The notes below the pieces were generated by a model that was given only the letters and a program-made list of their open reading frames with translations, searched no databases and was not told the DNA's origin. From Pseudonocardia kunmingensis (lineage in GTDB: Bacteria > Actinomycetota > Actinomycetes > Mycobacteriales > Pseudonocardiaceae), in NCBI RefSeq assembly GCF_006716445.1, contig NZ_VFPA01000001.1, positions 1,550,001 through 1,614,000 on the forward strand: a DNA stretch of 64,000 bases, written 5' to 3'. Shown in pieces: positions 1 through 64,000 of the stretch; within the stretch, counting starts at the first letter, position 1, and each line of letters starts with the position of its first letter. Both the position numbers and the translations under genes were made by a program.

Positions 1-1334
1 TCGACCGGCTCGGCCCGCGCGGGATGGCGGCCGCGCAGTCGGCCCTGCACACCGAGCAGCGGGCGCGAGGGGTCACGTTCCGCGTCGACGACGAGAGCGA
101 GCGCCTGTTCCCGCTCGACCTCGTGCCGCGGATCATCACCGCCGAGGACTGGGCCGGGCTCACCGCGGGCCTGGCGCAGCGGTTGCGCGCGCTGGAGGCG
201 TTCCTGCGCGACGTGTACGGCGAGCGGCGGATCGTCGCCGACCGCGTGGTGCCCGCCGCGGTCGTCGACGGCGCGCCGGGCCGCAGCCGCTCGGGCCGGC
301 TCGTGCCGGCCGACGCCGTGCGCGTCGCCGTGGCGGGCGTCGACCTCGTGCGCGACCGGGCCGACCACTGGTACGTGCTGGAGGACAACCTGCGCGTCCC
401 GTCGGGCATCGGGTACTCGCTGATCAGCAGGCGCCTCATCCGCAGCGCGATGCCCGACCTCGAGGCGCCCGCGGGTGTCGTCGGCGTGGAGTCGGTGCCC
501 GACGCGCTGCGCGCCGCCCTGATCTCGGCCACCGAGCCGGACGCGGCGGGCCACGACGACGTCGCGGTGCTGTCCGCGGGCCCGTCGGACTCGGCCTTCT
601 TCGAGCACCGTCTGCTCGCCGGCCGGATGGGCGTACCGCTGGTGACGCCGCGCGACCTGCAGGTCGGCGAGGACGGCGTCCACCTCGTGAGCTCCGGCGC
701 CCGTCGGCGGCTCTCCGCGCTCTACCGGCGGCTCGACGAGCGCGAACTGCTCACCGCGAAGGGCGCCGACCTGCGCCCGATCGGCCGGGCCCTGCAGAAC
801 GCGGTGGCCCGCGGCACCGTCGCGCTGCTCAACGCGCTGGGCAATGGCGTCGCCGACGACAAGCTCGTCTACGCCTACGTGCCGCAGATGATCGACTACT
901 ACCTCGGCGAGGACGTGCTGCTGGACAACGTGCCCACCTACCCGTGCGTGGACCCGGACCGGCGCGCCGAGGTGCTCGACCGCCTCGACGAGCTGGTGCT
1001 CAAGCCGGTGGACGGCTACGGCGGGCAGGGCATCGTGATCGGTCCGCAGGCGAGCCGCTCCGAGCTCGCCGAGCTGGCCGAGGCGGTGCGGGCCGACCCC
1101 GCCGCGTGGGTGGCCCAGGACGTGGTGCAGCTGTCCACCCACCCCACCTTCACCGACGGCCGCCTCGAGCCGCGGGCGGTGGACCTGCGGGCCTTCGTGT
1201 TCCAGTCCCGCGAGGGCGAGCGCACGAACGTGGAGGTGGCCCCCGCGGCCCTGAGCCGGATGGCCCCGGCCGACAGCATGATCGTCAACAGCTCGCGCGG
1301 GGGCGGGGCGAAGGACACCTGGATCCTCCGCTGA
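1..1334 (+). CDS. Circularly permuted type 2 ATP-grasp protein (5' end outside window)
   Basis: The frame is open from the left edge of the window to the TGA at 1332-1334, so the gene begins upstream; the ATG at base 24 is internal, because the residues before it (DRLGPRG) continue the family sequence. About 440 residues are visible. They match circularly permuted ATP-grasp proteins (CP_ATPgrasp type 2), which carry motifs such as LEDNLRVPSG near residue 120, DNVPTYPC near 300, LKPVDGYGGQG near 325 and a C-terminal SSRGGGAKDTW. The family is predicted to form amide or peptide-like bonds with ATP; the substrate is unknown. Relatives usually sit beside an alpha-E domain protein and a transglutaminase-like protein. 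Neither follows here; a repeat and a toxin-antitoxin pair do, so this may be the last gene of its operon. Confidence 0.88.
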   Translation, partial: DRLGPRGMAAAQSALHTEQRARGVTFRVDDESERLFPLDLVPRIITAEDWAGLTAGLAQRLRALEAFLRDVYGERRIVADRVVPAAVVDGAPGRSRSGRLVPADAVRVAVAGVDLVRDRADHWYVLEDNLRVPSGIGYSLISRRLIRSAMPDLEAPAGVVGVESVPDALRAALISATEPDAAGHDDVAVLSAGPSDSAFFEHRLLAGRMGVPLVTPRDLQVGEDGVHLVSSGARRRLSALYRRLDERELLTAKGADLRPIGRALQNAVARGTVALLNALGNGVADDKLVYAYVPQMIDYYLGEDVLLDNVPTYPCVDPDRRAEVLDRLDELVLKPVDGYGGQGIVIGPQASRSELAELAEAVRADPAAWVAQDVVQLSTHPTFTDGRLEPRAVDLRAFVFQSREGERTNVEVAPAALSRMAPADSMIVNSSRGGGAKDTWILR

Positions 1335-1335
1335 A

Positions 1336-1394
1336 GATCGCCGGTTCAGTGCACTGACTGCTGCGCCGACCGTCAGCGCACTCAAGCGGCGATC
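1336..1394. repeat. Imperfect palindromic repeat, copy 1 of 3
   Basis: A 59-base element begins GATCGCCGGTTCAGTGC and ends in GGCGATC. It starts two bases after the stop of the ATP-grasp gene. Related copies lie at 1973-2034 and 2941-3002. The outer arms are near-complementary, so each copy can fold as one long hairpin. This copy has CAAGCGGC where the others have CAACCGGC in the right arm, which weakens its outer stem slightly. Confidence 0.85.
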
Positions 1395-1407
1395 TCTCGC
1401 TGCTCGT

Positions 1408-1442
1408 CGTACATCTGTGGCTTCTCCTGTACGTTCTGTACA
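1408..1442 (+). promoter_or_regulatory. Candidate promoter/operator of the toxin-antitoxin pair
   Basis: Three TGTAC-type half-sites occur just before the antitoxin start: CGTACA at 1408-1413, TGTACG at 1428-1433 and the palindrome TGTACA at 1437-1442, whose last base is the A of the start codon. A TANNNT -10 candidate, TACGTT at 1430-1435, ends six bases before the ATG and no Shine-Dalgarno sequence is present, so the transcript may be leaderless. Antitoxins of the Phd/YefM family usually repress their own operon by binding palindromes at the promoter. The assignment is by position and symmetry only. Confidence 0.42.
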
Positions 1443-1711
1443 TGGCGGACGAGGCTGTGACCATTTCCGAGGCGCGCGAGAACCTCGCTTCAGTGATCGA
1501 CCGCGCCCGCACGGAACACCGGCCGGTGTTCCTCTCCCGCCGCGGGCAGCGCATCGCCGCGGTCATCGACGCCGACGATCTCGAGAAGTTGCTCGACCTC
1601 GCCGAGGACATGGCCGACATCCGTGCGGCGGAGGCGGCCAGGGCCGAGATGCGGGACACCGACGCAACGCCGATCCCGTGGGACGAGGTCAAGGCGGACC
1701 TCGGGCTGTGA
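1442..1711 (+). CDS. Type II antitoxin, Phd/YefM family
   Basis: This 89-residue protein begins MADEAVTISEARENL, the N-terminal pattern of Phd/YefM antitoxins, which pair a DNA-binding N-terminal fold with a flexible C-terminus that wraps the toxin. The central FLSRRGQRIAAVIDADDLEKL is also typical; the C-terminal third is charged and helical. The ATG is chosen because the upstream bases carry a promoter-like signal and no better start. The gene overlaps the toxin gene by four bases (GTGA), which implies translational coupling. It probably neutralises the toxin and represses the operon. Confidence 0.9.
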   Translation: MADEAVTISEARENLASVIDRARTEHRPVFLSRRGQRIAAVIDADDLEKLLDLAEDMADIRAAEAARAEMRDTDATPIPWDEVKADLGL

Positions 1712-1971
1712 CCTACAGCGTCACGCTCGCACCCAGCGCCGCACGGCAACTACGCAAGTTCGATGCTCAGGCACGGCGCCGCATCCAGGCCGCGATCGAG
1801 CTGCTCGCCGACGAGCCCCGCCCTCCGGCAGCTACCCGATTGGTCGGTGGCCGCGGTGAGTGGCGGGTACGTACCGGCGACTACCGCATCGTCTATGAGA
1901 TCAAGGACGGGGAGCTGCTCGTTCTGGTGCTGGCGATCGGCCACCGTCGCGACATCTACCGGTCCCGCTGA
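1708..1971 (+). CDS. Type II toxin, RelE/ParE family
   Basis: The 87-residue product starts at a GTG that overlaps the antitoxin stop. It has the compact RelE/ParE layout: VTYSVTLAPSAARQLRK at the start, a central pair of helices ending in LLADEPRPP, then GEWRVRTGDYRIVYEI and the C-terminal strand AIGHRRDIYR. The R-x-R-x-GDYRIVYEI and GHRRDIY segments are hallmarks of the RelE branch, whose members cut mRNA in the ribosome. Target choice between ribosome and gyrase (ParE) cannot be settled from sequence alone. A palindromic repeat copy begins two bases after its stop. Confidence 0.9.
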   Translation: MTYSVTLAPSAARQLRKFDAQARRRIQAAIELLADEPRPPAATRLVGGRGEWRVRTGDYRIVYEIKDGELLVLVLAIGHRRDIYRSR

Positions 1972-1972
1972 A

Positions 1973-2034
1973 GATCGCCGTCTCACTGCGCTGACTGCTG
2001 TGCTGACGACGCGGATCGCGCTCAACCGGCGATC
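1973..2034. repeat. Imperfect palindromic repeat, copy 2 of 3
   Basis: A 62-base element begins GATCGCCGTCTCACTGCG and ends CAACCGGCGATC. It lies between the toxin stop and the end of the DUF559 pseudogene; the last codons and stop of that pseudogene (from 2022) lie inside its right arm. It is slightly diverged from copy 3 in the left arm. Confidence 0.85.
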
Positions 2035-2911
2035 ATGACGCCGCGGCGGATCAGTTCGGCCCGGACCACCGCCACCAGGTGTTCCTGGTCGTGGAGCACC
2101 GTCCGGGCGTCGAAGCGCAGGATCGTCCAGCCGAGCCCCGTCAGCACCGCCTGCCGTTCCAGGTCGCGGCGCGCGCGCTCGGGGTCGAGGTGCTCGGCGC
2201 CGTCGTACTCGATCGCGAGCAGCACCTCCGGGTAGGCCAGGTCGAGCCGGTGGGAGCGGCCGAACCGACCACGCGGTGCTGCACGACGGGAACGGGGAGC
2301 CCGCCGAGGACGAGCGCGAGCCGGATGCGGGTCTCCATCGGTGACTCGGAGAGCCGGTTCGCCAGCGCGCACACCCGCGGGAGCTCCGCGCCGCCGTACA
2401 CCCCGAGGTAGCGCCCGGCCAACTGCCGGACGGCGTCGATCGCAAACCGGTGCCGGTAGGCCAGCGCGTCCACCGCCACCACCTTCTCGACGAGCGTGGG
2501 CGCCCAGCGGGCGAGGTCGAACGCCGTGCGGACCGGACGGGTGATCCGGCAGCCGCGCCGCCAGGTCGTCTCGTCCGGATCCACCGTGCCCCGCCGCACC
2601 GCCAGGCCGGGGCAGCGGCCGCGTTGCCGGCCGGGGAACATCAACACCGTGGCCGGCGCCCCCAGCGGCCCGCACGAGGCGCCGAGCAGTTCGGCCGCCG
2701 ACCAGCCGGCCAGCACGCCCCGCCCCTCGACGAGCAGGTACGCCGCCAGCGACCACAGCACGAGGTCGAGCTCACGCCGCGCCGCCACGTAGATATCGGG
2801 GTAGAGCCGCCGGAACCGCGGCCCGCGCAGGACCCCAGGCGTCAGCACCCCGGCGGCGACAGCGGCAGAACCCCGGAACGGACTGTTGATATCGATCGTC
2901 ATGGCCTGCAC
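2022..2911 (-). pseudogene. DUF559 (Vsr-like) endonuclease-domain protein, frameshifted
   Basis: Two overlapping minus-strand frames encode one protein. The first, from the ATG at 2911, gives the N-terminal part (PFRGSAAVAAGVLTPGVLRG, later ESPMETRIRLALVLGGLP) typical of actinobacterial proteins with a C-terminal DUF559 domain. The second frame gives the nuclease-like end: HRLDLAYPEVLLAIEYDGAEH, then LGWTILRFDARTVL. The reading must shift near 2255-2275, where frame one becomes low-complexity Ser/Thr/Arg. DUF559 resembles the very-short-patch-repair nuclease fold, with the acidic residues of DLAYPE and EYDG expected in the active site. Function in this family is not established. A true frameshift or a base-calling error are both possible. 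The gene sits between repeat copies 2 and 3. Confidence 0.75.
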
Positions 2912-2940
2912 TGACGACGCGGAGCGGCACCAGGTTCCGT

Positions 2941-3002
2941 GATCGCCGGTTCAGTGCGCTCACTGCAGTGCCGACGACGCTGAGCACACTCAACCGGCGA
3001 TC
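2941..3002. repeat. Imperfect palindromic repeat, copy 3 of 3
   Basis: A 62-base element begins GATCGCCGGTTCAGTGCGCT and ends CTCAACCGGCGATC. Comparing it with its own reverse complement, the outer 22 bases pair with two mismatches around an asymmetric centre. It lies upstream of the DUF559 pseudogene start and downstream of the convergent oxidoreductase gene. Confidence 0.87.
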
Positions 3003-3028
3003 ATGAGCCGCGCGCGGGTCGTCGCGGG

Positions 3029-3820
3029 TCAGGCTCGGGCCGCGAGCGCCGCGATCAGCGGCTCCGGGTCCGGGTCGTCCAGGAGCGCCTGGAACACGAC
3101 CGTGTCGGCGCCGGCCTCCGTGAACGCGGCGACGGACTCGTCGATCCGTCCGGCGAGGCCGGGTGCGGACGCGTCGAGCTCCACGAAGGCGATGTTGTCG
3201 AACGGCTCCGCGGCCCGGGCCACGCGGCCCTCGGCCGCGGTGGCGAAGATGCCCCGGACCTGGTCGGGCGTGTGTCCCGCGTCGATGATGAGCCCGTCGG
3301 CCACCTCGCCGGCCAGCCGCACGGTCTTCGGCCCCCGCCCGCCGACGAGCACCGGCGGCGGTGACACGGGCGGCCAGTCGAGCGCGACCTGCTCCAGGTG
3401 CACGAAGCGCCCGTCGACGTCGACGGTGCGGCCGTGCAGCAGGTCGCGGACGGCGCTCGTGTACTCGCGCAGCAGCGTCATCGGCGAGGCGACGCGCGCC
3501 CCGACCTGCCCCATCCAGTCGAGGACGCCGTGTCCGAAGCCCGGGAGGAACCGCCCGGGGAACAACCGGGCGACGGTGGCGACCTCCATCGCCACCAGGG
3601 CGGGGTTGCGCAACGGCACCGGCATCAGCCCGATGCCGACCTGCAGCCGTTCGGTCCAAGACAGCGCGGCCGTCGCGGCGGTGAGCCCGCCCTCGTAGAA
3701 GCAGTCCTCCCACAGCCACAGCTGGGCGACGCCGGCGTCCTCGGCGGCCCGGGCCACCTCGCGCAACCGCTCCGGCGGGGACTTCGGGGTGAGCACCACA
3801 CCGACCGTCGTATCCGTCAT
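3029..3820 (-). CDS. LLM-class flavin-dependent oxidoreductase
   Basis: This 263-residue luciferase-like monooxygenase-family protein begins MTDTTVGVVLTPKSPPERL. It shows the TIM-barrel signatures of the family: AEDAGVAQLWLWEDCF near residue 30, the GIGLMPVPLRNPALVAMEVATV strand-helix, FLPGFGHG, and PPVLVGGRGPKTVRLAGEVADG. Relatives use FMN or F420; the actinobacterial setting favours F420, but this is inference. The ATG at 3820 is chosen because the frame upstream runs antisense through the neighbouring amidotransferase and has no family similarity. It is divergent from that gene, with about 115 bases between the two starts for shared promoters. Confidence 0.88.
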   Translation of the reverse strand: MTDTTVGVVLTPKSPPERLREVARAAEDAGVAQLWLWEDCFYEGGLTAATAALSWTERLQVGIGLMPVPLRNPALVAMEVATVARLFPGRFLPGFGHGVLDWMGQVGARVASPMTLLREYTSAVRDLLHGRTVDVDGRFVHLEQVALDWPPVSPPPVLVGGRGPKTVRLAGEVADGLIIDAGHTPDQVRGIFATAAEGRVARAAEPFDNIAFVELDASAPGLAGRIDESVAAFTEAGADTVVFQALLDDPDPEPLIAALAARA

Positions 3821-3935
3821 GGGTGGATCACACCACGAGCCGCCGACAACGCGACACGAATTGGAAACACGCCCCGTCTTGCGCCGGCGGGCCACCGCGT
3901 CGTCCACTCGTGGGCACCAGGAGCGGAGGGCTGCG

Positions 3936-5717
3936 ATGTGCGGGATCGCCGGCGAGATCCGGTTCGACGGCGCCGAGCCGGACGTCGCGGCCGTCGCGCG
4001 GATCACCGCCGAGATGCACCGGCGCGGCCCGGACGGCTCCGGGGTGCACGCGTCCGGCGCCGTCGCGCTCGGGCACCGCAGGTTGAAGATCCTCGACCTC
4101 TCGGAGCGGGGCGCCCAGCCGATGGTGGACCCGGAGCTCGGGCTCGCCGCGGTGTTCAACGGGCTGATCTACAACTACCGGGAGCTGCGGTCCGAGCTGG
4201 AGGCGGCGGGCCACCGGTTCTTCTCGACCTCCGACACCGAGGTGCTGCTCAAGGCCTTCCGGCAGTGGGGGCCCTCGTGCGTCGAGCGCTTCCTGGGCAT
4301 GTTCGCGTTCGGGATCGTCGAGCGCGACACCGGCGTGCTGACGCTGGGCCGCGACCGGTTGGGCATCAAGCCGCTCTACGTCACGGAAGGGACGGGTCGG
4401 CTGCGCTTCGCGTCGTCGCTGCCCGCGCTACTCGCCGGCGGGGGCGTCGACACCGCGATCGACCCGGTGGCCCTGCACCACTACCTGACCTTCCACTCGG
4501 TGGTGCCGGCCCCGCGCACCATCCTGTCCGGCGTCCGCAAGCTGCCGCCCGCCACCGTCCGCACGATCCGTCCCGACGGCACCGCCACCGAGCGCGTGTA
4601 CTGGCGGCCCGAGCACGTAAGGCGCCCCGAGCACGCGGGGATGGACGCCCGTGACTGGAGCGACGCCGTGCTCGAGGCGCTGCGCGTCGCGGTGCGCCGG
4701 CGGATGGTCGCCGACGTCCCGGTCGGCGTGCTGCTGTCCGGCGGGCTCGACTCGTCGCTGGTCGTGGCCCTGCTCGCGCGGGAAGGCCAGTCGGGGCTCA
4801 AGACGTTCAGCGTCGGCTTCCACGCCACGGCGGGCGAGGCGGGTGACGAGTTCGAGTACTCGGACCTGGTCGCGGCCGAGTTCGGCACCGACCACCAGCA
4901 GATCCTGGTGGACCCGGACCGCATGCTGCCCGCCGTCGACGCCGCGATCGGCGCGATGGCCGAGCCGATGGTCAGCCACGACTGCGTGGCGTTCCACCTG
5001 CTCGCGCAGGAGGTGTCGCGGTCGGTCACGGTCGTGCAGTCCGGCCAGGGCGCCGACGAGGTGCTGGCCGGCTACGACTGGTACCCGCCGCTGGCCGGCG
5101 TGCCGCGCGAGCGCGGGCCGGAGGCGTACGCTCGCGTGTTCACCGACCGCCCGCACGCCGAGCTGGCCGCCGTCCTGGAGCCGGAGTGGCTGCTCGACCA
5201 CGACCCCAGCCGGGCGTTCGTGGCGGAGCACTTCGCCGCCCCCGGCGCCGAGGAGACGCTCGACGCCGCGCTCCGGCTGGACTCGACCGTCATGCTGGTG
5301 GACGACCCGGTCAAGCGGGTGGACAACATGACGATGGCGTGGGGCCTCGAGGCGCGGGTGCCGTTCCTCGACCACGAGCTGGTGGAGCTCGTCGCGGCGT
5401 GCCCGCCCGAGCACAAGCTGGCCCACGGCGGCAAGGGCGTGTTGAAGGACGCGGCGCGCGGAGTGGTACCGGACGCGGTCATCGACAGGCCCAAGGGGTA
5501 CTTTCCGGTTCCGGCGATCCGGCACCTCGAAGGGCCGTTCCTGGACCGGGTGCGGGACGCCGTCACCGATCCGGTCGCGAAGGCACGGGGGCTGGTGCGC
5601 CGGGACTGGTTGGACACGATGCTGGCCGACCCCAACACGACGCGGACGAACCTGGGTTCCAACGCGTTGTGGCAGGTGGCGTTGTTGGAGATGTGGCTGC
5701 AGGAGAGGGGGCTGTGA
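3936..5717 (+). CDS. N-acetylglutaminylglutamine amidotransferase-like asparagine synthase
   Basis: The 593-residue protein starts MCGIAGEIRFDG, exposing the catalytic Cys2 of class II glutamine amidotransferases. The glutaminase domain (about 1-200) has RGPDGSG, GHRRLKILDLS, FNGLIYNYRELR and RDRLGIKPLY. The synthase domain carries the pyrophosphate loop SGGLDSS at 268-274. The wording of these motifs fits the subfamily that makes the osmolyte N-acetylglutaminylglutamine amide better than general AsnB. In known clusters it stands with a GNAT/ATP-grasp synthetase and an M42 peptidase; neither is here. A GGAG lies about ten bases before the start. It overlaps the downstream S9 peptidase by four bases, so the two are probably co-translated. 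Confidence 0.87.
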   Translation: MCGIAGEIRFDGAEPDVAAVARITAEMHRRGPDGSGVHASGAVALGHRRLKILDLSERGAQPMVDPELGLAAVFNGLIYNYRELRSELEAAGHRFFSTSDTEVLLKAFRQWGPSCVERFLGMFAFGIVERDTGVLTLGRDRLGIKPLYVTEGTGRLRFASSLPALLAGGGVDTAIDPVALHHYLTFHSVVPAPRTILSGVRKLPPATVRTIRPDGTATERVYWRPEHVRRPEHAGMDARDWSDAVLEALRVAVRRRMVADVPVGVLLSGGLDSSLVVALLAREGQSGLKTFSVGFHATAGEAGDEFEYSDLVAAEFGTDHQQILVDPDRMLPAVDAAIGAMAEPMVSHDCVAFHLLAQEVSRSVTVVQSGQGADEVLAGYDWYPPLAGVPRERGPEAYARVFTDRPHAELAAVLEPEWLLDHDPSRAFVAEHFAAPGAEETLDAALRLDSTVMLVDDPVKRVDNMTMAWGLEARVPFLDHELVELVAACPPEHKLAHGGKGVLKDAARGVVPDAVIDRPKGYFPVPAIRHLEGPFLDRVRDAVTDPVAKARGLVRRDWLDTMLADPNTTRTNLGSNALWQVALLEMWLQERGL

Positions 5718-7591
5718 GGGAGATGGAGCACGTGGAGGTGTCGGGGTTCACCGAGCGGCGGCTCGCGCGTCTCGGCGGTGGCACGGACGCGCCCGTGCTG
5801 TTCCCTCCGCAGTACTCCCATCCGGCGCCCTCGCCGGACGGGGCGCTGCTCGCCTGGATCTCCGACCGCGACGGGCGCCCGCGCGCCTACGTGGCCCCGC
5901 TGCCGCCCGGGGGGAAGCCGGTCGAGGAGCCGGAGCTGGCGCTCCCCGTCGACGGTGACGTCGAGACGCTGAGCTGGTCGCCCGACGGGCTGTGGATCGC
6001 CTGCCAGACCGCGCGGTACGGCGGCGAACGCACCCGGGTCCAGCTCGTCGCGCCCGAGAGCGGCGAGGTCCGCGAGCCGGCGCCCGGTGCGGCCGCCGCC
6101 ACCCTCGGGGTCTGGTCCCCGACCGGGCGGCAGCTGGGCGTCACCGTCTTCGCCGAGGGCTCCGGCGACGGGCAGGCCTGCCTCGTCGACCTGCGCGACG
6201 GCACCTCCACCGTGCTCGCGTCCGGCCCGTCGGCGCGGGTCTGCGCGGTGAGCGGCGACGGCCGGCGCGCCGTCGTGCGGTTGGGCCGCCGCGGCGCCCG
6301 CCGGCTCGAGCTGGTGGACCTGCGCTCCGGGCGGCGCACCGAGTTGCTGCCCGGCGGGGCGAACGTCGCCGACGCGCGGTTCGGCGTCACCGGCCGCCAG
6401 CTCTACGTGCACACCGACGCCGGACGGGAGCGCCCCGCGCTGCTCGCGGTGACGCTGCGCGGCAGCAGCGGCGTGTCCAGCGTCTACACGATCGCGCAGC
6501 GCCCCGACGACGACCTCGACCTGGTGGCCCTCGACCCCGCGGGCGTGCGCGCCGCGCTCGCCTGGAACGTCGACGGGCGCAGCGAGCTGGAGCTGCTCGA
6601 CCTGCGTTCGGGCCTGCTGGAGCCGGTGGTCCCGGTGCCCGGCGACGTGGTCACCGGGGCCGCGTTCAGCCGTGACGGCACGGCGCTGCTCGTGGCGAAC
6701 GAGGGCCCGACGGTCCCACCGCGGATCTCGCGCGTGGGGCTGGACTCGCACGACCCGGCCACACCGCTGCTGCGCGCCTCCCGGCAGTTCGGCACCTCGC
6801 TCGTCGAGCCCACGCTGCAGAACTTCCGCGGCGAGGACGGCCTGCGGCTGTCCGGGTGGCTGTTCCGGCCCGGCGGCGTGCTGGGCCCGCTGCCCACCCT
6901 GATCTGGCTGCACGGCGGCCCGGAGGGCCAGGAGCGCCCGACGTACCAGCCGCTGTTCCAGGCGCTGCTCGCCGAGGGTGTGGCGGTCTTCGCGCCGAAC
7001 GTGCGCGGTTCGGGCGGCTACGGTCGCAGCTTCACCACCGCCGACGACGGGGAGCGCCGCTTCGCCGCGATCAGCGACGTCCGCGCGGCCGTCGACTTCC
7101 TGGTCGGGGCGGGCCTGGCCGACGCCGCGCGCGTCGGGGTGTCGGGCCGGTCCTACGGCGGCTACCTCACCCTCGCCGCGCTGGCCTGGTACCCCGACCG
7201 GTTCGCCGTGGGCGTCGACGTGTGCGGGATCTCCGACTTCGCCTCGTTCTACGCCCGCACCGAGCCGTGGATCGCCACCGCGGCCACCACCAAGTACGGC
7301 GATCCCGACGACGACGCGGCCCTGCTGCACGAGCTCTCCCCGTTGCAGCACGTGGACCACATCGCCGCGCCGCTGCTCGTGGTGCACGGCGCCCACGACA
7401 CGAACGTGCCGCTCGGCCAGGCGCAGCAGGTCGTGGACGCGCTGCGCGAGCGCGGCGCCAGCCCCGGCTTCCTGCTGTTCGACGACGAGGGCCACGAGGT
7501 GCGCGGCACCGACAACCGAGTGATCTTCGTGCGCGAGGTGGTGAGCTGGGTGAAGGCCCACCTACACGAGGTCGGCGAACGCACCGCCTGA
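5714..7591 (+). CDS. S9 family peptidase (prolyl oligopeptidase fold)
   Basis: This 625-residue protein has an N-terminal beta-propeller (DPP-IV/TolB-like repeats such as FPPQYSHPAPSPDGALLAW, LSWSPDGLWIA) and a C-terminal alpha/beta hydrolase domain. Catalytic residues are visible: Ser480 in GRSYGGY, Asp562 in GAHDTNVP and His594 in DEGHEV; HGGPEGQ near 405 forms the oxyanion region. No signal peptide is seen, so it is likely cytoplasmic. The GTG at 5714 is chosen for its spaced AGGAG and the GTGA overlap with the amidotransferase; an ATG at 5723 is the alternative. Coupling suggests it cleaves peptide-like products or competitors of that pathway, which is inference. A strong hairpin follows the stop. 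Confidence 0.9.
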   Translation: MREMEHVEVSGFTERRLARLGGGTDAPVLFPPQYSHPAPSPDGALLAWISDRDGRPRAYVAPLPPGGKPVEEPELALPVDGDVETLSWSPDGLWIACQTARYGGERTRVQLVAPESGEVREPAPGAAAATLGVWSPTGRQLGVTVFAEGSGDGQACLVDLRDGTSTVLASGPSARVCAVSGDGRRAVVRLGRRGARRLELVDLRSGRRTELLPGGANVADARFGVTGRQLYVHTDAGRERPALLAVTLRGSSGVSSVYTIAQRPDDDLDLVALDPAGVRAALAWNVDGRSELELLDLRSGLLEPVVPVPGDVVTGAAFSRDGTALLVANEGPTVPPRISRVGLDSHDPATPLLRASRQFGTSLVEPTLQNFRGEDGLRLSGWLFRPGGVLGPLPTLIWLHGGPEGQERPTYQPLFQALLAEGVAVFAPNVRGSGGYGRSFTTADDGERRFAAISDVRAAVDFLVGAGLADAARVGVSGRSYGGYLTLAALAWYPDRFAVGVDVCGISDFASFYARTEPWIATAATTKYGDPDDDAALLHELSPLQHVDHIAAPLLVVHGAHDTNVPLGQAQQVVDALRERGASPGFLLFDDEGHEVRGTDNRVIFVREVVSWVKAHLHEVGERTA

Positions 7592-7605
7592 GCCGCCACC
7601 CTCGG

Positions 7606-7668
7606 CGCACCTTGGAGCCGTACTGCTGTTTTCCGCTCCTCAGAACAGCAGGAGGGCTCCAAGGTGCG
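7606..7668. terminator. Bidirectional hairpin terminator between convergent genes
   Basis: A perfect 14-base outer stem, CGCACCTTGGAGCC at 7606-7619 and its complement at 7655-7668, encloses a second stem, CTGCTGTT at 7623-7630 with AACAGCAG at 7644-7651. It fills the 79-base gap between the stops of the S9 peptidase (+) and the kinase (-), where a terminator for both is expected. No long T run follows, as is usual in actinobacteria. Confidence 0.85.
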
Positions 7669-7670
7669 GG

Positions 7671-9200
7671 TCAGCCCTGGCTGAAGCTCTCGATGATCGG
7701 CTGGCCGTTCTCGCCCGTGCCCACCACGAAGCGGTACGGCTCGGTGGTCGTGGCGCCGTCGCGGGGGTCGAACACGACCGTGGCCTCCACGGTGTTCTCC
7801 CCCGTCTGGCGGACGTTCTGCACGCTCACCGAGTCCATGCCGCCGTAGAAGCCGTTGAAGGAGTCCCGGCTGCCCGACTGGCCCTGCGCCTGGGCGCCGA
7901 GCATCTGCCAGGCCGCGTCGGTGTTGCCGGGCAGCAGCCCGTAGTAGGTCTGCACGACGGCGGCGGCGTCGCCGGCCGCCGCGGCGGGTGGCGCGCTCGT
8001 GGCGGGCGGCGCAGTGGTGGTGGTCGGCGCCGGTGTGGGCGTCGGGGTGGGGGACGGGGTGGTCGTCGGGGCGGCCGCGGCGGACTCCGTCGGCGCAGGC
8101 GCGCTCGTCGCGGGCAGGGCGGCCGGCGTACCGCCCGGGTCGCCGCTGCTCGTCAGGAGCGCCACGGTCACTCCGACACCCGCGGCGAGCACCGCCAGCA
8201 CACCGATCAGGACCGGCAGTCGGCGGTTGCGGCGCCGCTGCGGCTCGGGCCGCCGCATGTCGGACACGGTGGGCGGACCTGCGGGCGCGGGTGGCACGGC
8301 CGCGACGGCGGTGCTCGCCGCCGCCGTGGGCGCGAGCGGCGCGAGGCCGGTGTCACGGCCCGCGGCAGCCGCGGCCAGTGCGTCGCGGGCCTGCGCGGCC
8401 GACGGACGGTCCTCCGGGTCCCTGCTGAGCAGCCGCATGATCACGTCCACGACCGGGCCGGTCTCGCGCGGCGGGCGCACGTTCTCGGTGGCGACTTTGT
8501 GCAGCAGCGCGTAGGCGTTGTCGTCGAGCCCGAACGGCGGGGTGCCCTCGACCGCGGCGTACAGGGTGGCGCCGAGCGCGAACACGTCCGACGCAGCGGT
8601 CGGGTCGAGCCCGCGCGCCACCTCGGGCGAGATGAACGCGGGCGTGCCGGCGATCAGGCCGGTGCGGGTGAGCTGCACGTCGTCGACGGCACGGGAGACC
8701 CCGAAGTCGGTGAGCTTGACGCGGCCGTCCTCGGCGATCAGCACGTTGCCCGGCTTGACGTCGCGGTGCACCACGCCCGCGACGTGCGCGGCCGCCAGCC
8801 CGTCGGCGACCTGGCGGCCGATGTCGGCGACCTGGGACAGCGGCAACGGTCCCTTCGCCCCGAGCACCTGGGCCAGCGACTGCGACGGGAGGTACTCCAT
8901 CACCAGCCACGGCCGGTCCTCGTGCACCACCACGTCGAACATGCTGATCACGTGCGCGTGCTGCAGCCGGGCCCCGATCCGGCCCTCGCGCAGGATGCGC
9001 TGGCGCGACTCCTCCAGCGCGTCGTTGCCCGCCGCGGTGGGTGGGGCGGCCGCGATGAGCAGCTCCTTGACCGCCACCGTGCGGTTCAGCAGCTCGTCGG
9101 TGGCCCGCCAGACGGCGCCCATCGCGCCCGCACCGATCCGCTCGTCGAGCCGGTAGCGGGCGCCGACGCGGACGGGGGTGTGATCGGATGCGGGGCTCAT
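7671..9200 (-). CDS. Membrane Ser/Thr protein kinase (PknB-type) with extracellular domain
   Basis: The 509-residue protein has a Hanks-type kinase domain at about 17-275: glycine loop GAGAMGAV (23-30), Lys45 in VAVKE, HRDVKPGN from 145, and DFG at 165-167. A Pro/Ala juxtamembrane stretch is followed by one transmembrane helix near 330-355, a Thr/Pro-rich spacer, and about 90 extracellular residues beginning AVVQTYYGLLPGNTDAAW and ending in ESFSQG. That external part resembles small NTF2-like folds found on actinobacterial kinases rather than PASTA repeats; this is inference. The ATG at 9200 is preferred to a TTG three codons earlier. It should phosphorylate cytoplasmic proteins in response to an external cue. 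Confidence 0.92.
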   Translation of the reverse strand: MSPASDHTPVRVGARYRLDERIGAGAMGAVWRATDELLNRTVAVKELLIAAAPPTAAGNDALEESRQRILREGRIGARLQHAHVISMFDVVVHEDRPWLVMEYLPSQSLAQVLGAKGPLPLSQVADIGRQVADGLAAAHVAGVVHRDVKPGNVLIAEDGRVKLTDFGVSRAVDDVQLTRTGLIAGTPAFISPEVARGLDPTAASDVFALGATLYAAVEGTPPFGLDDNAYALLHKVATENVRPPRETGPVVDVIMRLLSRDPEDRPSAAQARDALAAAAAGRDTGLAPLAPTAAASTAVAAVPPAPAGPPTVSDMRRPEPQRRRNRRLPVLIGVLAVLAAGVGVTVALLTSSGDPGGTPAALPATSAPAPTESAAAAPTTTPSPTPTPTPAPTTTTAPPATSAPPAAAAGDAAAVVQTYYGLLPGNTDAAWQMLGAQAQGQSGSRDSFNGFYGGMDSVSVQNVRQTGENTVEATVVFDPRDGATTTEPYRFVVGTGENGQPIIESFSQG

Positions 9201-9332
9201 CGCCCGCAAGGGTAGCCAGGGGCACCGAGAGCGTGCCGAACGGCCGGGGTCAGGCGACGCACCTGCACGAACGGCCCGTTCGCCCGAACCTATCGGACGA
9301 ACTCGCTGCCGCGCGAGGGTGGCGCAGGGTGA

Positions 9333-11639
<2,307 letters not shown>

Positions 11640-11770
11640 CTAGGCAGGCACGCGGCGCGCGCGGGCCGGAACGAGCCGGACGAAGCGCCCGTCCGGGCCC
11701 GGTCTCCGCGATCCGGGCACCCTCGTCAGCAGGTCAGCGGTCCGGCGACGGGATCGTCGCGATCACCCGC

Positions 11771-11801
11771 GACCGTTCACGATCGTGATCGGTGACCGTT
11801 C
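11771..11801. promoter_or_regulatory. Palindrome flanked by direct repeats in the divergent intergenic region
   Basis: The 375-base gap 11556-11930 separates the divergent Rpf-fusion and CBS genes and holds no gene. Within it, GACCGTTC occurs at 11771-11778 and again at 11794-11801, 23 bases apart, and between them lies the perfect 12-base palindrome TCACGATCGTGA at 11777-11788. This arrangement suits a dimeric regulator serving either gene. I recognise no specific regulator motif; it is not a DosR box. Confidence 0.35.
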
Positions 11802-11930
11802 GGCGCACCGACCCCGACATCGCGGACGGATGGTGCGACTTTCCGGGTGACGCGCACCGCTGCGAGCCCGCACGACGCCGCCGGGAGGAGGACCATGGAA
11901 CCGTTCGCAGCCGGATGTGAAGGGGGAACG

Positions 11931-12362
11931 ATGAAGATCGCCGACATCCTCGACACCAAGGGACGCGACGTCCATTCCGTGCTGCCGTGGCTCACGGTGG
12001 CGGAGGTGGTCGACCGCCTCGGCCGGCTCGGCATCGGGGCGGTTCTCGTCAGCGAGTCGAACTCCATCCAGGGGATCGTCTCCGAACGCGACATCGTCCG
12101 CGCGCTGCGCAAGCACGGCGCCGCCCTGCTCACCATGCCGGTGAGCGAGGTGATGACCCGCTACGTCGAGACCTGCGACCCGGACGAGACCGTCGCGCAC
12201 GCGATGGCCCGGATGACCGCGGGCCGCTACCGGCACCTTCCGGTGGTCGTCGACGGGCGGGTCGTGGGCATGGTCAGCATCGGGGACCTCGTGAAGCACC
12301 GGGTCCGGGAGATGGAGATCGAGACGGGCGTGCTGCGCGACGCGGTGATCGCGCGCTACTGA
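11931..12362 (+). CDS. Two-CBS-domain protein
   Basis: This 143-residue protein consists of a tandem CBS pair. The first domain contains VHSVLPWLTVAEVVDRLGRLGIGAVLV and IQGIVSERDIVRAL; the second contains VSEVMTRYVETCDPDETVAHAMARM and RYRHLPVVVDGRVVGMVSIGDLV. CBS pairs bind adenosine nucleotides and usually act as energy sensors; stand-alone proteins of this size occur in actinobacterial stress regulons. The ATG at 11931 is chosen because GAAGGGGG precedes it by about six bases; the frame remains open upstream without family similarity. The partner is unknown. Confidence 0.9.
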   Translation: MKIADILDTKGRDVHSVLPWLTVAEVVDRLGRLGIGAVLVSESNSIQGIVSERDIVRALRKHGAALLTMPVSEVMTRYVETCDPDETVAHAMARMTAGRYRHLPVVVDGRVVGMVSIGDLVKHRVREMEIETGVLRDAVIARY

Positions 12363-12404
12363 CGCCACCGCGTTGGTAGGCACCTCTTCGTCAACCGCGC
12401 CGAG

Positions 12405-13040
12405 ATGATGGGGTGGTCGCATTCGGCCGCCGAGGCTCGTCGTCCCGTCCTCTGGGGGATGAACGACGCGGGGTTCGACGTCGCGGGCGAGACGACCGGC
12501 GCGGGTCGGGTCGCCTGGTTCCAGGTCGGGACCGGCGAGGGCGAGCTGTCGGGTGTGGCGTTCCCGTTCCATCCGCTGCTGACGTGCGCGGTCGACTCCG
12601 TCGCCCGGGTGGGCCGACTGGGCCTGGAGGGTGTGCAGTTCCTCGTACCCGTGCAGCACGCCGGCGCGCCGGCGTTCCGCTCCGCGGTGCCGAACTGGTT
12701 CACCCCCTGCGATCCGGCCTCCCGCACGCGCCTGCGGGTGACCCTGGACAGCGGCGAGGACGCGGTCCTGCCGCGGGTGGCGGCGCAGCTGTCGGAGCTC
12801 GTCATGCTGATGGCGCCGGAACGGTTCGCGGTCGAGCCGGGCACCCGGCAGGAGCACATGCAGCTCCTGCCGGAGGTCACCGAGTTCTGGATGGGCGAGG
12901 GCCGGCACCCGGTCACGTTCGACACCGTGGCCCCGGACTGGACCCTCGACTCCATCGCCTACACCGCGGACCTGTTCGCCGAGGCGTGCCGGCGCATCGA
13001 GATCCGCACGTCGGTCCAGATCAACATCGGCCGCGCGTAG
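12405..13040 (+). CDS. Conserved-looking hypothetical protein
   Basis: I do not recognise this 211-residue protein. Codon third positions are GC-rich along its length, so it is very likely coding. It contains few charged repeats, no signal peptide and no clear membrane helix. Residues near 20 read WGMNDAGFDVAGETTGAGRVAWF and the C-terminal part has hydrophobic helices (LPRVAAQLSELVMLMAPERF, TADLFAEACRRIEIRTSV), suggesting a soluble alpha/beta fold. The start is one of two adjacent ATGs at 12405 and 12408; no strong ribosome site is seen. It ends just before the convergent nitroreductase gene and follows the CBS gene by 42 bases, so co-transcription with that gene is possible. Confidence 0.72.
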   Translation: MMGWSHSAAEARRPVLWGMNDAGFDVAGETTGAGRVAWFQVGTGEGELSGVAFPFHPLLTCAVDSVARVGRLGLEGVQFLVPVQHAGAPAFRSAVPNWFTPCDPASRTRLRVTLDSGEDAVLPRVAAQLSELVMLMAPERFAVEPGTRQEHMQLLPEVTEFWMGEGRHPVTFDTVAPDWTLDSIAYTADLFAEACRRIEIRTSVQINIGRA

Positions 13041-13046
13041 GCCGGC

Positions 13047-13670
13047 TCAGTCGAACGCCGGGTCCTCGGTGCGGGTGCGCTTCAGCTCGAAGAAGTGCGG
13101 GTAGTCGGCGAGCAGCCGGGCGCCGTCGAACACCTTCCCGGCGTCCTCGCCGCGCGGGATGCGGGAGAGGACCGGCCCGAAGAACGCGGTGCCGTCGACG
13201 TGGATGGTCGGGGTGCCGACGTCCAGGCCCACCGGGTCCATGCCGCGGTGGTGGCTCGCGCGCAGCTCCTCGTCGTGGTCGGTGCTGGTGGCGGCGTCGG
13301 CGAGGCTCGCCGGCAGGCCGAGCTCGGCGAGCGACTCCTTGATCACCACGTCGAAGTCCTTGTTGCCCCCGTCGTGGATGCGGGTGCCGAAGGCGGTGTA
13401 GAGCGGCTCGAGGATCTCCTGGCCGTGGTTGCGGGCGGCGGCGATGGCGACGCGCACCGGGCCCCATGCGCGGTCCATCATCTCGCGGTACTCCGCGGGC
13501 AGATCGCGGCCCTCGTTCAGCACGGCGAGGCTCATGACGTTCCAGTGGATCTCGACGTCCCGGACCTCGCGCACCTCCAGCATCCAGCGCGAGGTGATCC
13601 AGGCCCACGGGCAGAGCGGGTCGAACCAGAAGTCGACGCGGGCGGTCTCCGTGGACACGGCACTCGACAC
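13047..13670 (-). CDS. Mycothiol-dependent nitroreductase-like DsbA-family protein (Rv2466c type)
   Basis: The 207-residue protein closely follows the Rv2466c pattern: [78 protein letters not shown], and the ending [18 protein letters not shown]. It is a thioredoxin-fold oxidoreductase with a helical insertion; the mycobacterial protein reduces nitro-compounds with mycothiol. The active site here is Cys-Pro-Trp-Ala instead of Cys-Pro-Trp-Cys, so only the nucleophilic Cys remains. The GTG at 13670 has GAGGAG seven bases upstream. It is divergent from pepN, the same order as in Mycobacterium. Confidence 0.92.
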
Positions 13671-13829
13671 GGCAAGCTCCTCGGGTTGCGGCGGGCGGTT
13701 CGACGGCACCAACCAGAAGGGTGGGTCCGGCATTCCGCGACGGCGCGATCTCACCGGCGCCCCGCACGCGCTCGTGGTTGGATCGGCAGCCAGTCCGAGC
13801 GTCCACCGATACAGGAGTGCCGAGTCCGC

Positions 13830-16364
13830 ATGGCCCCGCCCAACCTGACCCGCACCGACGCCGAGCGCCGGGCCGCGCAGCTCGAGGTCGCCGACTACGT
13901 GGTCGAGCTCGACCTCACCGACGGCTCCGGCGAGCCCGGTGCGGCGACGTTCGCGACCACCACGACCGTCCGGTTCCGCGCCGAGCCCGGCACCGACAGC
14001 TGGATCGACTTCGTGGGTGCCGAGGTCGCCTCGGCCACGCTCAACGGCGAGCCGCTCGACGTCTCCGGCTACCGCGAGGAGGACGGCATCGCGCTGCCCG
14101 GGCTCGCCGCGGAGAACGAGCTGCGCGTCGAGGCCACCGGCCGGTACATGAACACCGGGGAGGGCCTGCACCGCTTCGTCGACCCCGTGGACGGCGCGGT
14201 CTACCTGTACTCGCAGTTCGAGACGGCCGACGCGAAGCGCATGTTCGCCTGCTTCGACCAGCCCGACCTCAAGGCGCGCTACACGCTCACGGTCACCGCG
14301 CCGCAGGACTGGAAGGTCGTCTCCAACGCCGCCGCCGAGAGCGTCGAGGGCGGGGTGCACCGCTTCGCCACCACCGAGATCATGTCGACCTACCTGGTGG
14401 CCCTGATCGCCGGGCCGTACGCGGAGTGGCGCGACGAGCACGACGGCATCCCCTTGGGGATCTACTGCCGGGCCTCGCTCGCCGAGCACATGGACGCCGA
14501 GCGGCTCTTCACCGAGACCAAGCAGGGGTTCGACTTCTACCACCGCAACTTCGGCGTGCGGTACCCGTTCGGCAAGTACGACCAGCTGTTCGTGCCGGAG
14601 TTCAACGCGGGCGCGATGGAGAACGCCGGCGCGGTGACGTTCCTGGAGGACTACGTCTTCCGCTCCCGCGTCACCCGCTTCCTCTACGAGCGGCGCGCCG
14701 AGACCGTGCTGCACGAGATGGCGCACATGTGGTTCGGCGACCTCGTCACGATGCGGTGGTGGGACGACCTGTGGCTGAACGAGTCGTTCGCCACGTTCGC
14801 GTCGGTGCTCTGCCAGGCCGAGGCCACCGAGTACCGCAACGCGTGGACGACGTTCGCCAACGTCGAGAAGTCGTGGGCGTACCGGCAGGACCAGCTGCCC
14901 TCCACGCACCCGGTGGCCGCCGACATCCCCGACCTCCAGGCGGTGGAGGTCAACTTCGACGGCATCACCTACGCCAAGGGCGCGTCGGTGCTCAAGCAGC
15001 TGGTTGCCTACGTCGGGCTGGAGCCCTTCCTCGCCGGGCTGCGCAGCTACTTCACCGCGCACGCCTGGGGCAACGCCACCTTCGACGACCTGCTCGGCGC
15101 GCTCGAGGAGGCGTCGGGCCGCGACCTGTCCGGCTGGGGCGCGCAGTGGCTGCGCACCACCGGGCTCAACCTGCTGCGCCCGTCGTTCGAGGTCGACGCC
15201 GAGGGCCGGTTCACCCGGTTCGCCGTGGTGCAGGGCGGGGCCCGTCCCGGCGCCGGTGAGCTGCGCACGCACCGCCTCGCGGTGGGCGTCTACGACGACC
15301 GGGACGGCAAGCTGGTCCGCACGCACCGCGTCGAGGTGGACGTCAACGGCGAGCGCACCGACGTGCCGGAGCTGGTGGGGGTGCCGCGCGGGCAGCTGGT
15401 GCTGGTCAACGACGACGACCTCACCTACTGCGCGCTGCGGCTGGACCCGGGTTCGCTGGCCACGCTCGTCGACCGCATCGGCGACATCGCCGATCCGCTG
15501 CCGCGCACGCTGTGCTGGTCGGCGGCGTGGGAGATGACCCGCGAGGCCGAGCTGAAGGCCCGCGACTTCGCCACGCTCGTCGCGGGCGGGTTCGGCGCCG
15601 AGACCGAGATCGGCGTGGTGCAGCGGCTGCTGCTGCAGGCGCAGACCGCGATCACCTCCTACGCCGACGAGACGTGGGCGGCCGAACGCGGCTGGCCGAT
15701 GCTCGTCGACTCCCTGCTCCTGCGTCTCGACTCCGCGGCCGCGGGCTCTGACGCGCAGCTGGCCACCGTCAACGCCCTGACCTCCAGCGTGCTCTACACG
15801 CCGGTGCTCGAGGGCATGCGCGAGTGGCTGCACGGCGAGAACGTGCCTGCGGGCCTCACCATCGACACCGACCTGCGCTGGCGGCTGCTGCACGCCCTCG
15901 CGGCGCACGGCTTCGCCGGCGAGGCCGAGATCGAGGAGGAGCTGCGGCGCGACCCGACGTCCACCGGCCAGCGCCAGGCCGAGCGGGCGCGCGCCCTGGT
16001 CCCCACCGCGGAGGCGAAGGAGCGGGCCTGGAAGCGCGCGGTCCACGACGACGAGGTCCCGAACGCGGTGCAGGAGGCCATCATCAGCGGCTTCTCCCAC
16101 CCGGGGCAGCGCGGCATGCTCGGCGGGTACGTGGAGCGGTACTTCGCCGAGGTGGCCGAGGTCTGGGAGCGGCGCACGAGCGAGCGGGCCCAGCAGGTGG
16201 TGGTCGGGCTGTTCCCGTCGTGGGCGGTGGACAAGTCCACGGTGGAGGCCGCCGACGCGTGGCTCGCCGACGAGTCGCACCCGCCTGCGCTGCGGCGGCT
16301 GGTGTCCGAGGGCCGGGCCGGGATCGTCCGGGCACTGGGTGCGCGCGAGTTCGACCGCTCGTAG
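13830..16364 (+). CDS. pepN: Aminopeptidase N (M1 metallopeptidase)
   Basis: This 844-residue protein has the full M1 layout. The N-terminal beta domain is followed by the exopeptidase motif GAMEN at 261-265, the zinc motif HEMAH at 295-299 with the third ligand Glu318 in WLNESF, and a long helical ERAP1-like C-terminal domain (SWAAEWEMT-type segments near 565 and a final [16 protein letters not shown]). It removes N-terminal residues from peptides in the cytoplasm. The ATG at 13830 follows AGGAG by about 13 bases. Its neighbours, Rv2466c-like upstream and DUF5130/CtaJ-like genes downstream, reproduce the mycobacterial gene neighbourhood, with an inserted DUF2332 gene and Cys-rich gene. Confidence 0.96.
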
Positions 16365-16398
16365 CGCGTAGGGGGAGGCCAGGATCGTCGACGAGGAC

Positions 16399-17394
16399 GT
16401 GCTGACCGGCACCGGTCAGCGGTACCGGCGCTTCGCCGACGTGGAGGCACGCGGCCGCTCACCGCTCTACGAGCGGTGGGCGCGCGCGATCGCGGGCGAT
16501 CCGGGCGTGCTGGCCTTCCTCGCCACCCTGCCCGAGCCCAAGCGGCAGCCGAACCTGCTGTTCGCGGCGGTGCGCCACCTCGTCGGGCTCCCCGGCAGCT
16601 ACGCCGGGCTGCGTGCGGCCGTGCTCGAGCGCCCGGCCGAGCTCACCGACGTCGTGCTCTCGCGGCGCACCCAGACCAACGAGCCCGCCCGGTGCGCCAC
16701 CCTGCTCCCCGCCCTCGCCGCGCTACCGCAGCCGTTGGCCCTGCTCGAGGTCGGCGCCAGCGCCGGGCTCACCCTGCTGCCGGACCGCTACCGCTACGAC
16801 TACGACGGGCACACCCTGACCAACGGCGATCCGGGCGCCCCCGTCCTGCGCTGCCGGCCGGTGGGCCCGGTTCCGGTGCCCGCCGAGCTCCCCCGCGTCG
16901 TCTGGCGCGCGGGCCTCGACCTCAACCCGCTCGACGTCACCGACCCGGACGACCTCGCGTGGTTGGGCTGCCTGGTATGGCCCGGCGAGCACGGCCGGCA
17001 GGAACGTCTGGCTGCGGCCGCGGCGGTCGCGCGGCGCGACCCGCCGCGCATAGTGCGGGGCGACCTCGTCGACGACCTCCCGGCGCTCGCAGCACAGGCG
17101 CCCTCGGACGCCACGCTGGTCGTCTTCCACTCCGCCGTGCTGCACTACGTCGACCCGGACCGGCGACGGGAGTTCGCCGACGCGGTCGGGCACCTGGGCG
17201 CGGTCTGGCTGTCCAACGAGGCCCCGGGCGTGCTCACCGACCTGCGCGACGCACCGGCGCCGCGCGCGGGCACCGACGCGTTCCTCCTCGTCCGCGACGG
17301 ACGCACCCCGCTCGCGTTCACCGACGGGCACGGCACCTGGGTCGAATGGGTCGCCGACCGGCCGGGCCGGCCGGAACCCGGGGTCAGGAACTAG
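16399..17394 (+). CDS. DUF2332 domain protein
   Basis: The 331-residue protein begins at a GTG 34 bases after pepN and matches DUF2332: [54 protein letters not shown], then [21 protein letters not shown]. The GASAGL segment resembles the glycine loop of SAM-dependent methyltransferases, and [19 protein letters not shown] and WLSNEAPGV fit a Rossmann-like fold. Biochemical function is unknown for the family. Its last eleven bases overlap the end of the convergent Cys-rich gene. Confidence 0.85.
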
Positions 17395-17737
17395 CGGTGA
17401 TCTTGCGCCAGAGCTGCCGGAAGAACCCGTTCTCGGGCCGGAACTCCGCGCAGCCCAGGCGGCCGCAGGTGCCGCAGTCGCTGCCGGGCCGGTAGTGCTC
17501 GTGCGCGGCCTGGCCGTGCCCGCAGGTGCACGGGTCGACGACGGTGCGCTGGACGGGCGGCGGCGGGACGTCCGCCGGAACCGGCGGTGACGAGGTGCGC
17601 TGCGTCGGGAGGGAGGTGTCCAGATCGGAGAGGGAGGGCATGCCCGTGGGTGGCGTGAGGACCGAGGAGCCTGCGCTGTGTGCGCGGCCGCGTCGCTGCC
17701 CTGCGCCGGCCGAGTGCCCCGATGCCGCATCACCCAT
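17384..17737 (-). CDS. Small Cys-rich putative zinc-binding protein
   Basis: A protein of up to 117 residues has a Pro/Ser-rich N-terminal half and a C-terminal metal-site-like pattern: CTCGHGQAAHEH, then CGTCGRLGC, then FRPENGFFRQLW. The spaced Cys and His residues suggest one zinc ribbon. The ATG at 17737 has AGGGA upstream; an internal ATG at 17641 would give 85 residues and still include the whole Cys motif. I cannot assign a function. It overlaps the DUF2332 gene tail to tail by eleven bases. Confidence 0.68.
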   Translation of the reverse strand: MGDAASGHSAGAGQRRGRAHSAGSSVLTPPTGMPSLSDLDTSLPTQRTSSPPVPADVPPPPVQRTVVDPCTCGHGQAAHEHYRPGSDCGTCGRLGCAEFRPENGFFRQLWRKITASS

Positions 17738-17955
17738 GTGGGTCCCTGCCCTTCATCAGTCCGTGCCCTGGAGGGGGCGTGCACGCACAGTATGCGACCG
17801 GAGCCATGAAGTCGACCATCACCAACTCCGGTACAAGCTCGGAGGTTACGGTCGATCTGTTACCGGTCGTGCTGCACGTCGCGTCGTCGCCGACGGTGGG
17901 GAGTACCCGTTCGGGGTCGGCGGGGAAACGACGGACCGCGTCGGTGAGCGGTGGG

Positions 17956-18483
17956 TCAGCGCGTGCGGGGGCGTCCGCCCGCCTGGTCGGCGAGCATGCG
18001 CAGACCGCTGAGCAGCCCGCCGAGCAGATCGCCCTCCTTGAAGGAGGCCACCATGCTCATCACCGCGAGCTTCGCCCCGCGGTCGGGCAGGCGCACCCGC
18101 GCCTCGCCGCCGCTGAGGACCTCCACCACCCGCTGGCCCGGGCTGACCGCGATGAGCACCGCCTCGTCCGAGCCCTCGAGCTCGTCGTGCAGCTGCGCCA
18201 CCCGCGCCTGCGGCTCCGGCCCGAGGTCGCCGAGGTAGACGCTGAACCGCAGGCCGGTCTCGCGGCTGGCCAGCGTGAGCGCCTCGTCGAGCCGGGCGAG
18301 CTGCACCGGGGTGAACGGCTCGTCGGCGCGGGAGGGCTCCTCGAACTCCTCCGCCTGCGAGATCCGGCCGGACGCCGTGACGACGGCGCCGTCCGGCAGC
18401 TCGTCGCTCTCCGGGCGGGCGACGGCGGTGCCGGTGCCGCCGTGGTCGGTCGTGCTGCCGGGGGTCACCTCACCAGCTGCCAC
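17956..18483 (-). CDS. DUF5130 family protein (Rv2468c-like)
   Basis: The 175-residue protein carries LARLDEALTLASRETGLRFSVYLGDLG, VLIAVSPGQRVVEVLSGGEAR and LPDRGAKLAVMSMVASFKEGDLLGGLLSGLRMLADQ. This is the TPM-like DUF5130 pattern of actinobacteria, whose Mycobacterium member lies beside pepN. Function is not established. The GTG at 18483 is chosen because GAGGAG lies six bases upstream; an earlier GTG at 18489 is too close to that site. It overlaps the ctaJ-like gene by 14 bases, which supports coupled expression and a link to the respiratory oxidase. Confidence 0.82.
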   Translation of the reverse strand: MAAGEVTPGSTTDHGGTGTAVARPESDELPDGAVVTASGRISQAEEFEEPSRADEPFTPVQLARLDEALTLASRETGLRFSVYLGDLGPEPQARVAQLHDELEGSDEAVLIAVSPGQRVVEVLSGGEARVRLPDRGAKLAVMSMVASFKEGDLLGGLLSGLRMLADQAGGRPRTR

Positions 18484-18724
18484 GGGCACCTCCTCGCTCG
18501 GTGCCGGCGCGCGCTCCGGTCACAGCGGTCGGGTGGTGGTCGGCGGCCGGAAGCTGCGCGCCCTGCGGGTTGGCCGTCCACCAGATGGGAGCGTGCGGCC
18601 AGGGCTGGCCGACCCGGTAGCGGGGCCGCCGAGCCATCCGCGGTGCGACGACCAGCAGCACGATACCCAGGTACAACGCCACTGACGGCACCACGAAGAA
18701 GAGGATCGTCTCCCACACGCTCAC
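18470..18724 (-). CDS. ctaJ: CtaJ-like small membrane subunit of aa3-type cytochrome oxidase
   Basis: This protein of about 84 residues starts at a GTG (MSVWETILFFVVP) and has one N-terminal transmembrane helix (about 5-28), then the basic loop APRMARRPRYRVGQPW and WWTANPQG. The RYR-x-GQ-W and WWTANP words are the diagnostic features I know from actinobacterial CtaJ, a single-span subunit of the cytochrome bcc-aa3 supercomplex. The position next to DUF5130 and pepN agrees with the mycobacterial arrangement. No strong ribosome site is visible, so the exact start is uncertain. Confidence 0.68.
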   Translation of the reverse strand: MSVWETILFFVVPSVALYLGIVLLVVAPRMARRPRYRVGQPWPHAPIWWTANPQGAQLPAADHHPTAVTGARAGTERGGARGSW

Positions 18725-18759
18725 GTGCCGGAACGATAGTCGACGCCCTTGCGGGCACT

Positions 18760-19677
18760 TCATCCGGCGGGCGGTGCCCAGCCGTCCCGGAACAGCGACT
18801 CCATCTTGTCCAGGCACTGCTCCAACCCGGCCCGGGACACGTCGCGCGCCTCGGCCGTGCCGTAGCCGAACTCCTGCACGGTGAGCTCGGTGCGCCCACC
18901 GTCGACCGGGCGGAGCGTCACCACGTGCCGGACGGCGCGGGGCACGCCGGGCGGGATGGACGCGTCGTCGAGCGGCGCGCGGTCGGCATCGGTGAAGTCG
19001 AGCGCGAACTCGAGCCGCTCATGCGGCACGACCGTGCGGTAGGTCCAGGTGTTGTACATGTCCTGGCCGCCGTACTCGGCCGGCGCGCGCATGCACACCA
19101 GCGACGTGCCTCCCTCCCGGACGTCGAGCTCGGCCAGCGGTGAGGTGAAGCCGGTCGGACCCCACCAGCGCATGACGTACTCGGGCTCGGTCCAGGCCTT
19201 CCACGCCTGCTCGACAGGCGCTTCCAGCAGGCGGGTGACGGTGAGGTCGTGGGTCACGCCCGCCCGGCTGCTGATCTGCTGCACCGACCACCGGTTGCCG
19301 TCCGGGTCGGCGAAGTGCACGAACCCCACGTTGTCGAGAGCGTCCCCCTCGCGCGCGGGGCGGAAGGTCTCACCGTCCTCGCTGACCACGACCCCGCTCG
19401 TCGCCACCCCTCCCGCCGCCAGGTGGGCGTGCGCGGCGTGGACGTCGGGCACGACGAGCACCAGCCCGCGCAGCGACCCCGGGACCAGGTCGTCGTGGTA
19501 GCCGGTCGAGAGCTGGATCGAGCACCCCGAGCCCGGCGGGGTGAGCTGCACGAACCGGTGCTCGGCGTCGCTCGCCACGTCGAGGTCGACGGTGAACCCG
19601 ACCCGGTCGGCGTAGAACGCCTTCGCGCGTTCCACGTCCGACACCGGGACCTGCACCACTTCCAACGTCCACTGCAC
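18760..19677 (-). CDS. VOC-domain / AHSA1 (SRPBCC) fusion protein
   Basis: The 305-residue protein joins two small-molecule-binding folds. Residues about 1-145 are a glyoxalase/VOC module (EVVQVPVSDVERAKAFYADRVGF, GLVLVVPDVHAAHAHL, FADPDGNRWSVQ). Residues about 150-305 are an AHSA1-type START-like module (TRLLEAPVEQAWKAWTEPEYV, RWWGPTGF, and a final SLFRDGW). Similar pairs occur as adjacent genes near ArsR or ECF sigma genes in actinobacteria. The GTG at 19677 has GGAGGAGG about seven bases upstream. Substrate is unknown. It reads in the same direction as ctaJ, 35 bases upstream. Confidence 0.86.
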   Translation of the reverse strand: MQWTLEVVQVPVSDVERAKAFYADRVGFTVDLDVASDAEHRFVQLTPPGSGCSIQLSTGYHDDLVPGSLRGLVLVVPDVHAAHAHLAAGGVATSGVVVSEDGETFRPAREGDALDNVGFVHFADPDGNRWSVQQISSRAGVTHDLTVTRLLEAPVEQAWKAWTEPEYVMRWWGPTGFTSPLAELDVREGGTSLVCMRAPAEYGGQDMYNTWTYRTVVPHERLEFALDFTDADRAPLDDASIPPGVPRAVRHVVTLRPVDGGRTELTVQEFGYGTAEARDVSRAGLEQCLDKMESLFRDGWAPPAG

Positions 19678-19804
19678 GGCGCACCTCCTCCTCGTCGTCT
19701 CCCCGCCACGGTGCCCCGGCGGCGGCGCGGGCGGACCCGGGACGAGCACGTGACCACCACCCGACCACCACGTGCCCGGGGACGGTCCGCTCCGCTCCCC
19801 CCGC

Positions 19805-22513
19805 TCAGGAGGACGGGGCCGGCTGCGGCACCCGGACCCCGAGCAGCGCCAGCTCGGCCGCGCCCTCCTCGGCCCGCGGGGGCAGGAGAGCCAGGGTGAC
19901 GGCGCGTTCGAGGCGGGCGCCGATGCGCTCGAACCCGGCGACGGCCGCGGCGAGGGCCGCCTCGTCGGCGTGCAGGCGCCCGGCGGCGCGGTCGAGGCAG
20001 GCGACGGCCCACGGGTGCGCGCCCGCCTCCCGGCGCGCGGCGTCCAGGCGCGCGGGCGCGTCCGGCCACCCCGCGACGACGGCCAGCTCGGCGTGCGCCG
20101 CCACGGCGTAGGCGTGGTAGCGGCCGGCGGCCGGTTCGGGCGGGCGCACCCGCGTGGCGCGACCGGCGTGCACGGCCGCGCGGGCCTGCGTGAAGACCGC
20201 GAGCGGCGCGTGCTGGGCGTGGAACACGTTCGCGGTGCCGGCCTCCCGCGCGCGGGCGTCCCAGAGCGCGGCCTGCGCGTCGTCGCCGCGCAGCGCCGCG
20301 GCGAGCGCGGCGAACCGCGCCGCCACCGGCATCCACACCGCGGGCGGGCGCCCGGCCCGCTCCCAGCCCGCCCACATCGCGGGCGCGTGCCGCAGCGCCC
20401 GGTCGATCTCGCCCGCCAGCACGAGCGCGGGGAGCACGGTGCTCAGCGCGAGGTGCGGGGAGTCGCCGTGCACGTCGGCGTCCAGGATCCGGCCTGCGAC
20501 GTCCAGCGCGGACCCCGGCTCCCCGACCGCCACCGCGTCCGCGCAGGCGACGGCGAGCACGTCCTCGATCTCGGCGGCGTCCTGCGGGTCCGTGGGGTCC
20601 ATGCCGGGCAGCAGATCCAGCCGCTCGGTGCAGATCCGGTGCGCCTCGCGCAGCCGGCCCTCCTCCACGGCCGCGCCCCGCAGCGCGCCCAGCGCGGCGC
20701 TGACCAGGAGCGGTTCGCCGGTGCGCCGGGCCGCGGCGACGGCCTCCTCGGCGAGGGCCCGCGCCGGTGCGAGCTTGCGCGGACCCGCGTTCCAGGCCGC
20801 GGCGATCGCGAGCCGGGCCGTGGCCACCGGGTCGCGGCGGTCGCAGGCGGCCGCCGCGTCGGCCTGCAGCGCGCGCAGCCGCTCGTGGGGAACCTCGACG
20901 GCGAACGTGGCGGGGCAGCGGCAGGCCAGCTCGACGGCCCGGGCGAGCGCGACCGCCGCCGCGTTCCCGTCCGCGGCCGTTCGGCCTGCCTCGACGAGCA
21001 GGTCGAACGCGCCGCCGGAGTCGTGGCCCACCTCCGCGCAGTCGGCAGCCGAGCGCAGGTCGCGGGCCGCCTCGTCCGGGCCGCCCGCGTGCCCGCGCGC
21101 CTCCAGGTAGCGCCGGCGCGCTTCGTCGAGGAACCCGCGGGCGTGGGTGATCCACCCGAGGGCGCGGGCCAGCGCGTGGCCGTCGGGGTCCGGGCCGGGC
21201 GGGCAGGCGGCCAGCGCGTCGCGCAGGTCGTCGAGGGCGGCGTCGACCTCCTCGCGCCAGCCGTCACCGGTGCGCGGCGAGCCGGTGAGCGCGTCGGCCC
21301 GCGCGACCGCCCACCGGCGGTGCCGCGCCCGGACCTGCGCGGTCTCCCCCGCCTCCGCCAGCTTGTCCGCGGCCACCGCCCGCACCGTCGCGAGCAGCCG
21401 CCACCGGCCCCGCTCGTGCACGACGAGGCTCTTGTCGACGAGCCTGCCGAGCACGTCGGCGGCCACCGCGAGCTCCAGGCCGGCGACGGACGCGGCAGCC
21501 GGGAGGTCGAACGCGCCCACGAACGCGGCGAGTGCCCGGAACAGGCGGCGCTCCTCGTCGTCGAGCAGGTCGTGGCTCCAGCCGAGCACCGCGCGCAGCG
21601 ACCGGTGCCGCACCGCCCGACCGCGCCCGCCGGCCAGCAGGCGGAGGTAGTCGCCCAGCCCGGTGAGCAGGCCGGGCCCGCCGAGCGCGGCGCTGCGGGC
21701 CGCCGCCAGCTCGATGGCCAGCGGCAGCCCGTCGAGCCGGGCGCACAGGTCGGCCACGGCGCCCGGCTCGACGGGGGCCACCGCGCGGTCGGCGAAGAGC
21801 CGCTCGGCGTCGGATCCCAGCGGGAGCGGCCCGACGGCCACGACCCGCTCCCCCGGCACCGCGAGCCGCTCCCGGCTCGTGGCGAGCAGCGTGACGGTCG
21901 GGCACGCGGCGAGGACGCGCTCGGCGAACCCGGCGACCGCGTCGACGACGTGCTCGCAGTTGTCGAGCACCAGCAGCGAGCGGCCGCGGCCCAGGCGCCC
22001 GGCGATCGCCGCCTCCAGCGGCTGCTGCGGCCCCTCCGCGACGCCCAGCGCGGCGGCGACGGCCTGCGCCACCGAGTCCTCGCGGGCGGGCACGAGGTCG
22101 ACGAACGCCCCGCCGAACGGGAACGCGGCCGCCTCGGTGACCTCCGCGGCGACCACCGCGGCGAGCCGGGTCTTCCCGACGCCGCCCGGGCCGACCAGCG
22201 TGACCAGCCGCTCCCGCGCCAGCGCGGCGAGGATCGCGGTCCGCTCCGCTCCCCGCCCGACGAACGAGGTGCGCGCCACCGGGAGCCCGGCCACGCCGCC
22301 CGGCGGGGGCGCCGCGCCCGCGTCCGGGCCGACCAGGGCGGCCAGCTCGCGGCGGTCGGCGACGCCGTACTTGCGCAGCAGCGACGAGACGTGCCCCTCG
22401 ACGGTCCGCACCGACAGGTGCAGGCGCCCGGCGATCTGGGCGTTGCTCAGGTGCGCCCCGACGGCCGCGAGCACCTCGGCCTCGCGGTCGGACACGTCGA
22501 CGGGCAGCGCCAC
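19805..22513 (-). CDS. LuxR-type HTH regulator with NB-ARC-like ATPase and helical repeats
   Basis: This 902-residue regulator has its LuxR HTH at the N-terminus (about 5-65: SDREAEVLAAVGAHLSNAQIA, RLHLSVRTVEGHVSSLLRKYGV), the reverse of the usual LAL order. An AAA/NB-ARC-like ATPase follows: FVGRGAERTAI, P-loop GPGGVGKTRL near 110, Walker B LLVLDNCEHV, and the sensor ATSRERL. The remaining 500 residues are Ala-rich helices of the TPR-like, ligand-sensing type. It probably couples ATP-dependent oligomerisation to transcription control. It is the first gene of a leftward run and backs onto the repeat-rich intergenic region. Targets are unknown. Confidence 0.9.
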   Translation of the reverse strand: MALPVDVSDREAEVLAAVGAHLSNAQIAGRLHLSVRTVEGHVSSLLRKYGVADRRELAALVGPDAGAAPPPGGVAGLPVARTSFVGRGAERTAILAALARERLVTLVGPGGVGKTRLAAVVAAEVTEAAAFPFGGAFVDLVPAREDSVAQAVAAALGVAEGPQQPLEAAIAGRLGRGRSLLVLDNCEHVVDAVAGFAERVLAACPTVTLLATSRERLAVPGERVVAVGPLPLGSDAERLFADRAVAPVEPGAVADLCARLDGLPLAIELAAARSAALGGPGLLTGLGDYLRLLAGGRGRAVRHRSLRAVLGWSHDLLDDEERRLFRALAAFVGAFDLPAAASVAGLELAVAADVLGRLVDKSLVVHERGRWRLLATVRAVAADKLAEAGETAQVRARHRRWAVARADALTGSPRTGDGWREEVDAALDDLRDALAACPPGPDPDGHALARALGWITHARGFLDEARRRYLEARGHAGGPDEAARDLRSAADCAEVGHDSGGAFDLLVEAGRTAADGNAAAVALARAVELACRCPATFAVEVPHERLRALQADAAAACDRRDPVATARLAIAAAWNAGPRKLAPARALAEEAVAAARRTGEPLLVSAALGALRGAAVEEGRLREAHRICTERLDLLPGMDPTDPQDAAEIEDVLAVACADAVAVGEPGSALDVAGRILDADVHGDSPHLALSTVLPALVLAGEIDRALRHAPAMWAGWERAGRPPAVWMPVAARFAALAAALRGDDAQAALWDARAREAGTANVFHAQHAPLAVFTQARAAVHAGRATRVRPPEPAAGRYHAYAVAAHAELAVVAGWPDAPARLDAARREAGAHPWAVACLDRAAGRLHADEAALAAAVAGFERIGARLERAVTLALLPPRAEEGAAELALLGVRVPQPAPSS

Positions 22514-22710
22514 GACACCATCATGGCCGTGTGAGCGGACAGCGCGCGCCCGACGTAGACGTCAGCGCGGTCAGCCGGCCCTGAACCTGTTCGTGGCCAG
22601 CGGGATGTCGGGCATGACGGTGCTGCAGTCGTGACCTACGTCCCGGCGATCTCGCTCGCGTTCCTCGGGGGTTAGCTGCTCTCCTCCGCGGTGATCGCCA
22701 GGAGTGGTGT

Positions 22711-22758
22711 CAGGGCGTCAGATCTGTCGCGCTCCAGGGCGTCAGATCTGTCGCGCTC
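22711..22758. repeat. Perfect 24-base tandem repeat, two units
   Basis: CAGGGCGTCAGATCTGTCGC followed by GCTC occurs twice head to tail with no mismatch. Each unit contains the small palindrome CAGATCTG. The repeat lies about 200 bases before the LuxR-type regulator start on its upstream side and could be a regulator site or replication slippage; nothing distinguishes these. Confidence 0.85.
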
Positions 22759-22885
22759 CCACCGCTTCTGCTGATCATGGCCGTTCCCGCCTTCTGCGGA
22801 ACGCGGCAGTGCGCGACCCGATCGACGTCATGGGTCTCCGGCCTGCGGCGCAGACTCATGGTGTCGATGTGGCGGTGGATTCTCC

Positions 22886-23168
22886 TGTGGGCGCGCCGTT
22901 CCCGGCTCGAGGCCACTGCCGCCCGCCCTCGCCCGTGGTCTCCGGCGCGGTCGGCCGATTCCCCTGCGCCGCCCGTCGGCGACGTGGCCGGGTTGGGCCG
23001 AGTACCGAATATCGTGGCTGGCCGGGCGGCCGTTCCCGACCTGGCCCAGGCCTGTTCCGGACGAGAACGTCGCTGCCGGGTGGGTGCGCACCTGGCTGTG
23101 GTCCCGATCCACCCCGCCCCGGTGATCATCGGACCGGCCCGGGGCGCATCGAGGCTCGTGATCGGCGG
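22886..23168 (+). repeat. Dispersed ~280-base repeat, copy a
   Basis: This copy starts with GTGGGCGCGCCGTTCCCGG, continues through CACTGCCGCCCGCCCT, CGTTCCCGACCTGGCCCAGG, CCTGTTCCGGACGAG and GCTGCCGGGTGGGTG, and ends near GTGATCGGCGG. The same words in the same order occur in the reverse strand of 58351-58640. It forms an inverted pair with copy c (23225-23502). Confidence 0.78.
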
Positions 23169-23224
23169 AAATGGGACATCTGCTGCATGGGTGCGGCTGC
23201 ATGGGTGCGGCCCTGGTCCCTGCT

Positions 23225-23502
23225 TCGCTGATCAGGGGCGCTTCGGAGGGGTTCTTGAACGGAACCACCGCCGGATGAGTGGCACCCGGCGGGGACGGGC
23301 TCGTCGTGGACCGGCCGGAGCCAGGTTGGGGACGGCTGCCAGGGCGATCACGATATTCGGTAGTGGTGCCAACCCGGCCGCCCTCGCCACTGGAGGTCCG
23401 GCAGGGCGCCGGGGCCGACTGCGAGCGACACCTGGACGTGGGGTGGGGCAGCTGGTCCCGAGCCGGGAACGGCGCGCCACCGCAACCCGCCCTGCCCGTC
23501 AG
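23225..23502 (-). repeat. Dispersed ~280-base repeat, copy c (inverted)
   Basis: Read on the minus strand, this copy begins near GGGCGGGTTGCGGTGGCGCG, then GCGCGCCGTTCCCGGCTCG, CCCCACCCCACG, TACCGAATATCGTGATCGC and ends near CTGATCAGCG. It faces copy a, about 55 bases away, and its outer end matches the start of the copy at 58190. Copies a and c share GCGCGCCGTTCCCGGCTCG and TACCGAATATCGTG. Confidence 0.75.
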
Positions 23503-23530
23503 GAAACCCCGGAGTAGGCGCGGACCGCGT

Positions 23531-23636
23531 GCTCACGCACCCCGATTCGGCTCACGCACCCCGTCGACGGGGTGCGTCGCGGCAGACGGGGGGCGTGAGC
23601 GCAGACGGGGGGCGTGAGCGCAGACGGGGGGCGTGG
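23531..23636. repeat. Palindrome plus 19-base G-rich tandem repeat
   Basis: CTCACGCACCCC occurs twice (about 23532 and 23551). The second copy begins a perfect 24-base palindrome at 23554-23577 centred on GTCGAC. It is followed by nearly three units of GCAGACGGGGGGCGTGAGC at 23582-23600, 23601-23619 and 23620-23636. It lies about 50 bases past the stop of the DUF4038 lipoprotein gene, so the palindrome could serve as that gene's terminator. Confidence 0.75.
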
Positions 23637-23686
23637 CCTTCCGACAGCGCTCACGTCGACCTCGACCGCGGTGGGGGCGGTGCCCG

Positions 23687-25093
23687 CTACGACCGCAGCC
23701 GCAGCACCAGCAGCCAGTCCTCGCCGTCCGCCGCGTTCCGCCCCGGCGTGGTGACCGCTCCCGGCGGGTCGAGGCGCGCCTCCACCGGCGGGGCCGTGGC
23801 GTCCGCCGCGTCGACCCAGCGCGCGGTCGGCGGTTGCGCGAGCGTCGCGGGGTCCACGGTCAGCGTGCGGGCCGTCGGGACGTAGGCGACCAGCGTGTCA
23901 CCGGTCCGGGCGGCGGTGACGTGGTCGTCGGCCATCACCCCGACCTCGGCGTCGCTCCCGACGGGCTCCCCGCGCCCGGCCACGATCACCTCGCCGGGCT
24001 CGACGGGAGCGAGCTCCCACCAGGGCAGCGCCGCGAAGAACTCCCGCATCCGCCCCAGCTGACCGACGGCCGGGGTGTCCAGCCGCGTCTCCCAGCCGGG
24101 CGGGAGCTCCCAGTCGTCGGAGCCGTAGAAGTAGCCCGGGGAGCCCGACGTCAGCGCCCACCCCATCTGCCGGCGCAGGACCTCGTCGTCGGTCACCGGG
24201 GTGCCGGGCAGGTTGTTCTCGCCCTCGTAGTTCGCCTCCATCAGCAGGGCGGGGCGCCGGTCCCGGGCGTGGCCGTCCAGCACCGCCCGGTAGGTGGGGA
24301 GGTAGGTGTAGACGAAGTTGAAGTCGACGTGCGGCTCCCACATCGGGCTGTCGGTGGACACCGACGCCGGGTACCCGAGCTGGATCGAGAAGAGCCGGGT
24401 GTCGCCGGTGGAGCGGATCCCCCGCAGCACCTGCTCGAACCTCGCGTCGTGCTCGGGCGGCGAGTCGTGCCGGCCCGTCACGTCGTGCGGGAAGTGGTCG
24501 CCGCCGGTCATCCACACGATGTTCGGGAAGCGGGCGTAGCGCTCGGCGACCATGACGCCGAACCGGTGGGCGTCCTCGGGTGCGGCGCCGCGGAACACCG
24601 TGCTGACGGTCCACCCGTCGATCGGGTACAGGAACAGTGTGTTCCCGTGGGCGCACGCCGCCCGGACCAGCTCGTCGACGCGCTGCCAGTACGGCTCGTT
24701 CCAGCGCGTCACGTCGCCGCCGACGAACGGCAGGATCCCGTCGTGGGTGCGCCCGTCGTCGCCCGGCCCGCCGTTGGCGCGGGACCCGATCAGCGAGACG
24801 ATCGAGGCGTTGAAGCCGTGCGCCTCGCGGTTCGCGAAGTAGTGCTCCGCCTGCGGCGGTGACCAGCGCACCGGCCCCGCCCACGGGGAGTCGCCGAAGA
24901 CGAGCAGCGGCGTGCCGTGCTGGTCCTCGAAGTACCGGCCGTCCGCGCCGACCGCGGTCACGTAGGAGTGCTCGCCCATCCCCGTCCCCTCGCACGACGC
25001 CTGCGGTACCGGACCGGTGACGATAGGGCCGGGCGTCGCGGCGCCGCAGGACGCGAGGAGCACTCCCGAGAGGAGCAGCGCGCAGCGGCGCAC
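23687..25093 (-). CDS. DUF4038 apiosidase-like lipoprotein
   Basis: From the GTG at 25093 the 468-residue product has a lipoprotein signal (VRRCALLLSGVLLASC, with Cys in the lipobox LASC). The mature part is a DUF4038 glycosidase-like barrel: DQHGTPLLVFGDSPWAG, LFLYPIDGWTV, RYARFPNIVWMTGGDHF, LLMEANYEGENN, and RRQMGWALTSGSPGYFYGS. A C-terminal beta domain ends WLLVLRLRS. Family members hydrolyse plant-type glycosides such as apiosides; substrate here is unknown. Earlier in-frame GTGs at 25132 and 25141 are possible starts. It is a paralogue of the catalytic part of the Rpf fusion at 9333-11555. Confidence 0.85.
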   Translation of the reverse strand: MRRCALLLSGVLLASCGAATPGPIVTGPVPQASCEGTGMGEHSYVTAVGADGRYFEDQHGTPLLVFGDSPWAGPVRWSPPQAEHYFANREAHGFNASIVSLIGSRANGGPGDDGRTHDGILPFVGGDVTRWNEPYWQRVDELVRAACAHGNTLFLYPIDGWTVSTVFRGAAPEDAHRFGVMVAERYARFPNIVWMTGGDHFPHDVTGRHDSPPEHDARFEQVLRGIRSTGDTRLFSIQLGYPASVSTDSPMWEPHVDFNFVYTYLPTYRAVLDGHARDRRPALLMEANYEGENNLPGTPVTDDEVLRRQMGWALTSGSPGYFYGSDDWELPPGWETRLDTPAVGQLGRMREFFAALPWWELAPVEPGEVIVAGRGEPVGSDAEVGVMADDHVTAARTGDTLVAYVPTARTLTVDPATLAQPPTARWVDAADATAPPVEARLDPPGAVTTPGRNAADGEDWLLVLRLRS

Positions 25094-25215
25094 CGGGCTC
25101 GGCCCGCGGTGGGGTACCTCGATGGGGCGCACGCCGGGCACGGGTCCATCATGGCCGAGGAGAACCGTTCGAGCTGACGCGCAACGACGCGACCCGCAAC
25201 GACGAAGGTGCATGC

Positions 25216-26532
25216 ATGACGCTCCCGGACCCGTCCCTGCCGCGGTCGGCCGCGCTCAACGAGCGGCTGCACGCCGCCGTGCCCGGCGGCGCCCACACCT
25301 ACGCCAAGGGCGACGACCAGTACCCCCAGGACCTCGCGCCGGTCATCTCCCACGGCCGCGGCGCGCACGTGTGGGACGTCGACGGCAACTCCTACATCGA
25401 GTACGGCTCCGGCCTGCGCGCCGTCGCGCTCGGCCACGCCCACCCGCGCGTGGTGGAGGCGGTGCGCCGCGAGATCGACCGCGGCACGAACTTCGTCCGC
25501 CCCGCCGCCATCGAGGTGGACGCCGCAGAGCGCTTCCTGCAGACCGTCCCCACGGCCGAGATGGTCAAGTTCACCAAGAACGGCTCCGACGCCACCACCG
25601 CCGCCATCCGCCTCGCGCGCGCCGCCACCGGGCGCACGCTCGTCGCCCTCTGCCACGACCAGCCGTTCTTCTCCACCGACGACTGGTTCATCGGCGGCAC
25701 GCCCATGAACGCCGGCATCCCCGAGCAGGCCACGGTCACCTTCCCCTACGGCGACCTGGGCGCCCTCGCCGCGCTGCTCGACCAGCACGAGGGCCGGATC
25801 GCCTGCATGATCCTCGAAGCCGCCACCCAGACCGACCCGCCGCCCGGCTACCTCGAGGGCGTCCGCGAGCTCGCCACCCGGCACGGCGTCGTCCTCGTCT
25901 TCGACGAGATGATCACCGGGTTCCGCTGGTCCGAGCACGGCGCCCAGGGCGTCTACGGCGTCACGCCGGACCTGTCGACGTTCGGCAAGGCGCTCGGCAA
26001 CGGTTTCGCCGTCTCCGCGCTGGCCGGCAAGCGCGAGCTCATGGAACGCGGCGGCCTGCGCACCGACCGGGAACGGGTGTTCCTGCTCTCCACCACGCAC
26101 GGCGCCGAGACCCACTCCCTCGCCGCCGCGATCGCCGTCATGGACACCTACGCCGCGGAGGGCAGCGCCGCCCGGCTGCACGCGCTGGGGGAACGGCTCG
26201 CCGCGGGCGTCCGCGAGGTCGCCGCCGGGATGGGCGTCGCCGAGCACGTGCTGGTCAGGGGGCGCACGAGCAACCTCGTCTTCGCGACCCTCGACGTCGA
26301 GGGGAAGCCGTCGCAGCCCTACCGCACCCTGTTCCTGCGCCAGCTGCTGGCAGGCGGGGTGATCGGTCCCTCCTTCGTGGTCAGCGCCGCGCTCACCGAG
26401 GACGACGTCGACCGCACCGTCGAGGTCGTCGCGCAGGCGTGCGCCGTGTACCGCAAGGCCCTCGACGCGGGCGACCCCACGCCGTGGATGGGCGGGCGAC
26501 CGGTCAAGCCGGTGTTCCGGCAGTACGCCTGA
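25216..26532 (+). CDS. Glutamate-1-semialdehyde aminotransferase-like class III aminotransferase
   Basis: This 438-residue PLP enzyme has the class III pattern: RGAHVWDVDGNSYIEYGSGLR, KFTKNGSDATTAAIRLARA, a central ACMILEAATQ, VLVFDEMITGFRW, and the PLP Lys258 in STFGKALGNG. The N-terminal AVPGGAHTYAKG fits HemL-like proteins, but GSDATTAA and the insertion DQPFFSTDDWFIGGTP depart from true HemL, so a role in tailoring an amino sugar or amino acid is more likely than haem synthesis. It is divergent from the DUF4038 lipoprotein gene and is followed after 157 bases by a hypothetical gene. Confidence 0.87.
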   Translation: MTLPDPSLPRSAALNERLHAAVPGGAHTYAKGDDQYPQDLAPVISHGRGAHVWDVDGNSYIEYGSGLRAVALGHAHPRVVEAVRREIDRGTNFVRPAAIEVDAAERFLQTVPTAEMVKFTKNGSDATTAAIRLARAATGRTLVALCHDQPFFSTDDWFIGGTPMNAGIPEQATVTFPYGDLGALAALLDQHEGRIACMILEAATQTDPPPGYLEGVRELATRHGVVLVFDEMITGFRWSEHGAQGVYGVTPDLSTFGKALGNGFAVSALAGKRELMERGGLRTDRERVFLLSTTHGAETHSLAAAIAVMDTYAAEGSAARLHALGERLAAGVREVAAGMGVAEHVLVRGRTSNLVFATLDVEGKPSQPYRTLFLRQLLAGGVIGPSFVVSAALTEDDVDRTVEVVAQACAVYRKALDAGDPTPWMGGRPVKPVFRQYA

Positions 26533-26689
26533 TCGGGCCGCATGCCTCCTGGTGCGGCAATTTGCCGACACCTTGCCTTCGCGAGGTTTCCCGTTAGCGG
26601 CCGATCGCATAGCGTAGGGAACCGGCGCCGGCGCCCTTGCGCGCCGGACGTGAGGTACCGCGGACACCGCAACCGACGGGACGATCACG

Positions 26690-27193
26690 ATGGACCTCCG
26701 CTTCGCAGCCTTCGAGCTCATCACGCGTGACGCGGTGCTGCGAGCGCTCCTCGTGAACTACGCCGACCGCATCGACCAGGCACGGGTCCCGGAGCCGCCG
26801 GCACCGGCGAGCTGCTTCCTCGCGCTGGCGTGGAGCGGCAGCGACCGGGTGGACGCCCGGGACGGGGCGCAGCTGCTGGCCGCTCGCGCCCACCTGCCCC
26901 GGCGGCTCGCGGAGCGGCACGCGCACCTCGACGCCGTGCTGGCACGGCTGCGGGCGGCCCTGACGGCGCCCGCGGCGCGCGGGGTGATCAGCACCCGGTG
27001 CCTCCCGCCGCCGCGTGCGGCCGTCGAGGACGGCGCAGACACGATCTTCAAGACCCGGATGTTCGAGATCTCCCCCGCTGCCCCGCGCGGCAGCGGGGCC
27101 GCGCTGCTCGAGCTGGCGCCGTGGCCGGGGCAGGCCCCGGTCGGGGCCGCGCCCTCCCTCGCACGCCGCGGTGCGGTGCCCAGCATGAACTGA
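26690..27193 (+). CDS. Hypothetical protein
   Basis: I do not recognise this 167-residue protein. Codon third positions are strongly GC-biased, so it is probably real. It begins MDLRFAAFELITRDAVLRALL and contains LVNYADRIDQ, SCFLALAWSG and a run of helices rich in Ala, Arg and Leu, with a flexible Pro/Ala end. There is no signal peptide or membrane span. The start ATG has no obvious ribosome site. It precedes the sensor kinase gene on the same strand by 83 bases. Confidence 0.65.
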   Translation: MDLRFAAFELITRDAVLRALLVNYADRIDQARVPEPPAPASCFLALAWSGSDRVDARDGAQLLAARAHLPRRLAERHAHLDAVLARLRAALTAPAARGVISTRCLPPPRAAVEDGADTIFKTRMFEISPAAPRGSGAALLELAPWPGQAPVGAAPSLARRGAVPSMN

Positions 27194-27276
27194 CCGGGCG
27201 GGTGAGGTAACGGTCCTGGCCGCCGCGCAGAGCACAGCCTGTGGGACACGGCGGCCACGGATCGGAGGCGACGCTC

Positions 27277-28617
27277 GTGCGCACTCGAATCATCGGCCTG
27301 GCCGTCTGCGCGTCCGCCCTGGCCATCGGCCTGTTCGGGGTGCCGCTCGCGGTGGCGGTGCTCCAGTACGCGATGCAGGTCGAGCGGGGCGAGCTCGCGC
27401 AGACGGCCCGCGCGGTGGCTATCAGGGTGGCCGCGGACGTCTACGACGAGGACGAGGTCGCGAACGTCGAGGTACCCCGTTCGGTCCGGGTGTCGGTGTA
27501 CGACTCGGACGGCGACCGGCTCAGCGCCACCGGGCCGCCCGACGGCGGACCCGAGGTCGCGCGGGCCCTCCAGGGCAGGGCGGGGAGCAGGATGGACGGC
27601 GCTGACCTCGTCGTCGCGGTGCCGGTCACGCACGAGGACGACGTGATCGGTGCGGTGCGCGCCGCCGTTCCCCGCAGCGCCGCCCTGCAGACGGTGGCGC
27701 TGGTGTGGGTGGCGATGGCAGCGCTGGCGGCCCTCGCCGTGGGCGCCGCGTGGCTGGTGGGACGGCGACAGGCCCGGCGGCTCGCGCGCCCGCTCGAGGA
27801 CCTGGCCGTCGCCGCCAGGCGGCTCGGCGACGGCGACTTCAGCGTGCGCACGCGGCCGGGCGGCATCGCCGAGATCGACTCGGTCGGTTCGGCCCTCAAC
27901 TCCACCGCCGGTCGCCTCGACGCCCTGCTCGCCAGGGAGCGCGCGTTCTCCGCCGACGCGTCGCACCAGCTGCGCACCCCGCTCGCCGGGCTCCGCCTGC
28001 GGCTCGAGGCGGCCCTCGAGTCGCCCGGCCGCGACCTCGCACCCGCCATCGCCGCCAGCCTCGTCGACGCGGACCGCCTGGAGTCGACCATCGACGAGCT
28101 GCTCGCACTCGCCCGGGACCAGCGGGCCATCCCGGGCGGCACGGTCGAGCTCTCCGCGCTGCTGGCCGCGATGTCGTCGGAGTGGAGCGGGCGCCTCGCG
28201 CTCCAGGGCCGCGACCTCGCGCTGAGCGTCGATCCGGACACCCCGGACCCGTGCGCGTCGGCCGCGGCGGTCCGGCAGATCCTCGCGGTGCTCGTGGACA
28301 ACGCGACGACCCACGGCGAGGGCACGGTGACGGTGGCGGTCCGGGAGGCCACCGACGCGGTCGCGATCGACGTGGGCGACGAGGGAGCCGGCGTGCACGA
28401 CGCCGAGGGCACCCTGTTCGACCGGCGCGTCGACCGGGAGCGGGGCCGGCACGGGATCGGCCTGGCGCTGGCGCGCCGGCTGGCCGAGGCGGAAGGGGGC
28501 CGCCTGGGCCTGACCCGGCCGTCGCCCCCGATGTTCACCCTCCTGCTGCCCGCCGACCGCTCGGCCGGTCCGCGGGCTCTCCCAGCTCCAGCCGGTACCC
28601 GTAGCCCCGCAGGGTGA
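27277..28617 (+). CDS. Sensor histidine kinase
   Basis: The 446-residue membrane kinase has an N-terminal transmembrane helix (about 5-30), an extracytoplasmic domain (ERGELAQTARAVAIRVAADV), a second helix near 140-165, a HAMP segment (ARPLEDLAVAARRLGDGDFSV), the H-box FSADASHQLRTPLAGLRLRL with the phospho-accepting His, and an HATPase domain with DNATTHGEG, DEGAGVHD and HGIGLALARRLAEAEGG. The GTG at 27277 has GGAGG nine bases upstream. Its partner is probably the response regulator at 28535-29269, encoded on the opposite strand; their 3' ends overlap by 83 bases. Because that regulator ends the diaminopropionate operon, the pair may control it. Confidence 0.92.
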   Translation: MRTRIIGLAVCASALAIGLFGVPLAVAVLQYAMQVERGELAQTARAVAIRVAADVYDEDEVANVEVPRSVRVSVYDSDGDRLSATGPPDGGPEVARALQGRAGSRMDGADLVVAVPVTHEDDVIGAVRAAVPRSAALQTVALVWVAMAALAALAVGAAWLVGRRQARRLARPLEDLAVAARRLGDGDFSVRTRPGGIAEIDSVGSALNSTAGRLDALLARERAFSADASHQLRTPLAGLRLRLEAALESPGRDLAPAIAASLVDADRLESTIDELLALARDQRAIPGGTVELSALLAAMSSEWSGRLALQGRDLALSVDPDTPDPCASAAAVRQILAVLVDNATTHGEGTVTVAVREATDAVAIDVGDEGAGVHDAEGTLFDRRVDRERGRHGIGLALARRLAEAEGGRLGLTRPSPPMFTLLLPADRSAGPRALPAPAGTRSPAG

Positions 28618-29269
28618 CGATCGCGGGAACGCGGGCGGACGCCGGCGGCGCGACCTCCCCGATCTTCCGGCGGAGCGCCGCGACGTGGACGTCGAGCGTC
28701 TTGGTCGAGCCGAACCAGTGCTCGTCCCACACGTCGGACATGAGCGTCTCGCGGCTCAGTGCCACGTCCGGTTCCGCGGCCAGGCGGGCCAGCAGGTCGA
28801 ACTCCTTCGCCCGCAGGCGCAGCTCCCGACCGCCCACGCCCGCCCGGCGGCGGGTCACGTCGACGACGAGGTCACCGACGGCCCGTACCGGCGCCGGCCC
28901 GGCGGCACCCTCGTTGCGCCGCAGGTGGGCGCGGATGCGCGCGTGCAGCTCGGCCAGCCGCACCGGCTTGACCAGGTAGTCGTCGGCGCCCGCCTCCAGG
29001 CCCACGACGACGTCCATCTCCGCCGACCGGGCGGTCAGGACGACGATCACGCAGCCGGGCTGGCCGCGCCGCAGCTGCCGGCAGACCTCGACGCCGTCGA
29101 GGTCGGGGAGCCCGAGGTCCAGCAGCACGAGGTCGACGGCGGCGGCCGCTGCGAGGCCCGCGGCGCCCGTCCGCTCCCACCGGACCTCGAAGGCGTGGCT
29201 GCGCAGGCTCGACGTGAGCACCTCCCCGATGGTCGGGTCGTCCTCGACGAGGAGGATGCGGCCGGCCAT
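28535..29269 (-). CDS. OmpR/PhoB-family response regulator
   Basis: The 244-residue protein has a receiver domain (MAGRILLVEDDPTIG; LVLLDLGLPDLDG with the phospho-acceptor Asp; VLTARSA; GADDYLVKPV with the conserved Lys) and a C-terminal winged helix (ELRLRAKEFDLLARLA, SRETLMSDVWDEHW, KTLDVHVAALRRKIG, VTLRGYGYRLE). The start ATG shares one base with the stop of the upstream PLP-enzyme gene (TGATG), which shows that it is the last gene of the leftward operon. It converges on, and overlaps, the histidine kinase gene. Confidence 0.94.
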   Translation of the reverse strand: MAGRILLVEDDPTIGEVLTSSLRSHAFEVRWERTGAAGLAAAAAVDLVLLDLGLPDLDGVEVCRQLRRGQPGCVIVVLTARSAEMDVVVGLEAGADDYLVKPVRLAELHARIRAHLRRNEGAAGPAPVRAVGDLVVDVTRRRAGVGGRELRLRAKEFDLLARLAAEPDVALSRETLMSDVWDEHWFGSTKTLDVHVAALRRKIGEVAPPASARVPAIVTLRGYGYRLELGEPADRPSGRRAAGG

Positions 29270-30411
29270 CAGCCGCCCGCCATTGCCCGCTCCACCTCGT
29301 CGAGCGTCTCGACGACGGCCACGCGCGCCGGGTCCGCGGGCCCGCCCGCCGTCACCTCCCGGCCGGTGACCAGCAGGACCACGGTCTCCTCCCGGCCCAC
29401 CCGGCGCAGCTCGACGGCGGCGGCGAGCCCTGCGAGGGCCGCCGCCCCCGCGGGTTCGGCGCCGACGCCGGCCGTGGCGGCCAACGTCGCGACCGCGCCC
29501 CGGAGCGCTTCGTCGGTGACCGCCACCATGGCCCCGCCGCCGCGGCGCACCGCGTCCAGCACGGCGTCGCCGATGGCCGGGCGCATCACGGCGATGCCGT
29601 CGGCGACGGTGGCGGCGGGATCCAGATCCGCCGGCCCGACGGGCTCCCCCCGCCACGCCCGCACCAGCGGCTGGCACGGCTGCGCCTGGACCCCGATCAG
29701 GCGCGGTCGCCGCGTGACGAGCCCGTGGCTCTCGAGCTCGGCGAAGCCCTTGTCGAGCGCCACCAGCGTGGGGCCGTCGCCGACCGGGGCGACCAGCACG
29801 TCCGGGACCCGGCGCCCGAGCTGCTCCCACACCTCGAACGCGACGGTCTTCTTCGCCTCGAGCGTGACCGGGTTGGCCCCGGTGTTGCGGTCGAGCCAGC
29901 CGAACGCGGCGGCGGCGGCGCGGGAGAGGTCGACCGCGGCCGCGTAGCCCGCGCGGACCCGGAAGACCCGCGCACCGGCCTGGGTCATCAGCGCCAGCTT
30001 CTCCGGCCGGCAGTCGGTGGAGACGAAGATGGCGGCCCGCATCCCGGCGGCCGCGGCCCCGAACGCGGTGGCCACGGCCGCGTTCCCGGTGGACGCGGTC
30101 GTGATCGTGTCCACCCCGCGCCGCAGGCCGCCCTCGATCACGAGCGCGGTGGCGCGGTCCTTGTTGGAGGCGGTCGGGTTGCGCGTCTCGTCCTTGATCC
30201 ACAGCTGCGGCAGGCCCCAGGCCCGGCGCAGCGCGGGCGCGGGCAGCAGCGGCGTGCCGCCGATCGGCAGCGGGTACCGGATCGGACCGTCGGGCACGGG
30301 CAGCAGCTCCCGGTAGCGCCACATCGTGAACGAGGCGGGCGGGTCCGCCGACCGCATCCACCCGCGCCCGGTCGGCGCCACCACCTCGTCAGCGATCCCT
30401 CCTGCGGTCAC
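29269..30411 (-). CDS. Threonine synthase-like fold-type II PLP enzyme
   Basis: This 380-residue protein resembles threonine/cysteate synthases. It shows PIGGTPLLPAPALRR, then WIKDETRNPTASNKDR with the PLP Lys84, TASTGNAAVATAFGAA for phosphate binding, and a C-terminal GAEPAGAAALAGLAA. It starts at a GTG that overlaps the stop of the membrane acyltransferase gene by four bases and ends on the start of the response regulator. A housekeeping ThrC is unlikely in this setting; it may make or modify a beta-substituted amino acid for the pathway. It is distinct from SbnA, which lies two genes upstream. Confidence 0.85.
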   Translation of the reverse strand: MTAGGIADEVVAPTGRGWMRSADPPASFTMWRYRELLPVPDGPIRYPLPIGGTPLLPAPALRRAWGLPQLWIKDETRNPTASNKDRATALVIEGGLRRGVDTITTASTGNAAVATAFGAAAAGMRAAIFVSTDCRPEKLALMTQAGARVFRVRAGYAAAVDLSRAAAAAFGWLDRNTGANPVTLEAKKTVAFEVWEQLGRRVPDVLVAPVGDGPTLVALDKGFAELESHGLVTRRPRLIGVQAQPCQPLVRAWRGEPVGPADLDPAATVADGIAVMRPAIGDAVLDAVRRGGGAMVAVTDEALRGAVATLAATAGVGAEPAGAAALAGLAAAVELRRVGREETVVLLVTGREVTAGGPADPARVAVVETLDEVERAMAGG

Positions 30412-32156
30412 GGGCAGTTCTCCTCTTCGTAGGAGTCGATGCGCTCTTCCGCCTGGTCCAGCGCACCCTCGTCGGGGGCCTGCACCCCCGGCTCGCCCGC
30501 CTCGGCGAGGGTGTCGGCCACGGAGACGGCGACCGCGTCGCGGATCTCGGCGGGCGCCACGCGCGGCATGTCGGCCAGCGGGCCGCGCGCCTCACCGATG
30601 AACGCCACCGGATCGTCGGGGTGCTGGTCGTCCGCCGCGTCGACCTGCTCCGACAGCACGCAGTACCGGTCGAGGTCGGGTGCGGGGCCGGGGCCGGGGT
30701 CGGCGACGACGGCGGGCGCGGGGTCCGGTGGCGGCGCGGCCGCGGCGGGCGGCGCCGGCGCGGCGACGGTCCCGGCGCCCGCCACCTCGCCCTCCACCGA
30801 CTCCGGTGCGGGCCGGGCCACCAGGACGAGGGCGAGGGCCACCGCTGCCGCGCAGGCCACCGGCACCACGAACTGGGCCACGCGCGTCCCCCGTGCGGCG
30901 GCGCCGCGGTCCGCGGGCGGGTCGCCGGGTCGGCGGGAGAGCCGCTCGGCCAGCCGGCGGCGCGCCGTCCCGGCGACGATCGCGACGACCCGCTCCAGCG
31001 GCCCCTGACCGAGCCAGCGCCGCCAGACCACGGCGAAGACGCCCGCGCCGACGACCATGAGGACGAAGAGCACGACGGGCTCGTCCTCCAGCACGCCGGT
31101 GGCCAGCAGGACCAGGTGCGCGGAGTACAGCGTGAGGGCCATGCTGCCGGCCGCCGCGAACGGCGCCAGCAGGCGGGCCGGGATCCCGGGGCGGGTCAGC
31201 AGCAGCGCCGCACCGAGCACCGCGACGGCGCTGCCGAGGGTGTGCACCAGGTCGACCGTCGTGCCCGAGTGCGGGGCCGGGAGCGCCAGGTACCACCACG
31301 ACGTCGCCGGGTCGGGGTCCCACAGCAGGATCCGGGCCGTCTCGGCGGCGGTGTCGCCGGATGCGCTCCCGGACATCAGCGCGGCGAACCCGCCCAGCGG
31401 GTACAGCACGAGCGCGGACACCAGCCGGGCCAGCACGGCCAGCGCGACGCCGCCGCCGAACAGCCACCACGCCACCCGGCGCGAGGCCAGGTCGAGCCGC
31501 CCGATCGCGAGCCCGGCGCAGAGGTAGGCGAAGTAGACGACGACAGGGTAGGCGCCGGTGACGAACAGCTGGGCCGCCACCCCCAGCGGGTCCTGCACGA
31601 GGGCGGTGAACGTGGGGTCGGAGTCGGGCTCCGGGAGCGGGAGCCCGGCCGCGGCGACCAGCAGGACCGGCCCGGCGACGGCCACCGCGGCGGCCACGCC
31701 TGCCGGCACGGGCGGCGGGCGGCCGATCAGCGGGACGGCGAGCAGGAACAGCACGGCGTAGAACGGCAGGATCCCGTCCACGCCGTTGCGTTCCGAGAGC
31801 GTCCCGAGCGCGAGACCGATCGCCCCGATCAGCAGGGCCCGGACCACCAGCCCGCCGGCCACCGCCGTCCGCGCGGAGCCCCGCACGACGTGGCGTCCGC
31901 CCGAGAGGAACGCCAGGCTGACGCCGGCGACCAGCACGAAGGTCGCTGCCGAGCGGCCTGCGGCGACGAGGGTGGTCGCGGTGGGCGCGTCCTGCTCGTC
32001 GAACGAGTCCAGGACGTGCACGGCCATCATCCCGAGCAGCGCCGCGCCGCGGGCGACGTCCACCCCGACGACGCGCGTCCGGGGCGGGGCCGGGTCGCCG
32101 CTCCGCGTGGCGACGGCGGTCCGCGCGTCGGTGCTCGGATCCGGTGAGATCAGCAT
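30408..32156 (-). CDS. Membrane acyltransferase-like protein (HGSNAT/DUF418 type) with C-terminal external domain
   Basis: The 582-residue protein opens with a cytoplasmic segment and RVVGVDVARGAALLGMMAVHV, the first-helix signature of heparan-glucosaminide acetyltransferase/DUF418 proteins, followed by about ten hydrophobic helices to residue 380. A separate helix (FVVPVACAAAVALALVLVA, near 430) leads through a Pro/Ala/Asp-rich spacer to an external domain of about 100 residues with a Cys near its start (DLDRYCVLSEQ) and one at its end (EEENCP), suggesting a disulphide. Relatives move acyl groups across the membrane to extracellular acceptors. In this operon it could acylate the exported product; this is inference. 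It overlaps the next gene by four bases. Confidence 0.83.
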   Translation of the reverse strand: MLISPDPSTDARTAVATRSGDPAPPRTRVVGVDVARGAALLGMMAVHVLDSFDEQDAPTATTLVAAGRSAATFVLVAGVSLAFLSGGRHVVRGSARTAVAGGLVVRALLIGAIGLALGTLSERNGVDGILPFYAVLFLLAVPLIGRPPPVPAGVAAAVAVAGPVLLVAAAGLPLPEPDSDPTFTALVQDPLGVAAQLFVTGAYPVVVYFAYLCAGLAIGRLDLASRRVAWWLFGGGVALAVLARLVSALVLYPLGGFAALMSGSASGDTAAETARILLWDPDPATSWWYLALPAPHSGTTVDLVHTLGSAVAVLGAALLLTRPGIPARLLAPFAAAGSMALTLYSAHLVLLATGVLEDEPVVLFVLMVVGAGVFAVVWRRWLGQGPLERVVAIVAGTARRRLAERLSRRPGDPPADRGAAARGTRVAQFVVPVACAAAVALALVLVARPAPESVEGEVAGAGTVAAPAPPAAAAPPPDPAPAVVADPGPGPAPDLDRYCVLSEQVDAADDQHPDDPVAFIGEARGPLADMPRVAPAEIRDAVAVSVADTLAEAGEPGVQAPDEGALDQAEERIDSYEEENCP

Positions 32157-32181
32157 CGGACACCCCTGTTCAGCGGTGAGC

Positions 32182-33174
32182 TCACGCCGGACGGGGAACG
32201 GGGGTATGCGTCCGCTCCTCGGTGTCGAGCACGTCCGCGCCGTAGAGGTCCTCCAGCCAGTTCGTCTGGTAGACCGTGTCGAGGTAGCGCTCGCCGAGGT
32301 CCGGTGCCACGGCCACCGCCGTGATCGCGGGCGCCCCGCGCCGGGCCAGCCACCCCATCGCGCCGCTGACCACGGTGCCCGTGGAGCCGCCGAACAGGAA
32401 CCCGCTGCGCGCCAGGCGGTGGCAGGCGCGGATGGTGTCGGCCTCCTCGACGCGCACCACGTCGTCCAGGTAGGACTCGTCCAGCAGCGGCGGGCGGATG
32501 CTCATCCCGAGACCGGGGATCATCCGGCGTCCCGGCGGCCCGCCGAAGGTCACCGAGCCGACGCTGTCCACCGCGACGACCTCCACCCTGCGGTGCCACT
32601 CCCGGAACCAGCGCGCGCAGCCCATCAGCGTCCCGGTCGTGCCCGCGCCGACGAACAGCACGTCCAGCTGCGGGAACTGGCGGGCGATCGCCGGTGCCGT
32701 CGTGCGGTAGTGCGCCATCCAGTTGCCCGGGTTGGCGTACTGGTTGATCCACACGTACCGCTCGTCGGAGGCGCACAGCGCGCGGACGAAGTCGATCCGG
32801 GCGCCGAGGAAGCCACCGACGGGATCCGGCTCGGCGATGATGTGCACGTGGCTGCCCAACGCCTCCATCAGCCGCCGCGTGGAGAGGTTGCAGCGGGAGT
32901 CGGTCACGCACAGGAAGCGGTAGCCCTTGCTCGCCGCGAGCATGCTCAGCGCCACGCCCAGGTTCCCGGACGAGGACTCGACGAGGATCGCCCCGGGCGT
33001 CAGGGCCCCGCTGCGCTCGGCGGCGTCCACCATCTCGGTCGCGGCTTTCAGCTTGATCGAGCCGGCGAAGTTGAACCCCTCGCACTTCAGGAACAGCGAG
33101 CGGCCGTACACCGACTGCAGGTCGACGTAGAGCTCGTCCTCGTTGAACTGGTGCGGGGCGGTGATGACAGGCAC
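32182..33174 (-). CDS. sbnA: SbnA-like N-(2-amino-2-carboxyethyl)-L-glutamate synthase
   Basis: The 330-residue fold-type II PLP protein follows SbnA: DLQSVYGRSLFLKCEGFNF, AGSIKLKAATEMV with the PLP Lys41, ILVESSSGNLGVALSMLAA, CNLSTRRLMEALG, VGAGTTGTLMGCARW, and GRRMIPGLGMSIRPP. In staphyloferrin B synthesis SbnA joins O-phospho-L-serine and L-glutamate; SbnB then releases L-2,3-diaminopropionate. The following gene upstream is SbnB, as in known Dap pathways, which makes the assignment firm. It differs from CysK/CysM in its SIKLKA loop. Gaps of 25 and 37 bases separate it from its neighbours in the leftward operon. Confidence 0.91.
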   Translation of the reverse strand: MPVITAPHQFNEDELYVDLQSVYGRSLFLKCEGFNFAGSIKLKAATEMVDAAERSGALTPGAILVESSSGNLGVALSMLAASKGYRFLCVTDSRCNLSTRRLMEALGSHVHIIAEPDPVGGFLGARIDFVRALCASDERYVWINQYANPGNWMAHYRTTAPAIARQFPQLDVLFVGAGTTGTLMGCARWFREWHRRVEVVAVDSVGSVTFGGPPGRRMIPGLGMSIRPPLLDESYLDDVVRVEEADTIRACHRLARSGFLFGGSTGTVVSGAMGWLARRGAPAITAVAVAPDLGERYLDTVYQTNWLEDLYGADVLDTEERTHTPVPRPA

Positions 33175-33211
33175 GATGCCTACTCCTCATGTGGGTCGAA
33201 CCGCACGGCGC

Positions 33212-34258
33212 TCATCCGTGCCGGCGCAGTTCGTGGAAGAAGTCGTCGATGACGTGCAGGTCGCCGGACCGGGCCAGGTCGTCGTAGACGTACTTGCCGA
33301 CGGCCAGGTCGAGCACCCCGAGGCCGAACGGTGAGAACACCACCGGCCGGTCGTCCGGCACGCTCACGCGCCCGGTGAGCACGTCGTCCAAGGTGCCGTG
33401 CAGGAAGTCGCGGTTGCCGGTGCGCTGCTCGGCCAGGTGCGGCGAGGTGTCGGCCTTCAGGCAGTGGTCGACGTCGTCGACGATGTTGGTCGAGGCGAGC
33501 ACGACCTCGGGGGCGAGGTCCCGCAGCGACACGTGCAGCACCACCGGTGCGTGCGCGAACCACGACACGTCGCTGATGTGCGGCGCCGCGGCCACGGTCG
33601 CGAAGACCACCAGGTCGCTGGACCGGATCAGCTGCTCGGCGCCGTCGTGGACGGTGATCCGGCCGGCCGTGCCGGACTGCTCCAGGTACCCGCAGAACCC
33701 CGCCGCGCTGTCCGCGGACAGGTCGTGCACGCCGATCTCGTCGAACGACCAGCCGGTGCGGGCGAGGAACGTGTGGATGTAGCGGGCGATCAGGCCGGTC
33801 CCGACGAAACCGACCCGGGCCGGGCGCGGCCGCCCGCGGGTGAGCCGGTCGGCCGCCAGCGCCGCCGACGCGGCCGTCCGGGTCGCGCTGATGATCGAGC
33901 TCTCCATGCAGGCCAGCGGGTAGCCGGTGTCGTGGTCGTTGAGGATCAGCACCGCCGAGGCCCGCGGGATGCCGGCCGCCACGTTCCGCGGGAAGCTCGA
34001 GATCCACTTGCACCCGTCCACCCGCACCTGCCCGCCGAGCGAGGCGGGGAGCGCGATGATCCGGGACGACGGGCGGTCGGGGAAGCGTAGGAAGTAGGAC
34101 GGCGGGTTCACCGAGTCCCCGGCGCCGTGCAGCCGGTAGGTGGTCTCGACCAGCTCCACGACCTCCTTCTCGCGTCCCTCCAGCACGCTCCGCACCTGCG
34201 CACCGGAGATCACCGCGAACGGCGGCACCGCGAGCGGCGCGGCGTCGGTGGCCGTCAT
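33212..34258 (-). CDS. sbnB: SbnB-like 2,3-diaminopropionate biosynthesis dehydrogenase
   Basis: This 348-residue protein belongs to the ornithine cyclodeaminase/mu-crystallin fold and matches SbnB: VNPPSYFLRFPDRPSSRIIALPA, CKWISSFPRN, ASAVLILNDHDTGYPLACME, then NAD-binding VGFVGTGLIARYIHTFL and HVSLRDLAPEV. SbnB oxidises the SbnA product with NAD to give L-2,3-diaminopropionate, 2-oxoglutarate and NADH. Its ATG at 34258 overlaps the dioxygenase stop by four bases (ATGA), so the longer open frame upstream is antisense noise and not part of the protein. Confidence 0.92.
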   Translation of the reverse strand: MTATDAAPLAVPPFAVISGAQVRSVLEGREKEVVELVETTYRLHGAGDSVNPPSYFLRFPDRPSSRIIALPASLGGQVRVDGCKWISSFPRNVAAGIPRASAVLILNDHDTGYPLACMESSIISATRTAASAALAADRLTRGRPRPARVGFVGTGLIARYIHTFLARTGWSFDEIGVHDLSADSAAGFCGYLEQSGTAGRITVHDGAEQLIRSSDLVVFATVAAAPHISDVSWFAHAPVVLHVSLRDLAPEVVLASTNIVDDVDHCLKADTSPHLAEQRTGNRDFLHGTLDDVLTGRVSVPDDRPVVFSPFGLGVLDLAVGKYVYDDLARSGDLHVIDDFFHELRRHG

Positions 34259-35256
34259 CGCGGCGCCACCTCCACGGTGGGCGCGCAGTCGGTGAGGCGC
34301 ACCGGGTCGGCCATCCCGACGAGCACCTCCCGCAGTCCCCGGAAGGCCTCCCGGCTGTGGGCGGTGCGGATGTTGTCGACGAGCAGCAGGTCGCCCGACT
34401 GCCACGGCTCGCGGACCGTGGCGGCCTCGTAGGTCTGGTTGAGCAGCTCCACGACGTCCGCGCCGATCGGGTCGCCGTTGCCGAAGCGGGTGGTGAACGG
34501 CAGCCCGTCGGGGCCGTAGACGTCCACCAGGAACTCGCGAACCTCGGGATCGATCGTCCACTCGTTCAGGAACGCGATCTGGTTGAACCAGCAGCGCTCA
34601 CCGGTGACCGGATGGCGCAGCACGGCGCTGCGGCGCTGCTGCGTGCGCAGGCCGCCATCGGGCTGCCAGGCGAAGGCGATGCCGTTGGCCCGGCAGTAGC
34701 TCTCGACCGCGCCCCGGTCGTCGGTGCCGAAGGCCTCGGCGACCGAGGAACCGATGTCGTCGTTGTAGTTGCGCACCAGCAGCCAGCCCTCGCGCTCGAA
34801 CCGGTTGACCAGGTCGAGGGGCAGCGCCGCGAGCACCGCCGCCGCATCGGCCACCCCGGTCGCGCCGCCCTCGGTGGGGGCGGTGCGGCAGGCGAAGAGC
34901 ATCAGGCTCGGGAACTCGAGGGTGTAGCTCAGCTCGTGGTGCATGCACATCGGCTGGTTCGCCGGCCACGCGGAGGAGGAGTACACGCCCTCGCCGTAGG
35001 TCCGCCGCGCGGCGAAGGCCTCCTTCTCGGCCATCAGGCCGGTGGCCAGCCGCCGGAAGACGGCGGCGATCTCGTCCGGGTCGCCCAGCCCGAGGCCGCG
35101 CACCAGGACGCACCCGTGCTCGGTGGTGGCGGCGCGCAGGGCGTCCCGGTGTTCGGCGGCCCAGCCCGGCGCGTCCCCGGTGGCCTCGACCCGCAGCGTC
35201 GGGCGCGCACCGGGACGCAGGTCCAGGTCGAGCAGTGCGGTCGGTGAGGTGGACAT
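34255..35256 (-). CDS. TauD/SyrP-like Fe(II)/2-oxoglutarate-dependent dioxygenase
   Basis: The 333-residue protein has the TauD/TfdA layout of enzymes found in nonribosomal pathways: HGCVLVRGLGL, ANQPMCMHHELSYT with the His106/Glu108 iron ligands, FACRTAPTEGGATGVADA, and LLLVDNIRTAHSREAF with the distal His and the 2-oxoglutarate Arg. SyrP-like members hydroxylate amino acids tethered to a carrier protein. Here the adjacent gene encodes an adenylation-carrier protein, so a carrier-bound amino acid is a plausible substrate. The 2-oxoglutarate made by SbnB is also its co-substrate. The start ATG lies 32 bases after the adenylation gene stop. Confidence 0.88.
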   Translation of the reverse strand: MSTSPTALLDLDLRPGARPTLRVEATGDAPGWAAEHRDALRAATTEHGCVLVRGLGLGDPDEIAAVFRRLATGLMAEKEAFAARRTYGEGVYSSSAWPANQPMCMHHELSYTLEFPSLMLFACRTAPTEGGATGVADAAAVLAALPLDLVNRFEREGWLLVRNYNDDIGSSVAEAFGTDDRGAVESYCRANGIAFAWQPDGGLRTQQRRSAVLRHPVTGERCWFNQIAFLNEWTIDPEVREFLVDVYGPDGLPFTTRFGNGDPIGADVVELLNQTYEAATVREPWQSGDLLLVDNIRTAHSREAFRGLREVLVGMADPVRLTDCAPTVEVAPR

Positions 35257-35288
35257 GTCGTTTCCCTTCGGTTCCGGGCAGGTTCTGG

Positions 35289-37796
35289 TCAGGACGGGGA
35301 CACGAGCGCGGCGGGATGTGGCACGGCGGACCTGCTCTCGATCTCCCGGGCCAGTTCGGCGAGCGTGGGACAACCGGTGATGTCGGCGAGGGACACCTCG
35401 CGCTGCAGGGCGATCACCAGCTTGACCGCCGACAACGAGTCGCCGCCCCGGTCGAAGAAGTGGTCGTGGCGCCCGACCTGGTCCTCCGAGACGCCCAGCA
35501 CCGCCGCCCACGCCGCCGCGACCCGCTGCTCGCTCGGCGAGGCGGGCGCCTCGAAGCCGGTGCCGTCGACGTCGAGCTCGTTCGCCCGGACCGCCAGCGA
35601 CGCCCTGTCGATCTTGCCGTTCGGGGTGAGCGGGAGGCGCTCGCACCAGTGGAGCGCGGACGGCACCATGTACTCGGGCAGCCGTTCGGCCACCACGCGC
35701 CGCAGCACGTCGGCCGCGATCGCCCGCTCCCCCGAGTAGAAGGCCACGAGGCGCTTCCCCGCCGCGGACCCGTCGGCCACCAGCGCGGCGCCGTCACGGA
35801 CGCCGGGCACCCGCAGCAGCGCGTTCTCGACCTCGCTGATCTCGATCCGGAAGCCACGGATCTTGACCTGGTTGTCCCGGCGGCCGAGGAAGTCCAGCGT
35901 GCCGTCCGGCCGCCAGCGGCCGTAGTCGCCGGTCCGGCAGATCCGCCGCCCCGGGTGGTGCGGGTCCGGCCCGAACATCCCCCGCGTGCGCTCCGGGTCG
36001 TTGACGTACCCGCGGCCGACGCAGACGCCGGAGAAGACGATCAGGCCGGGCGCGCCCAGCGGCACGGGTGCCAGGTGCTCGTCGACGACGTAGACGGTCG
36101 TGTTCTGGATGGGCCGGCCCAGCGGGATCCGCGTCCCGTCCGGGGCCCCGTGCAGGACCAGGTGGACGGCGTCGTCCGAGGTCTCGGTCAGCCCGTAGGT
36201 GTTGACGAGCCGGGTGCCGGGCACGGCGGCGAACCACCGCCGCACGAGCTCCTCCTTCAGGAAGTCCCCCGTCGGGCACACGCAGTGCAGGTCCGGCAGC
36301 TCCCTGGGGTGCTGCTCCAGGTGGGACAGCAGGACGTCGAGGTAGGACGGCACGACCTGCAGCACGCCGGCCCGGGCCTCGACGAGCGTGTCGACGAGCC
36401 GCGCGACGTCGAGGACCACGTCCTGCTCGACGAGCAGGGTCGAGCCGCCGACCAGGAGCGCGCCGACCAGCTGCCACACGGAGATGTCGAAGCACTGGGG
36501 ACCGGTCTGCGGGACGACCTCGCCCTCGCGGACCCCGAGGTCGGCGAGCTTGGCCTGGATGTGGTTGAGCATGCCCGCGTGCTCGCACATCGCGCCCTTG
36601 GGCTCACCGGTGGAGCCGGAGGTGAACAGCACGTAGGCCAGCTGGTCCGCCGCGACGGCGAGGCCGAGGTCGTGGTCGGCGTGGCCCTCGGCGTAGGCGG
36701 CGTCGGCGTGCAGCACCCGGACCCCGGGCAGCGTGGCGAGTGCCTGGTCGAGCGTCGTGGTGCTGCCCCGCTCGGTCAGCACGAGCCCGCACCCCGCCCT
36801 CGAGACGGCGGCCGCGATCCGCGCGGGCGGGAAGTGCGGTTCGAGGGGCAGGTAGGTCAGCCCGGCCTTCCAGATCGCCAGCACGGAGGCCATCCAGTCC
36901 AGGTTCCGCTCCATGACGACCGTGACCACGGCTTCGCGCGGCAGACCCCGGGCCCGCAGTGCCCGCGCGAGGCGGTTGGCGCGGGAGTTCAGCTCCCGGT
37001 AGGTCCACCGCCGGGAGCCGTGCACGGCGGCGACGGCGTCCGGGTGCCGCGCGACCCGCTGCTCGAACAGCTCGTGCACGCGCAGGTCCGGCAGCTCCCG
37101 GTGGGGTCCGGCGAGCCCGTCGAGCTGCAGGCGCAGCTCCTGCGCCGAGAGCAGGTTCGCCCGCCCCGGCTCGGCGTCCGGATCGGTCACCATCGCGGTG
37201 AGGGCGCTGCGGTGGTACCCCGCCACGCGCGCCGCCGCGTCCGCGTCGAGGGCGTCGGTGCGGTGCCGCACCCGCAGCACCAGCTCCTCGCCGCGCGGAG
37301 CGATCCCCACCCGCAGGACCACGCCGTCGGGCAGCTCGCCGCGAGCGTGGTCCCCGACGTCGACGACGGTCTCGAACGACGGCCCGGGCAGGCCGAGCTC
37401 GCGCCGCAGGTCGGCGACGGGGAACCCGCGGTGGCGCAGCAGGTCGTCCTCGGCCCGCTGCGCCTCCCGCACCAGCTCCCGCCAGCTGCCGCCCGCCGGG
37501 GTGACCAGCCGGCACGGCACCGGTGCCCCGTCCGGCGGGGCGTAGCCGGTGACGATCTCGCGCTCGCCGGAGAGCGCGGCGTGGACCACGGCGTGCGCGC
37601 CGAGCATGACCGCGCCCAGCCGCACGTCCAGCGCGTCGGCCAGCCGCCGCAGTGCCGCCACGAGGTCGGCGGGGACCGTCTCGACGTGCTCCCCGACGCC
37701 CGGCGCCGGATCGCGGGTCCACCGCGGCACCGTCGCGGCCCCACCCGCCGCGAGCACCCGGCGCCAGTAGTCCCGGCCGGTGTCCGGCATCCCCAT
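35289..37796 (-). CDS. Nonribosomal peptide synthetase: partial condensation - adenylation - carrier
   Basis: The 835-residue protein has three parts. Residues about 1-210 resemble only the C-terminal lobe of a condensation domain (DYWRRVLAAGG to LLSAQE); the HHxxxD lobe is absent. Residues 220-725 form an adenylation domain (LFTSGSTGEPKG, NTYGLTETSDD, TGDYGRWRPDG, NQVKIRGFRIE, PLTPNGKIDR). A carrier domain ends it (HFFDRGGDSLSAVKL). My hand alignment of pocket positions reads D-I-W-Q-C-T-T-D-D-K; the two acidic residues at the base could bind a second amine such as that of diaminopropionate. The ATG at 37796 has GGAGGG upstream; a GTG at 37829 is an alternative. No thioesterase is present. 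Confidence 0.88.
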   Translation of the reverse strand: MGMPDTGRDYWRRVLAAGGAATVPRWTRDPAPGVGEHVETVPADLVAALRRLADALDVRLGAVMLGAHAVVHAALSGEREIVTGYAPPDGAPVPCRLVTPAGGSWRELVREAQRAEDDLLRHRGFPVADLRRELGLPGPSFETVVDVGDHARGELPDGVVLRVGIAPRGEELVLRVRHRTDALDADAAARVAGYHRSALTAMVTDPDAEPGRANLLSAQELRLQLDGLAGPHRELPDLRVHELFEQRVARHPDAVAAVHGSRRWTYRELNSRANRLARALRARGLPREAVVTVVMERNLDWMASVLAIWKAGLTYLPLEPHFPPARIAAAVSRAGCGLVLTERGSTTTLDQALATLPGVRVLHADAAYAEGHADHDLGLAVAADQLAYVLFTSGSTGEPKGAMCEHAGMLNHIQAKLADLGVREGEVVPQTGPQCFDISVWQLVGALLVGGSTLLVEQDVVLDVARLVDTLVEARAGVLQVVPSYLDVLLSHLEQHPRELPDLHCVCPTGDFLKEELVRRWFAAVPGTRLVNTYGLTETSDDAVHLVLHGAPDGTRIPLGRPIQNTTVYVVDEHLAPVPLGAPGLIVFSGVCVGRGYVNDPERTRGMFGPDPHHPGRRICRTGDYGRWRPDGTLDFLGRRDNQVKIRGFRIEISEVENALLRVPGVRDGAALVADGSAAGKRLVAFYSGERAIAADVLRRVVAERLPEYMVPSALHWCERLPLTPNGKIDRASLAVRANELDVDGTGFEAPASPSEQRVAAAWAAVLGVSEDQVGRHDHFFDRGGDSLSAVKLVIALQREVSLADITGCPTLAELAREIESRSAVPHPAALVSPS

Positions 37797-37832
37797 CTCC
37801 TCGTCCCTCCACTCGTCCTCGCGACGCACCGC

Positions 37833-40800
37833 TCACCGCCCCCTCTGCAGCGCGGCCCAGGTGCCGGGCCCCACCGCTCCGTCGACCTGCAGCCCCCGCG
37901 AGGACTGGTAGTCCCGCACCGCCTCGACGGTCGCGGATCCGTAACTGCCGTTGCGCGGCAGCGAACGCCCGAGCGCGACGAGCAGGGCGTGCTGCAGCCG
38001 GTGGACCTCCTCGCCCCGGGAGCCCGCCGCGAGCTCGGGCCGGTCCCCGGCGGCCTCCAGCGCCTGGGCGGTGGACCGGCCGACCGTTCCGGGCGGGTCC
38101 TCGACGACCCCCGCCGCGGCCTGGAAGGCACGCACCGCCGCGACCGTCGGCTCGTCGAACGAGCCGTGGGCGTCCCCCTGGTGGTGACCGAGCCGCTGCA
38201 GGTGCTGCTGGACGGTGACGACCGGCGGCCCGCTGTCACCGACGGCCAGCCCGGCCTCCAGCGACGCGATGTCGGCGAGGCCGAACGAGGCCGTCGCCTC
38301 GGCGGCGGGCGCGGCAGTCGACGCGGCCGCCGCCGCATCCGGGACGGGCGAGGCGGCGGGCGCGGGGGTGGGCGGCGCAACCGGCGGCGCAACCGGTGGC
38401 GGGACCGGCGCGGCGAGCGGCTGCCGCGCGCTCTGCGCCGGCGGCGCGTTGAGCGCGCTCCAGCTGGTGACGACCGTCAGGCCACTGGCCACTCCCAGCG
38501 GCACCAGCGCGGCCGCCAGCCACAGCGGCGGTGCGGACCGGGTCGGGCGCGCCGGTGGCTCCAGTAGCGGCGGCACCGCCGGTGCCGGCGCGACCGGCCG
38601 TCCGGCCCGGATCTCGTGAGCGGGGTTGCCGCCCCACTCCGCGTACGGCGGGACCTCCTCGCCCTTCATGAGGAACGAGTCGGGCGCGAGCACCGCGCCG
38701 TCGCCCATCGTGACGCCGTAGTGGACCAGCGCGTTCACCCCGACCGTGCAGCCGGAACCGATCACGATGCGGTCGGACTTGAAGGCGTAGTCCTCCTGCG
38801 AGTGGCACTGCACCACGGCGCCTTCGTTGAGCGCGACGTCGTCGCCGAACGTCACCAGGTTCTTCTCGGACAGGTCGGCGCCGTCGTCGTAGAGCCGCTT
38901 CCCGACCCGCACGCCCAGCGACCGCCAGAAGAGGCACTTGAACGGGGTGCCGTCGAGGAGCGCGCCCGCCGTCGCGTGCATCTTGTAGAAGCGTTCGACC
39001 CGCCAGAAGTCGCGCTCGTAGATCGAGCAGTAGGTCGGGCGCACCCCGCGGAACCGGGTGGAGGCGCGTTCGACGACCACCTGGTAGCCGATGGTGACCA
39101 GCAGGATCGCGTTGGTGGCCAGCACGATCGACCACTCACCGAGCAGCGCGTAGAGGTCGGTGGCGGCCAGCGCGATCACCGTGATCCCGAAGAACAGGAC
39201 CCAGCTCACCAGCAGGCGCAGCCCGATGGTGGCGGCGTTGTGCCGGTTCTTGGCCGCGAGCCGGCGCCGGAACTCGTCGCCGACCCGCAGGTGGTCGAAC
39301 CGGCTGTCCCGGTCGACGCTGCGCGGGATCTCGAAGCTGGGCGAGCCCAGCAGCCCCACGTTCTCCCGGACCTTCCCGTCGATGGGGACCAGTACCTTCG
39401 TCCCGAGCAGGACGTTCTCCCCGGTCCGCCCGCGGGCGGGGTAGGCGATCAGGTTCCCGAGGAAGTTCTCGCGCCCGATCGACACCCGCGACACCCGGAA
39501 GGACGTGCTGGAGACGCCGACGTTGAGCATCGACAGCCCGTCCGCGACGACGGTCCCGCTGCCCACCGAGCACAGGTAGGGGGAGTCGTGCTTGACGCCC
39601 GTGGCGAAGTTGGAGCCGGTCTGCACGACCGGCGCGAGGTCGTACCCCAGCCAGCGCAGGTAGCCCACGATGTAGGAGCTGTCGCCGAAGAGGTTCGTGT
39701 AGAACCTGCTGTTCGTCGCCCGCTCGACGTACCGGTGGGCCCAGAAGTGGAAGCCGTAGAGGCGGTAGGTCTTCTCCGGGGTGAGCACGAGGTTGACCAC
39801 CCGCGGCACGGTGCCGATGACGAGCAGGCCGAGGAGCAGGGAGCCGAGGAACAGCACGAGGGACGCGGCGAGCGCCTCGACGTAGAGCAGCCAGGTCGTG
39901 AGCGCCAGCGGCCCCGGACCCAGCAGGGTGGCGAGGCGCGGGACCTCGAAGAACACGATGGTCACGCCGCCGATGCCCAGCGGCAGGTACACGACCAGCA
40001 GGGTCAGCAGCTGCACCAGGGAGTAGCTCACCCTGCGCCAGGTGCGGACCCGGCGCGCCGGCACCTCCCGGTAGTCCGCACCGGTCCGCTCCGCGGGCGA
40101 GCCGTGCCAGTTCTCGAAGGCCGGCACGGCCTGCCCGGCGTGGAGGGCGGAGGCGTGGCCGATCTGGGAGCCGTCGCCCATCGAGGTGTCGATGTCGAGC
40201 ACCACCCACTCGCCGACGAACACGCCCCGGCCGAGCGTGACCGGGCCCGTCTCGATCACCCCGGAGCGGGCCCGGTAGCAGCTGAAGAACGTGTCCTTGC
40301 GGATCACCGTGTCCGGCCCGACCGTCAGCAGGTCGGTGCACAGCGGGAAGTGCTTGGAGAAGATCACCGCACCACGCCCGATCCGCGCGCCCAGCGCCCG
40401 CAGGTAGAGCACGTAGAGCGGCGAGCCGACGAACATGACCAGCGGGTTCGCGCGGACGAGGGTCTTGACGAGCCAGAAGCGGACGTAGGCCGGGCTCCAG
40501 ATGCGGATCCGCTGCGCCTTCCACCGGCCGACGAGCAACCACTTGGCCAGGATCGGGAGCAGGCACATCGCGAGGAACGTCCCGCCGGCGAACAGCGCCG
40601 ACCGCAGGTAGATGTCGAGCACACCGGTGGCGGCCGAGACGAACTCGAAGCCGCGCACGGCGACCACGGCGACGGCGTAGGAGTAGCCGAGGTAGAACAG
40701 GACCTGCAGCGCCCCGCAGAGGAGGTACTGCGCCGTGGGGACGGGCGTCGCGACCTCGACCGGCGCGGTCGCCGTCGCCGTCGAACCGCCCGCGGCCGGC

Positions 40801-41330
40801 GTCGAACCCGAGAGCGCGGCCGCCAGGCTCCGGATGCTCGGGTACCGGTAGATGTCCTTCATCGACACCGACGGCAACCCGTCCCGCTTGCGCACCCGGG
40901 CGCAGAACTGCGCCATCACCATCGAGTCCGCACCCAGGTCGTCGAAGAAGTGGCTCTCCACCGACACCCGCTCGACACCCACGACCTCGGCCAGCACCTC
41001 GGCGAACCCGCCCTCGACAGGAGCCGGCGTGACGCCCGGGAACGCCGTGGCCAGGCTCCGGATCGTCGGGTGCTGGTAGATGTCCTTCATCGACACCGAC
41101 GGCAACCCGTCCCGCTTGCGCACCCGGGCGCAGAACTGCGCCATCACCATCGAGTCCGCACCCAGGTCGTCGAAGAAGTGGCTCTCCACCGACACCCGCT
41201 CGACACCCACGACCTCGGCCAGCACCTCGGCGAGCGCACCCTCGACACCGGTCGCCGGGCCGGCGTCCTCGAGCCGTGCGATCTCGGATACGACCGGTTC
41301 GGCCGTCAGTACCTCGAGCTGGTTTCCCAC
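37833..41330 (-). CDS. Pls/PosA-type membrane synthetase with two carrier domains and peptidoglycan-binding tail
   Basis: This 1165-residue protein starts with two almost identical carrier domains whose phosphopantetheine serines are Ser60 and Ser136 (GADSM). Six transmembrane helices follow in three pairs, each pair leading to a soluble left-handed beta-helix-like domain (for example IGRGAVIFSKHF, IGRENFLGNLIAYPA, IGSGCTVGVNALVHYGVTMG). This is the terminal-domain layout of Pls/PosA proteins, which polymerise amino acids through isopeptide bonds. After about residue 930 come a seventh helix (LWLAAALVPLGVASG), a Pro/Ala-rich linker and two peptidoglycan-binding domains (VVTVQQHLQRLGHH, VHRLQHALLVALG, VDGAVGPGTWAALQ). 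The adenylation domain is supplied by the next gene. It opens the leftward operon. Confidence 0.9.
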   Translation of the reverse strand: MGNQLEVLTAEPVVSEIARLEDAGPATGVEGALAEVLAEVVGVERVSVESHFFDDLGADSMVMAQFCARVRKRDGLPSVSMKDIYQHPTIRSLATAFPGVTPAPVEGGFAEVLAEVVGVERVSVESHFFDDLGADSMVMAQFCARVRKRDGLPSVSMKDIYRYPSIRSLAAALSGSTPAAGGSTATATAPVEVATPVPTAQYLLCGALQVLFYLGYSYAVAVVAVRGFEFVSAATGVLDIYLRSALFAGGTFLAMCLLPILAKWLLVGRWKAQRIRIWSPAYVRFWLVKTLVRANPLVMFVGSPLYVLYLRALGARIGRGAVIFSKHFPLCTDLLTVGPDTVIRKDTFFSCYRARSGVIETGPVTLGRGVFVGEWVVLDIDTSMGDGSQIGHASALHAGQAVPAFENWHGSPAERTGADYREVPARRVRTWRRVSYSLVQLLTLLVVYLPLGIGGVTIVFFEVPRLATLLGPGPLALTTWLLYVEALAASLVLFLGSLLLGLLVIGTVPRVVNLVLTPEKTYRLYGFHFWAHRYVERATNSRFYTNLFGDSSYIVGYLRWLGYDLAPVVQTGSNFATGVKHDSPYLCSVGSGTVVADGLSMLNVGVSSTSFRVSRVSIGRENFLGNLIAYPARGRTGENVLLGTKVLVPIDGKVRENVGLLGSPSFEIPRSVDRDSRFDHLRVGDEFRRRLAAKNRHNAATIGLRLLVSWVLFFGITVIALAATDLYALLGEWSIVLATNAILLVTIGYQVVVERASTRFRGVRPTYCSIYERDFWRVERFYKMHATAGALLDGTPFKCLFWRSLGVRVGKRLYDDGADLSEKNLVTFGDDVALNEGAVVQCHSQEDYAFKSDRIVIGSGCTVGVNALVHYGVTMGDGAVLAPDSFLMKGEEVPPYAEWGGNPAHEIRAGRPVAPAPAVPPLLEPPARPTRSAPPLWLAAALVPLGVASGLTVVTSWSALNAPPAQSARQPLAAPVPPPVAPPVAPPTPAPAASPVPDAAAAASTAAPAAEATASFGLADIASLEAGLAVGDSGPPVVTVQQHLQRLGHHQGDAHGSFDEPTVAAVRAFQAAAGVVEDPPGTVGRSTAQALEAAGDRPELAAGSRGEEVHRLQHALLVALGRSLPRNGSYGSATVEAVRDYQSSRGLQVDGAVGPGTWAALQRGR
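40847..41233 (-). repeat. Perfect 159-base direct repeat encoding the tandem carrier domains
   Basis: Bases 40847-41005 and 41075-41233 are identical over 159 positions with a period of 228 bases (76 codons). They cover the carrier core from the helix before GADSM to the end of the following helices. The flanking 69 bases that complete each unit differ. The lack of even silent changes points to recent duplication or gene conversion. Confidence 0.95.
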
Positions 41331-41680
41331 GAGACGAACTCCTTGCGGGGACGGGCCGCCCCCTCGCGGCCCCAGGTCCGAGTTCTCGCAGGCTCGCGGG
41401 GGAGCGTTTCTCGATACCGGGAACCGTCATCCGTTCGGCCCTGACGCCGTCGCTCACGGCGACGAGAAGCGGAGGGCATCCCTCGAACAGGGGAAAAGCG
41501 CGGAACACGTGTATCTCGTTCGGCGTACCGACCGGTCCCGCCCCGGGGTCGGAGCGTGCGTCAGCTCCCGATCGCGCCGGGCGCCGCCACGGGTCTGCTA
41601 GCGCTACAGCCGGATTTCGTGATCACGGATGTCGGCGGTGGCCGGGGCCGCTCGGTGGTGGTCCCGCGCATGATCCGCGA

Positions 41681-41724
41681 TATCGGTTGTCCATGGTCGT
41701 GGCGGCAGCGATGGACAACCGATA
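41681..41724. terminator. Strong hairpin in the gap between the NRPS operon and the polysaccharide locus
   Basis: The 466-base gap 41331-41796 has no gene. It contains a perfect 14-base inverted repeat, TATCGGTTGTCCAT at 41681-41694 and ATGGACAACCGATA at 41711-41724, with a 16-base loop. Imperfect copies of CATGATCCGC-TATCGG lie on both sides (near 41669 and 41742). It lies past the stop of the leftward nucleotidyltransferase gene, so a terminator insulating the NRPS operon is likely. The remaining 350 bases before the NRPS start should hold that operon's promoter, but no clear -10/-35 pair was identified. Confidence 0.55.
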
Positions 41725-41796
41725 CTCGCGATCTTCCCGCCCATGATCGGCAGTATCGGGTGCACATCGTTGCGATCACGACCTACCGCTGGAGTA

Positions 41797-42582
41797 CTAG
41801 GCGCGCGGCCCGCTCCGCCAGGGCATCCACGGGGTCCGGCCCGCCTGGTACATCGCCTCGAGGGCGTGCCGCTCCTTCACCGTGTCGGCCGGGTGCCAGA
41901 AGCCGTGGTACGGGTAGGCGATGAGCCGCCCCTCCTTCGCCAGGACCGCGCAGGCGTCCGCCACGAGATCGCCGTTCTCCGGGAGGTAGTCGAACACCTC
42001 CTGGCGCAGCACCAGGTACCCGCCGTTCTCCTGCAACCGCATGTCCTTGAGCGCGGTGATCGCCTCCACCCGCCGGTCCTCGCCCATGTCGACCACGTGG
42101 AACGCCGCCTGCGGGGGCACGGCCAGCAACTGCCCCACCGCATCCGGGGTGGCGGCGAACTGGGCGATCATCGCGTCGATCGGGGCGTCGGTGAGGACGT
42201 CGGCGTAGTTGGCGAGGAACATCTCCTCGCCCGCGACGTGCTCGCGGACCCGGCGGAGCCGTTCACCGATGGGCGAGTCCTGGCCGGTGTCGACGAACGT
42301 GATCGACCAATCGGCGATATCGCTGCTCAAGAGCTGGACCTGCCCGCCCCGCAGCACGAAGTCGTTCGACGCCGCCTCCTGGTAGTCCAGGAAGAAATTC
42401 TTGATGTGGTGCCCGCCGTAGCCGAGGCACAGCACGAAGTCGGTGTGCCCGAAGTGGGCGTAGTAGCGCATCACGTGCCACAGCAGCGGACGCGGGCCGA
42501 CCGTCACCATCGGCTTGGGCGTGTCCGAGGCGCCGTCACGCATCCGCATTCCGTAGCCGCCGCAGAACAGCACTACCTTCAT
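41797..42582 (-). CDS. Sugar-1-phosphate nucleotidyltransferase (RfbF-like)
   Basis: This 261-residue protein begins MKVVLFCGGYGMRMRD, the nucleotide-binding loop of the sugar nucleotidyltransferase family, with KPMVTVGPRPLLWHVMRYYAHFGH next. FVLCLGYGGHHIKNFFLDY and FLANYADVLTDAP place it near glucose-1-phosphate cytidylyltransferases; GFWHPADTVKERHALE ends the core. It should make an NDP-sugar for the neighbouring polysaccharide genes. The exact nucleotide and sugar cannot be read from the sequence. The ATG at 42582 is used because the conserved loop starts there. Confidence 0.87.
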   Translation of the reverse strand: MKVVLFCGGYGMRMRDGASDTPKPMVTVGPRPLLWHVMRYYAHFGHTDFVLCLGYGGHHIKNFFLDYQEAASNDFVLRGGQVQLLSSDIADWSITFVDTGQDSPIGERLRRVREHVAGEEMFLANYADVLTDAPIDAMIAQFAATPDAVGQLLAVPPQAAFHVVDMGEDRRVEAITALKDMRLQENGGYLVLRQEVFDYLPENGDLVADACAVLAKEGRLIAYPYHGFWHPADTVKERHALEAMYQAGRTPWMPWRSGPRA

Positions 42583-42706
42583 CTGCCGCACCCCCCTCGA
42601 CGTCGGGACCGGACGGCCCGTCAGCGATCGTCTACTCGGCCCGTCGCGCGAGCCCGTTACGCCGGCTCGTTCCCGCACCGCGACCGGCCGGACCGTCCGA
42701 CCGACC

Positions 42707-43642
42707 TCACGTCATGTCGGGGGCGCCCAGCCACAGACCGCGGACGTAGGCCGCGTGCTCCCGGGCGGTCACCGCGCGGCCGCGGAGTCGCGCAGCCACC
42801 CGCCGGGCGAAGTAGCCCGCGGTGAGGGCCAGCCGGATGCCGAGCGCCGTCCCGGCGCCGTTGTACCGGCGCACGTAGCTCATCATCGACGCGGCCCTGA
42901 GCCGGACCATCCGTTCCCGGCCGTCCCCGGAGCCGGTGCCGCCGTGCAGGACGACCATGTCGGTGAGGAGCACCTGGCGCAGGCCCGCGGCGCGGACCCG
43001 CCTGCCGTACTCGACGTCCTCGCTGTAGACGAAGTAGCTCTCGTCGAAGCCCCCGAGCTCGCGGAAGTGCCGCATGGACATCGCCATGCACGCGCCGCCG
43101 AGCCAGTCGAGCTCGAGGGGACGGCCGCGCCGCGGCCGCGCCCAGAGCCCTGCCGTCGGGAACAGCTTGTGCGCACCCGTCGCGTGCACGAGCGCCCGTG
43201 CCGCGGTCGGTTCCCAACCGCCGACCCCGATCTCCGCGCGCCCGTCGTGGTCGGCGGTCATGGCGCACACGACCGCGAGGTCGTCGCCGCGCGCGAGCGT
43301 CGCGGCCAGGCCGTCGAGCTGGGTGGGCGTGGGCCGGCTGTCCGGGTCGACGAAGATCACGGTGTCGTACCCGGAACTGCGTGCCCCGAGGTTCGCGCCC
43401 GCGGCGTACCCCCGCCCCGGCCCGTCGAGGTAGCGGGTGGCAGGCCGGTTCGCGACGAGCTCCGCGAGGCCGTCCGCGCCGTGGGCGTTGTCGACGACCA
43501 CGGCGGGCAGATCGGCGGGGAGGCTCGCCAGGAGGGCCTCGACCAGCGGACGGCTGTGGTAGGCGACGAGCACCAGCTCGTAGTCGTAGCGGCGGCGCCC
43601 GGCGGGCGCGAGCGCGAGGAGGTCGGTGGCCTGAGCGTCCAT
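42707..43642 (-). CDS. Glycosyltransferase family 2, rhamnosyltransferase-like
   Basis: The 311-residue GT-A enzyme has YELVLVAYHSRPLVEALLASL, VVVDNAHGADG, a donor motif VIFVDPDSRPTPTQ, and LDWLGGACMAMSMRHFRELGGFDESYFVYSEDVEYGRR, typical of rhamnosyltransferase-like members that attach deoxysugars to lipid-linked glycans. A basic C-terminal segment follows, with no membrane span. It is divergent from the gene at 43718, with 75 bases between starts, and probably forms a leftward unit with the nucleotidyltransferase 124 bases downstream. Confidence 0.88.
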   Translation of the reverse strand: MDAQATDLLALAPAGRRRYDYELVLVAYHSRPLVEALLASLPADLPAVVVDNAHGADGLAELVANRPATRYLDGPGRGYAAGANLGARSSGYDTVIFVDPDSRPTPTQLDGLAATLARGDDLAVVCAMTADHDGRAEIGVGGWEPTAARALVHATGAHKLFPTAGLWARPRRGRPLELDWLGGACMAMSMRHFRELGGFDESYFVYSEDVEYGRRVRAAGLRQVLLTDMVVLHGGTGSGDGRERMVRLRAASMMSYVRRYNGAGTALGIRLALTAGYFARRVAARLRGRAVTAREHAAYVRGLWLGAPDMT

Positions 43643-43717
43643 CGGTTCCTTCCGGGGAGGGAGGCGGAACATCCTGGAGCAGGCTCGCGGTCGCGGGGCG
43701 AACGTTACGGTGCGCGG

Positions 43718-44512
43718 ATGCCCGACACCGCGCTCGTGGTCAGCGCGACCGTCCCGGACCCGCCGGACACCGGCAAGCGCGTCGTGCTCCGCGGCCTGCT
43801 GCGCTACCTCGTGGACCGGCTCGGGCCGGGGAACGTGCACTACGCGCTGGTGGGTGCCGACACCGCCGCGCCGATCCCCTTCCCCGTGACCGTCCACCAC
43901 CTCGACCGGCCGAGCGTCGGCGCCCAGCTCGGCGCGCTCACGCGCTGCCTCACCGACCGGTCCTACACCATCCAGGAGGCGATGCTGGGCTCGCGCGGCC
44001 TGACCCGGCAGGTGGCCGCACTCGTGCACGAGCTCGACCCGCGGATCGAGGTCTACGACACGCTCCGCATGGGCCAGCACGCGCCCCCGCGCCGGACGTC
44101 CCGGCGGCGGGTGCTCTACGTCGACGACCTCTTCTCGGTGCGCTACGCGCGGATGCTCGAGGTGGCCGAGGAGGACTCGGTCGACATGGACCCGCTCGGC
44201 GGCTTCGTCGACAACGTGCCCGCCCGGCTGCGGTGGCTCGCCCGCAGGCGCGCGGTCTACCTGCCCCTGCTGCGGTTCGAAGGGCGGCGCCTGCAACGCC
44301 GGGAGGCCCGGGTGGTCCGGGACTTCGACGTGAACCTGCTCGTCAACGCCGACGAGGTCGAGCTGCTGATCGGCGGCCTCGCCGATCCGTCGCGCAACGC
44401 GGAGCTGTCCGCGGCGGCGAGCGCGTTCTTCGACCGGACCTACGCCACCGCGGTCGTCACCGCCCGGTACGACGCGGTCTTCGGGCTGCGGCCGGTGGTC
44501 GGCGGGCGCTAG
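43718..44512 (+). CDS. GT-B glycosyltransferase with large internal deletion
   Basis: The 264-residue frame starts like a GT4/GT1-type glycosyltransferase (ALVVSATVPDPPDTGKRVVLRGLLRYL, VLYVDDLFSVRYARMLEVA, FEGRRLQRREARVVRDFDV, LLVNADEVELL) and ends like one (GGLADPSRNAELSAAASAFF, RTYATAVVTARYDAVFGL). The donor-binding half expected between these parts, roughly 130-150 residues including the usual E-x7-E region, is absent. The join is in frame near 44375. It is therefore probably inactive, although translated. The stop overlaps the convergent GT2 gene by four bases. Confidence 0.75.
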   Translation: MPDTALVVSATVPDPPDTGKRVVLRGLLRYLVDRLGPGNVHYALVGADTAAPIPFPVTVHHLDRPSVGAQLGALTRCLTDRSYTIQEAMLGSRGLTRQVAALVHELDPRIEVYDTLRMGQHAPPRRTSRRRVLYVDDLFSVRYARMLEVAEEDSVDMDPLGGFVDNVPARLRWLARRRAVYLPLLRFEGRRLQRREARVVRDFDVNLLVNADEVELLIGGLADPSRNAELSAAASAFFDRTYATAVVTARYDAVFGLRPVVGGR

Positions 44513-45459
44513 GAGCCCGCCCACCCGGACCGCAACCGCCGCTCGACGCGGCCCGCGAAGACCGCGCCTGCCAGGCGCGTGGCGAAGTAGACCGCTTCCA
44601 GCGCGAGGGCGGGCAGGTACGAGCGCGGCGGGTAGTAGACGAGGCACCACAGCGGCGCCGCGGCCCAGCGGAGTGCGTCGCGCGCCAGCTTGCGACGCGC
44701 GTCCACGCCGGTCAACCGCCACACCGCGGGCCCCAGCCACGCGGCCTGGACGACCCGCCCCCAGACGTAACCCCAGTGGCGTCCGTACGGGTGGGTCACG
44801 CTGACCGCCGGGTCGTAGTGCAGGTCGTGGCCCGCCGCGGTGAGGCGGTAGCAGAACTCCCAGTCCTCCATCGACGGCAGCCGGAGCGGGGAGAACCCAC
44901 CGACGGCGGCGAACGCGGATCGTTCGACGAGCAGGTTCATCATCGGAACGGCGGCGACCGGCTTCGACCGGGCGCCGAAGATCGTGGCCATCCGGTGGGC
45001 GTAGTAGCGCTCGGCGCCCGTCTCCATCCGGGCCGGCCGGAATCCCCCGCTCAGCGCGCTGACCCGGTGGTGCTCCCTGCTCGCGAGCATGCCCGCGACC
45101 CAGCCGGGCGGAACGGTGCAGTCGTCGTCGGTGAACAGCAGGTACCGGCCGCGTGCCACCGCGGCGCCGGCGTTGCGCGCCGGGCCGGGCGCCCGCACGC
45201 TGACGCTCTCGTGCCTGATGCGCCCCGCTGCGGCGTACCGGGCGAGGATCGCGGGGGTGTCGTCGGTGGAGCTGTCGTCGACGTAGATGACCTCGGTGTC
45301 GACGCCCGCGCAACCGGCCAGCACGGCCTCGATCCCCTGCTCCAGGGACGCGGCGCGGTCGTGCGTCGGGATCACGACGCTCACGAGGGGTTCGCGCGAA
45401 GTGCTGCCCGCTGCGGCCACGGCGGGGACAGTAACGCCTGCGACCGGCCTCGCGAGCAT
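44509..45459 (-). CDS. Glycosyltransferase family 2
   Basis: This 316-residue GT-A enzyme begins VSVVIPTHDRAASLEQGIEAVL after a short lead, with VIYVDDSSTDDTPAIL, GPARNAGAAVARGRYLLFTDDDCTVPPGW (the DxD-type donor motif) and LPSMEDWEFCYRLTAAGHDL. The C-terminal 90 residues are rich in aromatic and basic residues (WRLTGVDARRKLARDALRW, PLWCLVYYPP) and may lie on the membrane. It is divergent from the Wzz-like gene and converges on the deleted glycosyltransferase. Donor and acceptor are unknown. Confidence 0.88.
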   Translation of the reverse strand: MLARPVAGVTVPAVAAAGSTSREPLVSVVIPTHDRAASLEQGIEAVLAGCAGVDTEVIYVDDSSTDDTPAILARYAAAGRIRHESVSVRAPGPARNAGAAVARGRYLLFTDDDCTVPPGWVAGMLASREHHRVSALSGGFRPARMETGAERYYAHRMATIFGARSKPVAAVPMMNLLVERSAFAAVGGFSPLRLPSMEDWEFCYRLTAAGHDLHYDPAVSVTHPYGRHWGYVWGRVVQAAWLGPAVWRLTGVDARRKLARDALRWAAAPLWCLVYYPPRSYLPALALEAVYFATRLAGAVFAGRVERRLRSGWAGS

Positions 45460-45538
45460 TCGGGAGAGCCCAGCGATCTCGGGGGACCTGCGGGCACCGC
45501 AGTAGCTCCCGGCTGCCAGTTGACGAAGGAGCCGCGGC

Positions 45539-47008
45539 GTGTCCTCTGAGGCGATCGTCCTCGACCCGTCCTCGGAGCGTGCACGGCCGGGGGTGCTCTC
45601 CTCGATGCGTGCACACGCCGTGTTGATCGTCGTTCTGGGCGTCCTGTGCGGAGCGGCCGGCTACGGCGCGTCGATGCTGCTCCCCACGAGCTACACCGCG
45701 CAGAGCTCGGTGTTCTTCAGCGTCACGAGCCCGTTCGACCCCATGGACGAGATGGGCGCCGACGCCACGCGCTTCACCGCCGACCAGGTCGAGCTCATCG
45801 TCACGACCGAGGTGCTCGAGCCTGCGGGCCGCCGGGTCGTCCCGCCGGTGCCCGTGGAGGAGGTGCGCGCCAGCACCTCCGCGGTCGGCTCGGCCGAGAC
45901 GAACCGGGTCACCGTCAGCGTCGAGCGCCCGACCGCCGAGCAGGCGCGCGCACTCGCCGACGCGATCACGCGGTCCTACGCCGAGGCCGCGCGGCAACGC
46001 GTGGTCGAGGTGACCTCACGCGCCCAGGACGCCATCGCGGACGGGTTCGTCGAGGCCGAGATGCTGGCCCGCTCGGCCGCCTACTTCGACGGCATCCGGG
46101 CCATCGAGCCCGCGGTCCTCCCGAACGCACCGTCCGCCCCGCTGCGCGTCCAGAACGCCCTCATCGCGGCGGCCGTCGGGATCGCGATCGCGATCGGGCT
46201 CGCGGTGCTGCGCGACCAGCGGCGCGCGCGCAGGCCCACCATCGCCGACTTCGACATGTTGCTCGGCGCACCGCTGATCACGCGCTTCGCGCGGCCGTCG
46301 TCCTCCGCCGTCGCCGACGTCGTGCGCACCGACGGCAGCGACCTGCCCGCAGCGCTGGACCTGCTCGCGACCATCGACGTCGCACTCGACGGCAGGCCGC
46401 GGGTGAGCGTGCTGTTCGTCAGCTGGCAGGAGACGCTCACCACCACCTCGCTGGTCGCCACCACGGGGTTCGCGGCGGCCAAGGCCGGCCGCGAGATCGT
46501 GCTCATCGACGGCGGCATGAAGGAGCGGGGCATCAGCAGCCTCACCGACGTGGATCCCGGCGTCGGGCTCGAGGCCCTGGCCGACACCGCGAACCCGATC
46601 GCGGACTCGGTCCGCCAGTGGCACGTGGCCAACACGGAGGTCGGGGTCGTCCCGCTCAGCGGGTGGGCGTCGCGGTCGGGCACCGGCGTGCCGGCGCGCC
46701 CCCAGGTCCTGAGGGCGGCGGCCGAGCGGCTGCACTCGGTGGCCTCGCTCGTGCTGGTCGACGCGCCTCCGCTGGGCGAGCTGTCGGTCGGCCTGGCGTT
46801 GGGGCGCGGGGTCGACGGGGTGGTCCTCGTCGTCGACGCCGACTCCTCGATCGACGACGCGCACGAGATGGGGCGTCGGCTCGCCCTGTCCGGCGTGACG
46901 CTGCTGGGCTACGTCCTGGCCGTTCCCCCGCGGCGCCGTACGAAGGTGCCGTGGCCGCGGCGGGCGCCGGAGTCCCTCGACGCGGGCGAGTGGGCCAGCC
47001 GCACATGA
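45539..47008 (+). CDS. Wzz-like chain-length / BY-kinase-like membrane protein with degenerate P-loop
   Basis: The 489-residue protein has two membrane helices (about 27-45 and 200-225) around an extracytoplasmic Wzz-type domain (SYTAQSSVFFSV, SYAEAARQRVVEV), then a cytoplasmic Rossmann domain related to CpsD/BY-kinases. The Walker A site is degenerate: VLFVSWQETLTTTSLVATTG lacks the Gly-Lys pair, and the Walker A' aspartates are reduced to LIDGGMKE. Walker B-like LVLVDAPPLGE remains. There is no Tyr-rich tail. It likely regulates polymer length without phosphotransfer. The GTG start follows AGGAG by eight bases; the stop overlaps the next gene (ATGA). Confidence 0.87.
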   Translation: MSSEAIVLDPSSERARPGVLSSMRAHAVLIVVLGVLCGAAGYGASMLLPTSYTAQSSVFFSVTSPFDPMDEMGADATRFTADQVELIVTTEVLEPAGRRVVPPVPVEEVRASTSAVGSAETNRVTVSVERPTAEQARALADAITRSYAEAARQRVVEVTSRAQDAIADGFVEAEMLARSAAYFDGIRAIEPAVLPNAPSAPLRVQNALIAAAVGIAIAIGLAVLRDQRRARRPTIADFDMLLGAPLITRFARPSSSAVADVVRTDGSDLPAALDLLATIDVALDGRPRVSVLFVSWQETLTTTSLVATTGFAAAKAGREIVLIDGGMKERGISSLTDVDPGVGLEALADTANPIADSVRQWHVANTEVGVVPLSGWASRSGTGVPARPQVLRAAAERLHSVASLVLVDAPPLGELSVGLALGRGVDGVVLVVDADSSIDDAHEMGRRLALSGVTLLGYVLAVPPRRRTKVPWPRRAPESLDAGEWASRT

Positions 47009-48348
47009 CCGTCGTCGTCCGGAGCGGCACGGAGCCGGACCCCCTGCCCCACGCGCCCCGGCCGGGCAGCCCGCGGGACCGGCCGGGGGACCCCGCGCTC
47101 ACGCGGGCGCAGACGCGGCTGTGGCGTGGCGCCGGCCGGGCCCCGGTGGCCGGGCTGTACCTGCTCGTGGTCGCCACCACGGTGCTGCAGCGCATCGTCG
47201 TGCCGGGCACGGTCGTCTTCGTCGCGCTGCCGATCGCGTTCCTCGTGGTGGGTGCGCTCGCGGTGCGCGGCCACATCGTCGCGGACGTGCCGCGGACCCT
47301 CGCCTACCTCGGCGCGGTCGCGCTGTGCGGCGCCGCGACGCTGGTGTCCACCGGCTGGGCCGGTCTCGACAGCTCGTCGCTGACGTCACTGGCGCTGCTC
47401 GCCGTGATGTACGTGCCCTGCTGCGGTCGCCTCACGCCGGCCCTGCGCCGGCGGTTCCCCGACGTGCTCGAGTTCTTCCAGCGGCTCATGTGCGCGGTCG
47501 CCGTGGTCTGCCTCGGGCAGTACGTCGCGCAGCTCGGCGGCTGGACGTTCGAGGACCTGCTGTCGTTCCTGCCGAGCGGCATGATCGCCTCGACCGTCGA
47601 GTACAACCTGAGCTACCCGGTCTCGTACGGCTCGCCGATCTACAAGAGCAACGGGATCGTGTTCCTGGAGGCGAGCTTCTGCTCGCAGTTCCTGGCCATG
47701 GCGATCATCGTCCAGATCCTGCTCGGGCGCGGTTACTGGCGGATCGCCCTGCTCGCCGCCGGCCTGGCCACGACGTTCTCCGGCACCGGGGTGGTGCTGC
47801 TGGGCGCGGGCCTGCTCGTCCTCGCCGTGCGCCGCGGCGGCCGGTGGGCGGCGCGGGCGGCGGTGGCCGTCGTCGCCGCGGTGGTCGCCGTGTCGTTCAC
47901 GCCTGCGGGCGAGCTGCTCGTCGACCGTTCCACCGAGACCGCCCAGGAGGGCTCGAGCGGCTACATCCGCTTCGTCGCGCCGTACGACCTCGTGCTCGCC
48001 GCCGTCCCGTCCGACACGTCCGCCCTGCTGGCCGGTCGCGGCCCCGGGTCCATCACCCGCGACGCCGCGTTCTTCAACCCCGACCACGTCGAGGCGAACT
48101 ACCCGGCGGTCCCGAAGCTGCTGGGTGAGTACGGGCTCCCGGCGACGCTCGCGTTCCTGGCCTTCCCCCTCATGATGTTCCTGAGACGCGCGCCGTCCGC
48201 CACACTCGGACTGATGGCCGCCTTGCTGTTCTTCGTGTTGTCGAGCGCGCTGCTGACCGCGCCGATCGTCTACTTCGCGTGGCTGATCTCCGGGCTGTTC
48301 GCCGCCGGCCCGGTCGCCGGGGCGCGACGCGGGCGAGGAGCACGATGA
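47005..48348 (+). CDS. O-antigen ligase/polymerase-like membrane protein
   Basis: This 447-residue protein has about ten hydrophobic helices between residues 45 and 440, with a large external loop around 170-215 (FEDLLSFLPSGMIASTVEYNLSYPVSYGSPIYKSNG). FLEASFCSQFLAMAIIVQILLGRG and LLAGRGPGSI resemble Wzy/WaaL-type polymerases of actinobacterial polysaccharide loci. It is coupled by four-base overlaps to the Wzz-like gene before it and the glycosidase-like gene after it, which supports a polymerase role. Assignment rests on topology and context more than on motifs. Confidence 0.8.
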   Translation: MTVVVRSGTEPDPLPHAPRPGSPRDRPGDPALTRAQTRLWRGAGRAPVAGLYLLVVATTVLQRIVVPGTVVFVALPIAFLVVGALAVRGHIVADVPRTLAYLGAVALCGAATLVSTGWAGLDSSSLTSLALLAVMYVPCCGRLTPALRRRFPDVLEFFQRLMCAVAVVCLGQYVAQLGGWTFEDLLSFLPSGMIASTVEYNLSYPVSYGSPIYKSNGIVFLEASFCSQFLAMAIIVQILLGRGYWRIALLAAGLATTFSGTGVVLLGAGLLVLAVRRGGRWAARAAVAVVAAVVAVSFTPAGELLVDRSTETAQEGSSGYIRFVAPYDLVLAAVPSDTSALLAGRGPGSITRDAAFFNPDHVEANYPAVPKLLGEYGLPATLAFLAFPLMMFLRRAPSATLGLMAALLFFVLSSALLTAPIVYFAWLISGLFAAGPVAGARRGRGAR

Positions 48349-49424
48349 CCTCAGGCGGACGCGCGTTCGTCCTGGCCGCGGCCGTTGCCGCCGTCCTGAT
48401 GCTGATCGGGAGCTTCGCGCTCCCCGGGCGCCAGAGCGACGAGCAGCGACCCGCCGCGGGCCCGGAGGCCGCGGCGCCCGCCACGCAGCGGGGCTTCGTG
48501 GAGCGGGACGGCACGCGGCTCACCGTCGACGGCAGCACCTACCGCTTCGTCGGCTTCAACACCTACGTCCTCTTCGGGTGCGGTCACCCGGAGGAGGACA
48601 TCAACGGTGCCGACCGCGAGGAGTTCTTCTCCGCGCTGCGCCCCGGGGGCGTCGTGCGCCTGTTCCTGCTGCCCGGCACCGACCTCGCCGACTTCGACGA
48701 GGTGGTGGGGTACGCCGCCGAGCACGGGCAGCGGCTGGTCGTCGTCCTCAGCGACCACCACGGGGAGTGCGGCGACGTCGCGAAGGACGACGAGTTCTAC
48801 GACGACGGCTTCCGCGGCGACTACCTGGAGTGGGTGGAGGCCGTGGTACCCGCCTACCGCGACGAACCGACCATCGCGATGTGGGAGCTGATGAACGAGC
48901 CCCGCACCTCGGACCCGAGCACGCTGCGCGCGTTCTTCGACGAGGCCGGCGGCGTCGTCCACCGGCTCGCCCCCCACCACCTGGTCAGTTCCGGGACGTT
49001 GCAGCCCGACACCCTCGGCGGGCCGGAGGCGTTCCTGGAGGTGTCGCAGAGCCCCGGCATCGACGTGGTCAGCCTGCACGAGTACGACGCCGTGGACGAC
49101 GCCTCACACCACCTCGCGCCCGCTCTGGAGGCGGCCGAGGCGGTCGACAAGCCCCTGATGCTCGGCGAGTGGGGGTTGTACGCCGGGCTGCCGGGAGCCG
49201 ACGAGGTGAACGACACGCTGTGCTACTCGGTCGAGGACCGGGCCGAGGTCGCCGAGGCCAAGCTCGAGGCCTACCTCGACGTGCCGGAGGTCGCCGGCGC
49301 GCTCTACTGGTCGTTCATGGCCGATGGCGCCGCGCCCGGCGACGAGACGTGCACGCTCAGCACGACCTCGGACGACCCGCTCACCACGATGATCCGTAAC
49401 ATCCCGATCCCCGTGCCCGAGTAG
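48345..49424 (+). CDS. Secreted or membrane-anchored GH5-like glycoside hydrolase
   Basis: The 359-residue protein has one N-terminal hydrophobic helix (about 7-27) followed by a Pro/Ala spacer. The rest is a GH5/mannanase-like TIM barrel: LTVDGSTYRFVGFNTYVLF, VVRLFLLPGT, IAMWELMNEP with the acid/base Glu, IDVVSLHEYD, and PLMLGEWGLYAG with the nucleophile Glu. GAGGAG precedes the ATG. In a polysaccharide operon it may trim or release the polymer outside the cell. It shares a four-base overlap with the polymerase-like gene. Confidence 0.86.
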   Translation: MTSGGRAFVLAAAVAAVLMLIGSFALPGRQSDEQRPAAGPEAAAPATQRGFVERDGTRLTVDGSTYRFVGFNTYVLFGCGHPEEDINGADREEFFSALRPGGVVRLFLLPGTDLADFDEVVGYAAEHGQRLVVVLSDHHGECGDVAKDDEFYDDGFRGDYLEWVEAVVPAYRDEPTIAMWELMNEPRTSDPSTLRAFFDEAGGVVHRLAPHHLVSSGTLQPDTLGGPEAFLEVSQSPGIDVVSLHEYDAVDDASHHLAPALEAAEAVDKPLMLGEWGLYAGLPGADEVNDTLCYSVEDRAEVAEAKLEAYLDVPEVAGALYWSFMADGAAPGDETCTLSTTSDDPLTTMIRNIPIPVPE

Positions 49425-49476
49425 ACCAGCGGCGATGCGCTCCCGCTGCCGATCTTCGTACGGGTTTTGAGGTGAC

Positions 49477-51135
49477 ATGGCGCGTTCGGAATTCGACTTC
49501 GTGGTGGTCGGCGGCGGCTCGGCCGGTTGCGTCCTGGCGAACCGGCTGAGCGCGGACCCCGCGAACCGGGTCCTCGTCCTCGAGGCGGGTCGTCGGGACC
49601 GCTGGTGGGACATCCTCGTCGAGATGCCCGCCGCGGCGATCTACGCGGTCGGCGACGAGGCGCACGACTGGCGGTACGACTCCGAACCCGAACCCGAACT
49701 GCACGGCCGCACGATCAGGCACGCGAGGGGCAAGGGGCTCGGCGGGTCCAGCGCCATCAACGGGCAGGTCTACCAGCGTGGCCACGCCGCCAACTACGAC
49801 GAGTGGGCCACGCAGCCGGGCATGGAGGGGTGGAGCTACGCCCACTGCCTCCCGTACTTCGCGCGCCTGGAGAAGTGCACGGATCCCGACGCCGGACCCA
49901 GCCGGGGGCGGACCGGGCCCCAGGACCTGCGGCGCGGCCCCGCCTCCGGCCGCCTGTGGGACACGTTCTTCGACGCGGCGGTGCAGGCCGGGCACCTGCG
50001 CGCCGTCGACACCAACGAGCACCAGGAGGGCTTCGCACCCTTCGACCGCGCCGTGCGACGCGGCAGGCGCGTCTCCGCGGCCAAGGCCTACCTCGCGCCC
50101 GTCCGCAGGCGGGAGAACCTCGAGGTCCGGTGCGAGGTGCTGGTCACGAAGGTGCTGTTCGAGGGGCGCCGCGCGGTCGGCGTGCGCGTCCGGCCGTCCT
50201 CGGGTCCGGAGTACGACGTCCGCGCGGGCGAGGTGGTGCTCGCCGGCGGCGCGCTCAACTCCCCCCAGCTCCTGCAGCTCTCCGGTGTCGGTGACATCGA
50301 CGCGTTGGGGGCGCTGGGGCTCCCCACGGTCCAGCACCTGCCGGCCGTGGGTGCGCACCTGCAGGACCACCTCGGCCTGTTCGTCCAGCACCGGGCGGCG
50401 CAGCCGGTGTCGATGATGCCGATGCGCCGGCGCATGCGGTGGCCGGGAATCGGGGCCAGGTGGCTGCTGTTCGGCACCGGACCGGCCGCGTCGAGCCAGT
50501 GGGAGGGCGGCGGCTTCCTCCGCACCGACCCGGCACTGCCCTACCCGGACCTGATGGTCACGTTCGCCCCGCTGCTCACGAACATCGACCCGCGGACCGA
50601 GCCGGACAAGCACGGGTACCAGTTGTACCTGGACGCCCTGTGCCCGGAGTCCGTCGGCTCGGTGCGGCTGCGTTCGGCCGACCCGCGGGTCCCGCCGGCC
50701 ATCCGGTTCGACTACCTCTCCACCGAGGCCGACCGCGCCTGGTGGCCCCGCGCCCTCGACGCCGCCCGGGAGCTGCTCGCCCAGCCGGCGTTCGCTCCCC
50801 ACGACGCCGGGGAGTTGGTGCCCGGCCCCGGGGTGCGCACCGACGAGCAGGTCGTCAAATGGGTGCGCCGCAACGGCAGCCCCGGACTGCACCCGACCTC
50901 GACCTGCCGGATGGGGCTCGACGAGAGCTCGGTCGTGGACCCGTCGTCGCTGCGGGTGCACGGCCTCGACGGCGTGCGCGTCGTGGACGCCTCGGTGCTG
51001 CCGGCGATCATCAACGCCAACACCTACGCGGTCGTCATGATGATCGCCGAGAAGGCGGCGGACATGATCCTCGGCGTACCGCCGCTGCCCGCCGCGCCGG
51101 TCAGGACGCCACCCGCTCCGACCCGAACCGCCTGA
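49477..51135 (+). CDS. GMC-family FAD oxidoreductase
   Basis: The 552-residue protein starts with FDFVVVGGGSAGCVLANRLS, the FAD-binding loop, then LVLEAGRRD, GKGLGGSSAINGQVYQRGH (GMC signature 1), GEVVLAGGALNSPQLLQLSG (signature 2) and a C-terminal substrate domain ending NGSPGLHPTSTCRMG and INANTYAVVMMIAEKAADM. The His in GLHPTST is the expected catalytic base. It oxidises an alcohol; choline-dehydrogenase-like members are common, but its place inside the polysaccharide locus suggests a sugar or lipid alcohol. It follows the glycosidase gene by 52 bases and overlaps the end of the convergent flippase gene by 35. Confidence 0.92.
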   Translation: MARSEFDFVVVGGGSAGCVLANRLSADPANRVLVLEAGRRDRWWDILVEMPAAAIYAVGDEAHDWRYDSEPEPELHGRTIRHARGKGLGGSSAINGQVYQRGHAANYDEWATQPGMEGWSYAHCLPYFARLEKCTDPDAGPSRGRTGPQDLRRGPASGRLWDTFFDAAVQAGHLRAVDTNEHQEGFAPFDRAVRRGRRVSAAKAYLAPVRRRENLEVRCEVLVTKVLFEGRRAVGVRVRPSSGPEYDVRAGEVVLAGGALNSPQLLQLSGVGDIDALGALGLPTVQHLPAVGAHLQDHLGLFVQHRAAQPVSMMPMRRRMRWPGIGARWLLFGTGPAASSQWEGGGFLRTDPALPYPDLMVTFAPLLTNIDPRTEPDKHGYQLYLDALCPESVGSVRLRSADPRVPPAIRFDYLSTEADRAWWPRALDAARELLAQPAFAPHDAGELVPGPGVRTDEQVVKWVRRNGSPGLHPTSTCRMGLDESSVVDPSSLRVHGLDGVRVVDASVLPAIINANTYAVVMMIAEKAADMILGVPPLPAAPVRTPPAPTRTA

Positions 51136-52351
51136 CCTCGCGCCGTAGGCGGAGCCACCAGAACGGGCTCGTCACCGCGTACGCCACCGCGAAGCCCCAC
51201 ACCGCGCCCTGGGCGTCCCAGAGCAGGACGCCCACGACACCGCACACGAACGCCAGCGGGCACTGGACCGCGTTCAGGGCGAGCGTCATGCGCGCGCGGT
51301 CCATGGCGCGCATCATCGTGGCCGGCCCGATCCCGCTCGCCAGCAGCGCGTTGCCCAGCACCGAGGCGAACAGGATCTCCGACACGCCGTCCCAGGTGTC
51401 ACCCAGGAGAGCACGGCCGAAGGCGTCCGGCGCCAGCAGGAACCCGAGGCCCCACAGGAACCCGAGACCGGCCACCACCGCCGACAGGCCGACGGCCGCG
51501 CCGTACCACTGACGGGGGGTCAACCTGTCGCGCCTGCGTGAGAGCTCCGGCAGCGCGAAGGCGACCGCGGCCATCAGCAGGATGTTGGTGACCCCCAGCA
51601 GCACCTGCACGCCGCGCAGGGCCCCGATCGCGGCCAGCGAGCCGACGGCTGCGATGACCAGCAGTGCGCCCTGCATGGAGCCCTGCTGGGTGCCGAACTC
51701 GGTGAGCAGGACGCCGGTGAGGTCGCGGTGGTCGCGCAGCCAGCCCGTGGTCGCCGACGGTCGGGGTCGGTTGCGCGCCTGCCGGACGCCGAGGACGGCC
51801 GCCATCACGGCGGATCCGCCCCAGGCGAGCACCAGCGGGCCGACGGTGTCGACGTCGGCGAGCAGCAGCGCCCCGACCACGGCGACCTGGACGACGGCCC
51901 ATGCCGTGTCGTTCAGCGTCGCCGCGGCCGGGCGGCCTTCCGCGAAGAACACCTGGCGCCACGCGTCCTGCACGAGCAGGCCCGGGAACACCACGCCGAG
52001 CGCCGACAAGGCGCTCCCGGTGGGACCGTCGAACCACGCACCCGCCAGGAGGCAGCCCGCGCCGGCCAGCAGACCGAGGCTGAGCGCGGTGCCCAGGGCG
52101 GCCGCCGAGGCCGGCCGGAACCGCTCGGGCTCCGCGCCGGCGAAGCGGATGAGCAACGGCGTCGTGGCCACGGCGCGGCTGACGCCGACCAGGACGGCGA
52201 ACACGGTGAACGCCACCGCGAACCCGCCGAACGCGTCAGCGGCCACCGAGCGCGCCACCACGACCGACAGCGCGGCGTTGGTGACGCTCGAGACGACCTG
52301 GTCGGCGAGGTTCCAGCCGGCTCGACGGATGAGTGCGCTCCGGTTCACCAC
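51101..52351 (-). CDS. Wzx-like polysaccharide flippase
   Basis: This 416-residue protein has about twelve hydrophobic helices and begins ALIRRAGWNLADQVVSSVTNAALSVVVAR, the first-helix pattern of O-antigen/teichoic-acid flippases of the MOP superfamily. ATTPLLIRFAG, LVQDAWRQVFFAEGRP and a closing basic tail (LRLRREVRRFGSERV) fit. It should translocate lipid-linked repeat units across the membrane. The GTG at 52351 is 16 bases after the stop of the sugar transferase gene, so the two are co-transcribed leftward: one initiates the repeat unit, the other exports it. Confidence 0.86.
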   Translation of the reverse strand: MVNRSALIRRAGWNLADQVVSSVTNAALSVVVARSVAADAFGGFAVAFTVFAVLVGVSRAVATTPLLIRFAGAEPERFRPASAAALGTALSLGLLAGAGCLLAGAWFDGPTGSALSALGVVFPGLLVQDAWRQVFFAEGRPAAATLNDTAWAVVQVAVVGALLLADVDTVGPLVLAWGGSAVMAAVLGVRQARNRPRPSATTGWLRDHRDLTGVLLTEFGTQQGSMQGALLVIAAVGSLAAIGALRGVQVLLGVTNILLMAAVAFALPELSRRRDRLTPRQWYGAAVGLSAVVAGLGFLWGLGFLLAPDAFGRALLGDTWDGVSEILFASVLGNALLASGIGPATMMRAMDRARMTLALNAVQCPLAFVCGVVGVLLWDAQGAVWGFAVAYAVTSPFWWLRLRREVRRFGSERVAS

Positions 52352-52367
52352 CGGTGCGCGGCCTTCC

Positions 52368-53813
52368 TCATCGACCCTTCGCGAAGATCACTTCGCTCAC
52401 CGTCCTGATGAGGATCTTGATGTCCAGCCACAGCGTCCAGTTCTCGATGTAGTAGTTGTCGCACCGCGCGCGCTTCGCGATCGAGACGTCGCCGCGCAGG
52501 CCGCTGACCTGCGCGAGCCCGGTGAGCCCTGCCTGCACCCGGTGCCGGTGGGCGTACCGGTCGTACTCCTGGGAGAACTGGTCGACGAAGTGCGGGCGCT
52601 CCGGCCGCGGACCCACGAGCGTCATCTCACCGCGCAGGATGTTCCACAGCTGCGGGAGCTCGTCGAGCGAGGTCCGGCGCAGGACCCGGCCCACGGGGCC
52701 CACGCGCGGGTCGTCGGCGATGGACCAGGTGGTGCCGGCCTCCTGCTCGCTGGCGGGGCGCATCGAACGCAGCTTGAGGCAGTCGAAGACGATGCCGTCG
52801 CGGCCCACCCGGGGCTGGCGGAAGATCACACCGGGGCCGCCTTCGATCCGGACGGCGAGCATGCAGGCCAGGAGCACGGGCGCCACCACGAGCAGCAGCG
52901 TGCCCGCGACGACGACGTCGAACAGCCGCTTGATCAGCCGCGCAGGCCCCCGCAGTGACGGCGTGCGGATGCGCATGATCGGGATCGACTCGATGTGGTC
53001 GGCCATCCCGGTCTGGGTGTGGAAGTAGTGCAGCCGGGGCACGACGAGCAGGTCGCAGGGCAGGCACGCGGGGGTTCGGACGATGTCGAGCAGGTCCCGC
53101 TCGGCGAACTCGCCGTCGGCGATCAGCAGCACGTCGGCCTGGGTGCGCACCACGGCGGAGTCCAGGTCCACGAGCTTGCCGAGCCGTGGCGCCTCCTGCT
53201 CGGCCACCGGGTCCTCACCGTCGTCCACGAAACCGGCGACGCGCAGGCCGTAGCGGCTGTTGGCCCGCACGACCTGCATCAGCTCCAGCGCGAGCGGGCC
53301 GCCGCCGATGACGACCACCCGGTGGGACGTGAGCTGCCACCGCCGGCTCCAGCTGATCAGCCGGGTGGTGACGAGGCGACCGGCGACGACGAGCCCGATC
53401 GACGACGCCACGTTCACGAGGAACGTCGTGACGGCGGCCTGCTCGTGCCGCAGGGCGATCACCGTGGCCACCACGGCGGCCGCGGTGAGCAACCTGCTCC
53501 CCAGCGTCGGGAGCTCGTCGAGAACGCTCAGGTGCAGCCGTGCGCGATAGCGCCCGCCGCCCGTGAGCAGCAGCAGCGACAGCCCCGTCATCACGACCAT
53601 CGCCTTCCACTGGCTGCGGTCCCACAGCAGCGGCGCGAGCAGCAGCAGCCCGTCGACGGGCAGCACGACCATCCACGCCCGGATCTTGCGCAGCACCGCC
53701 AGCGGCACCAGCCGCACGAGCAGTCGTGGCCGCAGCCGATCGCCGCCCCGTGATCCCATGGAGGACGACGACAAGGCGGTCGACTCCAGAGCAGTCACGG
53801 TCGAGTCCCCCAT
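52368..53813 (-). CDS. Polyprenyl-phosphate sugar-1-phosphate transferase (WcaJ/CpsE type)
   Basis: The protein (481 residues from the ATG at 53813; 504 from an ATG at 53882) has four N-terminal helices, a Rossmann-like central part (VVVIGGGPLALELMQVV, GFVDDGEDPVAEQEAPRLG), a fifth helix (VVVAGTLLLVVAPVLLACMLAV) and the catalytic domain: GVIFRQPRVGRDG, FDCLKLRSM, GRVLRRTSLDELPQLWNIL, GEMTLVGPRPE, HRVQAGLTGLAQVSGLRG, CDNYYIENWTLWLDIKILI. It starts repeat-unit assembly by moving sugar-1-phosphate to undecaprenyl phosphate. The N-terminal start is uncertain. Confidence 0.92.
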   Translation of the reverse strand: MGDSTVTALESTALSSSSMGSRGGDRLRPRLLVRLVPLAVLRKIRAWMVVLPVDGLLLLAPLLWDRSQWKAMVVMTGLSLLLLTGGGRYRARLHLSVLDELPTLGSRLLTAAAVVATVIALRHEQAAVTTFLVNVASSIGLVVAGRLVTTRLISWSRRWQLTSHRVVVIGGGPLALELMQVVRANSRYGLRVAGFVDDGEDPVAEQEAPRLGKLVDLDSAVVRTQADVLLIADGEFAERDLLDIVRTPACLPCDLLVVPRLHYFHTQTGMADHIESIPIMRIRTPSLRGPARLIKRLFDVVVAGTLLLVVAPVLLACMLAVRIEGGPGVIFRQPRVGRDGIVFDCLKLRSMRPASEQEAGTTWSIADDPRVGPVGRVLRRTSLDELPQLWNILRGEMTLVGPRPERPHFVDQFSQEYDRYAHRHRVQAGLTGLAQVSGLRGDVSIAKRARCDNYYIENWTLWLDIKILIRTVSEVIFAKGR

Positions 53814-54054
53814 CCCCCCGAGCCCCGTGCGACGACTGGTGTCGCTCCTGCAAGCTCGGTGACGGTCGGAGGAACGTTTCATCTCGCACGGCCCCCGCGG
53901 TGGAGGCCCGCGCGCTTACCCCGGTTGCGCTGCGTCGATGGGCCGAACGTCGGCATTCACTACGTGTGTCTGCGCCCCGTCGTTAACACGTGCGGCCCAG
54001 GCTCCGAACGACGGATGTACCCGCTGCAGGCGGGGCCGCGAGGGGGGAACACCG

Positions 54055-54738
54055 ATGGGGGTCGGGTCCGGCTCTGCACGGGAACGGGTGGGGCGCAACG
54101 GGCTCGTCGTCGCGGCCGTGACGGGCGTCCTGCTGGGCCTCGCCGTAGCCGCCCTCGCCGGTCCGGCCTGGGTGGTCGGCGCCGTGCTCACCGCAGCAGC
54201 GCTGAGCCTTGCGCGCCTCCTCCCGGTCACCGCCCGGCTGCTGAAGCCGGCACTGGACTCCACGGTCGCGCTCGCGATCCTCGCGGTGACCGCGCCGCTG
54301 TTGCTCGCCGTCGCGGTGGTGGTGCGCGCGGACGGCGGCCCGGCGCTCGTCCAGGAGGAGCGCGTCGGCGCCGGCGGCCGCACGTTCGGGATGCTGGCGT
54401 TCCGCTGCACGTCCGCGCGCGGCAGCGGCGACACCCGGGTCGGTGCGCTCCTGCGGCACTACTCGTGGGACGCGCTGCCACAGCTGCTCAACGTGGTGGC
54501 CGGGTCCATGGCCTTCGTCGGCCCCCGGCCGCTGCGGCCCACCGAAGCCGCAGGCGCGCCGTCGCGGGCACCGGTGGCCAAACCCGGTGTCACCGGCCTC
54601 TGGCCCCCTGGGCGGGACCGCGACGACGCGGCCCGCCTCGAGCTGCGCTACGTCGAGACCTGGACGCCCGCCCTCGACACCGTGATCCTCTTCCGGGCGC
54701 TGCGAGCGGCGAAGGAGCGCGACGGCACCGCCGCGTGA
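54055..54738 (+). CDS. Short sugar transferase (bacterial sugar transferase family)
   Basis: This 227-residue protein lacks the four N-terminal helices and Rossmann domain of the gene at 52368. It has two helices (about 15-50), one more (LDSTVALAILAVTAPLLLAVAVVV) and a reduced catalytic domain: ALVQEERVGAGGRTFGMLAF, LLRHYSWDALPQLLNVVAG, MAFVGPRPLRP, PGVTGLWP, and a final ETWTPALDTVILFRAL. The usual KxRSM word is altered to AFRCTS and the RxxSxDELPQ word to LRHYSWDALPQ. GAGGGGGG precedes the ATG. It may be a second initiating enzyme or a diverged copy. Confidence 0.83.
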   Translation: MGVGSGSARERVGRNGLVVAAVTGVLLGLAVAALAGPAWVVGAVLTAAALSLARLLPVTARLLKPALDSTVALAILAVTAPLLLAVAVVVRADGGPALVQEERVGAGGRTFGMLAFRCTSARGSGDTRVGALLRHYSWDALPQLLNVVAGSMAFVGPRPLRPTEAAGAPSRAPVAKPGVTGLWPPGRDRDDAARLELRYVETWTPALDTVILFRALRAAKERDGTAA

Positions 54739-54756
54739 CGTCCGGCCCCGCGGTCG

Positions 54757-55500
54757 TCACCGGACGTGACGCGCCGCTCCCGGCGAGGGGTGCGCCGCCA
54801 CCTGCTCCGCGTCGTCGCGGCGGTGCCTGGGCTCGCTCCGGCGGGGCGCCGGTATCGCCGCCCGTGCCGCCTCCGCCCGCCGGCGACCGCCCCGCTCCTC
54901 GGCTCCGTGCCGGGGCGGCGGCGCCACCGGGAGCACCGTGGTCGCCACGTCCCCCGGATCCACCGTCACCGGCGGCCGGGGCCGCGGTACCGCGAGCACC
55001 CGCAGCGCCCGCACGTCCACGAGCCGGGCGACGAGCACCTCGAGCACCGTGCGTGCCGCGTCGAGGTCCCGCGGTTGGACCGGCCGCCGTGCGTCCCCGA
55101 GCAGCTGCAACGCCCCGAACCCGGCGGACGCGGTGCGCAGGGGCACGACCACCGAGCTGGCCCGGCCGGTCTCCGCGGCGACGGCGGCGAGCTCCGGGGG
55201 GCCGAGGCGGGTGAGGTCGGGCGTGTGCAGCGGCCGGCCGCTGCGGATCACCGCGGGCAGGGGGCCGGTGCCGGCACGGCGCTGGGCCGCTCCCATCCAG
55301 CCGGCCTGCGCGTCCGACGCCGCGACCGTCGGTTCCTCGTCGGACGGCTCGGTGACCATCACCAGCGCGGCCGCCACGCCGAGCGCGGGTGGCAGCGCCT
55401 CGCAGAGCCGTCCCAGCTCGGCGCGCAGGTCCAGCTCGCCGGCGCTGAGGCGCGCGAGGTGCAGGGCGAGCGAGGTGAGGGTCGGGTCGGCCGCGGTCAC
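54757..55500 (-). CDS. GAF-domain protein
   Basis: The 247-residue protein has a GAF-type sensor at about 25-160: LGRLCEALPPALGVAAALVMV, GPLPAVIRSGRPLHTPDL, ASSVVVPLRTASAGFGALQLLGD, and LDAARTVLEVLVARL. Similar N-terminal modules occur in GAF-ANTAR regulators, but no ANTAR domain follows; the C-terminal 70 residues are Arg/Pro-rich and disordered-looking. It starts at a GTG and converges on the short sugar transferase gene. Ligand and partner are unknown. Confidence 0.8.
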   Translation of the reverse strand: MTAADPTLTSLALHLARLSAGELDLRAELGRLCEALPPALGVAAALVMVTEPSDEEPTVAASDAQAGWMGAAQRRAGTGPLPAVIRSGRPLHTPDLTRLGPPELAAVAAETGRASSVVVPLRTASAGFGALQLLGDARRPVQPRDLDAARTVLEVLVARLVDVRALRVLAVPRPRPPVTVDPGDVATTVLPVAPPPRHGAEERGGRRRAEAARAAIPAPRRSEPRHRRDDAEQVAAHPSPGAARHVR

Positions 55501-55596
55501 GGCAGTCCCGTCCAGCGGGTGCAGAACATGGCAACTCCTCGGCCCGGCGGGTGGGGAGCGAGCCGGGCTCTGATCAAGTGGTCGCCTGGCGGCGCC

Positions 55597-55695
55597 GTGC
55601 CGTTACGCCACCGGATCGAGCGCCGGTCGGGCGTGCCGACGTACCTGCAGATCGTCACGCAGGTCAAGCAGGCCCTGCGCCTGGGCACCCTGCGG
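55597..55695 (+). pseudogene. GntR-family regulator remnant (N-terminus only)
   Basis: From a GTG at 55597 the frame reads MPLRHRIERRSGVPTYLQIV, then TQVKQALRLGTLR, the N-terminal helix of YtrA-type GntR regulators. The family sequence stops there, where GDQLP and the rest of the DNA-binding wing are expected, and the DNA passes into the tail of an ABC ATPase gene. This is a deletion relic, the first of three that keep the order of a GntR-ATPase-permease operon. Confidence 0.72.
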
Positions 55696-55710
55696 AGCGC
55701 GGCAGTCGGC

Positions 55711-55846
55711 GTGCACCGCGACCGTGGGACGGCAGACCCGCGCGCCGGTCCGCGGCGTCGACACCCCACCTGGTTTCCGCGCCGAACGTCCCGGGCTCGA
55801 CGACCTCGTCCTCGCCTACCTGCAGGAACCGGAGCGTGCCGCATGA
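55711..55846 (+). pseudogene. ABC transporter ATPase remnant (C-terminus only)
   Basis: In a second frame the DNA encodes TATVGRQTRAPVRGVDTPPG, then FRAERPGLDDLVLAYLQEPE and a TGA at 55844-55846. This is the C-terminal end of actinobacterial ABC ATPases of the YtrB/multidrug type. The nucleotide-binding domain is missing. The stop overlaps the permease remnant's ATG by four bases (ATGA), so the original operon junction is preserved. Confidence 0.72.
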
Positions 55847-56220
55847 CATGGCTCGTCTGGCGCCGGCAGCGCGCCGCCCTGCTGACGGCCGCGTCGCTGG
55901 TGGCCGCGTTCGCCGCCGTGCTCGTCGCCGGCCGGCACGACTTCGTGGCCTTCCTGCGGGAGTACGGGATCGAGGAGGCCTGCTTCGAGGTCGTGACGGA
56001 GGCGTGCCGCGACCAGCGGCCTGCTGGTGGCCGCTCGACACCCCGCTCTTCGAGACCTCCGGGATCGTGCCGATGGCGTACGCGGTGCTCGCGTTCACGC
56101 TCGCGGCCGGCACCGGGCTCGTCGCGCGCGGGAGCCTCGCGCCGGTCGCCGTCGCGGTCGTCGGCTTCGCGCGTCCTGACGATCTGGGCGACGCCGGCGG
56201 ATCCGAGGCCACGTCCGGCA
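55843..56220 (+). pseudogene. ABC transporter permease remnant
   Basis: The start MTWLVWRRQRAALLTAASLV is the usual beginning of permeases paired with such ATPases. The frame holds to about 56020 (FLREYGIEEACFEVVTEAC), then a second frame continues with WPLDTPLFETSGIVPMAYAV, LAFTLAAGTGLVARGSLAPV and VVGFAR. About 100 residues of the family's middle and all of its C-terminal half are missing, so it cannot function. Confidence 0.72.
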
Positions 56221-56246
56221 TCCCCGCCCGCCGTTCCGCTGCCTGG

Positions 56247-58147
56247 TCAGAAGGGCGGCGGGCCGGTCTCGTCGAAGGACGTCGGCGGGTCGGTGGGCCT
56301 GCGCGCGAAGTACCCGTCGTAGTCCTGCTGCGACATCCGCGGACCCCGCGACCGCGGCTCCGGCCGGTCACGGCGCGGCGCCGTCGGCGGGTCGGGGTCG
56401 GGGCGGTAGTCGTAGGGATGGCTGCAGTAGCGGTGCCCGGTAGGAGTGATCCACTGGATCCGCCCGTCGGGCAACGCCCGCACCGCCCACCCCGGGGCGT
56501 GCTTCATCACATGATCATGACCGCACAACCCGTCGAGGTTCTTCTCGTTCGTCGGGCCCTGCGGGAACGGCACCACGTGCTCCAGATGCGAGTCGAGCAC
56601 CCGGCGCCGGCAGATCGGGCTGCGGCAGTACACATCGCGGGCCCGCACGAAATCGGCCAGCCCGGCCGGTGGCCGGTAGGTCGTGCGCCCGTAGTCGAGC
56701 ACCGTGCCCGACAACGGGTCATAGACAAGGCGCCGTAGGTTCGCATCAACTGCGATCTCGCGGGCCAACTGGGCAGGGATCGGACCGTGACCGACCAACT
56801 CACACGGCTGGTCATCGAGACCGGCCAGCGTGGACAGCGGAACCAGCACCTGCACCAGGGGCTTGGTCGGGGTGACCGGCCGCGGCAGCAGCCCGCCGCC
56901 ACCGCTCCCCGACGAGGAATCGCCCGACCCGCACCGCTCGCAAACACCCCGGCCGGCGGCGCAGCCGGTGTCAGCGGCGCCCGGGTCAACGGTGCCGGTA
57001 TCGGCGGCACCAGTGGGACCGGGACCGGAGTCGTCGTCAGCAGCGGCGCCCATGTCAGCAGTGGCGTCGGCATCGTCGACCGCGCCGGTATCGGCGTAGT
57101 CGACAGCGGCGTCGGAGTCAGTATCGTCAGCGGTGTCGGCGTCAGCAGCGTCGCCGGTGTCTGCATCTGTGTCGGCGTCGGTGTTGAACGCCGCATAGGC
57201 GAGGGCACCGGTCAGCAGCGCAACGACCAGATCCGAACGCCGGGCGTCGATCCCCCGCGGATCATCCTTGCCAAGCCCCTTGGCCAACCGGGTCAACGAC
57301 CCGAACACGCCAACGCATCCGCGGCCGACATCGACGCCCACAACGACGCCATGCCCTCCTCTTCCGGGTTGAGCACCACCCGCCGCTCCCGATGCGCCGC
57401 CCGATGCCGGGCGAAAACACCCTCCGGGTCGACCTGCGCCACCGCCCGCTTCACCGCGGCCTTCACCTGCGCCAACGTCTGCTCCGGCGCCCGGTCCAGG
57501 ACCCGCGCCTGCACCGCCCGCGCCTTGTCCACCGGCAGGTAATGCACGCCATCACAGATCGCCGCCACCCGGCGTTCGTCGAGCCGACCGGCCTTCCACA
57601 CCGCCAACGCCTCGGGCAGCACCTGCGTCAGCTGCACCGCCCGACCCAGCTCGGCCTTGGCCGTCATCCGCGACTTGCGCAGCGCCAGCCCCACCTCGTC
57701 CGGGGCGAACCGGCCCAACCCGCACGGCTTGTCCACCGCCACCATCGTGTTGTCATCACCCGGGCGACGGCGCGCGAACTCGGCCAACACCTCGGTCCGC
57801 CGCGCCTGCGCCCACGCCGCGACCCGGTCGAACCCCACCACCGCATCGATCAACTCCGCATCCGACAGGCTGCCCGGCGAGTCGGCATCGACATCCAACT
57901 CCATCCCCAGCAGCGCAGAAGGCTCGGTGTTGCCGTACGTGCGCTCGACGCCGAAACGCAGCCACTCCTCCCTCCCGCGCCACTGCCGCGCCGCCCGCTC
58001 CTCCGCGGTCTCCACGGCGACCTCCTCCAGCGGCGGCAGGTCGGGGCAGTCCTCGGGGCAGTCCTCACCCCGGTCCAGCACCGCGTCCAAGGGCGCGTCC
58101 TCAGGCCAGTCCCGAAGGAGACCCGAGGAACACACCGTGTCGAACAT
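56247..58147 (-). pseudogene. DUF222/HNH endonuclease (13E12 family), frameshifted
   Basis: The N-terminal DUF222 part runs from the ATG at 58147 (ELIDAVVGFDRVAAWAQARR, FARRRPG, LGRAVQLTQVLPEALAVWKAGRLDERR) to about 57310. There the frame breaks: SAADALA should continue as VFGSLTRLAKGLG, which is present one frame over, as if one G were lost. The second frame carries an Asp/Ala/Thr-rich variable stretch, then an HNH domain: RARDVYCRSPICRRRVLDSH, LEHVVPFPQGPTNEKNLDGL, CGHDHVMKH. The full protein would have about 630 residues. Such genes are multicopy in actinobacteria, with unclear function. A base-calling error is an alternative to true decay. Confidence 0.82.
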
Positions 58148-58189
58148 GTGTTCGATTCTAGCACGGTTGCGGCGGCCGTGCTCCGCGAT

Positions 58190-58345
58190 TCCTGCAGGTC
58201 GGGCGGGTTGCGTGGGCGCGCCGTGCCCGGCTCGAGACCACTGCCCCACCCCACGCCCCGGCCTCACTCGCGGTCACCGCGGCGGGTACCCGACCCCCGG
58301 GTGCCGAGGGTGGCCCTGTTGGCACAGTTACTCCGTCCAGCGGTG
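58190..58345 (+). repeat. Dispersed repeat, copy d (short)
   Basis: Starting TCCTGCAGGTCGGGCGGGTTG and continuing through GCCGTGCCCGGCTCGAGACC and CACTGCCCCACCCCACG, this matches the outer part of copy c at 23225-23502 read on its own strand. The later part, ending near GTTGGCACAGTTACTCCG, corresponds to the GGTTGGCACCAC segment of copy c; about 100 bases between them seem deleted. It lies just upstream of the DUF222/HNH pseudogene. Confidence 0.68.
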
Positions 58346-58350
58346 ATCAA

Positions 58351-58640
58351 GGGCTGACGACGGCGCTCGAAGCCCGATCAGCGACCCGGACCAGGCCGAC
58401 GATCACAGGTAGGGGTGCAACGGGACCACCGCAAGGAGCACACCCACCCGGCAGCGACGGGCTCGTCCGGAACAGGCCTGGGCCATGTCGGGAACGGCCG
58501 CCGGCCGACCACCGGCCACCTCGCCGACCGGGCGGAATCAGGGGAAGGCGCCGACTGCGGCGAAGACCCCGGACCAGGGCGGGCGGCAGTGGCCGCGAGC
58601 CGGGAACGGCGCGCCCACCGCCGGAAGATCCCGCGATGAG
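58351..58640 (-). repeat. Dispersed ~280-base repeat, copy b
   Basis: On the minus strand this reads GTGGGCGCGCCGTTCCCGG, CACTGCCGCCCGCCCT, CCGTTCCCGACATGGCCCAG, CCTGTTCCGGACGAG, GCTGCCGGGTGGGTG and ends near GCTGATCGGGC. It is the counterpart of copy a at 22886-23168 in inverted orientation. Together with copy d it rebuilds the a/c composite of the first locus in reverse. The whole gap 58148-58716 between the HNH pseudogene and the SDR gene is filled by these repeats and holds no gene. Confidence 0.78.
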
Positions 58641-58716
58641 CACCGCCCGCCACCACGAACTTCCGCGGTCGGACCCGGGCCACCGGCGGAAAGGCCGTCG
58701 CCCGCACCCGTCACGA

Positions 58717-59457
58717 TCAGCCCTGACGCGTCGGCCGGATTGTCAGATCCCCGATCTCGACGTCGTCGGGCTGGTCGATCGCGAACGCGATCGCCCGGGC
58801 CACCGCCACCGGGTCGATACCGAGATCAGCCATGTTCCGCCTGACCTCCTCGCGCACGGCAGGATCGTCGACGGCGTTGTCGACGAGCTCGGTGCGGACG
58901 TAGCCCGGCGAGATCGACGTCGTCCGCAGGACCCCGTCGGTGCTCTCCTGCCGCAAGCCCTCCAGGAGGGTGCGCACCGCGTTCTTCGTCCCGGCGTACA
59001 CCGCCTGGGTGGGGACGATCTTCAGGCCGGAGGTCGAGACGACGGTGACGAGGTGGCCGCCGCCCTGACGGCGGAACACCGGCAGGGCCGCGGCGATCCC
59101 GTGCAGGATCCCCTTGACGTTCACGTCGACCATCGCCGCCCAGCCCTCGACGTCGAGGTCGGCGATGGTGCTGATCCTGGTCGTCCCGGCGTTGCCCACC
59201 AGGACGTCCAGGCGGCCGAAGCGCTCGACGGCGACGGTGACGAGCGACCGGAGGCCGTCGGGATCGGTGACGTCCACGCGCGTGGCGGCCGCCCGGCCGC
59301 CGCCGGCTTCGATCTCGGTGACCAGCCGGTCCAGCCGGTCGGTGCGGCGGGCTCCGACGACGACGGGCGCGCCGAGCGACGCGAGGTGGCGAGCCGTCGC
59401 CTCACCGATCCCGCTGCTGGCGCCGGTGATGGCGACGACCTTGCCGTGGATGGCCAT
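58717..59457 (-). CDS. SDR-family oxidoreductase
   Basis: This 246-residue classical short-chain dehydrogenase has the cofactor loop TGASSGIG near residue 11, RRTDRL (the Arg pair favours NADPH), DVTDPDGL, NAG, and the catalytic Ser in VVSTSG with YAGTK. The C-terminal SPGYVRTELVDN and IGDLTIRPTRQG fit the YdfG-like group. Its start is 26 bases from that of the divergent TetR gene, and TetR-type operators lie at that junction, so it is probably the repressed target. Substrate is unknown. Confidence 0.93.
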   Translation of the reverse strand: MAIHGKVVAITGASSGIGEATARHLASLGAPVVVGARRTDRLDRLVTEIEAGGGRAAATRVDVTDPDGLRSLVTVAVERFGRLDVLVGNAGTTRISTIADLDVEGWAAMVDVNVKGILHGIAAALPVFRRQGGGHLVTVVSTSGLKIVPTQAVYAGTKNAVRTLLEGLRQESTDGVLRTTSISPGYVRTELVDNAVDDPAVREEVRRNMADLGIDPVAVARAIAFAIDQPDDVEIGDLTIRPTRQG

Positions 59458-59471
59458 GACTTTCCCCTGCC

Positions 59472-59522
59472 TAGAATGGACACATGTCCGGTTACCCCGA
59501 CAAGCCTAGCGGACACGTGTCC
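59472..59522. promoter_or_regulatory. Paired palindromic operator and leaderless promoter of the SDR/TetR pair
   Basis: GGACACATGTCC at 59478-59489 and GGACACGTGTCC at 59511-59522 are 12-base palindromes, each followed by GGTT, with centres 33 bases apart (about three helical turns). TAGAAT at 59472-59477 is a good -10 box six bases before the ATG at 59484, which lies inside the first palindrome. An in-frame GTG (59517) lies inside the second. No Shine-Dalgarno sequence precedes either start, so the tetR mRNA is probably leaderless and self-repressed. Confidence 0.65.
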
Positions 59523-60077
59523 GGTTCAGTCAAGGGTCGGCGCGCCGACGCGCAACGCAACCGCGAGCGGATCTTGCACGCGGCGCGCGAGCTCGTGCAC
59601 GAGCCGGGAGAGCTGAAGCTCAACGCCGTCGCGAAGGCCTGCGGTATCGGGCAGGGCACGCTGTACCGGCACTTCCCGACCCGCGAGGACCTCCTCGCCG
59701 AGGTGTACCGCCGCGAGATGGACGAGCTGGTCGCCGAGGCCCCCCGGCTGCTGGAGATCCACCCGCCGCTGGAGGCGTTGGCGGCGTGGTTCGACCGGGT
59801 TGCCGCCTACGCCCGGGTCAAGCGCGACGTGTTCGCCGCCGTCGAGGCCGGGACGTGGCGCGATCTCGCCGCGCACAGCCTCGGCCCGATCGGCGAGGCG
59901 GTGGAGCTGTTGCTGGCTGCCGGTCGCGAGGCCGGCAGCGTCCGCGCCGACGCCGAAGCCCGCGACGTCATCGTGCTCATCAGCTGGTTGTCGCGGCTGG
60001 ACGACGCAGAACTCGACGCGCGGGGGTCGCGACTGCTGTCGATCCTCGTCGACGGTCTCCGGGCACGCCGCCCCTGA
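59484..60077 (+). CDS. TetR-family transcriptional regulator
   Basis: The 197-residue regulator has the N-terminal TetR HTH: RRADAQRNRERILHAARELV, LNAVAKACGIGQGTLYRHFPTREDLLAEVYRRE. The rest is the usual helical ligand-binding domain. It starts at an ATG inside an operator palindrome; a GTG eleven codons later, in the second palindrome, is an alternative that would still keep the whole HTH. It most likely represses itself and the divergent SDR gene until a small molecule binds. Confidence 0.93.
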   Translation: MSGYPDKPSGHVSGSVKGRRADAQRNRERILHAARELVHEPGELKLNAVAKACGIGQGTLYRHFPTREDLLAEVYRREMDELVAEAPRLLEIHPPLEALAAWFDRVAAYARVKRDVFAAVEAGTWRDLAAHSLGPIGEAVELLLAAGREAGSVRADAEARDVIVLISWLSRLDDAELDARGSRLLSILVDGLRARRP

Positions 60078-60133
60078 GGCGCCGTGGAGGTCGGGCCGGT
60101 AGCGGGCGCCGACCCCCTTCGCGCACCAACCGG

Positions 60134-60382
60134 TCAGCGCAGATGCGACGCCTGCTCGGCCGCCGGTTGCGACTCCTCGTCGGGCACCCAGCGCAGGACG
60201 TCGCCCGGCTGGCACCCGAGCACGCGGCACACGGCGTCGAGGGTCGCGAACCGGACGGCCTTGGCGCGCCCGTTCTTGAGCACGGCGACGTTCGCGGGGG
60301 TGATGCCGACGGCCTCGGCGAACTCGGCGACCGACATCTTGCGCCGGGCGAGCATGACGTCGATGTCGACGACGATGGCCAT
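60134..60382 (-). CDS. Small XRE-family HTH regulator (YozG-like)
   Basis: The 82-residue protein is little more than one Cro/C1-type HTH: MLARRKMSVAEFAEAVGITPANVAVLKNGRAKAVRF, ATLDAVCRVLGCQPGDVLRW, and a short acidic tail. This matches YozG-like regulators that are usually paired with DUF2975 membrane proteins. Its ATG shares one base with the stop of the DUF2975 gene (TGATG), so both are on one transcript. Confidence 0.92.
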   Translation of the reverse strand: MAIVVDIDVMLARRKMSVAEFAEAVGITPANVAVLKNGRAKAVRFATLDAVCRVLGCQPGDVLRWVPDEESQPAAEQASHLR

Positions 60383-60849
60383 CACACCACCTCGTCGAGC
60401 TCGCGCCGCAGGACCGTCGCGGAGCGCAGCAGCCCCCGCATGACGACCATCAACAGCGCGAACGCGACGCCGCTGAGGCCGATGCCACCGCCGATCAGGA
60501 CGAGCCCGGGCGCGTCGTCGACCTCGCCCGCGTGCGCGCACAGCCCGGCGACCAGCACCGCGGCGACGAGCCCTGCGACGGAGATGACGTCGACCCAGCG
60601 GAACGCGCGCTCGTCGAAGATCGCGTCGCGCCGCACCATGGACAGCAGCACCCACAGGGCGGCGAGCAGGACCTCGACGCACGCGACGGCCGCGATGCCG
60701 AACGCCGAGTACGCCACGGCGAGGATGACGGTGTCGGGTGCCGCGAGCTGCGTCGCGATGACGACGGCGAGCACGACCTGCAGGCCGACGGCGCCGAGCG
60801 CGATCAGGACGAGGAGTCCCCGCAGGACGAGGATCACGAGCTGGCTCAC
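60382..60849 (-). CDS. DUF2975 membrane protein
   Basis: This 155-residue protein has four transmembrane helices (VILVLRGLLVLIALGAVGLQVVLAVV; AYSAFGIAAVACVEVLLAALWVLL; ISVAGLVAAVLVAGLCAH; GLVLIGGGIGLSGVAFALLMVVM) and the motif RRDAIFDERAFRWVD between helices two and three, which is the DUF2975 signature. Function is unknown. The GTG at 60849 has GAGGA seven bases upstream. It forms a two-gene operon with the XRE regulator. Confidence 0.9.
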   Translation of the reverse strand: MSQLVILVLRGLLVLIALGAVGLQVVLAVVIATQLAAPDTVILAVAYSAFGIAAVACVEVLLAALWVLLSMVRRDAIFDERAFRWVDVISVAGLVAAVLVAGLCAHAGEVDDAPGLVLIGGGIGLSGVAFALLMVVMRGLLRSATVLRRELDEVV

Positions 60850-60867
60850 CGCTCGATCCTCGATGGA

Positions 60868-60890
60868 TATCTATCGAAAGTCAATAGATA
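60868..60890. promoter_or_regulatory. AT-rich inverted repeat between divergent genes
   Basis: TATCTAT at 60868-60874 and ATAGATA at 60884-60890 form a seven-base inverted repeat with a nine-base spacer. It is unusually AT-rich for this DNA and lies between the DUF2975/XRE operon and the hydrolase gene. GATACT at 60887-60892 resembles a -10 box for the rightward gene, and TTGACT on the minus strand resembles a -35 for the leftward operon. It is a likely operator, perhaps for the XRE protein itself. Confidence 0.55.
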
Positions 60891-60902
60891 CTCCGCCCGG
60901 CG

Positions 60903-61796
60903 ATGAGTTCTGCCGTCCGCCCCGGTCCACCCGTCATGGCAGAGACGACGGTGACGACCGACGGCGTGCGGCTGTGCGTCGAGACGTTCGGGAACCCGGC
61001 GCACCCGGCGCTGTTGCTCGTGGCGGGCGGGGGCCAGTCGATGGTGTGGTGGGAGGACGGGTTCTGCTCCCGGTTGGCCGCCGGCGGCCGCTACGTGGTG
61101 CGCTACGACCACCGCGACACCGGGCGCTCGGTGTCGTCCCCGGCCGGCTCCCCCGCCTACACGTCCACCGACCTGGCCACCGACCCCCTGCGGGTGCTCG
61201 ACGCCCTGGGCGTGGACGGGGCGCACGTGGTGGGCATGTCGATGGGCGGCGGCATCGCCCAGTACCTCGCGGTGGAGCACGGCGACCGGATCCGGTCGCT
61301 GGTCCTCGTGGAGACCAGCCCGGCGGGGCCGGGTGACGCCGAGAACGGCCTGCCGCCGATGGCGCCGGCCGTGGCCGCGTCGTTCACCGATCCCGACCCC
61401 GAGCCGGACTGGTCCGACCGGAAAGCGGTCATCGACTACCGGGTGGCGGTCGAACGCCCCTACGTGGGCGGCCTGGGCTTCGACGAGGAGCGGGTGCGCA
61501 GGCTCGCCACGCTCGAGGTGGACCGCACCACCGACATGGCGGCGAGCCTGACCAACCACTTCGTGCTCGACGGCGGCTGGTCGGGCCGCCACCGGCTGGG
61601 CGAGATCACGGCGCCGACGCTGGTGCTGCACGGCTCCACGGACCCCCTCCTCCCCCTCGGGCACGGGGACGCGCTCGCCCGGGAGATCCCGGGCGCCCGC
61701 CTGGTGGTCCTGGAGGGCGCGGGGCACGAGATCCCGCCGCCACCGCTGTGGGACCTCACGATCTCGTCGATCCTCGAGCACACCGCGCCGGGCTGA
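60903..61796 (+). CDS. Alpha/beta hydrolase
   Basis: The 297-residue protein has the alpha/beta-hydrolase fold: LLLVAGGGQSMVWWEDGF, VVRYDHRDTGRS, the nucleophile elbow GMSMGGGIAQYLA with Ser near 112, LVLHGSTDPLLPLG with the acid Asp, and LEGAGHEIPPPLW-like end with the His. Relatives include aclacinomycin methylesterase-like and haloperoxidase-like enzymes; substrate cannot be predicted. A second in-frame ATG at 60936 (MAETTVTTDGV) would give 286 residues and is an equally good start. It converges on the aldo/keto reductase gene, one base apart. Confidence 0.9.
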   Translation: MSSAVRPGPPVMAETTVTTDGVRLCVETFGNPAHPALLLVAGGGQSMVWWEDGFCSRLAAGGRYVVRYDHRDTGRSVSSPAGSPAYTSTDLATDPLRVLDALGVDGAHVVGMSMGGGIAQYLAVEHGDRIRSLVLVETSPAGPGDAENGLPPMAPAVAASFTDPDPEPDWSDRKAVIDYRVAVERPYVGGLGFDEERVRRLATLEVDRTTDMAASLTNHFVLDGGWSGRHRLGEITAPTLVLHGSTDPLLPLGHGDALAREIPGARLVVLEGAGHEIPPPPLWDLTISSILEHTAPG

Positions 61797-61797
61797 G

Positions 61798-62796
61798 TCA
61801 GTTCCCCACCCCGAGCCCGGACATGAACACCGCCGGGTAGCGGTCGCCGCGCGCCGAACCGGCAGGCACCGCCTCCTCGATCTCGGCGAGGTCGTCGGCG
61901 GTGAGCTCCAACCTCGCCGCGGGCAGCGCCTCGGCCAGGCGCTCGCGGGTGCGGGCGCCGACCAGGGGCACGATGTCGGCGCCCTGCGCGGCCACCCAGG
62001 CGATCGCCAGCTGGGCGACCGTGCAGCCCTTCGCCCCGGCGACCCGGCGCAGCGACTCCACCAGGGCGAGGTTGTGCTCCACGTTCTCGGCGGCGAACCG
62101 CGGGCTGAACCCGCGCATGTCGCCGGGGCCCGCGGTGCGGCCTGCGCTCCAGTGCCCCGAGAGGAGGCCGCGGCCGAGCACCCCGTACGCGGTCATGCCG
62201 ATGCCCAGCTCCTGCAGGGTCGGCAGGACCTCCGCCTCCACCGCGCGGGACAGGAGCGAGTACTCGATCTGCAGGTCGGCGATGGGGTGCACGGCGTGCG
62301 CGCGGCGGATCGTCGCGGCGTCGACCTCGGAGAGGCCGATGTGCCGCACGTACCCGGCGTCGACCATCTCCTGGATCGCGCCCACCGTCTCCTCGATCGG
62401 TACGGCCGGGTCCAGCCGGGCCGGGCGGTAGACGTCGACATGGTCGGTGCCCAGCCGCGTCAGCGAGTAGGCCAGGAAGTTCTTCACCGCCTCGGGCCGG
62501 TTGTCCTGCGCGCCGAACACCGGGCCCGGGCCCCGGAGCTGGCCGAACTTGACGCTCAGCTGGTAGCTGTCCCGGTTCCGGCCGCGCAGCGCCTCCGCCA
62601 GCAGCAGTTCGTTGTGGCCCATCGCGTAGAAGTCGCCGGTGTCGATCAGCGTGACGCCGGCGTCCAGCGCGGCGTGCACCGTGGCGATGCTCTCGTCGCG
62701 GTCGGTGGCGCCGTAGGCCTCGCCCGAGAGGCCCATCGCGCCCAGGCCCAGCGCGGAGACGGCCGGCCCGGTGCTTCCCAGAGTTCGTGTCTGCAT
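61798..62796 (-). CDS. Aldo/keto reductase
   Basis: This 332-residue protein begins MQTRTLGSTGPAVSALGLGAMGLSG and shows the family tetrad: Asp in LIDTGDFYAMGHNE with Tyr four residues later, Lys in YQLSVKFG, and a His-replaced position near DVYRPARLDP. The NADPH site AWVAAQGADIVPLVGARTRERLAEAL ends the barrel. It resembles the AKR13/YakC-like group. The usual active-site DLYYQHR word is changed to DVYRPAR, so the catalytic His is missing, which may lower or change activity. It is divergent from the XRE regulator gene. Confidence 0.92.
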   Translation of the reverse strand: MQTRTLGSTGPAVSALGLGAMGLSGEAYGATDRDESIATVHAALDAGVTLIDTGDFYAMGHNELLLAEALRGRNRDSYQLSVKFGQLRGPGPVFGAQDNRPEAVKNFLAYSLTRLGTDHVDVYRPARLDPAVPIEETVGAIQEMVDAGYVRHIGLSEVDAATIRRAHAVHPIADLQIEYSLLSRAVEAEVLPTLQELGIGMTAYGVLGRGLLSGHWSAGRTAGPGDMRGFSPRFAAENVEHNLALVESLRRVAGAKGCTVAQLAIAWVAAQGADIVPLVGARTRERLAEALPAARLELTADDLAEIEEAVPAGSARGDRYPAVFMSGLGVGN

Positions 62797-62898
62797 GGAG
62801 CCACCTTGTGCCGCCGTGAGGGCGCACGGGAGCGGAGCGTTCATCGTGGGAGAGCGGCTCCCTGGATCTCCTCCGCGACCGCGGGGAGCATGGGGGTC

Positions 62899-63759
62899 AT
62901 GCAGCGCGACGAGCTCGCCGACTTCCTGCGTCGCCGCCGGGAGGCGATCCGCCCGGCGGAGGTCGGGATCGCCGACGGCCCGCGCCGCCGCACCTCCGGG
63001 CTGCGCCGGGAGGAGGTGGCGATGCTCGCCGGCATGTCGGTCGACTACGTCGTGCGCCTCGAGCAGGGCCGCAGCAGCCAGCCCTCCACCCAGCTGCTCG
63101 GCGCGCTGGCCCGCGCGTTGCGCCTCTCCGACGACGAGCGCGACCACCTGTTCCACCTGGCGGGCCACCAGCCCCCGCCGGCCGACGGGGTGGCCGGCAT
63201 GGCCCGCGCGGGCCTGGTGCGCATGCTCGACCTGCTCGGCGACACCCCGGCGGTGGTGCTGTCCGACCTGGGCGAGATCCTCGCCCAGAACCGGATGGCC
63301 CTCCTGCTGAACGGCGACCACCGCGGCTTGTCCGGCGACCGCCGCTACCTCGTGTACCGCTGGTTCACCGAGCCCGCCACCCGCGCCGTCCGGCCGCCCG
63401 AGGAGCGGGAGCACAACTCCCGTCAGACGGTGGCCGACCTGCGCGCGGTCGCGGGCCGGCGGTCCGGCGACGCGGAGGTCGCCCGGCTCGTCCACCGGCT
63501 GCAGCGCGCGAGCGCCGAGTTCCGCAGGCTGTGGGCCGAGCACGAGGTCGCGGTCCGGCGTTCCGACCGCAAGACCCTGATCCACCCGCGGGTGGGCCCG
63601 CTGCTGATGGACTGCGAGACCCTGGTCACCCCCGACCAGCGTCAGCTGCTGCTGGTGCTCACCCCGGCGGACGCGGAGGCCCGTGAGCGGCTGGAGCTGT
63701 TGCGGGTGCTCGGCACCGAGGAGTTCCCCGCCGGGGCCGCGGACGCGTCCGCGCGGTGA
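62899..63759 (+). CDS. MmyB-like XRE transcriptional regulator
   Basis: The 286-residue regulator has an N-terminal XRE HTH (LADFLRRRREAIRPAEVGI, TSGLRREEVAMLAGMSVDYVVRLEQGR, LARALRLSDDERDHLFHLAG) and a C-terminal MmyB-like ligand-binding domain (VVLSDLGEILAQNRMALLL, EFRRLWAEHEV, KTLIHPRVGPLLMDCETLV). Such regulators commonly stand beside one oxidoreductase gene that they control, here the divergent aldo/keto reductase 102 bases away. An ATG at 62890 in the same frame is an alternative start. Confidence 0.92.
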   Translation: MQRDELADFLRRRREAIRPAEVGIADGPRRRTSGLRREEVAMLAGMSVDYVVRLEQGRSSQPSTQLLGALARALRLSDDERDHLFHLAGHQPPPADGVAGMARAGLVRMLDLLGDTPAVVLSDLGEILAQNRMALLLNGDHRGLSGDRRYLVYRWFTEPATRAVRPPEEREHNSRQTVADLRAVAGRRSGDAEVARLVHRLQRASAEFRRLWAEHEVAVRRSDRKTLIHPRVGPLLMDCETLVTPDQRQLLLVLTPADAEARERLELLRVLGTEEFPAGAADASAR

Positions 63760-63774
63760 ACCTCGCGCGCCTGG

Positions 63775-64000
63775 TCACCTCAGGGCGCGCAACGCCACCG
63801 CGGCCTCCGCGATGCAGTCGGCGAAGCCGGGCGCACCGTCGTCGGTGACCCAGCGCGTGAACGCGACCTGGAAGACCGTCACCGCGCTCTGGGCGGCGAG
63901 GCTCGCGGACGGCTCCGGCACGCCGCGCGCGCGGAGCCCGCCGGTCGTGACGTCGGCCATCGCCGCGAGTTTGAGCAGCTCACGCTCCTGGAGGGCGGGG
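63775..64000 (-). CDS. TetR-family regulator, C-terminal part (start outside window)
   Basis: The minus-strand frame is open to the right edge of the window, so only about 74 C-terminal residues are visible (LQERELLKLAAMADVTTGGL, then FQVAFTRWVTDDGAPGFADC and a final ALRALR). The helix pattern with F-x-x-A-x-x-R-W and the closing AEAAVALRAL is that of TetR ligand-binding domains. The DNA-binding domain would lie beyond 64000. It converges on the MmyB-like gene with 15 bases between stops. Confidence 0.62.
   Translation of the reverse strand, partial: PALQERELLKLAAMADVTTGGLRARGVPEPSASLAAQSAVTVFQVAFTRWVTDDGAPGFADCIAEAAVALRALR

Follow-up and report, generated by a model that had tools for sequence, protein, structure and literature searches.

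An eight-gene operon of the soil actinobacterium Pseudonocardia appears to encode a membrane polyamino-acid synthetase that has no loading domain of its own and is fed in trans, and whose product would be an isopeptide or polymer of oxidised L-2,3-diaminopropionate (Dap); we give this reading a probability of roughly 55%. The operon lies in a stretch of 64,000 nucleotides, here called the window, whose numbering is used throughout. Substrate, oxidation, carrier-to-carrier hand-over, polymerisation, localisation and product are predicted as follows. SbnA and SbnB would make Dap, and the adenylation domain of a separate C*-A-T protein (half condensation/adenylation/carrier) would activate it and load its own carrier. 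A TauD-family oxygenase would oxidise the carrier-bound unit, by hydroxylation or desaturation, and the unit would be handed from the C*-A-T carrier to the carriers of the Pls synthetase, whose membrane domain would link them by way of amino groups, giving a membrane-sited polymer or short isopeptide. In synthetases of the window lineage the peptidoglycan-binding tail is predicted to face outward, and accessory genes may change the monomer, the product or expression. A preliminary description of this DNA had already proposed that a split synthetase of the Pls type builds a Dap-containing polymer or short isopeptide that may be hydroxylated; such a product, possibly oxidised, is still the best reading and has been strengthened by comparison, while polymer and short peptide cannot be told apart from the sequence.

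Organization of the operon

The DNA itself shows which genes and domains are present, that the cis adenylation domain is lost or decayed, and that the cassette is conserved. As first described, eight minus-strand genes form one leftward operon. Each of them matches a family profile, which rules out eight chance open reading frames, and the recovery of the core in many genomes likewise favours an operon over chance. The Pls/PosA-family membrane synthetase (37833-41330, minus strand, as are all eight) matches TIGR02353 at 708 bits, well past the cut-off of 423.1 and in agreement with its earlier assignment. It is followed by the C*-A-T protein (35289-37829), a TauD-family Fe/2-oxoglutarate oxygenase of 333 residues (34255-35256), SbnB (33212-34258; TIGR03944, 424 bits versus a cut-off of 327) and SbnA (32182-33174; TIGR03945, 387 bits versus 350). 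Both curated equivalog models confirm the identities given earlier to the two enzymes of Dap synthesis and, since SbnA, SbnB and Pls all exceed curated cut-offs, the reading of a Dap supply for a Pls enzyme is favoured. The remaining genes encode a membrane protein that is a possible acyltransferase (30408-32156), a threonine-synthase-like PLP enzyme (PLP2; 29269-30411) and an OmpR-type response regulator (28535-29269). To these we add a histidine kinase gene on the plus strand (27241-28617), which converges on the regulator gene and overlaps it by 83 bases. With the starts listed here, neighbouring operon genes overlap by 1-4 bases or are separated by gaps of 3-37 bases, in keeping with the spacing of about 40 bases or less reported previously; this limit is exceeded if C*-A-T starts at an alternative later ATG at 37790, which brings one intergenic gap to 42.

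A synthetase without its own adenylation domain

The TIGR02353 match of the window Pls spans model positions 1-695 of 695. Its membrane domain occupies residues 204-904, with an extra transmembrane segment at 936-954, and the doubled carrier noticed earlier is real, consisting of two PP-binding stretches with two LGADS motifs that hold the serine attachment site. Two PG_binding_1 (peptidoglycan-binding) stretches lie at the C terminus. Neither a profile search nor motif inspection of the protein revealed an adenylation domain, and a PDB search with the whole Pls as query matched only carrier and peptidoglycan-binding pieces.

We examined 105 loci in which Pls and C*-A-T occur beside TauD (eight named loci were removed as same contigs; L156 and L181, on one contig without Pls, were retained), and an intact cis adenylation domain was found in none: it was absent from 76, present as a relic in 23 and cut by the contig end in 6. 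Together with seven relics from loci without C*-A-T, this makes 30, and the A3, A8 and A10 patterns are missing from all of them (30/30), ten relics having been inspected by alignment (with the L080 row misaligned) and the remaining ones by motif patterns. In contrast, 14 of 15 other Pls proteins of the genus, controls selected on canonical ORF length, keep all three motifs; a further region, L240, would have been the 16th but yielded no match and is not counted. The comparison of 0/105 with 14/15 favours trans-feeding. A divergent yet functional cis adenylation domain was considered and rejected, given the complete lack of such a domain in the window Pls and of A3, A8 and A10 in every one of the 30 relics.

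The poly-Dap synthetase of S. albulus PD-1 combines an adenylation domain, a carrier and seven transmembrane segments in one protein and, with NjxA/NjxB, resembles the present system in its Pls-type membrane domain, its carrier and its SbnA/SbnB-like Dap supply; however, its Dap genes are not clustered with the synthetase, and the part of the source covered describes no oxygenase (PMC4668381). PosA, the delta-poly-L-ornithine synthetase, is likewise a TIGR02353-type membrane synthetase that makes a diamino acid polymer, but uses ornithine and, in the text covered, has its own cis adenylation domain (PMC10522769).

The proposed loader and its pocket

Profiles support the adenylation-carrier protein of the preliminary description, to which half a condensation domain can be added: residues 1-240 form one condensation-domain lobe, ahead of the adenylation domain and the carrier. 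No full condensation domain is present, as these 240 residues match half only, and the HHxxxDG motif is missing from the consensus of 78 C*-A-T sequences. By hand-mapping at what we take to be the GrsA positions, the pocket code of the window protein reads DIWQVPTDDK. The pattern DIWQxxxDDK occurs in 113 of 114 full codes, drawn from sets of 82 and 32 that share one contig (L135/L179 are present in both; L195/L196 are near-identical; six named loci were removed as same contigs from the set of 82 and its tree). The pocket is akin to DVWQMIGDDK, reported as a beta-hydroxy-Dab code (PMC12283262), and cannot separate Dap from Dab because Dap codes are absent from the text of that source covered here.

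The loader of the window lineage could take a different diamino acid, such as 2,3-diaminobutyrate, via the threonine-synthase-like enzyme, although we consider this unlikely. In its favour, 12 of the 82 full codes are DIWQVPTDDK, and PLP2 accompanies 11 of these 12 but none of the other 70; the 12 loci (Pseudonocardia, Amycolatopsis, Kutzneria, Kibdelosporangium and Actinoplanes) form one clade with a support of 100, and in the second set none of the 32 full codes is of this type and none of them is accompanied by PLP2. One clade, however, represents one event, no PLP2 gene was found in L151, which has the code, and L113, L172 and L184 have PLP2 with no readable code. Moreover, the second PLP enzyme, previously described only as such, is threonine-synthase-like and reaches no curated cut-off among the models shown (best threonine synthase score 240 versus 303 bits; TIGR00260, 152 versus 167).

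Proposed oxidation of the carrier-bound unit

Residues H106, E108, H300 and R309 of TauD are invariant in 14 sequences (H106-x-E108 pattern) and, with the family profile match, uphold the dioxygenase identity. By analogy with DdaC, we take H106, E108 and H300 to be the HxD/E...H triad and R309 the 2OG-binding arginine. SyrP is an oxygenase of the kind that acts on carrier-bound residues; judging only from gene neighbourhood, TauD may likewise act on a carrier-bound aminoacyl group.

Oxidation on the carrier is favoured by the precedent of dapdiamide DdaD/DdaC, where the Dap derivative on which an Fe/2OG oxygenase acts is tethered to another protein's carrier (PMC12451424). By its description in the text covered, DdaC (329 residues, His298, Arg307) is similar to the window TauD (333 residues, H300, R309), but in that pathway Dap is acylated and epoxidised on the acyl group, DdaD has 578 residues and no Pls appears. 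Another 2OG oxygenase, sulfazecin SulO, likewise has a Dap-derived unit as its target and hydroxylates the beta-lactam at C-3, but according to the part of the source covered it belongs to a modular NRPS pathway and acts on a monobactam substrate, methylation following (PMC6097109). Counting against this reading, beta-hydroxylation of free Dap would yield an unstable compound, and the beta-carbon of Dap, when free, would make an awkward site for hydroxylation on chemical grounds.

The product might instead be an unmodified beta-poly-Dap or a comb-like Dap-Dap polymer, with the oxygenase finishing the product or acting elsewhere, an explanation that we judge improbable. Synthesis of poly-Dap by a Pls-type enzyme together with SbnA/SbnB-like proteins has an established example in S. 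albulus (PMC4668381, text covered), a comb-like Dap polymer exists in an epsilon-polylysine-producing Streptomyces (Takehara 2021, via the passages covered of PMC10522769 and PMC9606270), and a branched product could make use of two carriers and a separate loader. Yet in most loci the TauD gene separates the loader gene from that of SbnB, and it also lies beside Pls where C*-A-T and the Dap genes are missing (L212-L217, L088), positions that fit a function connected with the monomer or polymer better than accidental proximity. Those same loci, having neither loader nor Dap genes, also count against the trans-fed Dap reading.

A cassette common to many actinobacteria

Pls, C*-A-T, TauD, SbnB and SbnA constitute a core cassette common to many actinobacteria; the split synthetase, thought earlier to set this locus apart, and the oxygenase thus belong to a widespread system. 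All five genes are found in 58 of 80 named loci, which are the best 80 of 494 relatives and hence biased to close kin, and which include several MAGs labelled as other phyla, possibly through binning errors. Among the named loci of at least 15 kb, 53 of 60 are complete. The genus loci are complete in 35 of 65 cases, and in 32 of the 51 that reach at least 15 kb, 19/51 still lacking at least one core gene; short contigs explain the shortfall only in part (13/65 in the named-loci or genus counts). Named-loci adenylation matches number 71 (76 less five, at 27-28%, from other genes), and SbnA matches 64 once one (32%) from another gene is removed. Beyond the core, the most frequent of the clustered neighbour families occurs in 11 loci and resembles an antisense ORF; an exporter may be among these families. 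We found no description of the five-gene cassette in the open-licence literature searched. Its occurrence in Streptomyces, Amycolatopsis and Kutzneria genomes makes it easier to test, and it offers a direct way to ask whether the Pls membrane domain can take over a unit from a carrier not its own.

In two genomes (L175 and L176), C*-A-T, TauD, SbnB and SbnA lie beside ordinary NRPS genes, without Pls; the surrounding clusters, whose genes were predicted without domain annotation, could not be linked with any known product. The arrangement is in keeping with the trans-fed reading and suggests that the unit is not restricted to polymers. Pls might then, without polymerising, attach a single oxidised Dap unit or a small number of them to another molecule, for instance a small peptide or a component of the wall, which seems to us quite improbable. 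In 44 of the 80 named loci (best 80 of 494 relatives) the loader carries a fused thioesterase domain, and the window Pls bears peptidoglycan-binding domains, both in line with such a role. On the other hand, the membrane domain is full-length and high-scoring, studied members of the family polymerise (PMC4668381, PMC10522769, text covered), and the window C*-A-T has no thioesterase domain. The wall-binding tail reported earlier is real, but the window, L069/L089 and L197 are the only three loci that have it, and it was rejected as a defining feature.

Extending the trans-fed, oxidised-Dap reading, we suggest, tentatively and with considerable doubt, that the cassette may represent a widespread and apparently undescribed class of membrane polyamino-acid synthetases, which would have lost the loading domain because the monomer has to be oxidised beforehand on a separate carrier. 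The product would be an oxidised Dap polymer (for example of alpha-hydroxy- or dehydro-Dap), held at the cell wall and containing a second, beta-methylated diamino acid in the window lineage. Bacterial cationic polyamino acids in the literature covered have unmodified monomers and self-loading enzymes; if true, a conserved system that is fed in trans and includes an oxygenase would open a way to cationic polymers with modified units and would reveal how Pls enzymes can be supplied with new monomers.

Accessory genes

PLP2, the acyltransferase-like gene and a closely similar regulator each occur in a minority of loci. The description of the membrane protein as acyltransferase-like agrees with its HGSNAT_cat match, which is weak (41 bits); acylation by this protein is possible. 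The gene was rejected as defining, being present in 4 of the 80 named loci (best 80 of 494 relatives). The response regulator of the original description is of OmpR type but does not distinguish the locus: a closely similar regulator with its kinase is found in 1/80 of the same best 80 of 494 relatives, and the pair was likewise discarded as a defining feature. Two-component genes near other Pls are distantly similar (L008: regulator 44%, kinase 32%) and, such pairs being common, carry no weight here. No clear operator was seen in the upstream region, though conserved blocks are shared with the L069 ortholog. The convergent histidine kinase is probably the partner of the response regulator, and the same convergent arrangement recurs in L069.

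Architecture of the operon

The operon at 28535-41330 (minus strand), in a genome of 9.1 Mb, consists of eight leftward genes whose neighbours overlap by 1-4 bases or are separated by gaps of 3-37 bases, and all eight have family-profile support. A histidine kinase gene converges on the response regulator gene, with an overlap of 83 bases. The membrane synthetase of the Pls/PosA family (Pls) carries two carriers and an entire TIGR02353 membrane domain (708 bits), and has no adenylation domain. Hydropathy analysis placed approximately six transmembrane segments within the TIGR02353 domain and one extra at residues 936-954, which is followed by two peptidoglycan-binding stretches; this tail would lie outside, provided that the carriers are cytoplasmic.

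The separate loader, C*-A-T, begins with half of a condensation domain; its adenylation domain, in which the core motifs are intact, and a carrier make up the rest. Residues 1-240 (AlphaFold pLDDT 90), when compared to condensation domains using Foldseek, gave TM-scores of 0.66-0.78 by query length and approximately 0.4 by target length for those targets that are single condensation domains, indicating that this region corresponds to one condensation lobe. The HHxxxDG motif was not present in a consensus of 78 sequences.

Decay of the cis adenylation domain

We analyzed 143 loci whose TauD (the Fe/2-oxoglutarate oxygenase of the operon) was at least 50% identical, and Pls was found near TauD in 121. 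The cis adenylation domain was intact in none of them: it was missing in 76, a relic in 23 and cut in 6 of the 105 loci with C*-A-T, and missing in 8, a relic in 7 and cut in 1 of the 16 without it. All 30 relics were devoid of the A3, A8 and A10 patterns, and those that were aligned had lost the C-terminal subdomain, including the catalytic lysine. As a control we employed 15 other Pls of the genus, selected by ORF length; the three patterns were all present in 14, the remaining one being without the A3 pattern only, and neither TauD nor SbnB lay beside any of the 15 in the flanking stretch examined. Decay at TauD loci and retention in the controls thus indicate that loss of the adenylation domain tracks the presence of the oxygenase locus.

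The window system would operate as a Pls does, but does not have the cis adenylation domain of that family, and we therefore class it as a trans-fed variant. The S. albulus poly-Dap (L-2,3-diaminopropionate) synthetase is described as one protein with an adenylation domain, a carrier and seven transmembrane segments, and the Dap genes are not co-located with its gene (PMC4668381). A search of open-licence literature yielded no description of the present cassette.

Distribution of the cassette

TauD was detected (E <= 1e-40) in 43 of 62 Pseudonocardia genomes, at 66 places. The 65 other than the window's own include Pls (54), C*-A-T (48), SbnB (47) and SbnA (42), with all of these in 35; for the 51 loci of at least 15 kb, 47 have Pls and 32 the full core. 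The three weakest TauD matches (33-40%) are without Pls. The best 80 of 494 relatives gave Pls in 69, C*-A-T in 71, SbnB in 68, SbnA in 64 and all in 58; among those of at least 15 kb, Pls occurs in 60/60 and the complete core in 53/60. Of these best 80 loci, 44 have a thioesterase domain placed after the loader. A class-wide search (E <= 1e-80) found TauD in 9 of 118 genomes, source genome counted, and the nine other class loci carry Pls (5), C*-A-T (8) or all core genes (4).

Cassette genes were also observed on MAG contigs labelled Rokubacteria, Betaproteobacteria, Acidobacteria, Verrucomicrobia and Pseudogulbenkiania (L118, L142, L157, L164 and L167), reflecting transfer or binning error. 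An AMP-ligase gene with an adjoining small carrier-protein gene lies near TauD-Pls loci (L073:11888-13841 in one compared locus; similar in six loci).

Substrate and pocket code

The pocket code DIWQxxxDDK was identified in 113 of 114 full codes (sets of 82 and 32, one contig in both), with positions hand-mapped from GrsA numbering and in agreement with an LgrA alignment. In a survey (PMC12283262), DVWQMIGDDK is given as the beta-hydroxy-Dab code, and a similarity of 80% is stated between the codes for Dap and Dab. Since SbnA and SbnB are in the operon, Dap would be the loader substrate of first choice, a preference short of proof; the published code used for comparison was that for beta-hydroxy-Dab.

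Of the 82 loci, 12 share the window code, DIWQVPTDDK; the threonine-synthase-like gene is present in 11 of these 12 and in 0 of the 70 others. The 12 loci form one clade (support 100) and amount to one event, retained across five genera. We propose that in the window subtype the threonine-synthase-like enzyme adds the amine and SbnB then acts, generating 2,3-diaminobutyrate. Another Pls with a peptidoglycan-binding tail was observed in L197 (relative G017, contig C60), where the pocket reads DIWQVAADDK; the tail is thus a trait distinct from the PT code.

Proposed oxidation and transfer of the monomer

Across 14 sequences, TauD residues H106, E108, H300 and R309 do not vary; among proteins of solved structure, At3g21360 and a TauD/TfdA-like protein come closest in sequence. 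DdaC is reported to oxidise N-beta-fumaramoyl-Dap held on the DdaD carrier in dapdiamide synthesis (PMC12451424), and SulO to hydroxylate sulfazecin C-3 (PMC6097109). We favor, with a probability of roughly 0.55, a pathway in which Dap is made, loaded on C*-A-T, oxidised by TauD on the carrier, and passed to Pls. Beta-hydroxylation of free Dap would give an unstable product, so TauD may more probably carry out alpha-oxidation or desaturation, or act once the unit is acylated. Counting against this pathway are TauD-Pls loci that have neither C*-A-T nor Dap genes (L088, L212-L217); in six of them (L088, L212, L213, L214, L215 and L217) TauD lies beside a Pls whose adenylation domain is degenerate, with C*-A-T and Dap genes missing within approximately 10 kb.

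A broader and more doubtful reading is that this synthetase class is without a loading domain since its monomer is first oxidised on a separate carrier, making an oxidised Dap polymer, the window lineage using a second, beta-methylated diamino acid in a wall-held product. Confidence in both readings is reduced, given that a fifth to a third of the long loci lack at least one core gene or that close kin are over-represented in the search set.

In two class genomes, C*-A-T, TauD, SbnB and SbnA adjoin large predicted NRPS genes (L175:7404-13155 and L176:6322-12459), with no Pls within either stretch. These four genes may constitute a portable module that supplies oxidised Dap, and the product of these NRPS clusters could reveal the monomer. 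In S. scabies, the SbnB C9YUJ1, whose gene has sbnA and an NRPS gene close by, is reported to be overproduced with potato tubers (PMC11479980).

Paralogous operon and neighbourhood

A paralogous operon (L007:3727-13376; C1:1534726-1544375) lies on the same contig, approximately 34 kb from the window operon (C1:1578535-1591330). Its products are SbnA, a Pls whose adenylation domain is degenerate, C*-A-T, TauD and SbnB, and its pocket code, DIWQVAADDK, differs from that of the window operon. Both kinds of operon are also present in the related genome G010. A third Pls of the source genome, on contig 2, has intact adenylation motifs. The closest relative of the window locus is L069, with identical matches given by L089 (NZ_NKYF01000013.1, Pseudonocardia sp. 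MH-G8).

To the right of the operon, 41797-53882 carries glycosyltransferase, bacterial sugar transferase, cellulase-like and GMC oxidoreductase genes and resembles a surface-polysaccharide region. Elsewhere in the window, the protein encoded at 9333-11555 combines apiosidase-like, collagen-binding-like and transglycosylase-like domains.
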